In this document: one piece after another, positions 1 through 64,000 of the stretch
Layout: the number at the start of each line of letters is the position of its first letter
Numbering within the stretch: the first letter of the stretch is position 1
Assembly: GCF_026914185.1 (NCBI RefSeq)
Contig: NC_070570.1
Span: 1,736,001 to 1,800,000, forward strand
Source of the DNA: Puccinia triticina
Lineage: Eukaryota > Basidiomycota > Pucciniomycetes > Pucciniales > Pucciniaceae
DNA length: 64,000 nucleotides
Direction: 5' to 3'
The notes under the pieces: generated by a model
Told to the model about the DNA's origin: nothing
Database searches by the model: none
What the model saw: only the letters and a program-made list of their open reading frames with translations
Program-made: the position numbers and the translations under genes

Positions 1-300
1 GTGTTATTTTTACTGTTACCAGTAACGGCAGCGCGTTACCAATATTCAGTTTGAATTTTGGATTTTTTTTTCAAGCCGTTACAATATTTCCGCTGATATG
101 AAGTCAATATTGCTGCAGTATCGAGATTTTTTTTGGCTCTTTTAGCCTTTTTTTTGCTCTAATACTGCTGTTACCACGTTATCTGTGTTACCATAGCGGT
201 AACGGTATGGTAACACAGATAACGTTTCAATACGCGCAGCACGCAAAAAAACTTGTTACTGCTAACGGTAATGGTTCAATTAGGTAACGGGGATTGATTC
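1..300. repeat. AT-rich repeat with GTTACC/GGTAAC motifs and a perfect 19-bp hairpin
   Basis: The stretch is dominated by GTTACC and its complement GGTAAC. A perfect inverted repeat has arms at 177-195 and 206-224 (arm CGTTATCTGTGTTACCATA) around a 10-base spacer. Long T runs occur at 63-73 and 126-155. No reading frame is credible. It looks like the end or interior of a small palindromic DNA element; the other end may lie outside the window. Confidence 0.5.
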
Positions 301-3300
301 AATACAAAATTTGGCCCAATATTGTATTGAATCATATCAACCCAGTGTTGTTACTAGTTTTAATGTCTTCTCTTTTCCATTGTCAAGTGGCAATTCCCCC
401 TTCCATGTGCTGAGATTTTAGTTAGCATATAGGTATTTTGTTCTTCCATCTCTTGTGAAATGTTATGTTTGTTTTAATTGTCTCCTTGGCCCCCTTTTGG
501 ATCTTGCAAGGGGGCTCTCTATTTGTGACTACATGTTCCTGCTTGTCTGATTTGAAATACAGCATCAAGCCAGAGCCTTTTATCCCTTGAACCACATCTT
601 CTGCTCCTTGGTCCAACCCAAGCCCCTCTCTGTCACATCTTTTTCTCCAGTGTGGTGATCAATTCTGGAACATGTGTCAAATTTTCCACGGAGCAATCAG
701 TGCGGAGCACAGGTGGTGCGGAAAGGAGCGGAGCAGTACTGCGGTGCACACAACTGAAGGCGGCGGCGCGCGGAGCTTGACAGCAGAACTGGACTCAAAC
801 TGAGCAGGCCAGCGCGGACTGGCTAGCGGAGGCGGTGATTGGGGGAAGCCATGGCAGTCAAAGCGGGCTACGTCAGCAGGCATAGCTGGGGCGGAGGCAG
901 CGTGTGGGATCCTGACATCATAGACTAGACAGGGGCATGGAAGGTAGGGAGAGGAGTTTGACGGTGGTCAAAGGCAAGCTGCAGAGACAACAGGAGTTAG
1001 CGTGAGAGCAGAGCTTGGCGGATGACGTGTGTGTGTGTGTATAGCGCTTAGCGGATGACAAGTGTGTGCATGTGAACGGAGTTAGTGGATGGCGTGCGTG
1101 GGAGGTGGGAGGAGGATATCTTTTAGTTCTCTTCCTTTTCTCTATAAAACCACGGTGGGGGGGGGAGGATTCTGCATCATACTCCCCACACACTCTCTTT
1201 TGCGGACTATTATGCTTCTTTTACTTTTTGCGTATGTTGCCAAGCAGAGTTTTACGTTGCGGACTTGCTTTATGTGTCACATTTGTGCTTTTGCAGAGTT
1301 TTTGTGCTTGCTTTACAGCTGTTTTCTTGCGTTTTGCGGAGTTTTGTGGAGGAGTTATCTTCTTTATGCGGCAGAGCTTTATTTTACAGTTTACTTTTGC
1401 GGAGATTTATTATTTTTACGTGCTTTACTTGATTTTACCCTTCTCAGAGCCCTACAACATTGGTGGAGCTGCGGAGCGGAGTTCTCTGAATCACTCTACT
1501 TTACCTGGAAATCATCTTGGAGCGGTGTGGTGGTATAAAAAGGCGGGCTGTCAGAGAATACCCACAAAGCAGCATGGCCAGAAAGCGCGGGCGGCTGAGC
1601 TCATTGGAAAGCTTGTGCATTCCTGAGAGATGAGATAAGCACATGTGCTTATATGCTGCTGAGGGAACCTTGAATGTATGACCAAACAAAAGCACACAGA
1701 AAGTCAACAAGCGGAGGAGGGTGTGGACCAGGGGACCGACACGGGTGCGGGGAACTGGGGTTGAAGCCACGGCCTAGACGGAGATTTAGCTGAGAGTTGG
1801 AGTAGGACTGCGGCGTATCAAGCGCAAAGACGGACTGGTAGCGGCGCAGAGTTAGGTGAACCGGGGCAGCGGAAGCGGATGACGTTGGGGTGGAAGCGCT
1901 GGGTAGAGACTAACTCTGGAGGCTAGTCGCAAGGTGCGGGAGAACAGGCGTCGGAGATGTGCTAGGCTGGGAGGCAATGCAGGTGGAGTTTTTTAGTGCA
2001 GGAAAGGGGATGCGGACGACGTTGGGTGGGAATGGAGGACGGCTGGGCGGACTCGGAGGGAGTGGGGGATATGGAACCTGAGGGGACGGCTTTTCTCTCA
2101 TGATGAATCTAGCACTCTACTACTACTTTTACAGTACCAACATTGTAGTGGCAGTTTTTCTAGTGTGTCAACTTACAGATTACAAGTGTGCAGAGAGTTT
2201 TTAACTACCCTAAATCATACCTTTGTGGAGTTCTTGTGTGCGGAAGCGGAGCAGTTGAACCCTTTGTAGACTAGGCGGATTGTATCAGGCTTGCAGAGGA
2301 GTGCTGAGGAGATTTTTATGTTGCAGAGTTTCAGTGCCAACAACCAAACAAGCCCAGAACAATTCTAGAAGGAGGGCAGACGTTCAGTCTTACCTATACG
2401 TCCCGCTTTTTATTGGACAGCGGCAGTGCCCTGCCATTTCTATGCAGGGACCAGTTTTGTTCACCACACCGGGTGAAATCTCAACACAAGCCAGCAATGT
2501 TTTCCTGAGACTTGCCCATTAATCACCAGAATTTTTCCAATGCACATTTTCTGAAACAAAAAATCAACCCCCAGACCCCTGGTGAGTTCTTGCAAGATGA
2601 ACAGTGGCCAACTGTTTAGGAGTGGGGAGGGGGGGGGGGGGTACAAAAAAAACTGTGTTGGTATCCTCAAGACTTTCATACATATCTAGTTACTAAACCC
2701 CGTTCCACAGTAAAATTTCCATACATCTGAGATTAGTATGCTTGCAGCCAAAAAGGCCATTTACTTTTCATGCCTACCATTTTGGGTTTTTGGCCAAAAA
2801 TCCATACATTTACATTACCCACATCTATAGAGGGTTTCCAGGGTCCTCGCATACCTCATCAGTTCCCAAACTCTTTTTTTGCATTAATTAGGACTACTTT
2901 TTGGGGGAAGATATATGTTCCAATATTTTTTGAGGCTTGGAAAAACTGGCTATTCAATTTTCGTCCGGGGCTAATCAGCGCAGGTCTAACTTGGAGATTA
3001 TGAAAAAAAAGACATGTTCTAATGGTCTTGAGTAAAGCTGAATCATGCAAACCCAAACCCTCAATAATAACATGCATACTTGTCAAGTGCCAACCATCTA
3101 TTTTGTTGCAAGTAATAATCAACTAATTTTGGTTTGCTGCTCTTGAAATAACGGCCATCGCCTTTACTGGTGGCCTTTCTGGGGAGCATGTAGATTAATG
3201 CGTTTAGAGCCTCAAAAGCTAATTTCCCAGCCAAAATCTAGACTCGCAATCACCAACGGAAAGCCATCGATTCTTCGACCATAATGGTTCCAAAACCAGT

Positions 3301-3318
3301 CCTATAGACTCAGTACAC
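301..3318. other. Intergenic, no supported gene; G/A-rich relic at about 680-2300
   Basis: Positions 680-2300 are rich in GCGGAG-like words and contain a TATAAAA at 1142-1148 and the phrase ACATTGGTGGAGCTGCGG near 1457, which resembles the junction of an LTR and a primer-binding site. I could not find a paired LTR or target duplication, so this is only a possible decayed LTR element. Positions 2331-3318 and 301-680 show nothing I can name. Open frames here are short and low in complexity. Confidence 0.3.
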
Positions 3319-3783
3319 ATGCAAACGCAGGAACAACGTCAGCGCGGGGCACTGACAACCAGATTATCCAGTTCTTCATCATCCTCACAGATCCTACGTG
3401 AGGCTCTACAGTTGGCCAGATTGGAGCCCAAGCAGCACTCCAGCACCACGTTACTACTTCTCAGTCATTTTGGAGCGGACCTGACATGTGCAATCCAGGT
3501 ATATCATGGTACGCAATCGATAGAACAAATTGATTCCACAGGTTTGGACGGAGTCGGGACCTTCGGGACAGTTGTATTACGCCTGATTACGCTTCTGAGG
3601 TTGAGTATTTCACTCTAATAATACACAACTTTCAATTTTTTTACAGTTTCACTGAAGCTCTCGCTGAAACCTCTTGGCAGTATGATTGGACTTGCTGAGG
3701 GTTCTTCACAGGTCTGGTTTGCAAAGGTTGATCTGTCCTTCCCCCACATAGTCAAGTCTGAGCCTGAATCCGAATCCAAGTGA
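3319..3783 (+). CDS. Hypothetical protein, two exons, 140 aa (tentative)
   Basis: Proposed exons are 3319-3604 and 3647-3783. The 42-nt intron starts GTATTT, holds a CTAAT branch-like word and a T-rich tract, and ends TTTACAG; the joined length is 423 nt, a whole number of codons. The N-terminus is glutamine-rich followed by a run of seven serines (about residues 17-23) and a helix-like leucine-rich segment. The C-terminus ends VKSEPESESK, where VKSE fits the sumoylation consensus psi-K-x-E. I do not recognise the family. An alternative reading removes a second short intron at 3499-3541 and stops soon after. It lies 260 bp upstream of, and on the same strand as, the SIM-rich gene at 4043; the two could also be one gene. 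Confidence 0.4.
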
Positions 3784-4042
3784 ATTTGTCATTTCCTTTC
3801 TTCAAGGAATTTATTCAATAGGTTTTTAACTTCACAAGAACTTCAGATTTAACATCAAGACTTTCATCCACAGCTTTGGATGCGAAATCCCATCTTCACC
3901 GCCCATCTGCCTCAACTTGTTTAATTTTCACTCTCCCAAATAGTCCGGCAGCTCTACTTGCTAACCATCAGATAATCATTTACATCCACATAGTCTTTTC
4001 CTAGCCAGGATTTAAATTTCCGTTACTTTTAATCAAATCGAG

Positions 4043-5419
4043 ATGAGGTTGTGTTCAGTTTTTCTCGTGTATCTGTTTTCATTAACTTCTGTTTACTCAA
4101 CGATCGAGCCATGGAGGCTTTTTGGACAAGACATGACACGAAACGCAGAAGAATCTCGAGCTGGCCCCTCTGGTACAGCAAACGAGATTCCCCGTTCCCC
4201 TCAGAACCTGATCGACTTGGACCCGGAAGTAGTCGACGTGGAATTGGATTCTTCAGACGGAAGTATTCAAGAAATCATCGATGTCGATTCAGTGACATCA
4301 GGCGGAAGTTCTAAAAGACCTCATGAAGTGATCAATTTAGATGATGAGCCGTTAGAATTCAATAATGGTGCCTCTTCTTCCCAAGGCCCCCCCTTGAGGC
4401 TGGGATCGCATCAAGCAGGGAAGAAACCTGTCGATGACTCACCTGCAAAAAGGAGAAGATTGAATCAGAAAGCACTACCGGAAGTGAGGTTTGATGCACT
4501 ACAAAAGTCCAAAAACGCGGCATCACTGCAGCAGCTAAAAAAAGCGGGGCCTTGCAGCTATCAACCTCCAGGAATCAGGATACGGCGAGCTGGTTTGATG
4601 AAATTGGCTGAGATAGCAGATGGAAAAAGGACAACATACAATATCTTCCAAGAATCAGTCGGTAGGTTAGATTTATATCTTGCTTCATCCTAATCTATGA
4701 TAATTGAAACTCTTTTCCTTTTCCTTCTGCTTGGGTTGTTCAGATACTGGGAGATTTGATTTTCAAAGTCATTTTTTTAAAACAATGGCACACTACAAAA
4801 ACGCAGAGGGAAAAGAGAAAGAGCTGATTAGTGACATGTGGGAGGATATAGACTCCGATCTGAGCGGGCAGGAGAGCTATCTCCATTCTGAAGAACAAAA
4901 TGGAGCTTCGTCAAGGGAAGCAAGGCGTTTACAATACATTATTGAACACGCCAGTGAAATAGAGGAAAAGAGGAAGAATACCCCTTTGAAATTAGAGTCT
5001 TTGCGACAAAGGCTAGAAGGATTGATTGCTGCGGCTTCCCGAATCGACAGTAGTGAAGCGGAGGAGCAATTGAGAGAGGATGAAATGATATCTGCCGCAG
5101 AGGTTTACACCGCAATTTCGGTCTTGGGTTTGCGGCCCGAGCTCCTTCGTGCAGGTTTATACAATTTTGGTGATGATGCACTCAAAAAGTTGAATACACA
5201 CTTCATTAATTTGGAACTTCGGAAGAGCCATGCTGAAAATGAAGAAAAAAACCCAACAGGCGAGTCTATGTTTTCTTCTTGTTAAAAAAATTGGAAATAT
5301 AGAAACAGTCAAAAAATAGAAATCTGTGTTTTGACTTGTTAATGGCGTGATTTGAATTCCCTTTGTTAGTTCGTAGGTATACGGATGTAATTCGTGCAAT
5401 GCAGAAGTCGTCTATTTGA
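4043..5419 (+). CDS. Hypothetical protein with tandem SUMO-interaction-like motifs and a nuclear localisation signal, three exons
   Basis: Proposed exons are 4043-4661, 4744-5263 and 5377-5419, giving 393 aa; both junctions keep phase with GT/AG borders (introns of 82 and 113 nt). If the last intron is not removed, the frame stops at 5285. Residues 1-19 (MRLCSVFLVYLFSLTSVYS) look like a secretion signal, but Met31 is an alternative start. Four acidic-flanked hydrophobic motifs follow: LIDLD (56-60), VVDVELD (63-69), IIDVD (78-82) and VINLDDE (96-102), the pattern of SUMO-interaction motifs. A bipartite basic signal with KRRR at 136-139 comes next. The exon 2 part is charged and helical, without RING or other zinc ligands, so it is not an obvious SUMO-targeted ubiquitin ligase. 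Function is unknown. A secreted, nucleus-targeted protein is possible but depends entirely on which start is used. Confidence 0.6.
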
Positions 5420-6064
5420 CGTCCTGCCCACAGTGTGCGGTAGTGTAAAGCACTTCGCGTACTGCAAAACAAAGAAAGATAAATTTTCAAATTACCATAA
5501 TGGAAATTTTATGCCACATTCCAACTCATTTCTAATTTCTGTGGCCTCCACCGGGAAGTCTTCAAGGCTCTATCTGCAACATTTGAAACCTTGATCACTC
5601 AATAAACTCAAATATTATACAAGATAAACCTGGATTTTCTGCTAGCCATCCTCTCTATTTATTTTCTGCATCTTAATATCAATCAATACAGAGCCTCCTC
5701 TTTATTCTTTTCTCCTTTTCTAAATTGCTTCCATTCAAAAAAAAAATCTTGATCCTCTCTCATGATTTTTGAAAGATTCAAAATTTACAGTAATAGCCCC
5801 CTCTCACTATTTTACCTTGTCATCTTTAGTTTTCCAGCTTTTTGACCTTGATTGCAATGTTTCAAATTCAATAATTATATTCTCTAACCATTCTTTCCAC
5901 TCTTTTATCTTCCATCTGAAATAATTCTGATGGCTCTGGTTGATAGATTTGGACCTACTTTGCAGCAGAAAAAAACACTTCATGCACAGATGCAGCAGTC
6001 TCCAAACTTCCAGACCCCTGGGGGTTTTTCTTGCCCCTCCACAAAGTTTTTTTAAACCCTCCAT
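5420..6064. other. AT-rich intergenic sequence, nothing recognised
   Basis: Between the end of the SIM-rich gene and the GGTACC repeat there are only short frames and T/A runs. An open minus-strand frame at 5807-6238 overlaps the repeat and has no recognisable domain. Confidence 0.5.
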
Positions 6065-6430
6065 ATAGAGATAGCACTTTGCATCCGGGTACCCACGGAG
6101 GGTGCGGGTACCTGCCCAAGATTTCAAGAAATTCAGACACCCACACCCGCACCCAGCACCTACCGGCGTGTACCTGCCACACCAGACAGGTAGCCACCTA
6201 AAAGCGCCGGGAACCCGCCAACTAGTGCCCAGCGCCATCCCTACCTTTCAAGGACAACACTTTGCACCCATGTACCTGCCTCAAATTTCACTGAGATTGG
6301 ACACCCGCCAGTGGGTGCTGGGAGGGTGTACCGGGTACCTGCAGGCAGGTGCTGGGTGGGTGTGCCAGGTACCTGCAGGCGGGTTCTGGGTACCTGCAAA
6401 CAGGTACCCAAGTGCCATCTCTACCTTTAT
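6065..6430. repeat. GGTACCTGC-rich inverted-repeat element
   Basis: The stretch has many GGTACCTGC and GGGTGC words in both orientations. Its ends are imperfectly inverted: AGAGATAGCACTT near 6067 faces AAGTGCCATCTCT near 6409-6421. A second internal terminus (GCGCCATCCCTACC near 6229) suggests two elements in tandem or one nested in another. The terminus GGCCATCTCT recurs near 35735. No clear target duplication was found. It is probably a non-autonomous DNA element. Confidence 0.5.
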
Positions 6431-6464
6431 ATGACACAAAGATCAAATTTCTTGTTATCTATAA

Positions 6465-6757
6465 GAGCATCCTTACCGGTGACTAGTTTAGCTCGAAATT
6501 AGCTAGTTTAGCCACCAATCTCAACCACACCGGGTGTAGCTAAGCCCAAGCTAAATTAGTGAGAAGCTTGAATTTCAGCTAACCGTCACTACATTTAGTG
6601 ACGGTTAGCTCGAAGCTAACTGCCATTTCCCGCGCCCACCACTCAGCTCCACCCCGCGCAAGCCAAACCGATACGGCTGAATCGCTGTTGCTAAGTTAGT
6701 TTGCAACAGCTGCGAGTCAAAACTCGCGCCAACATGGCTTGACCGGTAAGGATGCTC
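6465..6757. mobile_element. Tourist-like MITE (PIF/Harbinger type), TSD TAA
   Basis: Terminal inverted repeats begin GAGCATCCTTACCGGT on the left and end with ACCGGTAAGGATGCTC on the right. TAA flanks both sides (6462-6464 and 6758-6760), which is the TWA target duplication of the PIF/Harbinger superfamily. Inside is a perfect 15-bp hairpin (AGCTAACCGTCACTA with its complement, near 6578-6611). At 293 bp it is non-coding and must rely on a transposase encoded elsewhere. Confidence 0.85.
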
Positions 6758-7225
6758 TAACCAAGTCCATGATTGATTAAAGCTATGAGTTGAAATGAAT
6801 CTGGGAGCATATATTCCCAATTTTCCCATTTTTTGAACCAATTAATTTCAGATCAAAATGATTTTCTGTTGATAGGCTAGGGGTTCTCTTCCCCCCATGG
6901 AGGATTGGCCAATAGCCAAGGCATTAAAGAAAACTTATGGGACCCTCTCATTCAATTTCTTGGCGCTCAGGTTGGGTTTTCAGATGTGTAGTGAGGGAAG
7001 CTTCACTGGCTAAAAAGTTTTTTAAAAAATGACATTAGTAAGCCATATAGAAGACTAGTTATCTGCTCTGCTTGATATGACCACTGCCAGAGCATTGGCA
7101 TCCCATGCTGTGGTACATGTTGAGTTCCCCAGGGAAAGTGCTAAGGATTTAGTTTGTAAAGTGAGTTGTGCACCAGGAGGCCTCCAAAATTAACTGAGTC
7201 AGAAGGTTACCAGGGGGACTTATCA

Positions 7226-7321
7226 CCAGGGAAGATTTGGGTGCACTCCCCAGGGAAGATATGGGTGCACTCCCCAGGGAAGATTTGGGTGCACTCCCCA
7301 GGGAAGATTTGGGTGCACTCC
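7226..7321. repeat. Four tandem copies of a 24-bp unit
   Basis: The unit is CCAGGGAAGATTTGGGTGCA followed by CTCC; there are four copies with one substitution in the second, followed by a partial unit. The unit resembles the terminus of the dispersed repeat at 22498, 36667 and 49565 (CCAGGGGAGAATTTG then CACTCTCC), so this looks like an amplified transposon end. An in-frame repeat peptide arises from it but no gene is supported. Confidence 0.8.
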
Positions 7322-7613
7322 CCAGGGAGTGCAACAGCTGAATTTGGTTTAAGTTTTTGTCTGAACTGGGGTGGAAATCCTTACAATGTGATATTGAATT
7401 GTTTCATTACTGGGAAACAACTATAGGCCAATATAATTTGGAGTTATATGTAACTACTCAATGTGAACTATCATTCAACTTGGTTGAATTCATCTTGAAG
7501 TAAAATTCATGTCAGTTCTAACTAATTTTTACATTTTCAAATCAGGTAGCTCTTGCATCCCCATTTTTTTTACATTGGGGTGGTCACCCAATCAGCCAGG
7601 GCCCTGTTGAACT

Positions 7614-8030
7614 TAAGGCTGGCACCCAAAATGTACCACCCGGGTGCCGGGTGCGGGTGGTTGGGATGAGGCCAACACCCCGCCCAAACACCCGGGTGGT
7701 TTGACACTACATGATGGGCGGGCTTTCAAGGTCATTTGGACGGGCTTAAGCCTTGGGAGGGTCCAATGAACGGGCCTGGGAGGCCAATTGGACGGGCTTG
7801 GGAGGCTGCTTGGCGGGCTTTGGAGGTTAATTAAAGTTTTTTTGGGCAAGCAAATTCCTACTATGGGTTGTTTGGATGGTGTCAAGGATAGATAAATTGA
7901 AGATTTCAGCCCAGAAAAAATAATTGTGACCACCCGGGTGGACTCCGTTCCACCCGGCCCCGCGGTGGTCTCAGATCTGGGGCTCGGGACAAGGCTGACC
8001 GGGGGCCCGAACACCCGGGTGCCAGCCTTA
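7614..8030. mobile_element. hAT-like MITE, 417 bp, 8-bp TSD GTTGAACT
   Basis: The left terminus TAAGGCTGGCACCC (7614-7627) is matched exactly in inverse by GGGTGCCAGCCTTA (8017-8030). GTTGAACT occurs immediately outside both ends (7606-7613 and 8031-8038). An 8-bp duplication is the signature of hAT transposons. The interior has several CACCCGGGTG palindromes and no transposase frame. It ends 145 bp before the TFG2 start codon, so it probably sits in that gene's promoter or 5' leader. Confidence 0.9.
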
Positions 8031-8174
8031 GTTGAACTGAGGCCTCTACCATCCCCGGCCATCACCCCAGCCCTCAAGTATCCTTTGTCCTGCCAAGTTC
8101 AACCCTCAAGAGTCAAGACTCAAGACCAGATCAATTCAGCTCGGCCTTCATCTAGCTCAACCCAAAAATCCGAA

Positions 8175-9646
8175 ATGGAGGACGAGAAAGAACGACTATC
8201 GATTGATTTGGATATGACTCCCGTTGTAGAAGAAGAAGATTGTGATGAGGTCAGCTTTGCTGTCCTAGCTTTGAAGCGTTAGAGATCGTGTCTCCGTCGA
8301 ATTCAATCTCTTCGTCCTTTCATTCCTGTCACCAAGGATCTAGATATCTCGGAAGTAGGAACCCTGACCTGGCTAGTCAAGATCCCAAAATTCCTTTCCG
8401 AACGATGGCTCCAACAAGCTCAACTTTCCGGACCCCGAACCGAGCTTGGCGTGATGAGAGTCTATGAAGAGTTGAGCTTTTATTCTCGTGATCCCCCTAT
8501 GAGCTATATGATATGATATTGATATCAACCAGTAATCAATAACAGGGATCACACCGGTAAACGAAAGATCGAACTTCTTTTAGAAGACGTACCCGGCCTT
8601 GCCCCAGTTCCGAAGCAATACAAATTGGATGTTCGGAATGCGGCTACCACAAATCTCTACGTTTTCGATGAGCTTTCTAAACCCGAACCTGTGGCTTCAA
8701 CTTCGAAACCCGATCCAGTTGAAAGTACTTCTATCAACAAATTCGACAAACCTCGTCGGGTTCGACCTAAAGTCGCGCGTGGGTCTACTTCTTGCCAATC
8801 CGTTTGCTTTTGTCTTTCAGAAATCTAATATCCAGTGTTGCGTTACATGCATTTTTCACAGGCCGACCTAAGCTATCAGGAACCATTGCCCATGAATGTC
8901 AGGTTTCGCCGGTTCTCGACGACAATTATCGTGCAGTCATGCGTGCTCGTCAGCAGAAGGCCTCTCAGCCTAAACGGACCATCCAGCGAGTCAATCAGGA
9001 CATTGGAACGCTAAACCGAATGGCTAGCGGTGTCACGACTCACGCTCAAGCTAGCAAATTTGCCGCATTTACTGTTAGTTTGGGAAAAGTATTTGCTTCA
9101 CTTACTGCGCCCCTTGTTCGCTCTTTGTTCACTTTTGAATGGTTCTCCACATCATGTAGAGATCGGTGACCAAGTCCCAAGGAACAGAGAAATTTACGAG
9201 AATGCCCCGCACGGAATTAATAGACGCTTTGTTTGCCAGTTTCTTGCGTTACGATTACTGGGCGACCAAAACACTCAGGTCAGTTGTCCTTGCGTTTCAA
9301 ACAATCTTTGTGCCTCACTCACTGATGTCAAGATGGCTGTGTCGGCAGGGCCCAGGTCAAGCAACCCGAAGCTTACTTGAAAGAAGTCCTGAGCGAGATT
9401 GCCACGCTTCTTAAAGCTGGGCCATATAACGGCCATTGGGTTTTAAAGCCACAGTATGCCGAACTCAATCGCTCGAAAGCCGCTGCGAAGTTTGCCGAGG
9501 ACGAAGCTGCTGGCAAAGCGCGGGCCGAAGAGGCTGCAAAGAGCCCGTCCAAGATGGACGAAGATGACGATGAGAACTTTGGCATAGATGATGACGACGA
9601 TGACGACGACGATGACGACGACCTTGATATGGAAGAAGTATGTTGA
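8175..9646 (+). CDS. TFG2: Transcription initiation factor IIF, beta subunit (RAP30/Tfg2)
   Basis: The product is the small subunit of TFIIF, which binds RNA polymerase II and helps load it into the pre-initiation complex in the nucleus. Exons are 8175-8249, 8337-8487, 8533-8778, 8862-9073, 9160-9278 and 9349-9646; all borders are GT/AG and the sum, 1101 nt, encodes 366 aa. The N-terminal dimerisation domain shows TLTWLVKIPKFLSERWLQ, the central part GTIAHECQVSPVLDDNY, and the C-terminal winged helix RMPRTELIDALFASF followed across the last intron by KQPEAYLKEVLSEIA and NGHWVLKPQY. It ends in a long aspartate run (about 9589-9630). The second intron, 8488-8532, would be only 45 nt, but it is the phase-compatible GT/AG choice I could find. 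Lengths and motif order fit the family. Confidence 0.92.
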
Positions 9647-10358
9647 TACACAGCTACACCAGAATCAACTATCCTATTGCCCTCAACAAATTCCTGTAAA
9701 CTATAACTCCTCTGAGCAATCTATTACAGTAGGGAAGAAGCACCTATCCAATTTGAGAATTGGTTAAGTTCTGCAATCAGACATACATATAACCTACATA
9801 TATTCTTAGAAGGAAGTTCTGGCACTTTTCATCCAGCTGGAATCAGAAGTTGTTACCTATAAAATGCACCCATATTTAACACATTTGAAAAAACAAAATC
9901 ATCCATCCTCTTCCCAGACTTCTTTACAAATCCAGCCTTTTGCAGTTTGTAGACCAGAGTGGTCTTGCCTGTGATTGGCTATGAACTTTGGACGCAGACC
10001 TACGCAGACCCTTTAGGTCAATGAATCTCGGCATGGAATTACATCGAATGTTCGGTGCAATTTGCCTGGTCGCCCGTTCCAAGCTGTTCCAGGTTTCAAC
10101 AGTTTCAACTCCCCGTGGGAGTGGCTGCTATGTACATAAAAAGCATTTATTTATTTATTCGTGAACAGTCGTGAACCCCATAATTCACCCCCGCATTATC
10201 TAATACTCCCCGCGCATTCATCCATACATAATCGCATACTTTTCGCCATCAGCTTCTTGACCATCCATCCCCTTTTCCAACTCTTCCCTTCATCCCCAGT
10301 GCCGACCAGCGAGCATCACGCCAAGTACTTCACTAAAAATTCTTATCGTCTCGCCATC
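9647..10358. other. Intergenic between TFG2 and the next gene
   Basis: The stretch holds the probable TFG2 3' end and the promoter of the gene at 10359. No repeat ends, RNA genes or frames were recognised. A pyrimidine-rich stretch at 10240-10330 is typical of a fungal 5' leader. Confidence 0.5.
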
Positions 10359-11744
10359 ATGTCCTCCGGAACCCCTGCCATCTCAACCCCGCCATCATCC
10401 GACCAACCTACCGACTTGCCATCTCCGGTTTGCTTCCCTCTCCGAACCTGACTGATCGCCAAATAGTTGTTTAAGAAGGCACTAACAAAGCTTGTTTCTC
10501 TTCTTCCCTTCTCGATCACGTCGGATTCACGAATCTTGAACTGATCGCTGTTGATTGCTCAAAGAAGAACCTCGAGTTCAGCAGTCAAGGCCCATCGCCG
10601 ATGACCATGTTGACCTTCTTCAAAGGTCCATCACGCAACAAAAAAACTGAAAACCCCGTCCGAAAATCGATCTGTTTCGGCTTTGTGTCCAACAATCCGG
10701 CTCAGCAACAACCTCCGACTCGGAATGCTGATAGACCAAGAGTGGTCACCAATTGGAAATCAGAAAGCGAGACTCAAAGAGAGATTGCCCATAGTTTAGA
10801 TCAACCAGTATTCTCATCCATAAACAGATTCTCCTGTCCTCAAACGGGTGAGCGAATCGAACCTTTAAACTTAAAATCGATCCCGGCCGAGGTCTTACTT
10901 CCGTTCGGTCAGAGGGAAAGTGAGATATTTGAACTGTTGGCTGAAAGACAAAACGTGGGTCTATACAACCGATTAAAGGACCGATTACAAGCCGATGACT
11001 GGTCCAAGTTTGAGAACGACTTGTTGAGGGCCAGCCGATCGGAGATGGGAGATCAAGAATGGATCATGGCCATCCGAGCCCTCATCGAGCCGCTTGACAA
11101 CAATCTCTGGGTCAGTTTCCGAGGCCTGATCGGAGCTGACGGCTTGGATCATCAAGAGACCAGCAACGTGGCCATGGAACATGATTGGCACGTCCAGCCT
11201 TTCAAAGTCAGACGCTCCTCCTTCCGCTCAGCCGACGGTCGTCGTCGGCGCGATAGTCAACACGGTCGGTCTTTCAGCGAATCGTCCCTCTCCGGGGGCT
11301 TCGCCGGCGGCGAATCCGATCTCGACTCGATCAGCGTGATCAGCCAATCTCCCCGGGCTAGAATGGAATCGATCAAAGAACAAGAGGGCTTAGAAGCCGA
11401 GGATTCCTCGGTCCCTTTCGACAATTGTCCCATGCTTCAGACCTGCTCGGATTCGGGCGACGATGAGCCGGATGAAAGTCACGTCTTGGCGCTCAAGATC
11501 CTCGATGGTCCCTCTGATCCCCATCCTTCGATCGACACCAGCGGTAAAAATGCGTACTGCTTGCTTCCTCATGGACTCAAGTATTCGTTTGGTCAGGTCA
11601 TCGATCATGGCCTTGGACTCCAATCCTTGAACCTCGTAAGTCTTTTTCTTCTTTCGTCTGGTTCCTTTGTCGATACGCTTGTTGACTGATCCCTTTGGCT
11701 TGCTCTTGCTCCGCTGGTGGCCCTTCATTTATTAGCCCGCTTAA
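10359..11744 (+). CDS. Conserved-looking hypothetical protein, about 391 aa
   Basis: A phase-consistent model is exons 10359-10427, 10467-10493, 10565-11635 and 11736-11744. The long exon is well supported: it stays open for over 1 kb and ends at a canonical GTAAGT. The small 5' exons are tentative (the first intron would be 39 nt), and the 3' end is uncertain because the last exon adds only two residues and a LINE lies 760 bp downstream. The protein has an acidic and basic N-terminal region (KGPSRNKK), a helical middle with many aromatic residues (ILELL-type, WIMAIRALIEPLDNNLWVSF), an arginine/serine-rich stretch and an acidic tail. No known domain, signal peptide or membrane segment is visible. 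Function unknown. Confidence 0.6.
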
Positions 11745-12501
11745 AAATCCTGATTATCAAGAATTCATATCGTTCCAGTTTTCACGAACTAGCATTAACC
11801 AGCATTAACCTCAAGCACGCTTCTTCAAGACTCTTTTTTTTAATGTCCTTCTCCATCTTTCTTCTCATGCATCACTCTATGTACTTTACGCACTTCCCTT
11901 TCTAATCCCCGCTCAATTTCTACTCTTCATGTCCATTTAGTCGGTCAAAACAGTAATCCTAACTACTCCTTATCATGTAACTTTTCTTGATCTGAGCTTC
12001 GTCCATTTCCTATTTTTTGCTGATCAAACATACACATGCATCTTACAGATCGTGTGTTTACAGATGTGAAAAATTGGAAGTGTTTTTTGGGCACGGAAAA
12101 CTTGTCTGAAGGGAACTCGTACCAATGAGCTTGTGAAGTCATCCCCGTTTCAGACAAATCTGAAGGGCAGATTTTTGTGATCCCTCCTTGCCGATCTCGC
12201 GTAAACAAGATGCTGCCAACATTGGCTTTTTTCCGACCGCCGCAGGTGTTTCTAGCAAGTGATGTCCCAGCAAGTCCAAAACAGCGACCTGCGTCCAATC
12301 TCAGTTTTGAAGCCAGTCATATCAGTGTCTGGATTTGGATGAACCTACATTTGGCAAGGGTGTGTAGAGGTCTCAGCATGCTACTGAGCTCACCTTGAAG
12401 TTTGGCAGGAATTCAACTTGGCTTATTTGGTATTCTGGATCCTCGAGGATTTGGCGTGGTACCTGTTCGGAACCATGAAGTCCGGAGGGTGCTCCGGCTA
12501 C

Positions 12502-12504
<3 letters not shown>
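11745..12504. other. Intergenic sequence up to the LINE insertion
   Basis: No gene recognised. It may contain the true 3' exons of the gene at 10359, but I could not join any candidate in phase. The sequence CCGGCTACTGAT at 12494-12505 is the left target duplication of the LINE. Confidence 0.45.
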
Positions 12505-12538
<34 letters not shown>

Positions 12539-13186
12539 TGCTATTGATTTCACATTCCGCACTATTTATCGAGCTAATTTTTGTATGTACAAACCCATAC
12601 TTCTGTAAAGTAATAAACTACGTCATGAAAAAATTGTGGCGTAATCAGAGACATGTGATACCGGATAGTGTGTGTATGTAGAGGTAAGAATTTAAGGGAA
12701 AAAAATAGGAGAAAGGGAAAAGTAAGAGATGAATAGAGAAGAGAAACTATCTATAAATGTGCCATCGATGAGAGAGATCATTGGTAAGACAAGTCTGAGG
12801 AAGGAAGTTTATGAGATCAAAAAGAAAAACAGGAGGGAGTATTTGCTTTGGAGTTCGGAAACCCCAGCCCTTCGTCCCATCCCACCATAGAATTTGAATC
12901 AGAGCGCTTCAAAGGGCCCCCGCAACCTTGCGCAAGCATCTGATAGAAAAAGGGGTTACTCAGGTTATCCCCCAATAACCCAAGGCCCGTCGGTCTTCCG
13001 GGATTCTGGGCTGAGGTCCCTAGTCCATCGCTTGTAGGTACATCTTTGGAGGGTTATCAAAGGAAGAAAAAGAAACTAAAAAAAGGAGGCAAAAGAGTGT
13101 GAAATTGCAGAAACCGGCACCATAGGTAGCAGAGAGCGAGCAAGGAAGGAAGACAAAATGTGTGAGGGTTGATCGATGTTGTCGAT

Positions 13187-16100
13187 TTAATTGTATTTCC
13201 GAATGTTGGGAAATCGATCGGTGGCGAGTATGAATTTTGAGACTTCTTCCATCGCGTTGGGGTTGTCCATGATGGATCGGAAGGAGTTCGGGTTTACCCT
13301 GCATTTGAGGCGTCGAAGGTTCTTTTTCAAGTCCGTTCGAGCTTTTCTGTATCTGGTACAAAACATAAGAAAATGTGCCGCATTTTCTGGCACAAAGCAG
13401 TTAGTACAGCGGGGGTCCAGAATAGATTTGATTTTAAAAAGAAAGTTATTGAGAGGAGCGTGATCGGCCCTGAGTTGAAAGATGGTCGCCGCCAGGCCTT
13501 TCTCTTGCCTGTCCAGCGACTGAAGCAACTTCGTACAGTCTTTGGAGAATGGGAACCGACGAGTATCCTCGCCCGATATAGCTTCCGGTACCTTGAGGCG
13601 AGTCTTACAACTTTGCCTCGCCTTGGCTAGGCTCATTGGTACGGTCAAATGTTGCATTGCTCTTGATTCCGAAGAAGGTTCCCCTAATGCTGCCGACTTG
13701 GCCAGGGAGTCAGCCTGTTCATTAGCCTGTATCCCCTCGTGTCCGGGGCACCAATACAATCGGACCGGTCTCCCTAATAGCTTCATGCGAAAGAAATTAT
13801 CAGTGTAAAGATGTTGTCCCGGGGATAGGGATAATGGGTCTGCAGATCTGGTTAGAGCACCCTGGTTATCGCTGAAGATTGCTACACCTATGAAAACGCA
13901 ATCAATATCGGCATCTAGAATTTCCTGTGCCATATCAATGGCTAGTCGTATCCCTATTAGCTCCGATTCAAAATTGGAGATGGTGTCAGCTCGACAAATA
14001 GAGGTCATGGTGCTTTGTCCCGAAGGGTGGACTACCGCCGCTGCCCCGGCTCCTTTGTCTGGGATCCAGGAACCATCCGTGAATAAGATCAAGGCATGAT
14101 TCTGGAGTTCCTGTCGCACCTGTTGAGGAATGTGTTTGATGGCATCCACTCGCTTTTCTCTGATGTTCTGTACAATAGAAATTGGCTCTACCCAAGGGGG
14201 GGCGGGAACCGGGCGAATGGTTTCTGTTTGGTTGATTGGGAAGCTGTATGGGTTGGACGGGGTAAGCAGTGAATGGATGGGACTTGGGAACGAGGGCGGT
14301 TGGCCGGTCAGCTCTGTTTGTAGAATGTGGGTAACAGGATGAGAGGGGGGATATGCTAGAGCTCGAAGGATGTACAGATGAGAGTTTCGGAAGTGAATCT
14401 CCTGGGGAGTGGTGAGACCACTACTTTTCCTCACAAAGATGAGCGGGGTTTGGCGGAACAGTCCTGTGATCAGTCGACATGCCCGATGGTATAATCCATC
14501 CAGGACCTGTGCCACCGTTTTGGCATTCTTTTTGGTGTACCAGATAATACTGCCAAAAAGAATCCTCGAGTATAGAACCGACACCACCAAACGTCTCGCT
14601 AGCACGGTGTTTAGCCCGTACGTCGATTTGATGATCCTATCAAGCTGCAAGATGGTTAGCTCTCCGGTTGATTTGACTTTTTTCAGATGTTCTGAAAAGG
14701 AGAGGCGTTGGTCAAAGATGATGCCCAGCCATCTTGTTGACTTCTGGAAGCTGTGAGTGTGTCCGTCGAAATCGAAGGTTGGGGGGTTCAATGGTTTACA
14801 TGAGAAAATCATCAAAACAGCCTTTTTTGGGTCAAAGATGGCCCCAAATTTGCGGCCCCATTCGAGGGAGCGAGTGGCCTCTTCTTGGAGCATAGTTATT
14901 GTTTGTTTGACGGAGTCAGCTGCAACTAGATGGACAACATCGTCCACATATCCAATGGAGATCCGGGAGTCCTCAAGCATGCATCTACTCTCAATCAGCA
15001 GGCTGCTGTTATACAGGATGTATAGGGTGACTGAAAGAGGTGATCCCTGTGGGAGTCCCTCCTTAATAGAGAAGGAGGGTGAGACAAAATCTCCCAATCT
15101 CATGGACGTTGTTCGGTTGGTGGAGAAAGAGGCAATGATCGCTATTAGGTATCTGGGACAGGACAATTGGTGAAGCCGATCTACTAATCGGGAGGTGTAA
15201 ACCGAAGGATAAGCTGACTTTACATCCAAAAATAAGCCGGCGACAAATCGTCCTTTTTGCCATTGGCGCTTCACCCAAGAGGTGAATAGTATGAGGGCAT
15301 CGGTTAGGTTGCGGCCTCGTCTGCCACCCATATGTCCTTGGGGAAGGATCTCGTTGGATTCAATCCAGTGAATCAACCTCTCGTTGATGATTTTTTCGAA
15401 CAGTTTTCCCAAAGTGCACAAAAGTGCAATTGGGCGGTAGGCGTTGGGGTCACTATAGTCCGGTTTGCCTGCCTTCCGAATTATGGCGGTCACCGCTGAT
15501 CTCCAATCTTTGGGGAAGTGGCCTTGCCGTAAGCAAGCATTAAAAAGAGGAGTAAGGAAAGGGGACAGCTCTGCTTTGCCCATTCTAAGCAGTTCGTTTG
15601 GGATGGAGTCAGGCCCCACTGCCTTCTTGATGGGGAGGGAATCAATGGTGCGGTTCACCTCTGCCATTGTGATAGGAGGAAAGATGGGTGTATCAGTTGT
15701 GGTTATTAAGGGCCGTGCATCTGACAAGTCACAAAATGTGTTTATGACGGAGGTGCCCCGAAACAGTATATCTGCTTGTTCGACAACATCCGTGCACAGG
15801 GACTTGTCGGATCGATACAGTGGCTCAACAGTGGCGGACTGTTTGGCTTTGGTGAACTTGTAAGCCTGAAACGCCGAGGCGTCTCCAGTTCTGGCCAGGA
15901 ATTTCCTCCAATGGAGCAACTTTAGCTCCTCCACTTTCTGTTTGAAGACGCTTTGCCAGGTGTAATAGCAGTGGCGGGCTTCATCTGAATTGGATAGAAT
16001 CATCCATCTGCGCGCCCGATTCCTATTAGAGACAAGGGGTTGAAGGATCTGAGGATCCCACCAAGACTTCGCTCGTGTCTGCCCCCTCCAAGGAACGGTG

Positions 16101-17113
16101 CCTTGCTTTTTGTGACAACGCTGAATGCCCTCCGTTAATTGAGACACTGCTTCATCTATTGAACGGGTAGAGTCCGTGGAATGTGGAGGGGTGATAGATC
16201 TGACCATCTGAGCAAGGTCTAACCTGAATTGGTCGCTATCAACCTTTTCAGGGGTGATGCCTTTGGTGGATGGGGAGTGTTGCACTTGCCCCTCAAGATA
16301 GAGCTCGAGCAGGATGGGTTGATGGTCGGAAGCATGATTGTCTAGGTTTACAGTGCATTTTTTGACCCTGCGTTTACAATGTGCGTTGACCCAGCACAGG
16401 TCAATCACAGTTTGCGCCCCTCTAGTGTTCAGGAAAGTCGGGACCCCGACTGGGGAAGTCAGGATAAAGCCCCTCTGTCCGCAAAGTTTGATAAGATCTT
16501 TGGCGGCTGAGTGTGTATGATGGTATTTTGGGGGGTTCCACCTCGGGTGGTGTAGGTTGGAATCCATCGCAAGGATGGTGGGAGTATGACGACAGTTGTT
16601 GTTGCTTAACCAGTCACGTAATACGGGAATGGCAGCAAAGCTGGCAGGAGGATTATAGAGTGATAGGAGGTAGAATCGGAGAGGGGTGTTGATGTTGATC
16701 GTGAGAGAGGCAGCAGTGAGATATTTGGAGTTGTCTGGCAAGCGATGGAAGCTGAAGCTGGGAATGTATCTGTTGATGTAAATGCAGCACCGTGGCCTGT
16801 TCTCAGCAGATCCAGGCTGATCGATTGGCGAGAGTCGATGCCAGCTAGGGTGGGTGGGTGGGAGATGATCAATGGGGTTGGTCCATGGTTCTTGTAGGAG
16901 GATGGCAAGGGATGACGTCTCGCAGTGGAGCACACTGAGGGTGGTGTCTTTTCTGTTGTGGCAATTGAGTTGGAGAGTGGAGAAGGAATGAAGGGATTGC
17001 TCGGAGGATAGTGGATTAAAGGATCTAGAGAATATTGGGGGTAGGGAAATCTGGGTGGTGGGTTTGGTAGAAAAATGGTCAAGGGTGGAGGTTGCAGGTG
17101 TTGTACCTATCAT
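13187..17113 (-). CDS. LINE ORF2 polyprotein: endonuclease, reverse transcriptase, RNase H
   Basis: The 1308-aa protein nicks target DNA and copies the element RNA into it. The N-terminal APE-type endonuclease keeps its key residues: Asn50, the Glu in LLQEPW (75), MDSN (183-186), Asp238 and SDH (262-264). The reverse transcriptase (about 480-780) shows KKAVGPDSIPNELL, YRPIALL, LFLDVKSAYPSV, GLPQGSPLSVTLY and the catalytic YVDD at 722-725. RNase H keeps Asp1013 (FTDGSW), Glu1049, Asp1082 (SDNQGAL) and Asp1134 (CPGHEG then NEQAD). A zinc-finger-like C-x2-C-x7-H-x4-C motif lies near 1236-1252. The start overlaps the ORF1 stop in the four bases ATGA, which suggests termination-reinitiation. All catalytic positions checked are present, so it could be functional. 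Confidence 0.93.
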   Translation of the reverse strand: MIGTTPATSTLDHFSTKPTTQISLPPIFSRSFNPLSSEQSLHSFSTLQLNCHNRKDTTLSVLHCETSSLAILLQEPWTNPIDHLPPTHPSWHRLSPIDQPGSAENRPRCCIYINRYIPSFSFHRLPDNSKYLTAASLTININTPLRFYLLSLYNPPASFAAIPVLRDWLSNNNCRHTPTILAMDSNLHHPRWNPPKYHHTHSAAKDLIKLCGQRGFILTSPVGVPTFLNTRGAQTVIDLCWVNAHCKRRVKKCTVNLDNHASDHQPILLELYLEGQVQHSPSTKGITPEKVDSDQFRLDLAQMVRSITPPHSTDSTRSIDEAVSQLTEGIQRCHKKQGTVPWRGQTRAKSWWDPQILQPLVSNRNRARRWMILSNSDEARHCYYTWQSVFKQKVEELKLLHWRKFLARTGDASAFQAYKFTKAKQSATVEPLYRSDKSLCTDVVEQADILFRGTSVINTFCDLSDARPLITTTDTPIFPPITMAEVNRTIDSLPIKKAVGPDSIPNELLRMGKAELSPFLTPLFNACLRQGHFPKDWRSAVTAIIRKAGKPDYSDPNAYRPIALLCTLGKLFEKIINERLIHWIESNEILPQGHMGGRRGRNLTDALILFTSWVKRQWQKGRFVAGLFLDVKSAYPSVYTSRLVDRLHQLSCPRYLIAIIASFSTNRTTSMRLGDFVSPSFSIKEGLPQGSPLSVTLYILYNSSLLIESRCMLEDSRISIGYVDDVVHLVAADSVKQTITMLQEEATRSLEWGRKFGAIFDPKKAVLMIFSCKPLNPPTFDFDGHTHSFQKSTRWLGIIFDQRLSFSEHLKKVKSTGELTILQLDRIIKSTYGLNTVLARRLVVSVLYSRILFGSIIWYTKKNAKTVAQVLDGLYHRACRLITGLFRQTPLIFVRKSSGLTTPQEIHFRNSHLYILRALAYPPSHPVTHILQTELTGQPPSFPSPIHSLLTPSNPYSFPINQTETIRPVPAPPWVEPISIVQNIREKRVDAIKHIPQQVRQELQNHALILFTDGSWIPDKGAGAAAVVHPSGQSTMTSICRADTISNFESELIGIRLAIDMAQEILDADIDCVFIGVAIFSDNQGALTRSADPLSLSPGQHLYTDNFFRMKLLGRPVRLYWCPGHEGIQANEQADSLAKSAALGEPSSESRAMQHLTVPMSLAKARQSCKTRLKVPEAISGEDTRRFPFSKDCTKLLQSLDRQEKGLAATIFQLRADHAPLNNFLFKIKSILDPRCTNCFVPENAAHFLMFCTRYRKARTDLKKNLRRLKCRVNPNSFRSIMDNPNAMEEVSKFILATDRFPNIRKYN

Positions 17114-18414
17114 TGGCGAGGGTTGGGAGTCTTATCTTTGGAAATTTTCTCCAATTCTTTGGCACGAACAGGGCATGCATTGCTGAAAGGAGAGTGGTCA
17201 TACTTGGGATTGGAGAGGTCGATATTGGCAGAGAGCTTCCGATCAGCTTGTAGGCAGCGTTGGCAGGATCTGCTTGCGTCTTCTATGTTTTCGCAGGAGG
17301 CAGAATTATGGTCTCCTCCGCACCGCAAGCATAAAGCTTTCTCTCTGCAAGAATGAGCGAGATGGCCTACTGCCAAGCAATTGTAACATTGCTTGGGGCC
17401 TTGCAAATAATGCTGTCCCTTCAGGTGCAGGTTGTTGTAGCATAGACCGGCTCTCTCGATGTCGAGAGCTAGTCGCCTGTCAAAAAAATGTATTAAGAGA
17501 GTACTAGTCGCCTTACCAGTAACTTTGGGATTCAAGAGCCATCGAATCTTCTGGATCTCCTTTGGTTCGATATCGTTCTGTTTACAAAGAAGTTCTACAT
17601 GTTCTTTGTTATCCACCGCAAAACTGGTGGGGCACGAGTGTAAGAGTACTGGATGAGTGACTTGAGACGTTATGAAAACCGGGTCAGCTCTCTCGGTCCA
17701 CAAATGCTTATTGTCAAGTAGCCATTTAGCAGCTTGTCGATGCTTGGTGTAAATTTTAACGTCTCCGTTGGGGAATTGGGCTACCGCCTTTACCTTGATG
17801 GGTTCATTATCAATGGTGGCCTTCGCAAAGGACAACGCTTCGTTAATTTTCTGGCATATGATCGCCGCTGTGAGACCTTCGAAGGGCTTAGGTTGATCAA
17901 ACTTCTTTCTGATCACCACTTGTCCAAGTTTGAATCTATTAATGTATGAAGAGGGAGGAACTGGCGGTAAGCTCTTCGGTAATCCAGGGTTAGGTGCCCT
18001 GGCAGCCTTCTCCGAGTAGAGGGGGACTGGCTTGGGAGGCAAGATGCCAGGTCTCGCAGCGTTTGCGTCCGTCATGTTAGCAGAAGTTGGTAGAGACAAG
18101 GTTTCTATTTTCTTCTCTAATCTGGCCATGTTTGCCGCTATCTCTTCAATCCTCACGAGGAGGGTATTGAAAGAGTCTGCGCGGGTTGCTCCGGATGGCT
18201 TGGGCGCCTGTTCGGAGACCGCCCTCTCGAGACTTTCCAGTCTAGGCACTAACGTGTCAATCAGCTGATTGAGCTTATCCGCTAGTTGGTGGTCGACTTC
18301 GGGCAAGGAGCCCTCAGCAACGAACATGTCCAAGTTGGACGAGTTGTTACTGGTCGCGGGGCCGCCGCCCTGCGGGAGCAGGGGGTGTGGCATGGGTGGA
18401 TGAGGACTGCGCAA
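17110..18414 (-). CDS. LINE ORF1 gag-like nucleic-acid-binding protein
   Basis: The 434-aa protein should coat the element RNA and form the ribonucleoprotein used for insertion. Residues 35-108 have heptad-like leucines typical of a coiled coil (LNQLIDTLVPRLESLERAV and a second helix ending MARLEKKIETL). A region at about 205-330 may be an RRM-like fold. Zinc knuckles follow: C-x2-C-x4-H-x4-C at 343-356 (CYNCLAVGHLAHSC), a shorter C-x2-C-x3-H-x4-C at 362-374, and a third cysteine pair at 384/387. The stop codon overlaps the ORF2 start. This arrangement is usual for fungal Tad-like and insect I-like elements. Confidence 0.88.
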   Translation of the reverse strand: MRSPHPPMPHPLLPQGGGPATSNNSSNLDMFVAEGSLPEVDHQLADKLNQLIDTLVPRLESLERAVSEQAPKPSGATRADSFNTLLVRIEEIAANMARLEKKIETLSLPTSANMTDANAARPGILPPKPVPLYSEKAARAPNPGLPKSLPPVPPSSYINRFKLGQVVIRKKFDQPKPFEGLTAAIICQKINEALSFAKATIDNEPIKVKAVAQFPNGDVKIYTKHRQAAKWLLDNKHLWTERADPVFITSQVTHPVLLHSCPTSFAVDNKEHVELLCKQNDIEPKEIQKIRWLLNPKVTGKATSTLLIHFFDRRLALDIERAGLCYNNLHLKGQHYLQGPKQCYNCLAVGHLAHSCREKALCLRCGGDHNSASCENIEDASRSCQRCLQADRKLSANIDLSNPKYDHSPFSNACPVRAKELEKISKDKTPNPRQ

Positions 18415-18602
18415 GATGGTTGGTTGTGGAGGGGGATGAATGGGGGGTGAGCGGGGCTAGTGCTCTGTTTGATTTCACAGGGGTTGGAGAGGAGGGGTTG
18501 TGCGGTGGTGTTTTCGAGGGGTGTGGAGAGTAGATTTTAGGATGGCGTTTTTGGACGAGCGGAAAAAGGGTGGTGATGTAAAATAGAAAGGAAGAAGCCC
18601 CC

Positions 18603-18938
18603 CCGGCTACTGATGCAACTGCCGGCGGAGGGACGCAGATGTACTCGGAGACCCTTCGGGCTCCCCCGGGCGGGCGCTCCCGCACACTCCCAGGCTCAGC
18701 CGAGGCTCGCAGTAGACTCACCAACACAGGCCGACACCGTTCTACACCGTTTCGTCGATTCTGGTCACAGGCATCCCCTCGTCTCCGTAGACTTTAACCA
18801 GTTCGATTTCCCTTGGTCTCACATCAAATCCCACAACGGATAGACAGAATGACGATGGCGCAAGTTGGTATAAGTAGGCTCGATAACGCACCATGTGCAC
18901 CACTGCCCCTCGTCGCCTCTGCCTGTCTTTCGCTGCAA
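18603..18938. other. Short stretch between the LINE and the TA-flanked element
   Basis: It begins with the right LINE target duplication (18603-18614). Frames are open on both strands (for example 18613-18843 +) but show no known domain. With the LINE and the next element removed, this would run from the 10359 gene region into the SHMT promoter. Nothing firm can be assigned. Confidence 0.35.
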
Positions 18939-20010
18939 TAGGGGGCTTCAAAATTGATCCAGGAAGCGTTCCAGGTCCAAACTCCAGGAAAACCAAAACA
19001 CAGCCAAAAAATAATTCCTGGAGGTTCTACATTGAGACCCCCAGAAAGAGGAACTTCCTGCATTTGAACCCAGGAGAACAAGACCTGGAAATGATTATCT
19101 GTTTTAACATGTTTTGTCCCATGCCTTTGGGGTCCCCGAAGGACCAGCTCCTTCCCCCCCACGCAACCACAAGTTGATCTGACCTCATCGGACTTTCTTG
19201 TACATTTTTTTTTTCATCAGCAGTTTCAAATTAGCTCAAACTGCATCAATTCCGACTACTCTAATTGCTGTCGACCGGGAGGGACTTTCCCTGTCGACAG
19301 CCATATAAGGCAGTTGACCGGGAGAAGTCCCTCCCGGATGACTGCTTGATATGGCTGTCGGCCAGGAGGGACTCCTCCTGGTCGACTCTTGTATGTATGT
19401 GGTTGTCGGCCGGGAGGTACTGCTCCTGGTCGACTGCCTTGTATGGCTGTCAACCTTGAGATACTGCTCCCGGTAGACTGCCTTATATGGCTGTCAACCG
19501 GGAGGTACTGTACTACTGCTCCAGTCCCTCCCGGATGACTGCTTGATATGGCTGTCGACCGGGAGGGACTCCTCCCGGTTCCTCCCGGTCAACTCTTGTA
19601 TGTATGTGGTTGTCGACCGGGAGGTACTGCTCCCGGCCAACTGCCTTATATGGCTGTCGACCGGGAGGGACTCCTCTGGGTTGAGTCTTGACTGCTTGAT
19701 ATTACTGTTGAGTGGGAGGTATTTTCTAGCATGGCGGGCGGTGGACAAAAATTCGCTCGAAGTTAGTGTGAGGTGGTGGGAAAGATGATGTAGGGGTGTC
19801 GAAAAAAAAGGCGGGGGTCCGGGGTTTGAGAAGAAAGGTGGGATTTATCCTCTTTTGTCCTCTTTTAATTTCCTGATTTCCTGTTTTCCTGGATGTCCTG
19901 GAAGGGCATAGGAAGAAGGAGATCAGGTCCGCAGGAAGCGTTCCAGGTCGCTCATTTTTCCTGGAAACTCCGACCTGGAACGCTTCCTGGATCAATTTTG
20001 AAACCCCCTA
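18939..20010. mobile_element. TA-flanked inverted-repeat element (Tc1/mariner-like MITE), 1.07 kb
   Basis: The left end reads TA then GGGGGCTTCAAAATTGATCC; the right end is its inverse with one mismatch, closing CCCCC then TA at 20009-20010. The TA dinucleotides fit a Tc1/mariner-type target duplication. The inverted repeats continue inward through GGAAGCGTTCCAGG. No transposase frame is seen. The interior carries a degenerate tandem array (19255-19740). A shorter relative with the same right end is at 49780-49932. The element finishes 14 bp before the SHMT start codon. Confidence 0.78.
19255..19740. repeat. Degenerate tandem array of CGACCGGGAGG palindromic units
   Basis: Several units contain CTGTCGACCGGGAGG and a matching CTCCCGGTCGAC separated by short spacers, with ATATGGCTGTC words between them. 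Spacing is irregular (about 45 to 100 bp). Because the units have dyad symmetry, short open frames occur on both strands; they are not genes. The array lies wholly inside the TA-flanked element. Confidence 0.75.
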
Positions 20011-20024
20011 ATATCCTGGAAAAG

Positions 20025-21988
20025 ATGGTTATCAGCTTGCTCTCCAGTGTCTCCTCGATTCGCCGAGCCCTCCTCAGTAGTCGCCCCCAAAACCTCCTGC
20101 TTCCGGCCAGAACCAACATTGGCGCGCGACCAAGCCCTTCATTCTCATCGCGGACACTGACGATCAAGTCGTTTAATAAGACCTTGTATACCCCTCTGGC
20201 CGAATACGACGTGAGTCTCTCCTTGCCTCTCTTGTACTTCCACCAGCGAATGTCGATCGCTGACTGCCACTGTCCTTTGCTCCATTGACCGCCCTTTTCT
20301 AGCCGGAAATGCAGAAAATCATCGACGATGAGGCTTACCGTCAATTCTCGGGCTTGGAATTGATTGCATGCGAAAAGTAAGAGTTCATCCACAGAGCAAA
20401 AAGATGCATCCATTTTCCCGATCGATCCCAAAACAGATCCAAGTTGACCAACGAAAGCTCGACTGCTCTCCCTCCATAGCTTGACATCTCTTGCGGTCAT
20501 GCAGGCCAATGGCTCAATCCTCACTAATAAATACCCGGAGGGATTGCCTGGTGCTCGCTACAATGGCGAACATGCCGATAAACTTCAGACTCTTTGCCAA
20601 CAACGCGCTCTGAAGGCTTTTCGACTGGACCCCAAGGTTTGGGGCGTTAACGTACAGCCATATTCTGGATCGACTGCCAAGTAAGTTACCGCAGGAAAAC
20701 CACCCCCAACACAAGAAAGCCGGAAAATTGACCTAGTTGAATGTTAGCTTTGCGGCATACACAGCATTGATTGAACCACAAGACCGAATCATGGGTCTAT
20801 CTGTCTCAGACGGAGGACATCTAACGCATGGCCACTACTCTGCTCAACATAAAATCTCAGCCTCATCGATCTATTTCCAATCGTTCCCTTACAGACTGAA
20901 CCCGGAGAGCAAGCTGATCGATTACGACTACCTAGAACAGACCGCTCAGGTCTACAAACCCAAGATCATCATCAGCGGTGCTAGTGCCTATCCGCGTGAT
21001 TGGGACTACAAACGCTTGAGGAAAATTGCTGATGCCCACGGCGCTTTCTTGATGATGGATGTCAGTCTCGCACGCTCCACTTCTTGATATCACATGCTTT
21101 TTTTTTGTTGCTGACTTTGGGTGTTTGTGCATGTTAGATGGCCCATATCTCAGGATTGATAGCTGGACAAGTGCACAACGACCCGTTTGAGGAGTGTGAT
21201 GTGGTGACGACGACGACGCACAAGACGTTACGAGGACCGCGGGCGGGCCTGATATTTTTCCGAAAGGATAAGGATGAAACGATGGAGGATCGGATCAACA
21301 AGGCAGTGTTCCCGGGCTGCCAGGGCGGGCCACACAGCCACACGATTGGGGCGATAGCGGTGGCCTTGAAGCAGGTGGCTGAGCCGAGCTTCAGGGAGTA
21401 CGCGCAAGCGGTGATCGAGAACTGCAAGGCTCTCGCCGCCAGACTCGTTGAGCTTGGGTACACCCTCCAGACCGGCGGCAGCGACAACCATCTCGTGAAC
21501 TGGGACCTCCGTCCGCTCGGCATCACCGGCTGCAAGGTCGAGAAGATCTGTGATCTATGTTGAGCCCTATTTCCTCAGAAAGACCCTCCATATTTCGCCT
21601 GAAGAGCCTCGCATCAATGCTGAATCTTTCTCGCCCCGACTCCCTCTCTCCAGGCCACATCACTATCAATAAGACTGCCGTCTCTGGTGACAACCCGGCC
21701 CAAGCACCAGGAGGAGTTCGGCTGGGTACCTCGGCACTCACCTCCCGTTCGATGGGCCCCCAGGAGATGGTCGAGGTGGCCAACTTCATGCATCGTGTCG
21801 TCCAGATTTCTCTCATCCTTCAGCAAGAAGCTGGCTCGACACATCTCAAGGATTTCCTGCTTCCTGCTACTCAGGGCGATGGGCACGGAAGACAACTCCT
21901 GAAGCAGTTGCATCATGACGTTGCCCTATTCAGTCAGAAGTTCGGTCTACCAGGTGTTGACGTTAATCAGATCAAATCACCCGTGTGA
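20025..21988 (+). CDS. Serine hydroxymethyltransferase, probably mitochondrial
   Basis: The enzyme (EC 2.1.2.1) uses pyridoxal phosphate to convert serine and tetrahydrofolate to glycine and 5,10-methylene-tetrahydrofolate. Exons 20025-20210, 20303-20376, 20480-20680, 20748-21060, 21138-21558 and 21654-21988 sum to 1530 nt (509 aa), with GT/AG borders throughout. Residues 1-50 are rich in Arg, Ser and Leu and lack acidic residues, like a mitochondrial targeting peptide. The PLP lysine is in VVTTTTHKT (Lys287), with [23 protein letters not shown] and [14 protein letters not shown] also clear. Oddities: LIACEN replaces the usual LIASEN, and the highly conserved RYYGGNE stretch reads RYNGEHAD and is two residues shorter. 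Its core promoter must lie in, or have been displaced by, the transposon that ends 14 bp upstream. Confidence 0.93.
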
Positions 21989-22497
21989 CAATCTGGATAT
22001 GATTTACAAGTTTTTTTTCGTTATCCATCCACGTATGAACTAGATTTACGCTTTATTCATGATCTCTCCTCCTCATCATACGTATCTATTTTTCTCTGGT
22101 TTATTGAACAATGCTGCTTGTGTGTAACTGCTACTAATGAAGACACGAAACAAATGTTGATGTAAAGTATAACCTTGTAATGAAATCTCACTTCTTGATT
22201 GTTTTGATGTAAACCAAGTCTGCCAGTCCTCTGACCTAGACCTCCGTCCTGAGGCGTCCTGGAAGGCCTTCCTGAGTCAGATCTGGATTTCCAGATCCCA
22301 GAGTTCAGGGTCTGCTAGATCCCTTGCCCCCGACCCAATCTCAATCAACCATCATCCCATTTTAATGATTTCTGCCTGTCCAAAGGTGACATGGACAGCT
22401 TCCACTTCACCTAACAATCAGTTTCATTAGCTTGTTGAGACAGAGGAGCCAGCAATGCTTTTTTTTCTTCTTCGGAATGTGGGGCAGTTGATCTGAC
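21989..22497. other. SHMT 3' region and intergenic sequence
   Basis: The probable 3' UTR of SHMT is followed by sequence with no recognised feature. TCAGATCTGGATTTCCAGATC near 22278 is a small palindrome. Confidence 0.45.
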
Positions 22498-23660
22498 ACC
22501 AGGGGAGAATTTGACACACTCTCCAGAGAGTGCCTAACTGTAATTTTATGTGGTTCTGGGTCTGATGTAAGTCAGATATGTATTAGGAAATGATTGCTAA
22601 ATTATTCAGAAGTCAATGGGAAGTCTGTTATAATTTATGAGGAAGTATCAAAGGACCTCATGCAATGTTGTACAGAACTTATAATTCTTTAAGGATAACT
22701 CAATTACAACATATGTTGAAATGATAGTTACTCAATGCCCAAATATTAATCATTTATGGTAAATTTATGTTGATCAATTTCTCCATGTGCAAGGGGTTTC
22801 ACACAACATAAATGTGACTTACTGGGGCTTTAATGGCTTTCTGACCAGTTTTTACTTGTCATGGAGCTGTGAAAGGCCCCTCTGGTGATCTGTTGCTCCA
22901 ATGTACATGCGTACACAAGGGTGAAATTGGCAAAATGGAAAACAGCTCACATGCATGTGCATGGAGACATTGGAAAACAACAAAAAAACACAAAAACAAC
23001 TTACAAGCTTATATGTGTTAAGAAGCCAGGTTGTCTAACTGAAATATGGTACCACAAACCTCCAAGCTTGACTTGAGTCATGCTTTCACCCTATTTTCAT
23101 CCTTTTTTGGCTCAAGTCTAGATGATACCTGCCTTTTTTAGGGAAACAAGCCAATTCAGATGGGTTTTTCACATCATTTTAACCAGGGTGTACATGTTGT
23201 TTATCTGAAAGAGGCCCAGCTTTAAATTTGTAGCAACCTTTTATGCGCGCAGATTAGGGGAAAATACACCTTCATGAGCATGTGAATAATATGAATTTAA
23301 CCCCAAGAAATCATCCCAATCAACTATGGTATTCAAAATTGCATAAGATTTTTTTACATAAAATCATAAACTGCAATTTTGGCTGGGAGATGTCACTTAA
23401 AGTTTTATGCATGTCGACATCTCCCAGCCAAAATTGGCTTTATGATTTTATGTAAATAGCAACATATGCAATTTTGAATACCATAAACAAACAGTTCAAA
23501 GTGAATTATGATTTGATTTTGGTCATTGTGTCCTAGTGGTTTCAACTGTGTTCTGATTAAGTTCCAGTTGAATTCTGCATGAATTCTGGATGATTTATGG
23601 ATGAATTTGATCCTTATAAGGATCAGTTTCAGATCAGTTGTGGATTAGTTCCAGAATGTT
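22498..23660. repeat. Dispersed repeat, family with CACTCTCCAGAGAGTG ends, copy 1
   Basis: The left end reads CACCAGGGGAGAATTTGACA then CACTCTCCAGAGAGTG. Much of the following 1.1 kb recurs in the same orientation at 48612-49565 (for example CATGCATGTGCATGGAGACA and the following A-rich tract), and the first 0.2 kb at 36665. The inverse terminus is kept at 49530-49565 in the other copy, so the family is an inverted-repeat DNA element. The right end of this copy is lost. A fold-back element is inserted at 23325-23485. Confidence 0.7.
23325..23485. mobile_element. Fold-back element, 161 bp, TSD AAC, with an empty site in the window
   Basis: The arms start TATGGTATTCAAAATTGCATA and end with its inverse, and continue through TTTTGGCTGGGAGATGTC and its complement, so almost the whole element forms one hairpin. 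AAC lies on both sides (23322-23324, 23486-23488). The related repeat copy near 49302 reads ATCAACAAACAG with no insert, which is the pre-insertion site. Confidence 0.88.
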
Positions 23661-24119
23661 TTATTAAACCTATTGGCGGATAGTGCTTGGGCTCCTTCTG
23701 TTCCATTGATCAAGCCACTCCTGGCCGTCAGAGATGACCTCAAACAGAGTGTTGTCCTGCTGAGGGGGGGAGTGGGAGATGGATTCTTGGTGACGGGGTG
23801 AATGAGCCTATGGCTATTCGCGTCCTGGAGCTTGGTTGCAGACACTTTGACGGGGTGGGTGGGCAGGGCCTTGTTGAGGTGGGCAGCACCACCCGGTACT
23901 AGAGGTCAATGAGCTGAGCTTGGCCGTCTTGTTAAATCGCTGTGTGTGTATCAACTAGATTGGTCGGCTAGCTGAGCAGTCCGGCGGGGAACAGATTGCT
24001 CAGTTCCTTCTCGAGGCCGCCGACAGAGTAGGCGATCAGAATTTCCTTTCTGGATGACAAGCTGGGGAAGGCTCACAGGTCGGGTCTGGCTCGAGTTCAT
24101 TGTGTGAAATTGGGTGCGC
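23661..24119. other. Unassigned sequence upstream of the Copia element
   Basis: A 66-aa minus-strand frame at 23645-23845 has no known domain. A minus-strand frame also crosses the Copia insertion point when the element is removed (from about 30155 to 23960), but nothing homologous is recognised. Confidence 0.35.
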
Positions 24120-24124
24120 CAGCG

Positions 24125-24302
24125 TGAAGAGCTAGGATATCAGGATAATGCGAGAATGAGATGAAGAACTCCCCCAAGGGAAAAATAAGATTGCTGAGAA
24201 TGTAGAATATATATACAAAGATGATTATGTAATTGTGTTGACGAGCTAAAACTATATAAAACTATGGCAGTTATGTAATATGTAAAGAGACCTGCCATAA
24301 CA
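24125..24302 (-). repeat. Copia 3' LTR
   Basis: 178 bp, bounded by TG and CA (plus strand TGAAGAGC to CCATAACA). It matches the other LTR except for one G/A difference near 24155 and contains the uninterrupted site (GAATATATATACAAAG) where the 5' copy carries a MITE. Confidence 0.95.
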
Positions 24303-24312
24303 CTCCCCCCCT
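24303..24312 (-). other. Copia polypurine tract
   Basis: Directly next to the 3' LTR the minus strand reads GAGGGGGGAG, a purine run of the kind used to prime plus-strand DNA synthesis. Confidence 0.75.
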
Positions 24313-24533
24313 CGACAACACCAGAGAGAAAAACAAAATGAAACAACAAAGAAAAAAGTGAAACAGAAAAAAGGAAGAACGAGCAAAGTGAAGAATAACC
24401 AAGGATAAGAATGTGAATGAGACAGAAAAATACAAAGAAGAAAGAAGAAAAAATGAAAGAGGGATCCAGAGAAACGAGTCGAGCCGAGAGAACCTGAGTC
24501 ATCGAACGGCCAAAAAATATAAAGCAGAAATGG

Positions 24534-25890
24534 TTAACTTCCTGCAAAATCATCAACGGACTGATGTTGAGGGCCTGGAAGGAGACGGACAGATGCGGGG
24601 GGCGCATGTTCGTCGCCGCTAGCGCATACTGACCCCCCTGTACTTGCCATAGCTTGTGATGGGTTTCTCAAACCCATCTGAGTGGCAAACTCAACGACCT
24701 TCCTCCATCCAAGGGCCTTGGTGAAAATGTCGGCAAGCTGAAGGTCGGTCGAAACCCAATCCAGACGGACTTTCTCGCGGTACAGAAGTTCATTGATAGT
24801 GTGAAATTCACGATCAATGTGACGATGTTCCTTCCGAGTCCCGCAATCTTTGCTGATGTACACCGCCGCCTTGTTGTCGGAAAGAAGAAGAGGTGACGCG
24901 ACCGGGAAGAATTTTGAGAGGAGAGAAGACACATAGCAAGCATCCTTAGACGCCAAAGACAGTGCCATGTACTCAGCCTGGCATGTCGACCGCGCGCAGC
25001 ATGTTTGCCGTTTGGACGCCCAGGAAACAGGCGCTCCCCACGCCGTCGAAATGAAGCCATGAACAGATCTAGAACCTTCCCCGCCCCAGTTGGCATCGAC
25101 GAAGGTGGTGACACATTCGGAGACCGCGCCAGTCGCGATGATTGGAAGGGAAGAAGCAGCCGTAAACCTGACGTAGCAGACTAGATGATCAAGCGCCGTC
25201 CAATGCGAGTCATCCGGAGCCATTGAAAATCGTGCAAGAAAGTTTACCGCAAAGGTGATGTCGGGTCGAGAGCCTTGAGACAAATAGAGCAAGCAACTGA
25301 TGACAGAAAGATATGGTTTGCTCATCTCAGTAGACGGGTTAGACTGCAAATCAGAAGAAGCAATGGGAGTCCTGGTCTTGATGTTTGAAGGCATGAGAGA
25401 AGTGATTTTCTCAACTAGAAGAGGCTGATCGAGGCAAAAACCACCAGGGACCTCACGTACTCGCAACCCAACAATGCTGGAGAGTTGCTGATCCCATTTG
25501 AGATCCAGAACAGCGTCCAGTCTTGCCTTGAGCCGATCCAACAATGGTTTTGAACTTGCAGTGAAAATACCGTCGTCGACGTGGACCCACAAGAAAGCCA
25601 TGTCGACACCGTCGCGATATACATAGGTAGACTGGTCTTCTAGATTGGAAAGGAAACCAATCGTTGCAAGCCGGTTTTTTAGATGCATCCACCAACAACG
25701 GCTAACCTGACGCGTGCCGTACAACGCCTTGCGGAGTTTCAGAACACAATTAGGTGATATTTTGATGCCAGGAGGAGGACGAATATAAACGTTGTAGTCG
25801 ATGTCGCTGTGGAGAAAAGCGGACTTGACGTCAAAAGACGCCACTGGCCAGGAGAAACGCGACGCAAGGAGGTAAAAGTAGGAGTCGGGG
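24534..25890 (-). pseudogene. Copia pol, reverse transcriptase and RNase H part (frame-shifted from upstream pol)
   Basis: The open frame from 25844 to 24534 (436 aa) contains the reverse transcriptase motifs FDVKSAFLHSDI, ALYGTRQ and the catalytic WVHVDDG, then RNase H with FVDANWGG, CQAEYMALSLA, LLSDNKAAV and RHIDREFH, ending with LADIFTKAL. Upstream, the sense frame continues to about 25875 as LLASRFSWPVASFD, one frame away from the integrase frame. The shift therefore lies between the TFTSL of the upstream frame and this segment. Catalytic aspartates are present but the protein cannot be made as one polyprotein from this copy. Confidence 0.9.
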
Positions 25891-27832
25891 CAAAAGTCTC
25901 CCCTACGTTGACCCCGTGAATTTGACGGAACCCCTGAGCGACGATGCGTGCCTTGAAACGAATAACAACGCCCTCTTGATTACGCTTAACAGCAAAAACC
26001 CACCGGCAATTCAGAATTTCCAGACGAGATGAGATTGGAACCTCGTCCCAAACGTGAAGAGAAACCATCATTCCAACCTCGTTGTCACAAGCTTTCAACC
26101 ATTGGACGCCGGAATCAGATTTAACCGCCTGATTGTACGTCTCCGGCGCATCGGAAATGAAAGGTGCCACTGAGACAGCGGATTCCAGGCATGCATCCTG
26201 GATGTCAAACTCCCGCATCAACGAAAAATCACCTAGACGGCGAACTTGAATAGAACTGAGAACCGCAGTGATTGTCGTAGAATTGGAAACCATGTAGGGC
26301 AATTTGTCTTCATGAAAAGCCACCAACGCCCCGCGCTCCAAGCAGTTCTTTACTGGATCCCATAAGACCCAGCCATGAGAAACCTCCGATATGCCAACGT
26401 GGATCAGTTCCCGTGCCCTAGGAACGAACTGTTTGGGATAATTGAGATCGTGTAGGTAAGCTTTACAACCAAACACACGTATCATGTCGAGAGATGGTTT
26501 GGATTTGATACAAAGCTCATACGGGGTCTTTGAGGAACCGTCGTGTACAACTCGGTTGAATACAAATGTGGCGTGTTTGAGGGCCTGAAACCAAAGACTT
26601 TCCGGAAGTCGTGCATGGACCAGGAGAGTTTGAGCCATGTCAAGAAGACTTCGATTGGTGCGCTCCACACTTCCATTCTGATGATGCTCGTAGGGAATGG
26701 ACATCTCATGACGAATCTGGTTGTCTTTGAGGAATGTATTGAATTTATTGGAGACGAACTCGCCGCCGTTATCGGAGCGGATGCACAGAAGTTCGTGGCC
26801 TGTGTGTTTCCGGAAATTAAGAACCCATTCAATAACCGACAAAGCCGCATCTGCTTTGCGTTTGAGGCCAAAGGTGGATGTCATTCGGGAAAAAATGTTG
26901 TGGATTACCAAACCATAGACGCTACCGTCGACAGCCGGAGGAAAGGGTCCGACCAGGTCCACAGCCACAATGGCCCCAGGTTTGTCTGCAATACCTCGAC
27001 TGGGGGAATGAATAGGGACATGGCGACTCTTTGAGAGGGAACACGAAGTGCATTTCTTTGAAGTAGAATTGAAACGCTTCTCAGGAAGCCCATACACAGA
27101 ATCATGCATAATGGTACGATTGATGGTTCGAACTGCCAAGTGACCCAGTCGGAGATGCCAAACTCTGGATGAAACACTGGCTAGAGAGGGAACCGGAGTA
27201 GAAGAAGGGGTGGAAAAGGAAGGGGAAACACTGGAAGAGATAAACCATCTATAGTTGTCGACATACAAGGAAAAAATAGAGTCTGATTGGCGGAAAATGA
27301 AACAGCTGTTGTTGAATGAAACACTACCGTCCCAATGATCAAAGAAACCGACGGAGAGAACCGTGCCACGAACGCCCGAACAAAATAAAACTTGACTCAG
27401 GTGAAGATCGCCTTGATCCGTCTTGATGATAATGTCGCCAACTCCGCCTACGGAAAGGCATTCTTCGGAAGCCACGCAGAGGCGTATATTAGTAGGCCGA
27501 AATGTGACAAATAGGTCACGACGTGACGTTACATGATTGGTAGCGCCAGTGTCAACCAGGACATCATCAGATTTGTCAGGAGCCGCTGAGATAGAAGCCA
27601 AGGAGTTGTCTGTCGTTTGAAGCCGATTGGAGAGAACCGAAGACTTCTTGGGCCTCCACCCTGGAATCTTCAAGCGGGGGTCATCCAGAGGCGGAAGTCC
27701 TGCCTTAGAGCCAGGACAGTCAGGAGCCCAGTGGCCCCAATCCCAACAGGAGCTGCAAGGATTATCCGGAGTGATCCACTGAGAACCCCAGCTGTCAGCC
27801 GGAAGAGAACCGTGAGAGCCAGTTGTTGGAAG
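25739..27832 (-). pseudogene. Copia pol, zinc knuckle, protease and integrase part
   Basis: In the same frame as gag but after its TGA, this segment starts with a zinc knuckle (CSSCWDWGHWAPDC, near 27700-27740), then the aspartic protease DTGATNHV, the integrase zinc-binding HLRLGH with CTSC, and the integrase catalytic triad: VDLVGPF, IRSDNGGEF and NGSVERTNRSL. It runs into the start of reverse transcriptase (NCRWVFAVKRNQEG, KARIVAQGF) and leaves frame soon after. A normal Copia element has all this joined to gag in one reading frame. Confidence 0.9.
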
Positions 27833-29059
27833 TCATCCACGTGGTGCAGACCCTCTTCCCGAACGGCCCCCGTGTTGCCTTCCTCCTTGTCCTTGTTGAG
27901 CCGACATCGCCATCATCGCCGGGCGAGACCCAGAGACCTTCGATGATTGATCGACCCAAGTAGCAACGTTCAATAAGTCAGACCCGGAAACATTGACATT
28001 GGGAGAAATGGTGAATCGAGAATCCATCGCGTTGGCCACTTCGCTGCCGTAACGAATAAGAGCTGCATGAAAGACAAAACACAGAAGCTTATCTGTTGTC
28101 CAGCCTCCAATGCGCTCCTCGACATCCAGCAGACCCCGTTTAAAGGACTCATAGCTTGCCGCGACGGAGTCCGAAGCGTCGTCCGTAGTCCTGGCCAATC
28201 CAATCCATCGCGCAAGAAGCATTGACCAGGAGGACCCCGCAAAACGATCTTGAAGGGAGGTCCAGGCGCCGTAAGCAGTCATGCCGTGGAGAGATGGTCG
28301 AAGAGCCGGATCAATGGAGGCCTTGATGACCGTCAATACGCCTAGCGCCGTCGAAGCATCCTCCTCAAACAGACACTGGTTAAAGTAATCTTCCCGGCGA
28401 GTAACGGTGGCGACCAACTCCCTCAAGGCCGCAGACCAAGCCGGAAAATTCGACCCGTCAATAGACAGGGAAGGTTGGATGTCCTTCCCTAGTTGTTGCC
28501 ATTTGAGTTGACTGGACGCCGAGGACCCGGGAGAGGAGTTGTTGGTAAGAGCCCGGACCAAAAGAATCTTCAAGACGTCCTCATTTAAACCGTCAAAGCC
28601 TCCCGGACCAATAGCCTTTCGGAGGACGTCGTCAACAGAAGTCAAAGAGGGAGACGGTTGAGGAAGATGGGGAGAAGGTTTTGGTGAAGGCGGATCCGGG
28701 AAATCGCGAGCTTTTCCTTTGTCGGACGGGCCAGGTTGAGGGGACCGACGTTCACCAACGGGGATTGGCGGCATCGGGGAGGGTGACTTGGTCGGAGGAA
28801 CAGAGGGACGGAAATTGGGACACATGGTTGCAGGAATCGAAGAGGTTGGGGGGCTAGGATCGGAAAAACAAATAGACGGAGTGTTGACGGGATCTAGGGG
28901 AAAGGAACCAGGTACGGCGGAATGTGAACTATCACCGTTGTCGGACATAGAGTGGAAAGAAGAGACAGAGTTCGAAGATGCAGGAGATCTCGGAGGGGTA
29001 ACTCGTGCGGAGAAGTCAGGGATGATAACTTCAGGATTCCGGGAACGAGTATGAACCAT
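27833..29059 (-). CDS. Copia gag-like protein, cut by an in-frame TGA
   Basis: The 408-aa frame begins MVHTRSRNPEV. Residues 60-140 are proline/serine-rich; from about 190 on the sequence follows Copia gag (FPAWSAALRELVATV, AWTSLQDRFAG, SYESFKRGLLDVEERIGG). It ends in an RG/GR-rich tail (GGRSGRGSAPRG) directly followed by TGA and then the zinc knuckle in the same frame. The stop context is TGA-C, a relatively leaky context in eukaryotes, so either a recent CGA-to-TGA mutation or programmed readthrough would explain it. Mutation is more likely because pol is also frame-shifted. Confidence 0.85.
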   Translation of the reverse strand: MVHTRSRNPEVIIPDFSARVTPPRSPASSNSVSSFHSMSDNGDSSHSAVPGSFPLDPVNTPSICFSDPSPPTSSIPATMCPNFRPSVPPTKSPSPMPPIPVGERRSPQPGPSDKGKARDFPDPPSPKPSPHLPQPSPSLTSVDDVLRKAIGPGGFDGLNEDVLKILLVRALTNNSSPGSSASSQLKWQQLGKDIQPSLSIDGSNFPAWSAALRELVATVTRREDYFNQCLFEEDASTALGVLTVIKASIDPALRPSLHGMTAYGAWTSLQDRFAGSSWSMLLARWIGLARTTDDASDSVAASYESFKRGLLDVEERIGGWTTDKLLCFVFHAALIRYGSEVANAMDSRFTISPNVNVSGSDLLNVATWVDQSSKVSGSRPAMMAMSAQQGQGGRQHGGRSGRGSAPRG

Positions 29060-29158
29060 AAAAATAAGGAATATATCAAGCTTTGCAGGAATAGACGCAA
29101 AGCTAAGAAGAAAGTTTATGAGGAGTAGAGTTCACTGGATACCCGCTGGTGACAGCGC

Positions 29159-29170
29159 GGGCTCATAACC
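29159..29170 (-). other. Copia primer-binding site, internal initiator-Met tRNA type
   Basis: Directly inside the 5' LTR the minus strand reads GGTTATGAGCCC, the complement of GGGCTCATAACC. That is the anticodon stem-loop of eukaryotic initiator methionine tRNA (CAU anticodon). Half-tRNA priming from this region is known for Drosophila copia and several fungal and plant Copia elements. The match is short and read by eye. Confidence 0.65.
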
Positions 29171-29982
29171 TGAAGAGCTAGGATATCAGGATAATGCAAG
29201 AATGAGATGAAGAACTCCCCCAAGGGAAAAATAAGATTGCTGAGAATGTAGAATACAGTGCCCCCCACGACTTCTCAACTACCCCGCACCTGCAAAAAAA
29301 AATTGAACTTTGAACAATGTGTTCAAAGTCACCAGACATGTATCACATGTAAACTATACATTTTTGAGCCCTAATGAAGTAGGAGAACTCAAAAATATAA
29401 CTTTGAAGTCTGTGCAATGCCTCAAAAAAAAGTTTCATTTTTTTCAGATGCAAAATTTGGAACAGCTGGTTTTAAGACCATAGTATGTGGTTACAGACAT
29501 GTACTATGGACTTATAAAATATTTATTATGTATTTAGAGACTAAATTATCTATGTACATACATACTACAGGTGTAGATATTTATGTAAATATGTAGCTCC
29601 TTAGTTATTGATGATTGCCATATCCATCAGTACACTCTTTGGAATGTGGCAATGTGAAGAATATTTCTTCATTGCTCTCTTGGCAGCAAGTCCAGTGAAA
29701 TTTCAATGAATTTGGACTATTATCATGCATGTTACCAGGTCTGGTTGGTGAAATGTGACATTTGCATCAAAAAATGTGCCAAAAAGAGCCCAGCATCAGC
29801 CCACTTTTAAAAGAATTTTTAGAAAAAAAAAACTCCAAAATTTGGAACCTCCCTGTAGGGGTAGTTGAGAAGTCGTGGGGGGCACTGTATATATACAAAG
29901 ATGATTATGTAATTGTGTTGACGAGCTAAAACTATATAAAACTATGGCAGTTATGTAATATGTAAAGAGACCTGCCATAACA
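29171..29982 (-). repeat. Copia 5' LTR, interrupted by a MITE
   Basis: The LTR halves are 29171-29255 and 29888-29982, joined without loss when the insert (29256-29887) and one TA are removed. TG/CA ends are intact, followed by the target duplication CAGCG. Confidence 0.95.
29256..29887. mobile_element. Tc1/mariner-like MITE, 632 bp, perfect 30-bp TIRs, TSD TA
   Basis: The ends are perfect inverted repeats of 30 bp starting CAGTGCCCCCCACGACTTCT. TA lies at both borders (29254-29255, 29888-29889). The other LTR of the same Copia element preserves the exact empty site, so the borders are certain. The interior is AT-rich and codes for nothing recognisable. The element inserted after the Copia element did. 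Confidence 0.95.
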
Positions 29983-30176
29983 CAGCGAAGTTGCAGGCTG
30001 TTGGAGAATGAGCCGATGCTGTAGGGTTCCCCCGTGGACCTACCGAGCATGTGCGGGACAGCCCTGAAGGAATACCACCAATCTGAATCCATCACCACCT
30101 TCAACTTCCAGGTTGGCGACGCACCCCAGACATTCTCAAGCAAACAACCGACGATACATCGATAGTCCGTTTAGCA

Positions 30177-33100
30177 ATGGACCAAGAATTCGAGAAACTA
30201 GAGATACTCTCGCTTGTCAACAGTATCACGAAGGAACTTCACAACCATGTCGGACTTCAGGACAGCACCCTCGCAGAATATTTGATCTCACTCCATGAAG
30301 AATCGACCTCATTCGAAAATTTCAAACTCAAACTCCAAGAGATCGGCGCCGAGTTCCCAGAAAGCTTCATCACCAACATGGATCGACTCGTGACCAGCCT
30401 ACATCCCAAGTACAAGAAGAAGAAGCTGCCAGCTGAAGGCAAGGGGAAAGAGAAAGACATCGATCCAGCGGAAGACGAGGAAGAACTCGAACGGAAAAAA
30501 CGGCGAGCTCAGGCCTTATTCCCTGCACTGGCGCTTCCGGATCGCTCCTGGGAACCAAGTTTCGTGCCCGATCCAAAGGACGCAACAGCCAAGAATACTT
30601 CAACTGCAGATCAGCTACTAGAAGAACTCGAACATGTTGGCAGACGGCATAGAGAACTACAAGCGGTCCGCGAAGAAGAGCAAGAAGATGACGCCAGCTC
30701 AGATTACAATCGTCCCACAAAGATGCCCAGACGAGACCGATCAGCAAGTCGTGAAAGAGGAAGGCGCTCCCCGGAGCCTAGATCCGGACGTTTCAGAGAT
30801 GATTATTCGGGTGGCCGGTTTGATGACCGAGGACGACAGCGCGATAATGGCTACGGCAACAGAGCATCAAAAGCTCCAGATACTCGTCCGGTTCTATACA
30901 AGATTTACGACGGGACTGTGGCCTCGATCAAAGATTTCGGATGCTTTGTCACCTTAAAAGGTGTCGCCGGAAAGGCTGAAGGGCTAGTACACGTCAATGC
31001 TATTGCAGCTGGGAGAGTCAATCATCCTTCCGATCTGGTGTCCAGAGGGCAACCCGTCAAAGTCAAGGTGGTTTCGATTGCGGGCGAGCGGATCGGAATC
31101 TCAATGAAAGATGTTGATCAAAACACGGGAGCAGATCTAACCCCGCATTTAAGAATCAAGTCCGATGCTGAGATGGCCGAGGAGGAAGCTCAATATGCGG
31201 CTCGACACGTCAACCACAGCGTGGGTGCCGGTTTTGCAGACGATAACCGCTCTTCCAGTGCTCGTCGTCTCACCTCACCCGAGCGATGGGAGATCAAACA
31301 ACTGATTGCTTCAGGGGCGGCCAGCGCCGCAGATTATCCAAACCTCGACGACGATCTCACCACTCCAGGAAGCACGAACGGGATGGCAGCAGCGGCGACG
31401 GCAGAGGAGGAACTGGATATCGAGATGAGAGAGGATGAGGCCCCGTTCCTGAAAGGTGCTCATCGCCGAGTGCTCGACCTGAGTCCTGTCAAAATCGTCA
31501 AGGCTCCCGATGGTACACTCAACAGGGCTGCGTTGGCTGGTGCTGGTTTGGCCAAGGAACGGCGAGAGCTGCGTCAACAGGAAGCAAACGAGCGGGCGGA
31601 TGCAGAAACTCAAGATACTAGCACGGCATGGCTCGATCCAGTGGCCAAACCCCACGAGCGACTCTTCGCCCAAGATGCTAGGGATAATACTATGGGCAAG
31701 AAGCAAGAAGAGTCTGGCTGGAAGCAAGCTACGTTCAACCAAGCCACAACCTATGGGAAGATCACCTCTCTGAGTATTACGGAACAGCGGGCCAGTTTGC
31801 CTATTTACAAACTGCGAGACGCGCTGGTCAAGGCCGTCAAGGAAAACCAAATTCTTGTCGTCGTTGGAGATACCGGGTCGGGCAAGACCACACAAATGAC
31901 ACAGTATCTGGCGGAAGAAGGCCTAGCAGATGAGAAGAAGATTGCCTGCACCCAACCCCGTCGTGTGGCAGCGATGTCGGTAGCTAAAAGAGTGGCTGAA
32001 GAAGTGGGGTGTAGGTTAGGTCAAGACGTAGGTTACACGATTCGGTTCGAGGATTGTACAAGTTCAGAAACGAAAATCAAGTACATGACCGATGGAATGC
32101 TCCAAAGAGAAGCTCTGGTCGATCCCAATCTATCAGCCTATTCGGTCATCATGTTGGACGAGGCACACGAAAGGACGATTGCCACAGATGTGCTCTTTGG
32201 GCTTCTAAAAAGTGAGTCTTAATCGGAATTAGACTAATTTCACAAATTTATGTATAGCTGAACAAGAGCTCATTTCCATCAGAATCCATCATGCGTCGAC
32301 CCGATCTCAAGTTGATCGTTACTTCAGCTACACTGGACGCCGAAAAGTTTTCGAAATACTTTTACTCCTGTCCGATTTTCACCATCCCCGGTAGGACGTA
32401 TCCGGTCGAAGTGCTCTACACCAAAGAACCCGAAAGCGATTATCTTGATGCTGCCCTGATTACGATCATGCAAATCCATATCTCTGAGCCACCGGGAGAC
32501 ATACTCCTGTTCTTGACTGGACAGGAAGAAATCGATACTTCTGCTGAGATATTGTATGAGCGGATGAAGGCTCTGGGATCACATGTACCAGAATTGATCG
32601 TCTTGCCAGTCTATTCCGCGCTGCCTTCGGAGATGCAATCCAAGATCTTCGATCCAGCCCCTCCCGGAGCCCGAAAAGTGATCCTAGCCACGAACATCGC
32701 CGAAACATCGATCACGATCGACGGGATCTACTACGTCGTTGACCCTGGGTTTGTGAAGCAAAAGGCATGGGACCCTCGACTGGGAATGGATTCTTTGGTC
32801 GTCACTCCGATCTCTCAAGCTCAAGCCAGACAACGTTCTGGTCGTGCTGGTCGGACCGGGCCGGGAAAATGTTACCGACTGTATACCGAAGCCGCCTATC
32901 GAAACGAAATGTTGCCGACTTCGATCCCCGATATCCAGCGTCAAAACTTGGCTCACACCATCTTGATGTTGAAAGCCATGGGCATCAATGATCTGTTGAA
33001 CTTTGATTTCATGGACCCTCCTCCGCAACAAACCATGATCACTGCCTTGGAAAACCTGTATGCGCTCTCTGCTCTGGATGACGAGGGTTTGTTGACGCGC

Positions 33101-34185
33101 TTGGGCCGGAAGATGGCCGATTGTAAGCTCCCAGTTGACTTATCTTCCAAAGGCTTGCTTTCCTAAGATGGACTGACTGCCAAACATCGCGATCCAAAAA
33201 AAAAAACAGTTCCGATGGACCCCGAGTTATCAAAAATGTTGATTGCATCAGTTGACTTGGGCTGCTCGGAGGAAGTCTTGACGATTGTGGCGATGATCAG
33301 TGGTGCGACAAATGTGTTTTATCGTCCCAAGGAGAAACAGGCGCAAGCGGATGCCAAGAAGGCCAAGTTCCATCAACCAGAGGGTGATCACCTGACACTC
33401 CTGGCAGTATATGACGGCTGGAAAAACAACAAATTCAGTAATCCTTGGTGCCACGAAAACTGTAAGTCTATCTCCGTTATTTAGCTGCAAAGGCATCTCC
33501 CGCTAAGCCGTCGGATTATCCAGACATTCAGTCTCGGGCCATGAGAAGAGCGCAAGATGTACGGAAGCAATTGCTGGGTATTATGGACCGATATAAACAT
33601 GATATCGTGTCCTGTGGAACAAATTATGATCGGGTCCGTCGCGCCATCTGCTCAGGTTACTTCAGACATGCTGCCAAGAAAGATCCCCAGGAGGGATACA
33701 AGACGTTGGTTGAAGGAACTCCGGTGTTCATTCATCCCTCTTCTGCGCTCTTCAATCGCGCCCCCGAATGGTCAGTCCACTCTCATAGATGCAACCATCC
33801 CAGAACACCCTCACTCACTTTATCTCTTCTTATCCGTGTGTACAGGATCATCTATCATGAATTGGTCTTGACTACTAAGGAATATTGTCGTGATGTCACC
33901 GCTATCGAGCCGAAATGGCTCACCGAAGTCGCCCCGACTTTCTTCAAAGTGGCCGATGCCAAAACCATGTCGAAACGCAAACGGAACGAAAGAGTCCAAC
34001 CCCTGTTCGACCGATTCGCCAAGGTCATTACCCTCTTCTCTCATCATACTCTCCTTTCCTCTCGTTTTTGGGGGCTAACATAATTTATCCTATTTTGGTC
34101 GTTGCGTGTGGTTTTACAGAGCGAAAACGAATGGCGTATTTCGAAAGTCAAACGCAGTACTCGGACCAGTCAAACGTTTGGTTAA
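30177..34185 (+). CDS. PRP22: Pre-mRNA-splicing DEAH-box helicase Prp22 (DHX8)
   Basis: Prp22 is the spliceosomal RNA helicase that releases mature mRNA after the second splicing step. Exons 30177-32211, 32283-33122, 33210-33461, 33524-33770, 33846-34023 and 34120-34185 sum to 3618 nt (1205 aa), close to human DHX8 (about 1220). The N-terminus matches the DHX8 helical region ([15 protein letters not shown]), followed by an RS/RG-rich stretch at about 180-230 and an S1 RNA-binding domain at about 239-314. The helicase has GDTGSGKT (564-571), [12 protein letters not shown] (661-664), [22 protein letters not shown] and [12 protein letters not shown]. The C-terminal part has [32 protein letters not shown] and [13 protein letters not shown], ending [10 protein letters not shown]. 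Every junction is GT/AG and in phase. The Copia LTR ends 195 bp before the start. Confidence 0.96.
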
Positions 34186-35104
34186 CCATTATGCTCATCA
34201 TCCTATAACAATCAACAGCCCCGATCAAGCAGAGAAAACGAAATCTGGTTTGCTTCTCCCCTCCCAGCAGAGAGAAAAAAAAGACGAAAACAATCTCTCA
34301 AGAATGGGTGTATATATCTATATGTGCAAGTATTATGTGTATGTTCTCAATGGTCGTGGTTTTAGTTGAAATTCATTTCCTTCTTCTTCTTCATGATACA
34401 TCGTCTATTGTGTTTCTCAAAAACCTCGCACCGTTTTTCTTCTTTCAACTGCGCATTGAAACCAAAGAATGCAAGTTTAAAACATCCTTCTTGGGTGTAA
34501 CAAGAAATCCTTTTTTTGCACCTGTGTGCGAGATTTTCGTTACTTGCTTTTCTTATTGTGATCCTGCATGCAGAAGCAGAAGGGCAAGTTGCAAAGAATT
34601 GAGTCATCAGTTGACTTGCAGGATACTACTACATATAGGCCAGTTGGCTCCTGTCCTTTCAGAAAGACAGTGGCTAGACAGACTGCAACATGCGGTTTGG
34701 GCTACACATCTGTGAAGAGCACAGTGGAGAGAAAGAGGCGCCGGGCAGTGGCACTGTACCCTTGAAAGTAAAATAAAGACAGACTTGATGGAATTACTCA
34801 CTCCTCTCCTTTTTTTTAAGGAGGAATTTGAGTGATTTGTTGGTTGGATTACACATTAGAAGAACCCAGATAATCATACTTTTGCGCGCTTCCTCGGAGC
34901 CTGGCGCGTTCTCCCCGACTGCGTAAGGTTTACAAATACATTCCCTTCTCATGTGCCGAAATTATTATGTACCCATTCGCATTCCCCTGATACTTCAAGG
35001 GCCCTGTGACAAAATCAGCTGGAATACCGAGTCGGACATGCCTGAAGAAGGTAAGTTTGCTTGATCGGACCATCTAATCCCGACTTCTGCAAAAACCCAG
35101 CTGA
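34186..35104. other. PRP22 3' region and spacer before the duplicated segment
   Basis: The PRP22 3' UTR probably extends to about 34470, since this much is copied downstream. The sequence at 34540-34900 is unlike the surrounding UTR and is not recognised. Confidence 0.45.
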
Positions 35105-35640
35105 CTCAGTCAGCACACTCCACGAAGTCGCCCCGACTGTCAACGAAGTGGCCGATGCCCAAACCATGCCGAAACGCAAGCGGAAAGAGAAAGTTCAACC
35201 CCCGTTCGACCGATTTGTCAAGGTCATTCTCCTCTCAAATAATCCTCTCATGTTGTGGATTACATTATTCATTTTCTTTTGGCCGTTGTGTGTGGTCGTT
35301 TAGAACGAGAACGAGTGGCGTATTGCGAAAGCCAAACGCAATGCTCGTATGAATCGAAATTGTGCTAAATCATCGTCGTCATCCAAAAACGACAGTAACC
35401 AAGCCCAATCAACCAAATAAGAAGGGAACAATTCTGTTTTTTTTTCTCCCCCCAGCAGAAAAAAAAAGAATCCAATCTCTCAAGAATGGGTTTACTTATC
35501 TACATGTGCAAGTATTATCTGTATGTTCTCAAAGATCGTGGTTTTAGATGAAACTCATTACCTTCTTCATGATACATTGTCTAAACGCCTTGAGCCGTTT
35601 TTTAATCCAATGACGCATTTAAACCAGAAAAGAAAGAATA
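35105..35640 (+). pseudogene. Partial tandem duplicate of the PRP22 3' end
   Basis: This segment matches PRP22 from about 33905 to 34470: the end of exon 5 (EVAPT, EVADAQTMPKRKRKEKVQP), the following intron, exon 6 (NENEWRIAKAKRNAR) and the 3' UTR. It lacks everything upstream, so it cannot make a helicase. Where it differs from PRP22, the final exon reads on as KSSSSSK-type sequence rather than stopping after [11 protein letters not shown]. The intron borders are still recognisable. Divergence in the third intron and UTR suggests an old duplication. Confidence 0.85.
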
Positions 35641-36664
35641 GCTAACAAATAAATCTAAACCAAATTGAGGACTTGCAGTTACAATACCAGGATTTCCTGG
35701 CTGTTCATAATGCCGGCCAGCGGGTGCCAGTGGCCATCTCTAGTTATGGGTGAGGAGTTTGCATATTGGACTGCTGGTATTTCTAGCATTCACTTTGTGG
35801 AAATCTAACTTAGATGTCATCATGCATTAACTCTAACAGCTATTTGGCTGGGTGAGGAAAATCCTCATTGTGAAAATCCAAGACCCCCCTGCCATCCTTT
35901 TTGGAAACTGTTGTACTATGACAACAGAGAACTACTTAAACCATAATAAACTGTCACACTTGTGACTTGTGACAGTTACAATACGACTTGAGAAGAGAAA
36001 CTGCATCTCTCAAAGACAGGGGAATATTGAGAAGCTGCAAGTCTCAAATAATCTGTTTTTGGATGAAACTTTCTAGAAGCCACATGTCTTATTAACTATG
36101 ATATTTCTGATGATGATAGTGATGTGGATTTGTGATAAGGGATAAGAAAATAATGAGACTGAGAGAGGGACTTAGAAACCTAACACTCTTTGAATAGTCT
36201 CAGGGTTGCCTTTGTCTCCTATTCAAATACAACAAAATAACACATCATTGAAAACAATATGCACTGTCACAAGATCCCATGGACAGACGTTGGGGTTTGT
36301 TTTTCAAAAAGCTACCACTTTAGGCATTATCATGAGATCTCTTGTGATTCTTTTTTTATATTGGTGTCTTCTGGATAAAAATCTTGATTTATGTTGTCCT
36401 CACAAGGAAAAGAAAAACCCTTTTCTCCAACCACTGCTATAATTTACATTGAAACTGAAAGTGTGGATTTAATTTTTCACTCATTCTTTCTGAATTTTTG
36501 TTGTTGGTTATCTTTATCCTTTTCATTGCCTTTATATGTGCTTTTATCAATAGAAATCACCAAAACAAGATAATTCCAGCCAAATTGCTTGGTCTAGGTG
36601 TGTGGCACCAATCTTGTCATACTAAACCTCTCTAATCTTTCTACACTCCTCTAATCTTCCTCAC
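35641..36664. other. Unassigned AT-rich sequence
   Basis: GTGCCAGTGGCCATCTCT near 35727-35744 resembles the terminus of the repeat at 6065-6430 and is probably a solo end. Otherwise nothing is recognised. Confidence 0.4.
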
Positions 36665-36905
36665 CAGGGGAGACTTTGACGCACTCTCCAGAGAGTGCCA
36701 GAGTCTCATTTTATGTTGTTCTGGGGCTGATGTGAGTCAGATGTGGATTAGGAAATGATTGATAAATTCTTCAGAAGTCAATGGGAAGTGTGTCAGAAGT
36801 GATGCCAAATTGTCACAGGACCTTGTGCAATGTTGTATAGAACCATTTAATTTTCTAATGATACACCGGGGGGAATGTGTGGCACTCTCTAGAGAGTGCC
36901 AAGTC
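36665..36905. repeat. Dispersed repeat, family with CACTCTCCAGAGAGTG ends, short copy
   Basis: It opens TCACCAGGGGAGACTTTGAC then GCACTCTCCAGAGAGTGCC, matching 22498, and shares about 170 bp with that copy. It closes with CACCGGGGGGAATGTGTGGC then ACTCTCTAGAGAGTGCC, a second terminus of the family in direct orientation. It may be two truncated elements joined. Confidence 0.6.
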
Positions 36906-36989
36906 CTATGTTTTTTTGGGAAAGCTGATTGATTTCAACTGTGTGAGCATGTGTGATGCTGGCTTCAAATATGTTGAACTTATGTTCAA

Positions 36990-38260
36990 TTAAGGCTGAT
37001 CATAGATCCACTCCATGGTGTACACACTGGCAATTCAGTGGAGGGACCTCCACTTGATGCTTGGTAAACTTTTGGATTCTACACTTACTGGTGTGTATCA
37101 CTGCAACGGTGGGCCGATGTGTTACGTTACGATATTTAGGCCTAAACGTGTAACGCATTGACCGTTATTTTTAAGAAAAAGGTGTTAATTTTATCAAAAA
37201 AATATCAAATTTTCAATACTTTATGATAAATTACAATACGTTTTTGGCTGTATCTATGAAAAATGGCCAATATTTGCTGTTATTTAGGGTATTTTTGCAT
37301 ATTTTTGCACCCGTGGGTGTTATAGTTAACTTATTTTATACACTCGATAATCTTAATTTTCTGTATTGTAACTTATTTTTCAATACTTTACAATACTTTA
37401 CAGTTACGGTTAACTGTAACGGCCCACTGTTGGTATCAGCCATCAAGCCCTCCACTCAATGATTGGTTTGTACAGCCATTGAGTGGAGATACCCTCCACT
37501 TTATGACTGTTGGACAACCATTTAGTGGAGGGTGTGTCCACTCAATTAACATATGCACATTGCCAGCTACATGTCAAGTGAAGACATCCTCCACTTGATG
37601 AACAGTGGTGAATGCCATTGAGTGGAGGTATTCTCCACTCAATTACTGGTGTGTACCAGACATTGAGTGGAGGGGTTCTCCACTAGGTGATTGGTGTCTA
37701 CCAGCCATTGACTGGAGACACCCTCCAATTGATGACAGGTCAATGGGCTGGGAATAACCAGCCTGAATGACCAGCACTAAATGGGAGTCATTCTGCCTTA
37801 CCTTTCCATGTTTGACAGAGGGGTAAGTACTGTACATTGCGCTGGGAGAGTCCCAGCTCAATGAGCAGTACATACCATCCATCCAGCTGCGCTTTTCCGA
37901 GCTAGGTGGCCAGTATACATGCCTACCATGCTTGGAAAGGTTGGCTTGATGACCAGAATGTGCTGGTCATTGGGCTAGGGCTTCCCTGGCTTGATGACCA
38001 GGTGCTGGCCATTGCCTTTGAGTTCGGAGACGCCGCAGATTGATGACTGGGGCATTATAGCCATCAAGTGCGGCCTCTCCCCACCTGATGACCAGTTTGT
38101 GCTGGCAATAAATTTTGAGGAGGCCTAGATCAATGACCAGAACATACTGGTCATTGATCTTGGGATTTCCAAGCTCTGTAGGCAGCACATACTGGTCATT
38201 GGGGCTGGGCAGGCCAGGCTCAATGACCAGTATGTGTTTTACTGTTGAGGGTGGGGGCTT
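36990..38260. repeat. Degenerate array of dyad units CCACTCAAT...ATTGAGTGG
   Basis: Units of roughly 40-50 bp have the form CCACTCAAT, a short TGGTGTGTACCA-like core, then ATTGAGTGG. Toward 37900-38240 they drift into GATGACCAG...CTGGTCATTG units. Because each unit is nearly self-complementary, frames appear on both strands and are not genes. A 332-bp inverted-repeat element (37101-37432) interrupts the array. Confidence 0.75.
37101..37432. mobile_element. Inverted-repeat MITE inserted in the dyad array
   Basis: The left end CAACGGTGGGCCG (37104) faces CGGCCCACTGTTG (37420-37432), with TTACG/GTAAC words inside. GTATCA borders both sides (37095-37100, 37433-37438), and the array unit itself contains TGTGTATCAGCC, consistent with an insertion there. 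Three extra bases on the left leave the exact duplication length unsure. The interior is AT-rich and non-coding. The TTACG words recall the repeat at 1-300. Confidence 0.7.
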
Positions 38261-39963
38261 TCCCAGCTGAATGATAGCAAGAAGGGCTTGGCAAGTCTGG
38301 GTACATCGGCACCTTGCAAATGTCCTCCCTGATGTTTGGCTGAAAATGACGGTGGACATTGCAAAAAAAAGCAACACTCCCCAGGGGCACATAGGGATGC
38401 AGAGCTAATCTCTGTCGTCCCTCTGCAGCTGCTGTTGACTTATGTCCACCTTGAAACTCCCTGGTTTTTTTTGTGCTTTTCAACACATATCACCAGGAAA
38501 AAAACATTGTTCCCTTGACAGCAAGTGAAATTTGAACAGCTACAGCCGTCTATCTATCATCTATCCACAGCTACCACATCACGGTGTGAATACTAAAACT
38601 GAGTATACATTTATCTGCCTTGCACAGCCAGAAGCTGCTGGTGTAGCTCATTCCAACTTGTGTGTGCGCAGCTTCTGATGTGCAGCTGCTCAGGTAAGCA
38701 ACACCTGAGCTTATTGACCTTCTTAAACCTTCTTTTCCTTTGATACATACTCAATGGCCGGTACCTACCGGTTATTGAGCGGAAAATACTTCACGCAACG
38801 ACTAGCTTATGTAGCGCAATCCCCTTGTTACAGGGGCTGGGGGACACCACGCACCAAAGGCGCCTCGCGAAGCAAGCCTCAGGGGCCCTTCGCACCAGCC
38901 CAGGCTACACCAGGGCCCCCTGAAGCCAGGGCTTGCATATGCTAGAAATCAAGTCATTTTGAGAATGAGTGGCTGCTTTGAGTGTGGTAGGGCTGGAGGA
39001 TGGTTCAGCTGCCCCCTTGTGCCGTGATTCTCACAAACGCTGTTGGTCGGAATTTTGGTGGTTTTTCCGTCTGTCTCTGCTTCAGGCGCAATTGCATGGT
39101 TATTGAGGAGCAATAGGCCAAGCTCCTGCTCCCAAAATCCTCCTCCTTTGTCCGTTCAGCTACCAAGATCGAGGCTCTCAGCCAATCCGGCTGCTCCGTC
39201 GGCCAAAGGCTCTCTGAGCTGACTGGTCGAATAAGGAGGAGGGCGACTTGACTAACTTGGTTGTTGAGAGTCTGGGGAGGTAGCTTTCTGGACGGCCAGG
39301 TTGGTTTTGCGGAGGGCCTTGATCTCGTTAGACTCTTCTTCGTTACATCCCCCCGGCACTTGGTTGATTGAAAACATCCCATCCTCGCCCCAAATCCAAC
39401 TGCTGCCCACCTTTGAAAGACTCACGGACTCATGGATGGTGTGGGTTGACGACATCTGCCATTTTATTTGCGACTTGCGCAAAAGGTGGGCAGGCGAGGG
39501 GTTCCCCAAAGAGAGTCCGCGCTCAGAAGGCTGGGCAAATTGAGATGAGTCAAAGACTTTTCTGATTCTTCCATCACGGCGGATGGAGCTTGTTGTGGCT
39601 TCTGGGAAGAGAAAAGAGCCCAAGTGGCTTCAGACTCCCTAGTGCCGGTTGGGAGAGGTTGAGTCCCCGACCCACTGTATTGACTCTCATTTGAATCCCT
39701 CTCGCGTTGAGCCTCCCGGGAGGGAGCCTGGGAGGACTCCCTAGCGAGAGGCTCCCAAGGGGGAAGAGGTCTGCGTGTCGGAACCTCCCGGAGCAGACAA
39801 ATCACCTGAGGGTGTGAGGTCACAGGCGCTAGCCCACCCCGCTTGTGGGCGTGGGTTTTCTATCCCCCTTTTAGCTAAGGTATATACTATGAAGGGTGGG
39901 CGGGTGGTCGCGAAATAAGGGGATTTCCAGGATACACAAGAAGGGCAAAGGAAGGGATATGGA
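38261..39963. other. Unassigned; minus-strand open frames of unknown origin at 39005-39823
   Basis: Overlapping minus-strand frames (39005-39382, 39252-39623, 39464-39823) give serine-rich proteins with no domain I recognise. They could be fragments of one broken gene or element. GC content rises at 38800-39830. No termini or target duplications were found. Confidence 0.35.
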
Positions 39964-39966
39964 AAG

Positions 39967-40655
39967 CACTACCAAGATGGATGAATTTGCAATGTCGTAT
40001 ATTGATCAATATAGCGTATATTGATCAATATAGCGTATATTGATCAATTTATATTGATCAATTTTTTTTTATTATTCTTCTTGATACCTTTGTCTGTTTT
40101 CCATGTCTCCTTAATACCATTCTATAATCTCTCTCCTTCCCCTTGTGTTAGCTTCAAGCCACAGGAATCTTTTTTTTTGCCTGATAACATTCATAAATTT
40201 CTACATACACCACTCAATTCTTCCTGAAAAAAAGACATTGCAAGTTTTAGGATTAATCCAGCGTGGCTGAGGGGTCTCAATTTTTTTTTTTTTTTTTTTT
40301 TCACTTCAACAATTGATCTGTTATCAGAAGTCTGCAAATTGACTTTTTTTTCAAAAAAGGAAAAACATTGACCCCTGACCTCTCTCATGATACCATCCTG
40401 CACACATTTTTAATTTGGTTGGTTGAACTTGCTCAAGATATTGCATATCATACTTGAAGTGCTACAGGCATAGGAGGCCTTTTTGAAATGAGTTTACCAT
40501 GGGTTAGCATATTTTTGTCAGGTTCTTTTTTTTATCTACTTTTGTTATCAACCACAGATTAATGAGGAATATTTCCACATAAAATTTTGTTGGACAATTT
40601 TTCTGAATATAAAACCCAGAAATAATGTTTTTGGGGTCACATCCATTATGCAGCA
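39967..40655 (+). repeat. Left terminal inverted repeat of the CACTA element
   Basis: It matches 45965-46655 in inverse along nearly its full length, including four palindromic TATATTGATCAATATA-type words near 39999-40070, a T-rich tract near 40281 and CCATTATGCAGCAGC at the inner edge. Confidence 0.88.
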
Positions 40656-41890
40656 GCTGCAATCTGATCAGTTGCCAAATATCACTAATTTGGTAGTTTC
40701 TTGGTGTTTCTGCCACTATATCTCAACACAGGCTGGGGGTTCTTCCATGATATTGGTATCAAAATGTTCAGTAGCCCCCAAGGATCCATTGTGTACCTTA
40801 AATGACCACAAAACCCCCAAATGTGGTAGCTACAATCTCATCAGTTGCCAAATCTCACTAATTTGGTAGGTTCTTGGTGTTTCTGCCACTATATCTCAAC
40901 ACAACCTGGGGGTTCTTCCATGATATTGGTTTCAAAATGATCAATAGTCCCCAAGGATTTATTGTGTACCTTAAATTACCATGAAACTCCCTAATGTAGC
41001 CCTACGACCTGATCAGTTGCCAAATATCACTAATTTGGTAGTTTCTTGGTGTTTCTGCCACTATATCTCAAAGCAGCCTGGGAGTTCTTCCATGATATTG
41101 GTACCAAAATAATCAAATGCCCTCAAACATTCATTGAGTACCTTTGATGACCACAAAACCCCCAAATGTAGCAGCCACAATGTGATCAGTTACCAAATAT
41201 CACTAATTTGGTAGTTTCTTGGTGTTTCTGCCACTATATCTCAGCGCAGCGTGGGAGTTCTTCCATGATATTGGTACCAAAATAATCACATGCCCCTGAT
41301 GATTCATTGTGTACCTTGAATGAACACAAAACCCCCAAATGTAGCAGCCACAATGTGATCAGTTGCCAAATATCACTAATTTGGTAGTTTCTTGGTGTTT
41401 CTGCCACTATATCTCAGCACAGCGTGGGAGTTCTTCCATGATATTGGTACCATAATGATCGAAGTCCCCTGAGGATTCATTGTGTACCTTGAATGACCAC
41501 AATACCCCCAAATGTAGCAGCTAGGATGTGATCAGTTGCAAAATATCACTAATTTGGTAGTTTCTGGTGTTTCTGCCACTATATCTCAGCGCAGCGTGGG
41601 ATTTCTTCATGATATTGGTATCAAAATGATCAAATGCCCTCAAACATTCATTGAGTACCTTGGATGACCACAAAACCCCCAAATGTAGCAGCCACAATGT
41701 GATCAGTTGACAAATATCACTAATTTGGTAGTTTCTTGATGTTTCTGCCACTATATCTCAGCACAGTGTGGGAGTTCTTCCATGATATTCGTACCAAAAT
41801 CATCACATGCCCTCAAGCATTCATTGGGTACCTTGGATGACCACAAAACCCCCAAATGTAGCAGCCACAATGTGAATGGTTGCCAAATAT
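40655..41890 (+). repeat. Satellite block 1 in the CACTA element, seven units of 172-173 bp
   Basis: The word CCACTATATCTCA recurs at 40713, 40886, 41058, 41231, 41403, 41576 and 41748, so the period is 172-173 bp. Each unit also carries CCAAATATCACTAATTTGG (itself a short palindrome) and AAACCCCCAAATGTAGC. Open frames starting MAETSRNYQISDI are by-products of the unit and recur wherever a unit keeps frame. Confidence 0.92.
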
Positions 41891-44800
41891 CACTAATTTG
41901 GCAACTGATCACAGTGTGGCTGCTACATTTGGGGGTATTGTGGTCATTCAAGGTACACAATGAATCTTCAGGGGAATTTAATCATTTTGGTATCAACGTC
42001 ATGGAAGAACTCCCACGCTGAGCTGAGATATAGTGCCAGAAACACCAAGAAACTACCAAATTAGTGATATTTGGCAACTGATCACATTGTGGCTGCTACA
42101 TTTGGGGGTTTTGTGGTCATTCAAGGTACACAATGAATTTTAAGGGGCATGTGAAAATTTTGGTACCAATAGCATGGAAGAACTCCCACGCGGGGCTGAG
42201 ATATACTGGCAGAAACACCAAGAAACTACCAAATTAGTGATATTTGGCAACTGATCACATGGTTGGTGCCACATTTGGGTGTTTTGTGGTCATTCAAGAT
42301 ACTCAATGAATGTTTGAGGGCATGTGATCATTTTGGTACCAATACCATCGAAGAACTCCCATGCTGTGCTGAGATATAGTGGCAGAAATATCAAGAAACT
42401 ACCAAACTAGGGATATTTGGCAACTGATCACATTGTGGCTGCTACATTTGGGGGTTTTGTGGTCATCCAAGGTACTCAATGAATGTTTGAGGGCATTTGA
42501 TCATCTTGGTACCAATATCATGGAAGAAATCCTATGCTGTGCTGAGATATAGTGGCAGAAACATCAAGAAACTACCAAATTAGTGATATTTGTCAACTGA
42601 TCACATTGTGGCTGCTACATTTGGGGGTTTTGTGGTCATCCAAGGTACTCAATGAATTTTTGAGGGCATGTGATCATTTTGATATACCTATATCATGGAA
42701 GAACTCCCATGCTGGGCGGAGATATCGTGGCAGAAACACCAAGAAATTACCAAATTAGTGGTATTTGTCAACTGATCACATTGTGGCTGCTACATTTGGG
42801 CGTTTTGTGGTCATTCAAGGTACACAATGAATTTTTGAGGGCATTTGATCATCTTGGTACCAATATCATGGAAGAACTCCCAGGCTGCGCTGAGATATAG
42901 TGGCAGAAACACCAAGAAACCACCAAATTAGTGATATTTGGCAAATGATCACAGTGTGGCTGCTACATTTGAGGGTTTTGTGGTCATTCAAGGTACTCAA
43001 TGAATCTTTGAGCGTATGTGATCATTTTGGTACAAATATCATGGAAGAACTCCCACACTGTGCTGAGATATAGTGGCAGAAACATCAAGAAACTACCAGA
43101 TTAGTGATATTTGGCAACTGATCACATTGTGGCTGCTACATTTTGGGGTTTTGTGGTCATTCAAGGTAAAAAATGAATCTTCAGGGGCATGTGATAAATT
43201 TGGTACCAATACCATCGAAGAACTCCCACGCTGTGCTGAGATATACTGGCAGAAACACCAAGAAACTCAAATCAGTGATATTTGGCAACTGATCACATGG
43301 TGGTTGCTACGTTTGGGGGTTTTGTGGTCATCCAAGATACTCAATGAATGTTTGAGGGCATGTGATCATTTTGGTACCAATATCATGGAAGAACTCCCAT
43401 GCTGCACTGAGATATAGTGGCCAAAACACCAAGAAACTACCAAATTAGTGACATTTGGCAACTGATCACAGTGTCGCTGCTACATTTGGGGGTTTTGTGG
43501 TCATTCAAGGTACACAATGAATCTTCAGCGGTGATTAATCATTTAGGTACCAATATCATGGAAGAACTCCCACGCTGTGCTGAGATATAGTGGAGGAAAC
43601 ACCAAGAAACTACCAAATTAGTGATATTTGTCAACTGATCACATTGTGGCTGCTACATTTGGGGGTTTTGTGGTCATTCAAGGTACACAATGAATCTTCA
43701 GGGGTGAATAATCATTTTGGTAACAATATCATGGAAGAACTCCCATGCTGCGCTGAGATATAGTGGCAGAAACACCAAGAAACCACCAACTTAGTGATAT
43801 TTGGCAACTGATCACATCTTGCCTGCTACACTTGGGGGTTTTGTGGTCATTCAAGGTACTCAATCAATCTTTGAGGGCATTTGATCATCTTGGTACCAAT
43901 ATCGTGGAAGAACTCTTATGCTGCACTGAGATATAGTGGCAGAAACACCAACAAACTACCGAATTAGTGATATTTGGCAACCAATCACATTGTGGCTGCT
44001 ACATGTGGGGGTTTTGTGGTCATTCAAGGTACACAATGAATCTTTGTGGCCATTTGATCATTTTGGTACCAATATAATGGAAGGACTCCCACGCTGCGCT
44101 GAGATATAGTGGCAAAAACACCAAGAAACTACCAAATTAGTGATATTTGTCAACTGATCACATTGCGGCTGCTACATTTGCGGGTTTTGTGTCACATTGT
44201 GGCTGCTACATTTGGGGGTTTTGTGGTCATCCAGAGTACTCAATGAATGTTTGAGGGCAAGTGATCATTTTGGTACCAACATTGTGGAAGAACTCCCACG
44301 CTGGGCTGAGATATAGTGGCAGAAACACCAAGAAACTACCAAATTAGTGATATTTGGCAACTGATCACATTGTGGCTGCTACATTTGGGGTTTTTGTGGT
44401 CATTCAAGGTACACAATGAATTTTTGAGGGTGTGTTATGATTTTGGTACCAATATCATGGGAGAACCCCCATGCTGCACTGAGATATAGTGGCAGAAACA
44501 CCAAGAAACTACCAAATTAGTGATATTTTGCAACAGATCACAGTGTGGCTGCTACATTTGGGGGTATTGTGGTCATTCAAGGTACACAATGAATCTTCAG
44601 GGGCATTTGATCATTTTGGTACCAATGTCATGGAAGAACTCCCATGCTGCGCTGAGATATAGTGGCAGAAACACCAAGAAACCACCAACTTAGTGATATT
44701 TGGCAACTGACCACATCTTGGCTGCTACACTTGAGGGTTTTGTGGACCACATCTTGGCTGCTACACTTGAGGGTTTTGTGGTCATTCAAGGTACTCAATC

Positions 44801-45965
44801 AATCTTCGAGGGCATTTGATCATCTTGGTACCAATATCTTGGAATAAATCCCATGCTGCGCTGAGATATAGTGGCAGAAACACCAAGAAACTACCAAATT
44901 AGTGATATTTGGCAACTGATCACATTGTGGCTGCTACATTTGAGGTTTTTGTGGTCATTGAAGGTACACAATGAATCTTTGAGGGCATATGATCATTATG
45001 GTACCAATATCATGGAAGAACTCCCATGCTGCGCTGAGATATAGTGGCAGAAACACCAAGAAACTACCAAATTAGTGATATTTTGCAACTGATCACATTG
45101 TGGCTGCTACATTTGGGGGTTTTGTGGTCATCCAAGGTACTCAATGAGCGTTTGAGGGTGTTTGATCATTTTGGTACCAATATAATGGAATAACTCCCAT
45201 GCTGCGCTGAGATATAGTGGCAGAAACACCGAGAAACTACCAAATTAGTGATATTTGGCAACTGATCACATTGTGGCTGCTACATTTGGGGGTTTTGTGG
45301 TCATTCAAGGTACCCAATGAATCTTCAGGGGCATTTGATCATTTTGGTACCAATATCATGGAAGAACTCCCATGCTGCGCTGAGATATAGTGGCAGAAAC
45401 ACCAAGAAACTACCAAATTAGTGATATTTGGCAACTGATCACATTGTGCCTGCTACAATTGGGGGTTTTGTGCTCATTGGAGGTACTCAATCAATCTTTG
45501 AGGGCATTTGATCATCTTGGTACCAATATCATGGAAGAACTCCCATGCTGCGCTGAGATATAGTGGCAGAAACACTAAGAAACTACCAAATTAGTGAGAT
45601 TTGGCAACTGGTCAGATTTTAGCTGCTACATTTGGAGGTTTTGTGGTCATTTAAGGTACAAAATGAATTCTTGGTGGCTATTGATCATTATGATACCAAT
45701 CTCATGGAAGAACTCCCAGGCTGTGTTGAGATATAGTGGCAGCAACACCAAGAAACTACCAACTTAGTGACATTTGGCAACTGATCAGATTTTAGCTGCT
45801 ACATTTGGGTTATGTGGTAATTTAAGGTACAAAATGAATCCTTGCGGGCTATTGATCATTTTGATACCAATATCATGGAAGAACTCCCACGCTGTGTTGA
45901 GATATAGTGGCAGAAAGGGCCAGAAACTACCAAATTAGTGATATTTGGGAACTGATCACATTGTT
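41890..45965 (-). repeat. Satellite block 2 in the CACTA element, about 23 units, opposite orientation
   Basis: The complement word GAGATATAGTGG recurs about every 173 bp (for example 43409 and 43582). The switch of orientation falls inside CCAAATATCACTAATTTGG at about 41882-41901, a palindromic word, giving a symmetric head-to-head junction. A few units carry internal duplications, as near 44160-44220 and 44705-44765. Confidence 0.92.
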
Positions 45966-46655
45966 GCTGCTGCATAATGGATGCGACCCCAAATAAATTA
46001 TATTTTAAAATATTTTTGGGTTTTATATGCAGAAAAATTGTCCAATGAAATTTTATGTGGAAATATTCCTCATTAATCTGTGGTTGATAACAAAAGTAGA
46101 TAAAAAAAAGAACCTGACAAAAATATGCTAAACCATGGTAAACTAATTTCAAAAAGGCCTTCTATGCATGTAGCACTTCAAGTATGATATGCAATATCTT
46201 GAGCAAGTTCAACCAACCAAATTAAAAATTTGTGCAGGATGGTATCATGGGAGAGGTCAGGGGTCAATGTTTTTCCTCCTTTGAAAAAAAGTCGATTTGG
46301 AGACTTCTGATAACATCAATTGTTGAAGTAAAAAAAAAAAGAAAAAAAATTTGAGACCCCTCAGCTACCCTGGATTAATCCTAAAACTTGCAATGTCTTT
46401 TTTTCAGGAAGAATTGAGTGGTGTATGTAGAAATTTATGAATGTTATCAGGCAAAAGAAAAGAAAAAAAATTCCTGTGGCTTGAAGCTAACACAGGCAGA
46501 AGGAGAGAGATTATAGAATAGTATCAAGGAGACATGGAAAACAGACAAAGGTATCAAGAGGAATAATAAAAAAAAAAAATTGATCAATATAAATTGATCA
46601 ATATATGCTATATTGATCAATATACGACATCACAAATTCATCCATCTTGGTAGTG
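45965..46655 (-). repeat. Right terminal inverted repeat of the CACTA element
   Basis: It is the inverse of 39967-40655 and closely matches the right end of the second copy (51768-52424). It ends CCATCTTGGTAGTG. Confidence 0.88.
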
Positions 46656-46658
46656 AAG

Positions 46659-48199
46659 AGGGTACTCCTGGGAGGCGCTGGGGGGAACGGGACCTAGCTG
46701 TTGGGAATGGTCATGTCAGACCTCCGTCTCCCTGTACGCGGTACAGATCTATCTGGGACATGTGGTCCGTACAGACCCCAAACACACGTGTCTCAGGTTT
46801 CCTGTGACCGGGGGGTCCCCATGGACGGCACCCACCTTCCTCTTTGCTCCCGGTAACCAAACATTCCAAACTTGGCACAGTCCCTTGCCTGCCGGGGGGC
46901 AAGGGCTCAAAGTGCCTCGCACAAAGTGTGACCTCTCTCTCTGTGAGACAGAGTGAGAGACCCTGCGGGGCTGCCCCTTTGGGGCTCTCACAGTTCTTTT
47001 TTAAGCTTGAGCTGAGTGGCTCACTGAGCACAAAACTGTGCCAGAATGAACAATGCTGTGTGGCGCTGGGGATCAATCAGCTGGGCCAGTGAGCCCTGCA
47101 CCATGAGTCTATGTATGTATTTATGTACATACCCCACTAAAACTCACTGAGCAACAAGGACACAGGTGACACAGGATCAGAGCTTCTTTGGAGCTGCAAC
47201 CAAAGCTGTCAAATGTAACTTGCCTACAAGGGAATATTCTTTTTTCCTGGTGTATACATGGGTGCAAATTCTCCTTCTCCATTGTGAATTATGTTGATTG
47301 GTCTGGATAAAGCCGGTACTACTGCAAAGTTCATCAGTTTTATCTAAGAACTTGGCAACTATGTACCATTTCATAATAGCAATCAACACCATGTTGTTGC
47401 ACAATGCCCATCAACATGATGATACCTGTGATGAAAGCATGCTACCTGTAGGAACAAATTGGCAAAAAAATTCAGGGGAAAGATGTGAAGATAATCAAGC
47501 TACAAGACAAAAGGTGTTACCCATGCTGGGATGTGCATGGGTATTTCAGAATTCACCGTTCACCTTGGGTTTCTCAGACCAGTTTCTGAAATTTTTTGCC
47601 TGCTGGTTCCACAATCACTGAAATCTTGATGAACCTGTTGATATCCACCAATCTACCCACTTTCTCTTGAGAAACTTGATTAATTTTACAACTAGCCACA
47701 TTTTGTAGTCATTTGGCGGTAAAACTATGAAACTTTTGCAATGTGTATTCTAATATGCCAGGTGTGGTACAAAAATAACAGCTGATGACACTTCAAACTT
47801 TACCTTTCACGAGTATTTCATCCTTTGTTAAACATGGTAGGGAAAACAGCCCCTGGTATTGTTCACATTTCATGGCATTGCAATGTGGAAAGTTATAAGT
47901 TACACAGCTTTTACCAGCTTTGGCACTGTTTGATACTCAAAGAATAGACATTTGGTTTTAACATCACTTACCTCCCAATTTGTTACAGGAATAGGCATGA
48001 CAGAAACATGCCGGATGGATTCATCTACCACTTGGTTGATACTTTGCAGTTGCTAAATTTTACAAGTTTTTTGGACAATCTCATTTTACATGTGTTGAGT
48101 TGTCTGTTAGTCTGCTACCATGATGTATCACCACAGTATGGAGGGCTGTTGGATCGACCCATGAGCACTACCAACCAACCACCCAGCTGGCAGCCACAA
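46659..48199. other. Unassigned, GC-rich at 46660-47080
   Basis: Frames on both strands at 46711-47092 reflect GC-rich sequence without recognisable domains. 47100-48199 is AT-rich without features. Confidence 0.4.
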
Positions 48200-48284
48200 G
48201 CTTCTGTAGCCTAGTTGTTAAAGGCAGCACTCTAGTATGTGTCTCAGCATAGCTGAGGTTGTGAGTTTGACTCTCACCAGACAC
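48200..48284 (+). ncRNA. tRNA-like sequence with long variable arm (pseudo-tRNA or SINE head)
   Basis: An A-box-like TAGCCTAGTTGTTAAAGGC is followed by a hairpin CTCAGC-ATA-GCTGAG where a long variable arm would be (48243-48257), and by a perfect T-arm GTGAG-TTTGACT-CTCAC (48261-48277). The acceptor stem pairs at only five of seven positions and the anticodon stem is poor, with no clean anticodon. It is therefore more likely a decayed type II (Leu/Ser-like) tRNA or a tRNA-derived SINE head than a working gene. Confidence 0.4.
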
Positions 48285-48611
48285 ATCTTCATTTTACAGT
48301 CTCTACAACATGTGTTTTGAATGAAAGAAATCAGCTCTCCAAAATATTCCTTGTCACTTGGTTGAGAATATTTTTAGCAGAAGTATAGTCAAATGCTTGG
48401 CACCACATCTTGTGCATTGATTTTGACATCCAGAATGTTATCAAGATGGACCAGACAAACAATTTCACAAGAGATATTTTCATGTTTTGGCATTGAGGAA
48501 GATCAGTTGGAAACAACTTCACCTAAAGTTACGCTTGGATTGAGAAGAAAGTTGAGCAAAGGGTTACAGTTAACATTGGACTCACATCAGACCATTTGAC
48601 TGATAAAATTA

Positions 48612-49565
48612 CAGTCTGGCACTCTCTAGAGAGTGCCACACATTCCCCTCTTGTGATAACTTAATTACAACCTGTAATGAAATCATAATTAATCAATGCC
48701 CAATTATTACTCATTTATGGTGAATTTCTGTTGATCGATTTCTCTATTTCAAAGGGGTTTCACACAACGTAAATGTGACTTACGGGTGATTTCATGGCTT
48801 TCTGACCGGGTTTTACTTGTAATGGAGCTGTGAAAGGCCCCTCCAGTGATCTGTCACCCTAATGTGCGCGCGTACACAAAGGTGACATTGGTGAAGTGGA
48901 AAAAAACTCACATGCATGTGCATGGAGACATTGGAAAACAAAAAAACACAAGAACAACTCACAAGATCATATAAGTTAAGAAGCTAGGATGTCTAGCTGA
49001 AATACGGGATTACAAACCTCCAAGCTTTACTTGACTCATATTTTCACCCTACTTTAATCCTTTTTTTGGCTCAATTCTAGATGATACTGGCCTTCTTTAG
49101 GGAACTATTCCACTTCAGATGGGCCTTTCACATCATTTTAACAGGGGTGTACATGTTGTTGATCTGCGGGAGGCCTAACCTGTGATTTGTGACAACCTTT
49201 TACACGCGCACATGAGGGTTACATTAGCAAATTGAAAACAATGACCACCTTCATATGCATGTAAATAATATTAATTGAACCCCAAGAATTCATCTCAATC
49301 AACAAACAGTTCAAATTGAATTGTGATTTGATTGTGGCCATTGTGTCTTAGTGGTTTCAACTGCATTCCAGTTGTGTTCCATTTGTCTCCTGCATGACTT
49401 CTGGATGATTTATGCATAAATCCAGGATCAGTTTCAGATCATTTGTGGATTAGTTCCAGAATTTTTCATTACTTCTTACACTACTTTAATCAAAGGCATC
49501 CAGCACAGTTACAGAAAAAGGGTACAGTATGACACTCTCTGGAGAATGCATCAAAATCCCCCCGG
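48612..49565. repeat. Dispersed repeat, family with CACTCTCCAGAGAGTG ends, copy 2
   Basis: It is colinear with 22690-23640 and keeps a right terminus ACACTCTCTGGAGAATGCAT then CAAAATCCCCCCGGG, the inverse of the left end at 22498. It lacks the fold-back insertion found at 23325, giving the empty site near 49302. No transposase is encoded. Confidence 0.7.
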
Positions 49566-49779
49566 GTGTCTACACCTCTATAATATTTCTTTTTTTGGCT
49601 GCATCTTAAAATCACACTCAAGCATGCTATATACATTGCCGTTGCAGGCTAGATTTTTACTTTGAATTTACCAGCACCAAAAAAACACCATTCTTGTATC
49701 AAGAATAATATATTGAATTACTCAAAAACTATGATTACAAAACACATAGTATTTTACAACATTCACAAATTCTTATTGA

Positions 49780-49932
49780 GGGTCTTCTGCCAAATTCCTG
49801 GGTCCCATTTCCTGTTCTTGACCATTTGGGGGGACTCAAACTCCAGGTCCCAGGAGTTTATTTTTGGCAGGGGGAATTTTTCCTGGAAATTCCGACCTGG
49901 AAGACTTCCTGGAGGTGGTTTGAAACCCCCTA
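49780..49932. repeat. Short relative of the TA-flanked element at 18939-20010
   Basis: The right end, GACCTGGAAGACTTCCTGGA then a stretch closing GAAACCCCC-TA, matches the right end of the larger element. The left end is degenerate. It abuts the start of the second satellite array. Confidence 0.6.
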
Positions 49933-52424
49933 TTGTGTTTTGACAGATCCTAAACCATATGGCAGAAGGATTCCCACACTGAGATGAGATATAGTGGCAG
50001 AAACACCACAAAACTACCAAAGTGGTGACATTTGGGAACTAATCAGACTGTAGCTGCTACATTTGGGGGTTTTGTGGTCAGTAAAAGTTCATAATGAAAC
50101 TTTAAGGGCTTGTAAAAATTTTGGTAACCATCTGGAAGAAGGATTCCCACACTGGGATGAGATATTGTGGCAGAAACACCAAGAAACTACCAAAGTGGTG
50201 ACATTTGGGAACTAATCAGACTGTAGCTGCTACATTTGGGGGTTTTGTGGTCAGTAAAAGTTCATAATGAAACTTTGAGGGCTTGTAAACATTTTGGTAA
50301 CCATCTGGAAGAAGGATTCCCACTCTGGGATGAGATATCGTGGCAGAAACACCAAAAAGCTACCAAAGTAGTGATATTTGGGAACTGATCAGACTGTATG
50401 TTGGATTGAAATGTCACATGCATTACACAGTTGCATAAACTTCCATGACATTCTAGAAAGGAGTTCTCTGGACTGAGTGCGCTGGGACAACTCGCGGGCA
50501 GGACCAACAATTTTCAAAGCTCAAACAACACTCAAGACCCAAGGATCAAACTATCAACTCAAGCCGAACAATCAAGACTCAATCAGTACTTCACATCAAT
50601 ATCACGCAAGGTACCCAGGGGGAGATCTAGAGGTATCATTAACTGGCTCTGTCATCAAATTGGGTTGTTGTTACTTATGATCAATTTCTGTTGTTTTAGT
50701 TTCTGTCTCAAGTGTACCGTCATCTTATCGTCTGTCTGTCTTTGATTTTTTGTTTTTACTCATCAGGTAACAACTCTTTCATTTATTCACCGTTGTTTTT
50801 TCATCATTGATTCTTCTGCTTGTTTTTTTGTTCAAGTTATTACTACTACTGGTTTTATCAAGTGTTTGCAATACAAGATCAGACTTCTCAATCTTACACT
50901 GTAGCTGCAACATTTGGGGGTTTTGTGGTCAGTAAAGGAACATAATGAATCTTTGGGGGCTTTTCAACATTGTGGTCAACATCTTGCAGAAGGATTCCCA
51001 CGATGGGATGAGATATAGTGGCAAAAACACCAAGAAACTACCAGGTAGTGAAATTTGGGAACTGATCAGACTGTAGCTGCTACATTTGGGGGTTTTGTGG
51101 TCAGTAAAGGTACATGATGAATCTTTGGGGGCCTGTAAACATTTTGGTAACCATATGGCAGGAGGATTCCCGTGCTGATATGAGATATAGTGGCAGAAAC
51201 ACCAAAGAACTACCAAAGTAGTGATATTTGTGAACTGATCAGACTGTAGCTGCTACATTTGGGGGTTTTGTGGTCAGTAAAGGTACGTAATGAAGCTTTG
51301 GGGGCTTATCAACATTTTCGCCACCATCTGGCAAAAGGATTCCCACGCTGGTATGAGATATAGTGGCAGAAACACCAAGAAACTACCAAAGTAGTGATAT
51401 TTGGGAACTGATCAGACTGTAGCTGCTACATTTGGGGGTTTTGTGGTCAGTAGAAGTAAATAATGAAACTTTGGGGGCTTTTGAACATTTTGGTAACCAT
51501 ATGGCAGAAGAATTCCCAATTTGCAATGAGATATAGTGGCAGAAACACCAGGAAACTACCAAAGTAATGATATTTGGAAACTGATCAGACTGTAGCTGCT
51601 CCATTTGGGGTTTTGTGGTCAATAAAGGTACATAATGAAACTTTGGGGGCTTGTCAAAATTATGGCAATAATATCTTGGAAGAATTCCCAAGCTGGGATG
51701 AGATATAGTGGCAGAAACACCAAGAAACTATCAAAGTAGTGATATTTGGCAATTGATCAGATTGTAGCTGCTGCATAATGGATGTGACCCCAAACACAAT
51801 ATTTCTGTGTTTTATATGCAGAAAAATTGTCCGATGAAATTTTATGTGGAAATATTCCTCATTAATCTGTAGTTGATAACAAAAGTAGATCAAAAAAAAA
51901 CCTGACAAAAATATGCTAAACCATGGTAAACTAATTTCAAAAAGGCCTTCTATGCATGTAGCACTTCAAGTATGATGTACAATATCTTCAGGAAGTTCAA
52001 CCAACCAAATTAACAATTTGTGCAGGATGGTATCATGAGACAGGTCAGGGGTCAATGTTTTTCCTTTTTTGAAAAAAAGTAGATTTGGAGACTTCTGATC
52101 ACATCAATTGTTGAAGTAAAAAAAAAAAAAAAAAAAAAAAACCCTCAGCCACCCTGGATTAATCCTCAAACTTGCAATGTCTTTTTTTCATGAAGAATTG
52201 AATGGTGCATGTAGAAATTTATGAATATTATCAGGCAAAAAAAAAAAAAATCCTGTGGCTTGAAGCTAACACAGGAGGAAGGAGAGAGATTATAGAAGAT
52301 TATTAAGGAGACATGGAACACAGACAAAGGTCTCAAGAGGAAAAAAAAATGATCAATATAAATTGATCAATATACACTATATTGATCAATATACAAAATC
52401 ACAAATTCATCCATCTTGGTAGTG
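49933..52424. mobile_element. Second CACTA copy, 5'-truncated, with its own diverged satellite array
   Basis: It keeps the right terminal repeat (51768-52424), ending CCATCTTGGTAGTG like the intact element, and a tandem array of the same 173-175-bp unit with consistent differences (GTAAAGGTACATAATGAA, CAAAGTAGTGATATTTGGG). GAGATATAGTGG recurs at about 51180, 51353, 51528 and 51701. Its left CACTA terminus is absent, so it is incomplete. A solo LTR interrupts the array at 50399-50898. Confidence 0.82.
50399..50898. mobile_element. Solo LTR, 500 bp, TSD CTGTA
   Basis: It begins TGTTGGATTG and ends TCTTACA, with CTGTA on both sides (50394-50398, 50899-50903). The flanking satellite unit reads on across the site (GATCAGA-CTGTA-GCTGC), which confirms the borders. 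No internal region remains, so it arose by recombination between the LTRs of a complete element. Confidence 0.85.
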
Positions 52425-52738
52425 GCAGCCACCCTGTCGGCCAGCCGACAAAGGCTGTTGCATGTCCAACCGCCAGCAGGGGCAGGCCGTTGTTGTCTTG
52501 ACCCTCGTGAGATACTTCCTACCAATCCCTGAGATATTGCAAGGCAGCATCCAGCGGTTGGCCTGCCCCGTCCTTGGCGTCACCCCGCCCCATGGGGTGG
52601 GCAGGCAGTTGTCAGGCCGCCATCCTGATGTATCTGATTACAGGATCAGAGATGGGGGCCAGCGGTCAGACCGCCCACTTGGTTGCCGTCAAGCCAGCTG
52701 CAATGGATGCAGCAGATGGACCAAAAATGATTGGACAG
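52425..52738. other. GC-rich sequence of unknown type
   Basis: CGGCCAGCCGAC and related words resemble the GC-rich stretches at 53450-53830 and 63290-63650. No gene is supported. Confidence 0.4.
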
Positions 52739-53052
52739 TGAGCTGTGCACCCCCATCCAATGGACCACCGGAGCAAGGTATATTGCTTGGTAGTCCGGAT
52801 TCTGCAAATCCAACGCTTGGTAGCCAACTTTTGGCAGGTAGTAATAATTACTAAGGTTTTGATTTCATACACCACACCACACACACCTTTAATAAGAGTC
52901 TTGCGTCTATATACAATAGACCCCATAGGGTTCGGGGTACTCGGGAAGGAAAGAGAGAAAAAATAGACCCCGTAGGGTTTGGACTACTCAGGAAGGAAAG
53001 AGGGAGAATATAGAGAGATCATATAACACCCCAACATTTGGTTGGGGTAACA
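52739..53052 (-). mobile_element. Solo LTR, 314 bp, TSD GACAG
   Basis: TG and CA bound the segment and GACAG flanks it (52734-52738, 53053-53057). On the minus strand it starts TGTTACCCCAACC and has a TATATAGACGCAAGACTC promoter-like word. A 55-bp block (ATAGACCCC...GGAAGGAAAGAG) is repeated twice inside. The orientation is inferred from the TATA word. Confidence 0.72.
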
Positions 53053-53057
53053 GACAG

Positions 53058-54215
53058 GTCCGGTTCCGACGACTTGAGCAACATGTTGGCAAGGGAGTTG
53101 AGTTAAGTGTGCCGCTGGACAAGTTCGGACGACTTGAGTGATATGTCGGCAAGGGAGTGAAGCGGTGGGTGTTGGGAGAACGACGGGAAGGACAAATGAG
53201 GGCTGAGTGCGGGATTGGGCAAGATAGTGTTTGGCTGCAATGAGTGTGATGAGCCGCAACAAGTATTGTGAGAGGATGGAGACAAAAGAAGATGAAGGAA
53301 AGAGGCAAGTGGAGAGGATACTTAAGTTGAATGAATGTGTTTTCCGAATGAAGCAGGTAGGGGGGGGAAAGAGGGAAGATAAAGAGCTTTTATGAGAAGA
53401 TTCAAATCACTCCCATCAAACTCGGAAAAATGTGGGCTGCTGCGGACTGCTTTGGTTTTGAGCGGTTGGGCTGCCAGTTCACATGCTGGGCAGCTGACCA
53501 ACAGCCTGTGAGGATGTTGGGCTGCCGACAATCTGGGGTGTTGGTTCCCTGGCGGGTAACCGTCAAAGGGCAGGGAAATACCTGTTGGCAGTCTGACGGG
53601 TGCGGGAGTTGGCAGCTAACAGTCAGGCTGACAGTCAGCCCGGCGTGGGTCAAGCCAGCAACAGTCCGCCCGGCATTAGACTGGCAGACGGGCGACGGAT
53701 TGACCCAGGTCGAGCCACCAAGTGTCCTGCCGGCAACAGGCCGGCAGACCGGCGGTGGATTGACCTAGGTCAGTCCGCCGTACATCTTGACCAAAAGAAG
53801 ATTGGTGGACTGACCCTTGCAAGAGCCTGACGACGGGCTGCCCTGTATTCACACAGTAGCCCGAAGTGTGCCCCTTTGGCGTTGGGTTGTCAGTCCAAGG
53901 GAGCCAAAATCGCTCTTGTGGTGTACCTGTCATTTTTTTTTCCTCAAGGCAAGTGTATGGATTTGCACTAAAAATGCTGTTTTAACAGTCTCCGGGTTGG
54001 CTTTTGCCATCCACCATCTTTGATGTATCATTGTGAGTGAGGCAGGAGGACTCATGATGATATTGATGCATCAAAAATTAGACAAGATGTTGATATTTCA
54101 TCTGATCCAAAAACATTGTTGGGATCCTCGGAGGTGAAGGAGCTAATGGGAAAATTTGTCAAAATCAGTGTTTTTGGCCTTCGCTCTCAGTCCTAAATCA
54201 CCGATACCGCATAAG
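53058..54215. repeat. GC-rich short-period repeats, non-coding
   Basis: 53058-53170 contains two imperfect copies of a roughly 57-bp unit (CGACGACTTGAG...GGCAAGGGAGT). 53640-53790 has imperfect copies of GGCAGAC-GGCG-GGATTGACC. Frames on both strands follow from these repeats. 53930-54215 is without features. Confidence 0.5.
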
Positions 54216-54355
54216 TGGAGGACTTCCCGTCGGAATCTGCGGGTCTCCCAGAAGTGATCTAGACCCCAAAAAGCTAGATTTCCCTGCAAAAATCTAGAAT
54301 TTTCGGGTCTATATTGACATCTGCGAGAGTCCCAGATCGCACGGGAAGTCCTCCA
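54216..54355. mobile_element. Small inverted-repeat element
   Basis: Perfect 15-bp arms TGGAGGACTTCCCGT (54216-54230) and its inverse (54341-54355) enclose 110 bp containing CTAGACCCC and GGGTCTA in further inversion. No target duplication is clear. A second hairpin (GCGC-TTT-GCGC) follows at 54371-54381. Confidence 0.55.
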
Positions 54356-54689
54356 GACCCTCCGGTGGAGGCGCTTTGCGCCCCCACCTTCGGACTTAGT
54401 TAAGTTTGAACGATGTCAAATATTCAAAGCCGATCATCAACAGCGCCACACGCTGGAATTCCACCTTCAATATGCTCGATCCAGCTATTAATCAAAGACC
54501 AGCACTCAAAGACCTTATCTCCCCATACATTCAACATATCTAACAAAAAAAAAACTACATAAATCAAAGAAGAAGGGTAAAACTAGCTCAGTGTTTTTTC
54601 GGCCAGTTTTAGTGACAAAATTTTGGGTGTGACACTCGAAAGATGCAGGGGGATCCAGCTCTGTTCATTGTATGATGCTTCTGACCGGC

Positions 54690-54905
54690 CGTGGGGTACA
54701 GCCAAGGTCATGGTCGGGTTCACGGGCCGACCCGATAAGGCTATAAGCTGCCCGAACCCGACCTGATAAGCTTTCAAGTCAGGTCGGGTCGGGCTCGGGT
54801 CAGGAGAGTTTCTCTAAAAATCTGCCTCGACTTGCCTGAACCTAACCCGCGACCCGACTAGTCTCAGGCCGTTTCCGGGTCGGCTCGACCACCCGAATCT
54901 TGCGA
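54690..54905. repeat. CGGGTCGGG-rich short element
   Basis: The stretch is made of GGGTCGGG, CCCGACCC and CCCGAACC words in both orientations. The borders are unclear and there is no coding potential. Confidence 0.5.
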
Positions 54906-55038
54906 GATATGGACTGATTTATGTCGATAATAATTCAAGCAAACAGCTGAATTCAAACAATAAATAGTTTCCCCATCAAAAATGCTCAACTAGAAAAATC
55001 ACCACTCGAACCTTGGGAGACGGGGGGGGGGAGTGAGT

Positions 55039-55502
55039 TTACCTTGCGCCCTGCTAGAGGAAAAAATTCTGATTTTACACTGGAACAGCGGATCAAAGGG
55101 CACTTTCTACCTGGTCTTTTGCAATTTCTTCCAGTAGAACACCTAGGCATATATCAATCAGAAACCAAGATAGGGAATGAGAGGGGAAATTATCAGAACG
55201 TGTCGGGCTACTGTAGATGCAAGTTGTACGATCTTTGGCGTATGAAGGAAAGGGCTCCTGCCACTTTAGATGAACTGAACGGACAATATGTATGTGAATG
55301 GTTCGAGCATTAACTCACCAATAGCCACCAGAGCAGATCCATCAAGAGCTCGCGCCATAGCGATAGGTTCCTCCCAATTCTTTGGCCTAGGGCCACGATG
55401 GGGAGTAGGGATCGATAAGACATTGTGGGAGCTATAAAACGTGGCTGCTTCGTGATGGATCGATCGTAGAAGGTCCTGTTCAGGGGCAACTGAATCAGTC
55501 AT
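55039..55502 (-). CDS. Small protein of three exons, 76 aa
   Basis: Exons on the minus strand are 55502-55319, 55142-55111 and 55053-55039. Borders are GT/AG with GTGAGT as first donor; the sum is 231 nt including the stop. Splicing joins DGSALVAIG to VLLEEIAKDQ, giving a smooth amphipathic helix that the unspliced frame lacks, which is the best argument for the model. The N-terminus reads MTDSVAPEQDLLRSIHHEAA. The family is not certain: from memory the DGSALVAxGxLLEE pattern recalls short fungal RNA polymerase I upstream-factor subunits of the Rrn10 type, but I cannot verify this. A plus-strand frame at 55044-55313 overlaps it and is judged a shadow. It lies 72 bp downstream of the hypothetical gene at 55574. 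Confidence 0.6.
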
Positions 55503-55573
55503 CGGACAATTTCTGCGCTTTTCCCAGGAGATATATTACCGATGATGGGAGGTCTAAACTTGTGTGTCCAAAA

Positions 55574-56317
55574 TCAATTAGGCGCAACTAACGCATAGCG
55601 CAGTACTGAAGTTTGAATGGACTGACCCGGTGTTACAGCTCTCGGGGGAAATTCCACGGTGTTGTCGATCGGAAGACTGCAAGTTCCTTGTGTACCGAAA
55701 GCCGCCAATGTAATGGTCCTATCTGCATCTTCATCATCAGCCTGATGGAGGTCGGCCTGTTGGAGGTTGGCGTGTTGGGATATGGCATGTTGGGGGTCGG
55801 CCTGTGGTAGGTATGCTGCTCGCAGGTCAGTCTGTTGTAGGTCTGTATGTTGTAGGTCTGTAGGTTGTAGGTCTGTAGGTTGTAGGTCTGTATGTTGTGG
55901 TTCTGCCGTTAGGCGATCTGTCCGTTGAGAGTATGCTGTTTGAAGTTGAGGGTCTGTCTGCTGAGGGTCTGCATGTTGAGAGTTTGCTTGCTGCGGACCT
56001 GCCTGTTGTGGATTTGGTCGAGCGGCTGATGAAATTCTTTTCAACCTCTTGTTCTTTTGTCGTTTCCACAACCGATGTCGACCTTGATCTCGACGTTCTA
56101 AAACTGGTTCCAAGTCCAAAAACCAAGGGCCATGTTCGACCATCAAGGACTTTTTAAACTTCTTGCTCGGTCGAAAGATTGAATCCCCAAGCCGCGGTTC
56201 ACGTTCCGAAGTAAACTTTGAGCAGGTGTAGATCGAGTCGCCGTCCATGAGCTTCTGGTACTGAGGGCGGCATGAGGGGTCGATTTTGCGTCGCCCAGGC
56301 TGAATTGAGGGAACCAT
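55574..56317 (-). CDS. Hypothetical basic protein with LQPTD repeats, 247 aa
   Basis: The open frame starts MVPSIQPGRRKIDP. Residues 50-92 hold two basic clusters (KKFKK and KRQKNKRLKR) that could act as nuclear localisation signals. Residues 96-200 are a degenerate repeat of five to seven residues (Q-Q-A-D-P, then L-Q-P-T-D and L-Q-Q-T-D), coded by a 15-bp tandem repeat near 55840-55905. The C-terminal 50 residues are ordinary in composition. No domain is recognised. It could be a real single-exon gene, the 3' exon of a larger one, or a frame kept open by the repeats. The start may be further upstream if an intron exists. Confidence 0.45.
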   Translation of the reverse strand: MVPSIQPGRRKIDPSCRPQYQKLMDGDSIYTCSKFTSEREPRLGDSIFRPSKKFKKSLMVEHGPWFLDLEPVLERRDQGRHRLWKRQKNKRLKRISSAARPNPQQAGPQQANSQHADPQQTDPQLQTAYSQRTDRLTAEPQHTDLQPTDLQPTDLQHTDLQQTDLRAAYLPQADPQHAISQHANLQQADLHQADDEDADRTITLAAFGTQGTCSLPIDNTVEFPPRAVTPGQSIQTSVLRYALVAPN

Positions 56318-57009
56318 TTGTTAATATCGAACCGGCTTGGGCGTCAATGTAACCATTTTTATGCGCGGCCCCGGCCGGGGGAGCGAGGGCTGTCCGGTGC
56401 AACTGAGTACCCCGTCTGGCGGGCCAGAATCCAGATGGTGCGGCCCGGCCCGTCCCCACTCCAACTGCGCCAGGGGTACATACTGCATTAACAAGACACG
56501 ACATCAGGGTAATCATCTGAGCGGCAATCTAAGCCTGACGTAGTTTACGTAGGAAAGGCCATACAAGCACAACGGTAAAATTATTTTTAAAGCCGCGGTG
56601 TCACCGAGCTTAATCACAAAGTCTCTCCGAGGATGCGCATAGCGTCTCCGAAGGAGGTCGCTTCCTGTATGGTGAAGCAAGTGGAATACCAATGTGTTTC
56701 ACATGTCACCAAAAACAGAGTCTTTAAGACGCTCAAGTAGTGCAACAAACGGCTTTATTCCTGAATTTTAATCTCCTCTAGAGTATGCAATACAAATAAA
56801 TAAACAGTGTTGAAGAAGTGAAGTATAGATAAAATAACTACTGATAAGAGTGTTTTCCAAGAGTACATACTGTACATTTGTGTGATATTCCTCATGGCAA
56901 ACTCTTTGAATGAAAGTGACGCGCCAAGAATGAAATTTGTTGGGGAATGACTAATTGCAGAGATCCTTGTTGGCTGCACGAGCTGAGAGCCAAATGTCAC
57001 TGTTGCACA
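56318..57009. other. Unassigned sequence
   Basis: GC-rich at 56360-56470 and AT-rich at 56740-57000. A minus-strand frame at 56755-57000 has no support. Confidence 0.4.
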
Positions 57010-57175
57010 TCAACCACTACCAGATATCCTGAGTGGGATATCCAGTAAGAAATCCAGGATACCCTGTATCCCAAAGCACACTCTGTAATAGGAGTGTGCC
57101 AAAGCACACTCCGTAATAGGAGGTATCCTGTATTTCTTACTGGATATCCCACTCAGGATATCTGGTGGTGGTTGA
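57010..57175. mobile_element. Fold-back element, 166 bp
   Basis: Arms of about 44 bp start TCAACCACTACCAGATATCC and return in inverse with one mismatch at 57131-57175. The loop has two direct copies of CAAAGCACACTC-GTAATAGGAG. No target duplication was identified. Confidence 0.8.
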
Positions 57176-57775
57176 AGTGAATCCCAGTTTGACCCCATAA
57201 CCAATCCACAATTCTAGGCCGGGGGGAGGCCTCTAGCCTAGCTCACGTGTGCGCGGGGGCTAGGCTACAAGACCCGCTTTACAATGTCCTCATGTGCACA
57301 GACCTGCACTTCCGGTAACAGAGCATGAATGTGACCCCCAAGCCCCGTAGGGGATTGGGATTTGTTTTCCCCCCTTGAGCCCGACTTCATCAACAAAAGT
57401 CTTCATGCTACCCATTTCAATATTTTCTTCCTTCACTAATCACACAGACGACCTCCTTGGGACTCAAGCAATAAGGCTGTTCCCCAAAAGCGGGGTTTGG
57501 CTCATGCCCCAGGGTCCGGGGCATCGGGATGGGCCTTAAAAATCACCTGAACCCCGGGGCATATAGTGTTATTTTCCGGAAGAAGGATTTCTTTGGGGGT
57601 GGTGTCTTTTTTTTTGGATTTTGTGTTTTTTTTTTGACATTAGAATGGCCATATGTAGTATATACAGGTTTCTTTTAATGAAACAAGTTGAGAAGCACAA
57701 GCAAGAACCCCAAGGAAACGGGTGTAGGCACTGATAAAAGATGAAAGGATGTTACAAGGGGCCATTGAAAGCCTG
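57176..57775. other. Unassigned sequence with GC-rich palindromes
   Basis: Inverted words such as CTAGCCTAG and CCCCGGGG occur at 57225-57275 and 57500-57565. No gene is supported. Confidence 0.4.
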
Positions 57776-58162
57776 TTACCATCCCTCAAGACACAACAGG
57801 TGCTCGATGTTCCTTGGTTTGAGGGCGGATTGCTGCCAGGAGACAATTTGTCGGCCTTTGGAGAATACACGCTTGGAAGCCGCGCTTGTTGCCGGGATCG
57901 ACAGGTATTTACAAGCCATTTTCAACAGGATAGGATAAGTCTTGTTTTGACCAGCCAATAGGCAAGGATCTTAGTGCCTTGTGGTTCGGGATACTCCTTC
58001 AAGTAGTGACTGATTTCAGAATTGATCCCCTCAATTGGTGCGGGTTGATGATAAAAGGCAGTTGGAAAGAAGTTGGAGCCTGATCTGGAGGCTGGGCATT
58101 GTGTTTGGGTTGCTAGCAGACTTGGCCGTCCTGTCTTGTTGACGCTCCCACTAATTTTCAAC
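57776..58162 (-). pseudogene. hAT transposase, C-terminal fragment
   Basis: On the minus strand EISHYLKEYPEPQGTKILAYW continues, after a frameshift near 57950, with YPILLKMACKYLSIPATSA, then ASKRVFSKGRQIVS and LKPRNIEHLLCLEGW. This is the conserved hAT dimerisation domain. Everything upstream, including the RNase H-like catalytic region, is missing or displaced by the PIF/Harbinger insertion that starts at 58166. It cannot encode active transposase. Confidence 0.88.
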
Positions 58163-58386
58163 TTAGGGCCTGTACCATAGCGGGCGGAAAAACAGTTTTT
58201 CCTGGGAAAATTGATTTTTTCTACAAAAAACAGTTTTCCCCAAAAAACACGTACCACAGCACCTGTTTTTTGTGAAATCCAGAAAACAGATTCCCTTGAA
58301 AATCACCCATTTTCAAAAACAGGTCCGGACCTGTTTTTTGGATGCTATTTTTCTCTCCGCCGCCGCCGCCATCCCAGTAGCATCAA

Positions 58387-59517
58387 ATGCCCAAGTCCAT
58401 CAATCTCATTGATCCAGTTGTCCTAATGGACACCATCCCACCACTCTCATCAACACCCAACCCAACAACACCTACTCCAATGGCTCAGTCCAAGAAAACC
58501 AAGCCCAAGAAGCCAACAGCCAAACCAAAGAAACTCAATGAAAGCAATGTCAAAACTCCCAACCACACTTGGACCACCGATCAAAAGATGACTCTTCTTG
58601 AGTCTATCGCAACTCAGTACGCCGCTGGCTTAGAAACTGATAACGGTGGCTTGAAGAAGGAAGCCTGGCCTATCGTCCAGGAGAAACTGAATACTAAGTA
58701 CAGTCTTGCACTCAGCCTTGATCAAATCAAAAACCAGAAGAACGCGCTCCGGACCCTCTACATTGATTACAAATTTCTTCGAGACCAAAGCGGCTTTGGT
58801 TGGAACAACAAACGGGGTACAGTCACAGCCGATGAATCTGTGTGGGAAGAGTTGATAGCCGCTCATCCTCGTCGAAACTTTGCAAGACTCAAGGACAAAC
58901 CTTTTCCGGTATACGATCTTGCCTACAGTGTATTTACGGGCAAGGCGGCAACTGGAGAAATAGCGAATTCCGAGCTTGTTCCGACTACCACCAAAGCAGT
59001 CAAGCTCACTCCAGCAGCCAAGAGAAAGATTGTTCCGCTCAGTGATGATGACAGCAGTAGCGATATCGATATTGAACCCAAATCCTCTCTCAAGACCGCT
59101 GGTTCAAATACAACAAAACGAGTACGCGAATCAAAGAATGCGCTCATCAAATCCGAGATGGAAAGCATCAGCGGCGCGATAAATGCTGTATCGGAAACCT
59201 CGAAAAATCTTGTGGGTGAATTCGCCAAGATTGCCTCAGCCGTCTCTAGCAACCAGCCACCCCGCCAACCTTCCACTTCTGCCATTGCTCATGGCGAAAC
59301 CCAAAGGACCATTTCTGATACCGCACTTCAAGTTTGTGCTGACCAATACTTGAACAAAGTCTCGGATGAAACTTATGTCGATTTTGCATCCGTCCTCGAG
59401 AACAACGGCTCGGCCCGCACCTTCCTTACCCTCCTTTGGACTGCGAACGATCATGTTTGCCAGGTGTGGCTTGAGAAGAAGGTTAAAGAGGCAAAGGAAA
59501 ACAAAAAGAAAGAATAA
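58387..59517 (+). CDS. Myb/SANT-like DNA-binding protein of the Harbinger element
   Basis: The 376-aa protein should bind the element ends and help bring the transposase to the nucleus and DNA. The domain at about residues 59-165 follows the Myb/SANT-like pattern: TWTTDQKMTLLESIATQY, then DQIKNQKNALRTLYIDYK, then GFGWN and WEELIAAHP, with the tryptophans spaced as in a trihelical fold. The N-terminus is lysine/proline-rich (KKTKPKKPTAKPKK, a likely nuclear signal). The middle is an acidic serine/aspartate stretch and the C-terminal part is helical, ending in a lysine-rich tail. Met14 is an alternative start. No frameshift or stop is seen. Confidence 0.88.
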   Translation: MPKSINLIDPVVLMDTIPPLSSTPNPTTPTPMAQSKKTKPKKPTAKPKKLNESNVKTPNHTWTTDQKMTLLESIATQYAAGLETDNGGLKKEAWPIVQEKLNTKYSLALSLDQIKNQKNALRTLYIDYKFLRDQSGFGWNNKRGTVTADESVWEELIAAHPRRNFARLKDKPFPVYDLAYSVFTGKAATGEIANSELVPTTTKAVKLTPAAKRKIVPLSDDDSSSDIDIEPKSSLKTAGSNTTKRVRESKNALIKSEMESISGAINAVSETSKNLVGEFAKIASAVSSNQPPRQPSTSAIAHGETQRTISDTALQVCADQYLNKVSDETYVDFASVLENNGSARTFLTLLWTANDHVCQVWLEKKVKEAKENKKKE

Positions 59518-60041
59518 ATTGTAAGCATGACTTGTATTGTGAATCTGTCATTCCTCCACTCGCTGATCTATTTATGTGCTTCACCTTTTCATCATCAATC
59601 ATGTTTAACAGTCACTTGGTTGCATTCTATTGCTCTTATTGCTCTTATTGATATGGTTCTCTTTTCCGATTGATCAAAATACGATCCTCTTTCTCAATCG
59701 ATCAAATACAATCCTCTTTCTCGATTGATCAAAATTCAGTTCTCTTTCTTTCCCAATTGATTGATCAATCAATACAGTTGTATTTCCCAATTGTGATTTA
59801 TTGCTCTGATTTTGTCTTTATCGGCCGTTATCCATTGCTTTTATCACTCGGTCTTAAAATCATATAGCTGATCTTATTGATATACTTGTCTTGCTTTGCA
59901 ATTACGTATTGCTGAAAGGTTACATGGTCGATCGAGAGTGTTGCACTGCCAAATGTGAGATAAAAATGAAGACCAAAGAGAAAAGAAAAAAGCTAGCAGA
60001 AAAAAAATCAAATGTTTAAGAATCGCAAAGGGTACAGGCCA

Positions 60042-61325
60042 TCAACTTTGATTTTTGTAGGTGAAATATTGAGTCCACAATTTTTTAGCTAGACGGTCGC
60101 GTCGATGCTTCATTATTGAATCCTCTTCAGTGACATCAAAGGATTCATCTTCCCCCATCCGTGTACGTAAAAGTGTTTGTGCGTCTTCGTCCGGATCGTC
60201 GAAGAGATTGTCAACACTCTCATGACAGCGGATGTAGTTCCACAGCATGCATAGCGCGTAGACTAATCGGACTTGCTTCTTTAGTTCGATCTCGGGGGCC
60301 GATTGGAGGATAGTTAATTTCCTCTTTATGCATCCAAACATGCGCTCAACAATATTCCGAAGTGTTGCGTGTCGTAAGTTATAAAGTTCTTTTTTGTTCG
60401 CTGGCCTGAGTCCTGCAGCGGCCTGTTCTTTCAGATGGTATTGGGTGCCTCGGAATGGAGTCATCAACCCTTGTCGAAGGCCATAACCGGCATCGGCAAG
60501 AAAGTATTGCTTTTGAGGTATTTTCAGGCCTTTCGAAGTCGCATCGTTAAACACTCGAGTGTCGTGGGCACTTCCTTCCCAACCCGCGAGAATATAGACG
60601 AACTTGAAGTTGAAATTCACAGCAGCAAGAACATTTTGCGCAATGAAATGCTTGCGATTTCGCCAAGGGCTTTGGGCTTCGGCAGGTACTTGTGCTGGGA
60701 TAAATACTCCATCAATGGCTCCTAGTGCGTTCTTGAATGCTCGATACTTTGGGTTTCGCGCGATCTCCTCTGGCTGCTTGCATGAATTCATGTCAAAGTT
60801 GACATAATTTGGGTAGATTGCTATCAACGAGTCGAGGACTATTCCAAAGTAGCTAGTTGAGGGAATCTTTGTTAGATATTTGATCATTCAAATTCAAATA
60901 TCAAGAAGAAGAAAAAGGAGGGCTTACCGGGTAATAGTGAACAAACCACGCCGGAATTTGACCGCCGTCTGGCGCATGGTGTTGTTGTGGCAAACAATAT
61001 CTAAGAAGATGAGCACCTGCTCTTCGACCGAGACCAATCTTCCATTTTTAAGCAGCCCATTCATCGTCGACTCCTCAACAAGACTGTTAAATGTTGCTCG
61101 TTCCATTCGAGTTATTTCACGAAAGAGTTCTGGTCTGACTTCGTCTAGTAGGAACCGAGTGTACCTGGCTCGCCCACCATCGCCGTAGTATGCCTCGTAT
61201 GTGTTCCAGAGGCTTCCGAGGTATTTGCAAGCAACCCCGGCGGCGGCAAATGACAGTAAGATATTGTTCATCTCCATGAGCGATGTCGCGGCGGCGGCAA
61301 GTGTGACAAAGAGGTTGTTGTCCAT
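60042..61325 (-). CDS. PIF/Harbinger DDE transposase, two exons
   Basis: Exons on the minus strand are 61325-60928 and 60852-60042; the 75-nt intron has GTAAGC and CTAG borders and joins TITR to YFGIVLDSL in phase, giving 402 aa. The N-terminal half has the helical region found before the catalytic core (EITRMERATFNSLVEE). The catalytic domain (DDE_Tnp_4 type) shows the first Asp in AIDGVFIPA, the second in FLADAGYGL and the Glu in NIVERMFGCIKRK, with GSAHDTRVF between them. It ends in an acidic and basic tail. All three catalytic residues are present, so the enzyme may be active on its own ends and perhaps on the TAA-flanked MITE at 6465. Confidence 0.93.
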
Positions 61326-61551
61326 GGCTGTAATGGTTGGTGGATGTGTTGGGTGTGCTGGATCTTGATGATGTGGATGCGGACCGGTGGTGGTTGATTG
61401 TGGAAATTCTGGAGTCTTGGGGATGTTTGTGGTACACGTTTATCACATCCTGTTTTTTCAGATATGTGTTTTTCAAAATAACGGAAAAGCGCAAAAAAAA
61501 AACTATTTTACCTGCACCAAAAAAACAGATTTTGTATGGTACAGGCCCTTA

Positions 61552-62407
61552 GAATGTTATCTTTCAGCGGTGTTGCAGCTATGGGTGATAAGTCCAACAC
61601 AAATATCTGCAGGATATTCACCATGATCTCGCTTAGAGAGTAACACTTTCAAAATTAAACCGTGGGGATAGTGAACAAGGCTAGTATTTATATTGGAACT
61701 GTTCTTCCAATGGTTGAGTTTGGTCGGATAATCGGGAAGATAAAAGGAAAGTTTTTTTTTTTGATTTTTTTTCTTTTGTTATATTTAGTCAATTGATTAT
61801 TTATATGTTAATTTTGTTTCTTCATGTTGGAGGTTCAGTGGAGCTATAACAAGAAATTCTATTTGTTGATTGGTTGTGTATGGCTTTCAGGGTTTACGGG
61901 AAAAGGAAAGGAGTATGTAAGTCTGAGAAGAGCTCGCTGGCTGACTACTATGTTCAATGGTTTTGTATTATTTGTCAAATGTTACTCGTCTGAATGCTGG
62001 CTACTGATATCTGGGGAATGTGGAGATGTTATTGGCTTGCCGGTTGACTACTGGGGTTAACGGTGTCGGAAGAGAATACTCGTCAAGGCCGGCTACGGGT
62101 GTATGATAAAGATTTTCAGAATGATTCAAGCTGCTCTAGCAAGAGGCTCATGACCTGTTGGAGGTAGAGCTCAAGGAATCAATGATTTCATTAATTACAT
62201 ACATATGGAATGACTCTAAATAGTATCTACAAGAGTATGTGACAGGCCACCTAGTCGAGGTCACTGTACATGTCATCTACATGTACCAACAAGGCTGAGC
62301 TCCTTTTTGCAGGCACATCAGTGGTATTGAGTGGCTGCGACTTTTTGGATGTCCCCCCGGTGGAGGCCTCTTCTTTTGTGGTATACCCCTTTGTCACCTG
62401 CGAGTAG
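61552..62407. other. Unassigned sequence between the Harbinger element and the LINE fragment
   Basis: The first part should be the displaced side of the hAT relic but no domain is recognised. 62260-62407 may be decayed LINE sequence upstream of the reverse transcriptase. Confidence 0.4.
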
Positions 62408-63289
62408 TTAGCTGAAGTTCTAAGTAGACTGGCAAAGAAGAAGGCCTCACGGCCTGATTGCATTCCCAATGAAATCCTCTCCATATGCCCGGCAGAGCTG
62501 GCTGATACTCTTGCTACCCTTTTGAACAGATGCATACGCGAGGACCGGTTTCCCGCTGCCTGGCGCATCGCCACCACAGTCATTATCAGGAAGTTTGCAA
62601 AACCGGATTACACAAACCCAGGGGTGTACCGGCCAATAGCCCTGCTCAACACAATCAGCAAAGTCTTTGAGTCAACCATTGATGACCAACTTACTTTCTG
62701 GGCAGAATTGCAGAACATCATCCCCGATGGACACTCAGGAGGACGCCAAGGTAAAGGGTGTGAAGACGCTCTGCTGGCGCTAACTATGTGGGTAAAGCGG
62801 AAATGGAGGGAGGGCAAGACAGTCACGGCTCTGTTCTTAGATGGGAAGTTGGCCTACCCGTTGGTCAACCCCTGCCGCCTGGTTCATTCTCTCCGTCGGA
62901 AGGGATGCCCCACCTATTTGTGGAAGATCATAGGCCATTTCCTGGAAGGTCGACGCACAAGACTTTGCCTCGCGGATTACAAATCAGCTGAGTTTGAAGT
63001 TGATAAGGGGCTCCCGCAGGGCTCACCCTTATCAGTAATCCTGTACATCATCTACAACTCCAATCTGTTGCTAAGGCAATTTGACTTTGATAGGGATGAG
63101 GTGTCTTTAGGCTTCATTGATGATGTTGTTGACCTCTTGGCGGGAAGGACCGTAGAAGAGGCCAGGGCGCGATTGAATCAGATAGGGGAGGAGTCGCTCT
63201 CGTGGGGCAGGAGCCATGGGGCTATCTTTGATAGCCGGAAGGCACAATTCGTGATCTTCACACATTCAAAAGCGGTTGCCGGGGTCTGA
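62408..63289 (+). pseudogene. LINE reverse-transcriptase fragment
   Basis: The frame, open from 62408, matches the reverse transcriptase of the LINE ORF2 at 13187-17113: SRPDCIPNEIL, YRPIALLNTISKVFE, HSGGRQGKGCEDALL, KGLPQGSPLSVILY and, at the active site, GFIDDVVDLL (FIDD for YVDD). The first catalytic motif reads FLDGKLAYPLV; its aspartate stays but the neighbours differ from VKSAYPSV. The endonuclease, RNase H and zinc finger are missing and the frame ends at 63289, where GC-rich repeat sequence takes over. It is a truncated relic of a related but distinct element. Confidence 0.88.
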
Positions 63290-64000
63290 CGCAGGCTCAA
63301 CCAGCCCACGACGTTGGCTTGCTGCTGCTGGCAAGCCTCCGTTGGCTGGTTTGCCGTGTCAGACACTCTTCTGACACTCAGTCAGGCCGACGGGGCCGTC
63401 AGGTTGGCCCAACCCAGCCGTGCCGTCGGCCTGCTCAATAGGGCCGAAAGAGGTTGGCTGGGTAAAGCCATTGCAGTAACTTTACCCCGCTGTCATGCCA
63501 GCGCAATGCACCGTCGATGCTGGCTTGACAGCTGGGTCGGATGGGTCAGACCAACGTCAATCTGACCCATCCCCGGCGTCGACCTGCCTCCGCAGTCGAA
63601 TTTGCGGCAGGCAGGTCAAACCTGACACTCCCTTGACCCCGCGGGCGCGCCAACGCAACTCGAAGTTGAGAATCGAGCGGTGGTGTAAGTCCCAGCTGAA
63701 CTTTTTTTTGTTAAGTCCCACCAAAGCCTGAACCTGCTTGGTAGGTGTTTTTTTAAGTCCCACCAACACTCCAAGGATACTTTTCTTCCAAGTCCCACCC
63801 ATAGCCAAAAGCTGGTTGGCAGTGTACAAGTTTTTGTATTCACCAGTTCCCCTATATCCTGCTTCGCGGGGGTGTTCACGTTGTGCTTCAAGTTAGCGTT
63901 TGTCCCAACATAAAAGCAGGTCTGTTAACCTTTTCCGACAAAATTGCACCGGTCCACCCGCTTGTCCCAACAAAAGCAGGAGGGAGCAAAGGTGCAATTC
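63290..64000. repeat. GC-rich repeat sequence to the window edge
   Basis: 63290-63650 is built from CGTTGGCTGG, GCCGTC and GTCAGAC words like those at 53450-53830. 63685-63805 has about three imperfect copies of a unit containing AAGTCCCACC. Near the end TTGTCCCAACA-AAAGCAGG occurs twice (63900 and 63963). It may belong to one larger element that leaves the window. No gene is supported. Confidence 0.45.

Follow-up and report, generated by a model that had tools for sequence, protein, structure and literature searches.

A probable CACTA-like foldback transposon family of Puccinia triticina with an interior of 173-bp satellite units in two mirror-image blocks

Mixtures of transposon and satellite already have parallels in Tetris, Galileo and a CACTA element of Chenopodium quinoa. 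Tetris, a non-autonomous foldback element of Drosophila virilis, has long inverted ends composed of a flanking domain and ~220-bp tandem repeats of variable number, its repeats serve as building blocks of satellite arrays, and its source of transposase had not been found in that account; in all of this it resembles the family presented below (PMC4079207). Galileo, a member of the P superfamily in Drosophila, likewise possesses long, internally repetitive inverted ends, and its tandem repeats contain transposase-binding sites (PMC3688188). The quinoa element carries an array of 5,550 bp in which a 171-bp monomer is repeated 32.5 times, an array that occurs in further elements too (PMC8978399), and another link between CACTA elements and satellites is known from Jozin and the satellite CficCl-61-40 (PMC7320549). 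In common bean, pvCACTA1 is abundant and non-autonomous, and the excerpted report had not found a large protein-encoding partner (PMC4938662). For rusts, CACTA elements are on record in a study that uses neither the word satellite nor the word tandem in its main text (PMC12210899). Among the literature titles and abstract openings that we searched, a coverage outside which most subscription papers lie, a satellite-filled CACTA element with inverted blocks in a fungus was not found.

We analysed a window of 64,000 nucleotides of the Puccinia triticina genome (C13:1736001-1800000), which is represented by 122.8 Mb in 18 contigs. The usual haploid chromosome number is also 18. The element at 39967-46655 of this window, and the family to which it belongs, are best explained, at a probability of roughly 0.8, as a non-autonomous CACTA-like (En/Spm-type) transposon filled by a 173-bp satellite that is laid out in two mirror blocks and forms a giant foldback; that foldback-like CACTA elements disperse a satellite is the best reading of the family as a whole. 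It differs in several respects from the systems named above. Tetris makes duplications of 8-10 bp and is placed in Mutator, whereas here the duplications are of 3 bp and the ends are CACTA ends; Tetris has three structurally complete copies against 574 termini here, has a middle domain that the window family lacks, and has a TIR-220 that shares 37 bp with the flanking domain (PMC4079207), whereas the similarity between unit and end is not significant in our family. Galileo belongs to another superfamily and its transposase is known (PMC3688188). The quinoa element, at 16.5 kb, has kept its coding DNA and carries one array near the 3′ end (PMC8978399), in contrast to the two inverted blocks without coding DNA described here. 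In Jozin a 40-bp tnp2 fragment seeds the satellite (PMC7320549), while our unit is without a match of at least 60 bp in 30 PF02992 loci. The pvCACTA1 elements are small, and the excerpted report makes no mention of a satellite (PMC4938662). The foldback form is here seen in a fungus and together with CACTA termini. With hundreds of ends in a single genome assembled nearly to chromosome scale, the family offers a large natural series for tracing, unit by unit, how a satellite within a mobile element grows, is lost, inverts and is exchanged, and the question of how transposons seed and disperse satellites becomes directly testable.

The window element is 6,689 bp long, and its inverted ends are 90% identical by BLAST (Table 1). 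An earlier note on this DNA had described textbook CACTA termini flanked by AAG duplications, enclosing about 30 units of ~173 bp, seven facing one way and ~23 the other, and each part of this description holds: Tandem Repeats Finder returns a period of 173 at 40648-41901 and 41896-45975, BLAST counts 7 and 23 units for the two strands, and a profile HMM, with partial units included, counts 7 and 25. The palindromic word in which the opposed blocks were said to meet corresponds to a near-perfect hairpin (-76 kcal/mol as RNA), and about 1.2 kb of the two blocks can pair, with a complementarity of 86-90%. Because the satellite forms two mirror-image blocks, the element amounts to a giant foldback. 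It is free of any stop-to-stop frame of at least 150 aa, which for the window copy agrees with the claim that there is no coding DNA inside. Two partial duplications, of 34 bp and 36 bp, lie within the array at 44158-44225 and 44709-44781. The left terminal inverted repeat (TIR) matches the genome at 93-100% identity over the aligned part (40 scored matches), and palindromic subterminal repeats of 14-19 bp are present in both ends and also in the end of a sister family considered below. For the second element of the window (~49953-52424) a left end was not found. The window also contains a PRP22/DHX8 helicase, for which the top match among those listed is from Puccinia sorghi (86%).

Table 1. 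Positions in the window of the two satellite-bearing elements and their parts
Feature	Positions	Strand	Remarks
Target-site duplication, left copy	39964..39966		AAG
Left terminal inverted repeat	39967..40660	+	694 bp; starts CACTACCAAG
Subterminal 14-19-bp repeats	39996..40064		contain palindrome ATTGATCAAT; similar stretch at 46577-46605
Short satellite block	40679..41886	-	7 units of ~173 bp
Orientation switch/hairpin	41841..41945		contains junction word, 41874-41905
Long satellite block	41898..45944	+	23-25 units of ~173 bp; opposite to short block
Right terminal inverted repeat	45966..46655	-	690 bp; closes with CTTGGTAGTG
Target-site duplication, right copy	46656..46658		AAG
Second element (subfamily B)	49953..51776	+	8 units; interrupted at ~50398-50898
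Right inverted repeat of second element	51766..52424	-	88% to that of first element

The 23-nt terminus of the element occurs at 574 sites genome-wide at up to 2 mismatches (285 and 289 on the two strands), and the reversed pattern at 0. Exact termini number 327, with a flanking base of A in 125, C in 52, G in 41 and T in 109, and the 293 of them that were listed, among them 100 each from the A and T groups, were used for positions. Neighbouring listed sites face inward in 97 pairs less than 40 kb apart (median 8.1 kb), and 68 such pairs among the 293 are less than 12 kb apart, whereas 1,000 shuffles of the strands gave 20 on average and never more than 31. The 3-bp duplications are identical in 22 of 24 pairs, 15 with window-type termini and nine of the sister family; the set combines 13 pairs (11 identical), a complete sister element on contig C1 and 10 further pairs (all 10 identical; two with window-type ends, eight sister), and the pairs without a matching duplication are L051 and L053. 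The family is real and abundant, and it has transposed repeatedly, each time with duplication of 3 bp at the target in nearly all pairs compared. Many copies sharing termini had been named as support in the earlier note, which had also stated that CACTA ends and an AAG duplication confined to this locus would sink the transposon reading; the ends recur genome-wide, and so do 3-bp duplications. Placement in the CACTA superfamily would follow from the termini, which begin with CACTA both here (CACTACCAAG) and in the sister (CACTACAAAC), and from the length of the duplications, which at 3 bp depart from the 8-10 bp of Mutator-type foldbacks; it is limited to these two traits because no same-ended element with its own transposase was found. 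Long inverted ends, internal tandem repeats and little or no middle are traits that the family has in common with foldback elements. The repeats of Galileo reportedly do not fill its element.

The plan of the window element is shared by its relatives. We compared 14 copies with both end repeats, seven of subfamily A and seven of subfamily B (L057 was counted although its first 49 bp were unmatched), together with the truncated element of the window (49953-52424) and one complete sister, ignoring BLAST pieces below 60 bp. All 14 A and B copies consist of TIR, array, inverted array and TIR, the units adjoining the left end being (-) and those adjoining the right end (+), and C1_6831 has an additional short switch at its junction. 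The number of units ranges from 20 to 64 across the 14 copies, which confirms the variation between copies that had been predicted, and copies that differ in unit number speak against an assembly collapse. The profile HMM covers 29-80% of copy length, the remainder being end repeat and inserted DNA. None of the seven A copies has a stop-to-stop frame of 150 aa; in subfamily B such frames are found in C1_6660, C1_6831 and L045, all outside the array, and none of the genome's 150 scored Tnp2 (PF02992) matches lies inside the 14 copies. The frame in L045 is a hAT transposase. For a 463-aa frame in L050, a gag-like identity was dropped, as Pfam gives it no support. The boundary between TIR and array is found at 385 sites genome-wide (up to 3 mismatches) and the inner TIR tip at 375 (up to 1 mismatch), with 0 sites for either reversed pattern; the two sets are not nested, and their counts leave little room for array-less elements with the same ends.

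Subfamily A carries the clearest record of how the elements spread. Its orientation switch lies at unit position 1/1 in six of seven copies and at 1/3 in L048, where the central spacer measures 31 bp instead of the 13 bp of the other A copies, as if more of a palindrome had been retained. The A junction word recurs at 64 loci at up to 2 mismatches (40 exact), 61 of which have a family end no more than 25 kb away on at least one side. Because one hairpin junction recurs at 64 loci, the subfamily A copies descend from a master element with one fixed junction and have spread whole. Both flanking termini were located for 42 of the 64 junctions, and relative to the orientation of the junction word the same side is the shorter in 34 of these (P 7e-5), the usual short side not being the shorter in the other eight; the medians of the short and long sides are 2.2 and 5.0 kb (58 and 45 loci). 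With the junction as starting point, units of the short block agree position by position (0.933 vs 0.867, a difference reached in 0 of 500 shuffles). Long-block units show no positional match near the junction (0.887 vs 0.884; 39 of 500 shuffles) and keep their position when the right end is the starting point (0.893 vs 0.863; 0 of 500). In L048, oriented by the junction word, the longer block stands on the usually short side, and the units pair with those of other copies in reverse order. The A end repeats keep their side as well, being 97.4% identical between long sides, 96.4% between short sides and 94.7% between long and short (24 end sequences possessing both motifs). Positional unit order and end-repeat polarity together therefore indicate that whole elements with polarity were multiplied and that most of the length change took place in the long block, away from its outer end.

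The switch of subfamily B is placed at 79-92/43-45 in four of seven copies (C1_4712, C1_6831, L052 and L057), at 99/49 in L043, and differently again in C1_6660 and L045. The A and B consensus units differ at 24 of 171 positions and the A and B ends are 92% alike; an impression that the arrays had diverged far more than the ends came from single-unit comparisons (77%; 451 of 535 unit matches, those near full length, were kept) and was rejected. With differences of 24 of 171 positions in the arrays and ~8% in the ends, it is therefore only the sister that is clearly discordant. The sister terminus CACTACAAACATGG occurs at 531 sites (up to 2 mismatches; reversed pattern 0). The complete sister at C1:2735558-2747061, 11.5 kb long and flanked by an ATA duplication, has 38 (+) units followed by 25 (-) units, an order opposite to that in A and B, and in a second sister pair (C2:165541-171815) (+) units again adjoin the left end. 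An alignment of sister and A ends extends no further than the first 80-107 bp (80-88% identity), whereas the consensus units, with one sister represented in full, differ at 3 of 171 positions. Since a near-identical unit stands inside mostly unrelated ends, the array and the ends appear to have separate histories in A and in the one sister read from end to end.

The presence of 150 scored PF02992 (Tnp2) matches in the genome, of 179 candidates, makes a source of transposase in trans plausible. The earlier note had suggested a search for an autonomous CACTA relative sharing the first 20 bp; comparison of the 150 matches with the listed termini (293 exact ones of A/B, 100 of the sister) identified none. 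A PF02992 match lies between matching termini with perfect duplications in three of the listed cases, of 30.9, 33.4 and 40.3 kb, and the 33.4-kb case is a sister. The 30.9-kb case (C9:1332898) is ruled out as an autonomous element because its transposase sits in inserted foreign DNA within the long block: a (-) array stands at the left, nine stretches from 1320.0 to 1339.2 kb contain 0 units, the array breaks at L102:652 into foreign sequence starting ACACCAGGG, and on the right a (-) array is followed by a (+) array, with an A junction at C9:1346947. This is an A copy with ~20 kb of inserted DNA bearing the transposase. The 40.3-kb case, on contig C3, has no units in four inner stretches and a (-) unit near its right end, where a (+) unit is expected. 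Two further candidates were rejected as partners, C11:2414262, which lies outside an element ending at L059:1240, and C6:2728597, around which L060 is without units. At 30 PF02992 loci (L009-L038) no match to unit or end repeat of at least 60 bp was found within ~1.5 kb.

We propose that a Tnp2-type CACTA transposase made elsewhere would move the element in trans. An ancestor with mirrored subterminal arrays may have lost its coding core, so that array met array; an ancestor with an array-genes-array layout was not seen. The array would be lengthened or shortened by unequal exchange or by repair of the gap left after excision, and repair between elements may carry it from one family to another. 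The satellite could instead be the longer-lived replicator, changing its vehicle: the same array in two CACTA families whose ends are mostly unrelated, in opposite orientation, would then mean that arrays were swapped between backbones, the mirror layout being re-established with other junctions since a like-facing pair would be needed for movement, a reading that we consider improbable. The array may be passive cargo, a trapped repeat that unequal exchange enlarged and transposition dispersed without any role for it, and we hold this at somewhat less than even odds. The span of 20-64 units, the failure of long-block units to correspond by position from the junction and the greater A/B divergence of the unit middle (15 of 65 positions vs 9 of 106 elsewhere; Fisher 0.012, for regions picked post hoc) all fit such cargo, but the mirror arrangement of 14 of 14 copies, the near equality of TIR-array boundaries and inner TIR tips, and the positions kept from the right end do not. 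A possible, if on balance doubtful, role of the arrays is that of cis-acting end regions, in which many units would raise the affinity for transposase and symmetry would be kept as the ends must look alike; a role in affinity has been suggested for the tandem repeats inside Galileo (PMC3688188) and Tetris (PMC4079207). The mirror layout recurs in A, B and sister with different junction points, although chance could yield three mirrored lineages and, with respect to the ends, the units of the sister point in the reverse direction. TGATCA is common to the end repeats and the arrays, those of the window element having 45 sites against 1.7 expected from base composition, sites that are not independent, as units are copies of one another; AACTGATCA is part of the consensus unit in A, in B and in the sister; and a 37-bp run of the unit is free of A/B differences, with a borderline P of 0.053. 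Together with the post hoc contrast above, these common motifs and conserved stretches are weak hints of a function. The similarity of one unit to three parts of one end repeat was not significant, since 108, 477 and 370 of 500 random resamples reached the observed score; this counts against a cis-acting role, it led us to reject the unit as a relic of the end repeat, and it does not bear out the earlier proposal that the units are enlarged subterminal repeats.

Because the blocks are complementary over 1.2 kb, any read-through RNA would be double-stranded, and the elements might act as a source of small RNAs, a transcript through the inverted blocks giving more than 1.2 kb of dsRNA and silencing both the family and its helper. 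The complementarity of the blocks and the hairpin at their junction agree with this, as does the production of small RNAs from transposons in a rust relative (PMC8444563), but the Rfam microRNA matches at the junction all fall below gathering scores and are expected of any long hairpin, and we judge such a source to be unlikely. The best of these sub-threshold matches is MIR5649 (47.9 of 100 bits, E 1e-7); unit and junction were rejected as a known RNA, with no Rfam match at gathering score and seven below it, six of them microRNA at the hairpin. A step towards a centromeric or heterochromatic satellite, which the earlier note had raised, is very unlikely. The unit is of nucleosome-like length and is plentiful, a 35-nt piece of it matching 7,025 sites genome-wide at up to 3 mismatches (reversed pattern 0); as this piece detects 81% of the profile units in 16 elements, the total extrapolates to an estimated ~8,700 units, or 1.5 Mb. 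On contig C1, moreover, 14 of 20 listed termini fall within a 1-Mb stretch starting at 6.11 Mb (P 0.0005, calculated on loci), and CACTA elements make up 33% of one stem rust centromere in the excerpted source (PMC8444563). However, the listed termini (293 of 574, with C14-C18 under-counted) occupy all 18 contigs, and on the 17 others they show no significant clustering (P 0.075 or more); a decile analysis covered the 12 contigs whose length is known. Exact unit matches that were listed (100 of the 7,025 sites) group into 17 clusters, and for 16 of these a family end or inner tip is no more than 5 kb away. Two published sets of rust centromeres are, in the excerpts consulted, mostly rich in LTR retrotransposons (PMC8444563, PMC12129025). 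With listed termini scattered on every contig but one, and with all but one of the 17 sampled clusters at family ends, the centromere idea is unsupported, and we retain the reading of foldback-like CACTA elements that disperse a satellite. For annotation, such units would account for ~1.2% of the genome by estimate, and those sampled are mostly inside transposons; the one sampled cluster away from family ends is at C2:2300660-2301218.

Some of the stretches read departed from the usual arrangement of the 173-bp satellite units within this CACTA-like family. In L048, a copy of subfamily A, the order of the units was reversed relative to the other A copies, and the spacer at the junction where unit orientation switches was 18 bp longer than in these copies. 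The stretch C3:615300-615499 (L101), which lies close to the right-hand terminus of the 40.3-kb pair on C3, carried a unit in the minus orientation, whereas plus units occupy this position in the 14 copies that were read. Among the sites listed, the ends of the family clustered significantly only at 6.11-6.85 Mb of C1.

The satellite has also received foreign DNA. In the 30.9-kb A copy on C9, the inserted DNA contains a Tnp2 frame. Inspection by eye placed a motif, ACACC.GGG ... CACTCTCT.GAGAGTG, at the edge of inserted DNA, and this motif may mark a further transposon family whose members insert into the satellite. The motif resembles a terminus and was common, again by eye, to L102 (a stretch of the C9 copy) from position 653 on, to L101:1-60 and to approximately 49530-49580 of the window.

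Other repeats in the window are listed below. A 434-aa frame upstream of the long non-LTR frame had no Pfam match. Myb/SANT-like and DDE_Tnp_4 proteins are the usual gene pair of PIF/Harbinger elements.

Additional repeats and transposon-related frames of the window
Feature	Position	Content
Non-LTR retrotransposon	13187-18414	1,308-aa frame with endonuclease, reverse transcriptase and RNase H
Short tandem array	19267-19510	44 bp
Copia-type frames	24534-29059	Reverse transcriptase and integrase; pieces overlapping
Short tandem array	37448-37717	42-45 bp, with inverse words alternating
Divergent pair	58387-60887	Myb/SANT-like protein (+), DDE_Tnp_4 transposase (-)
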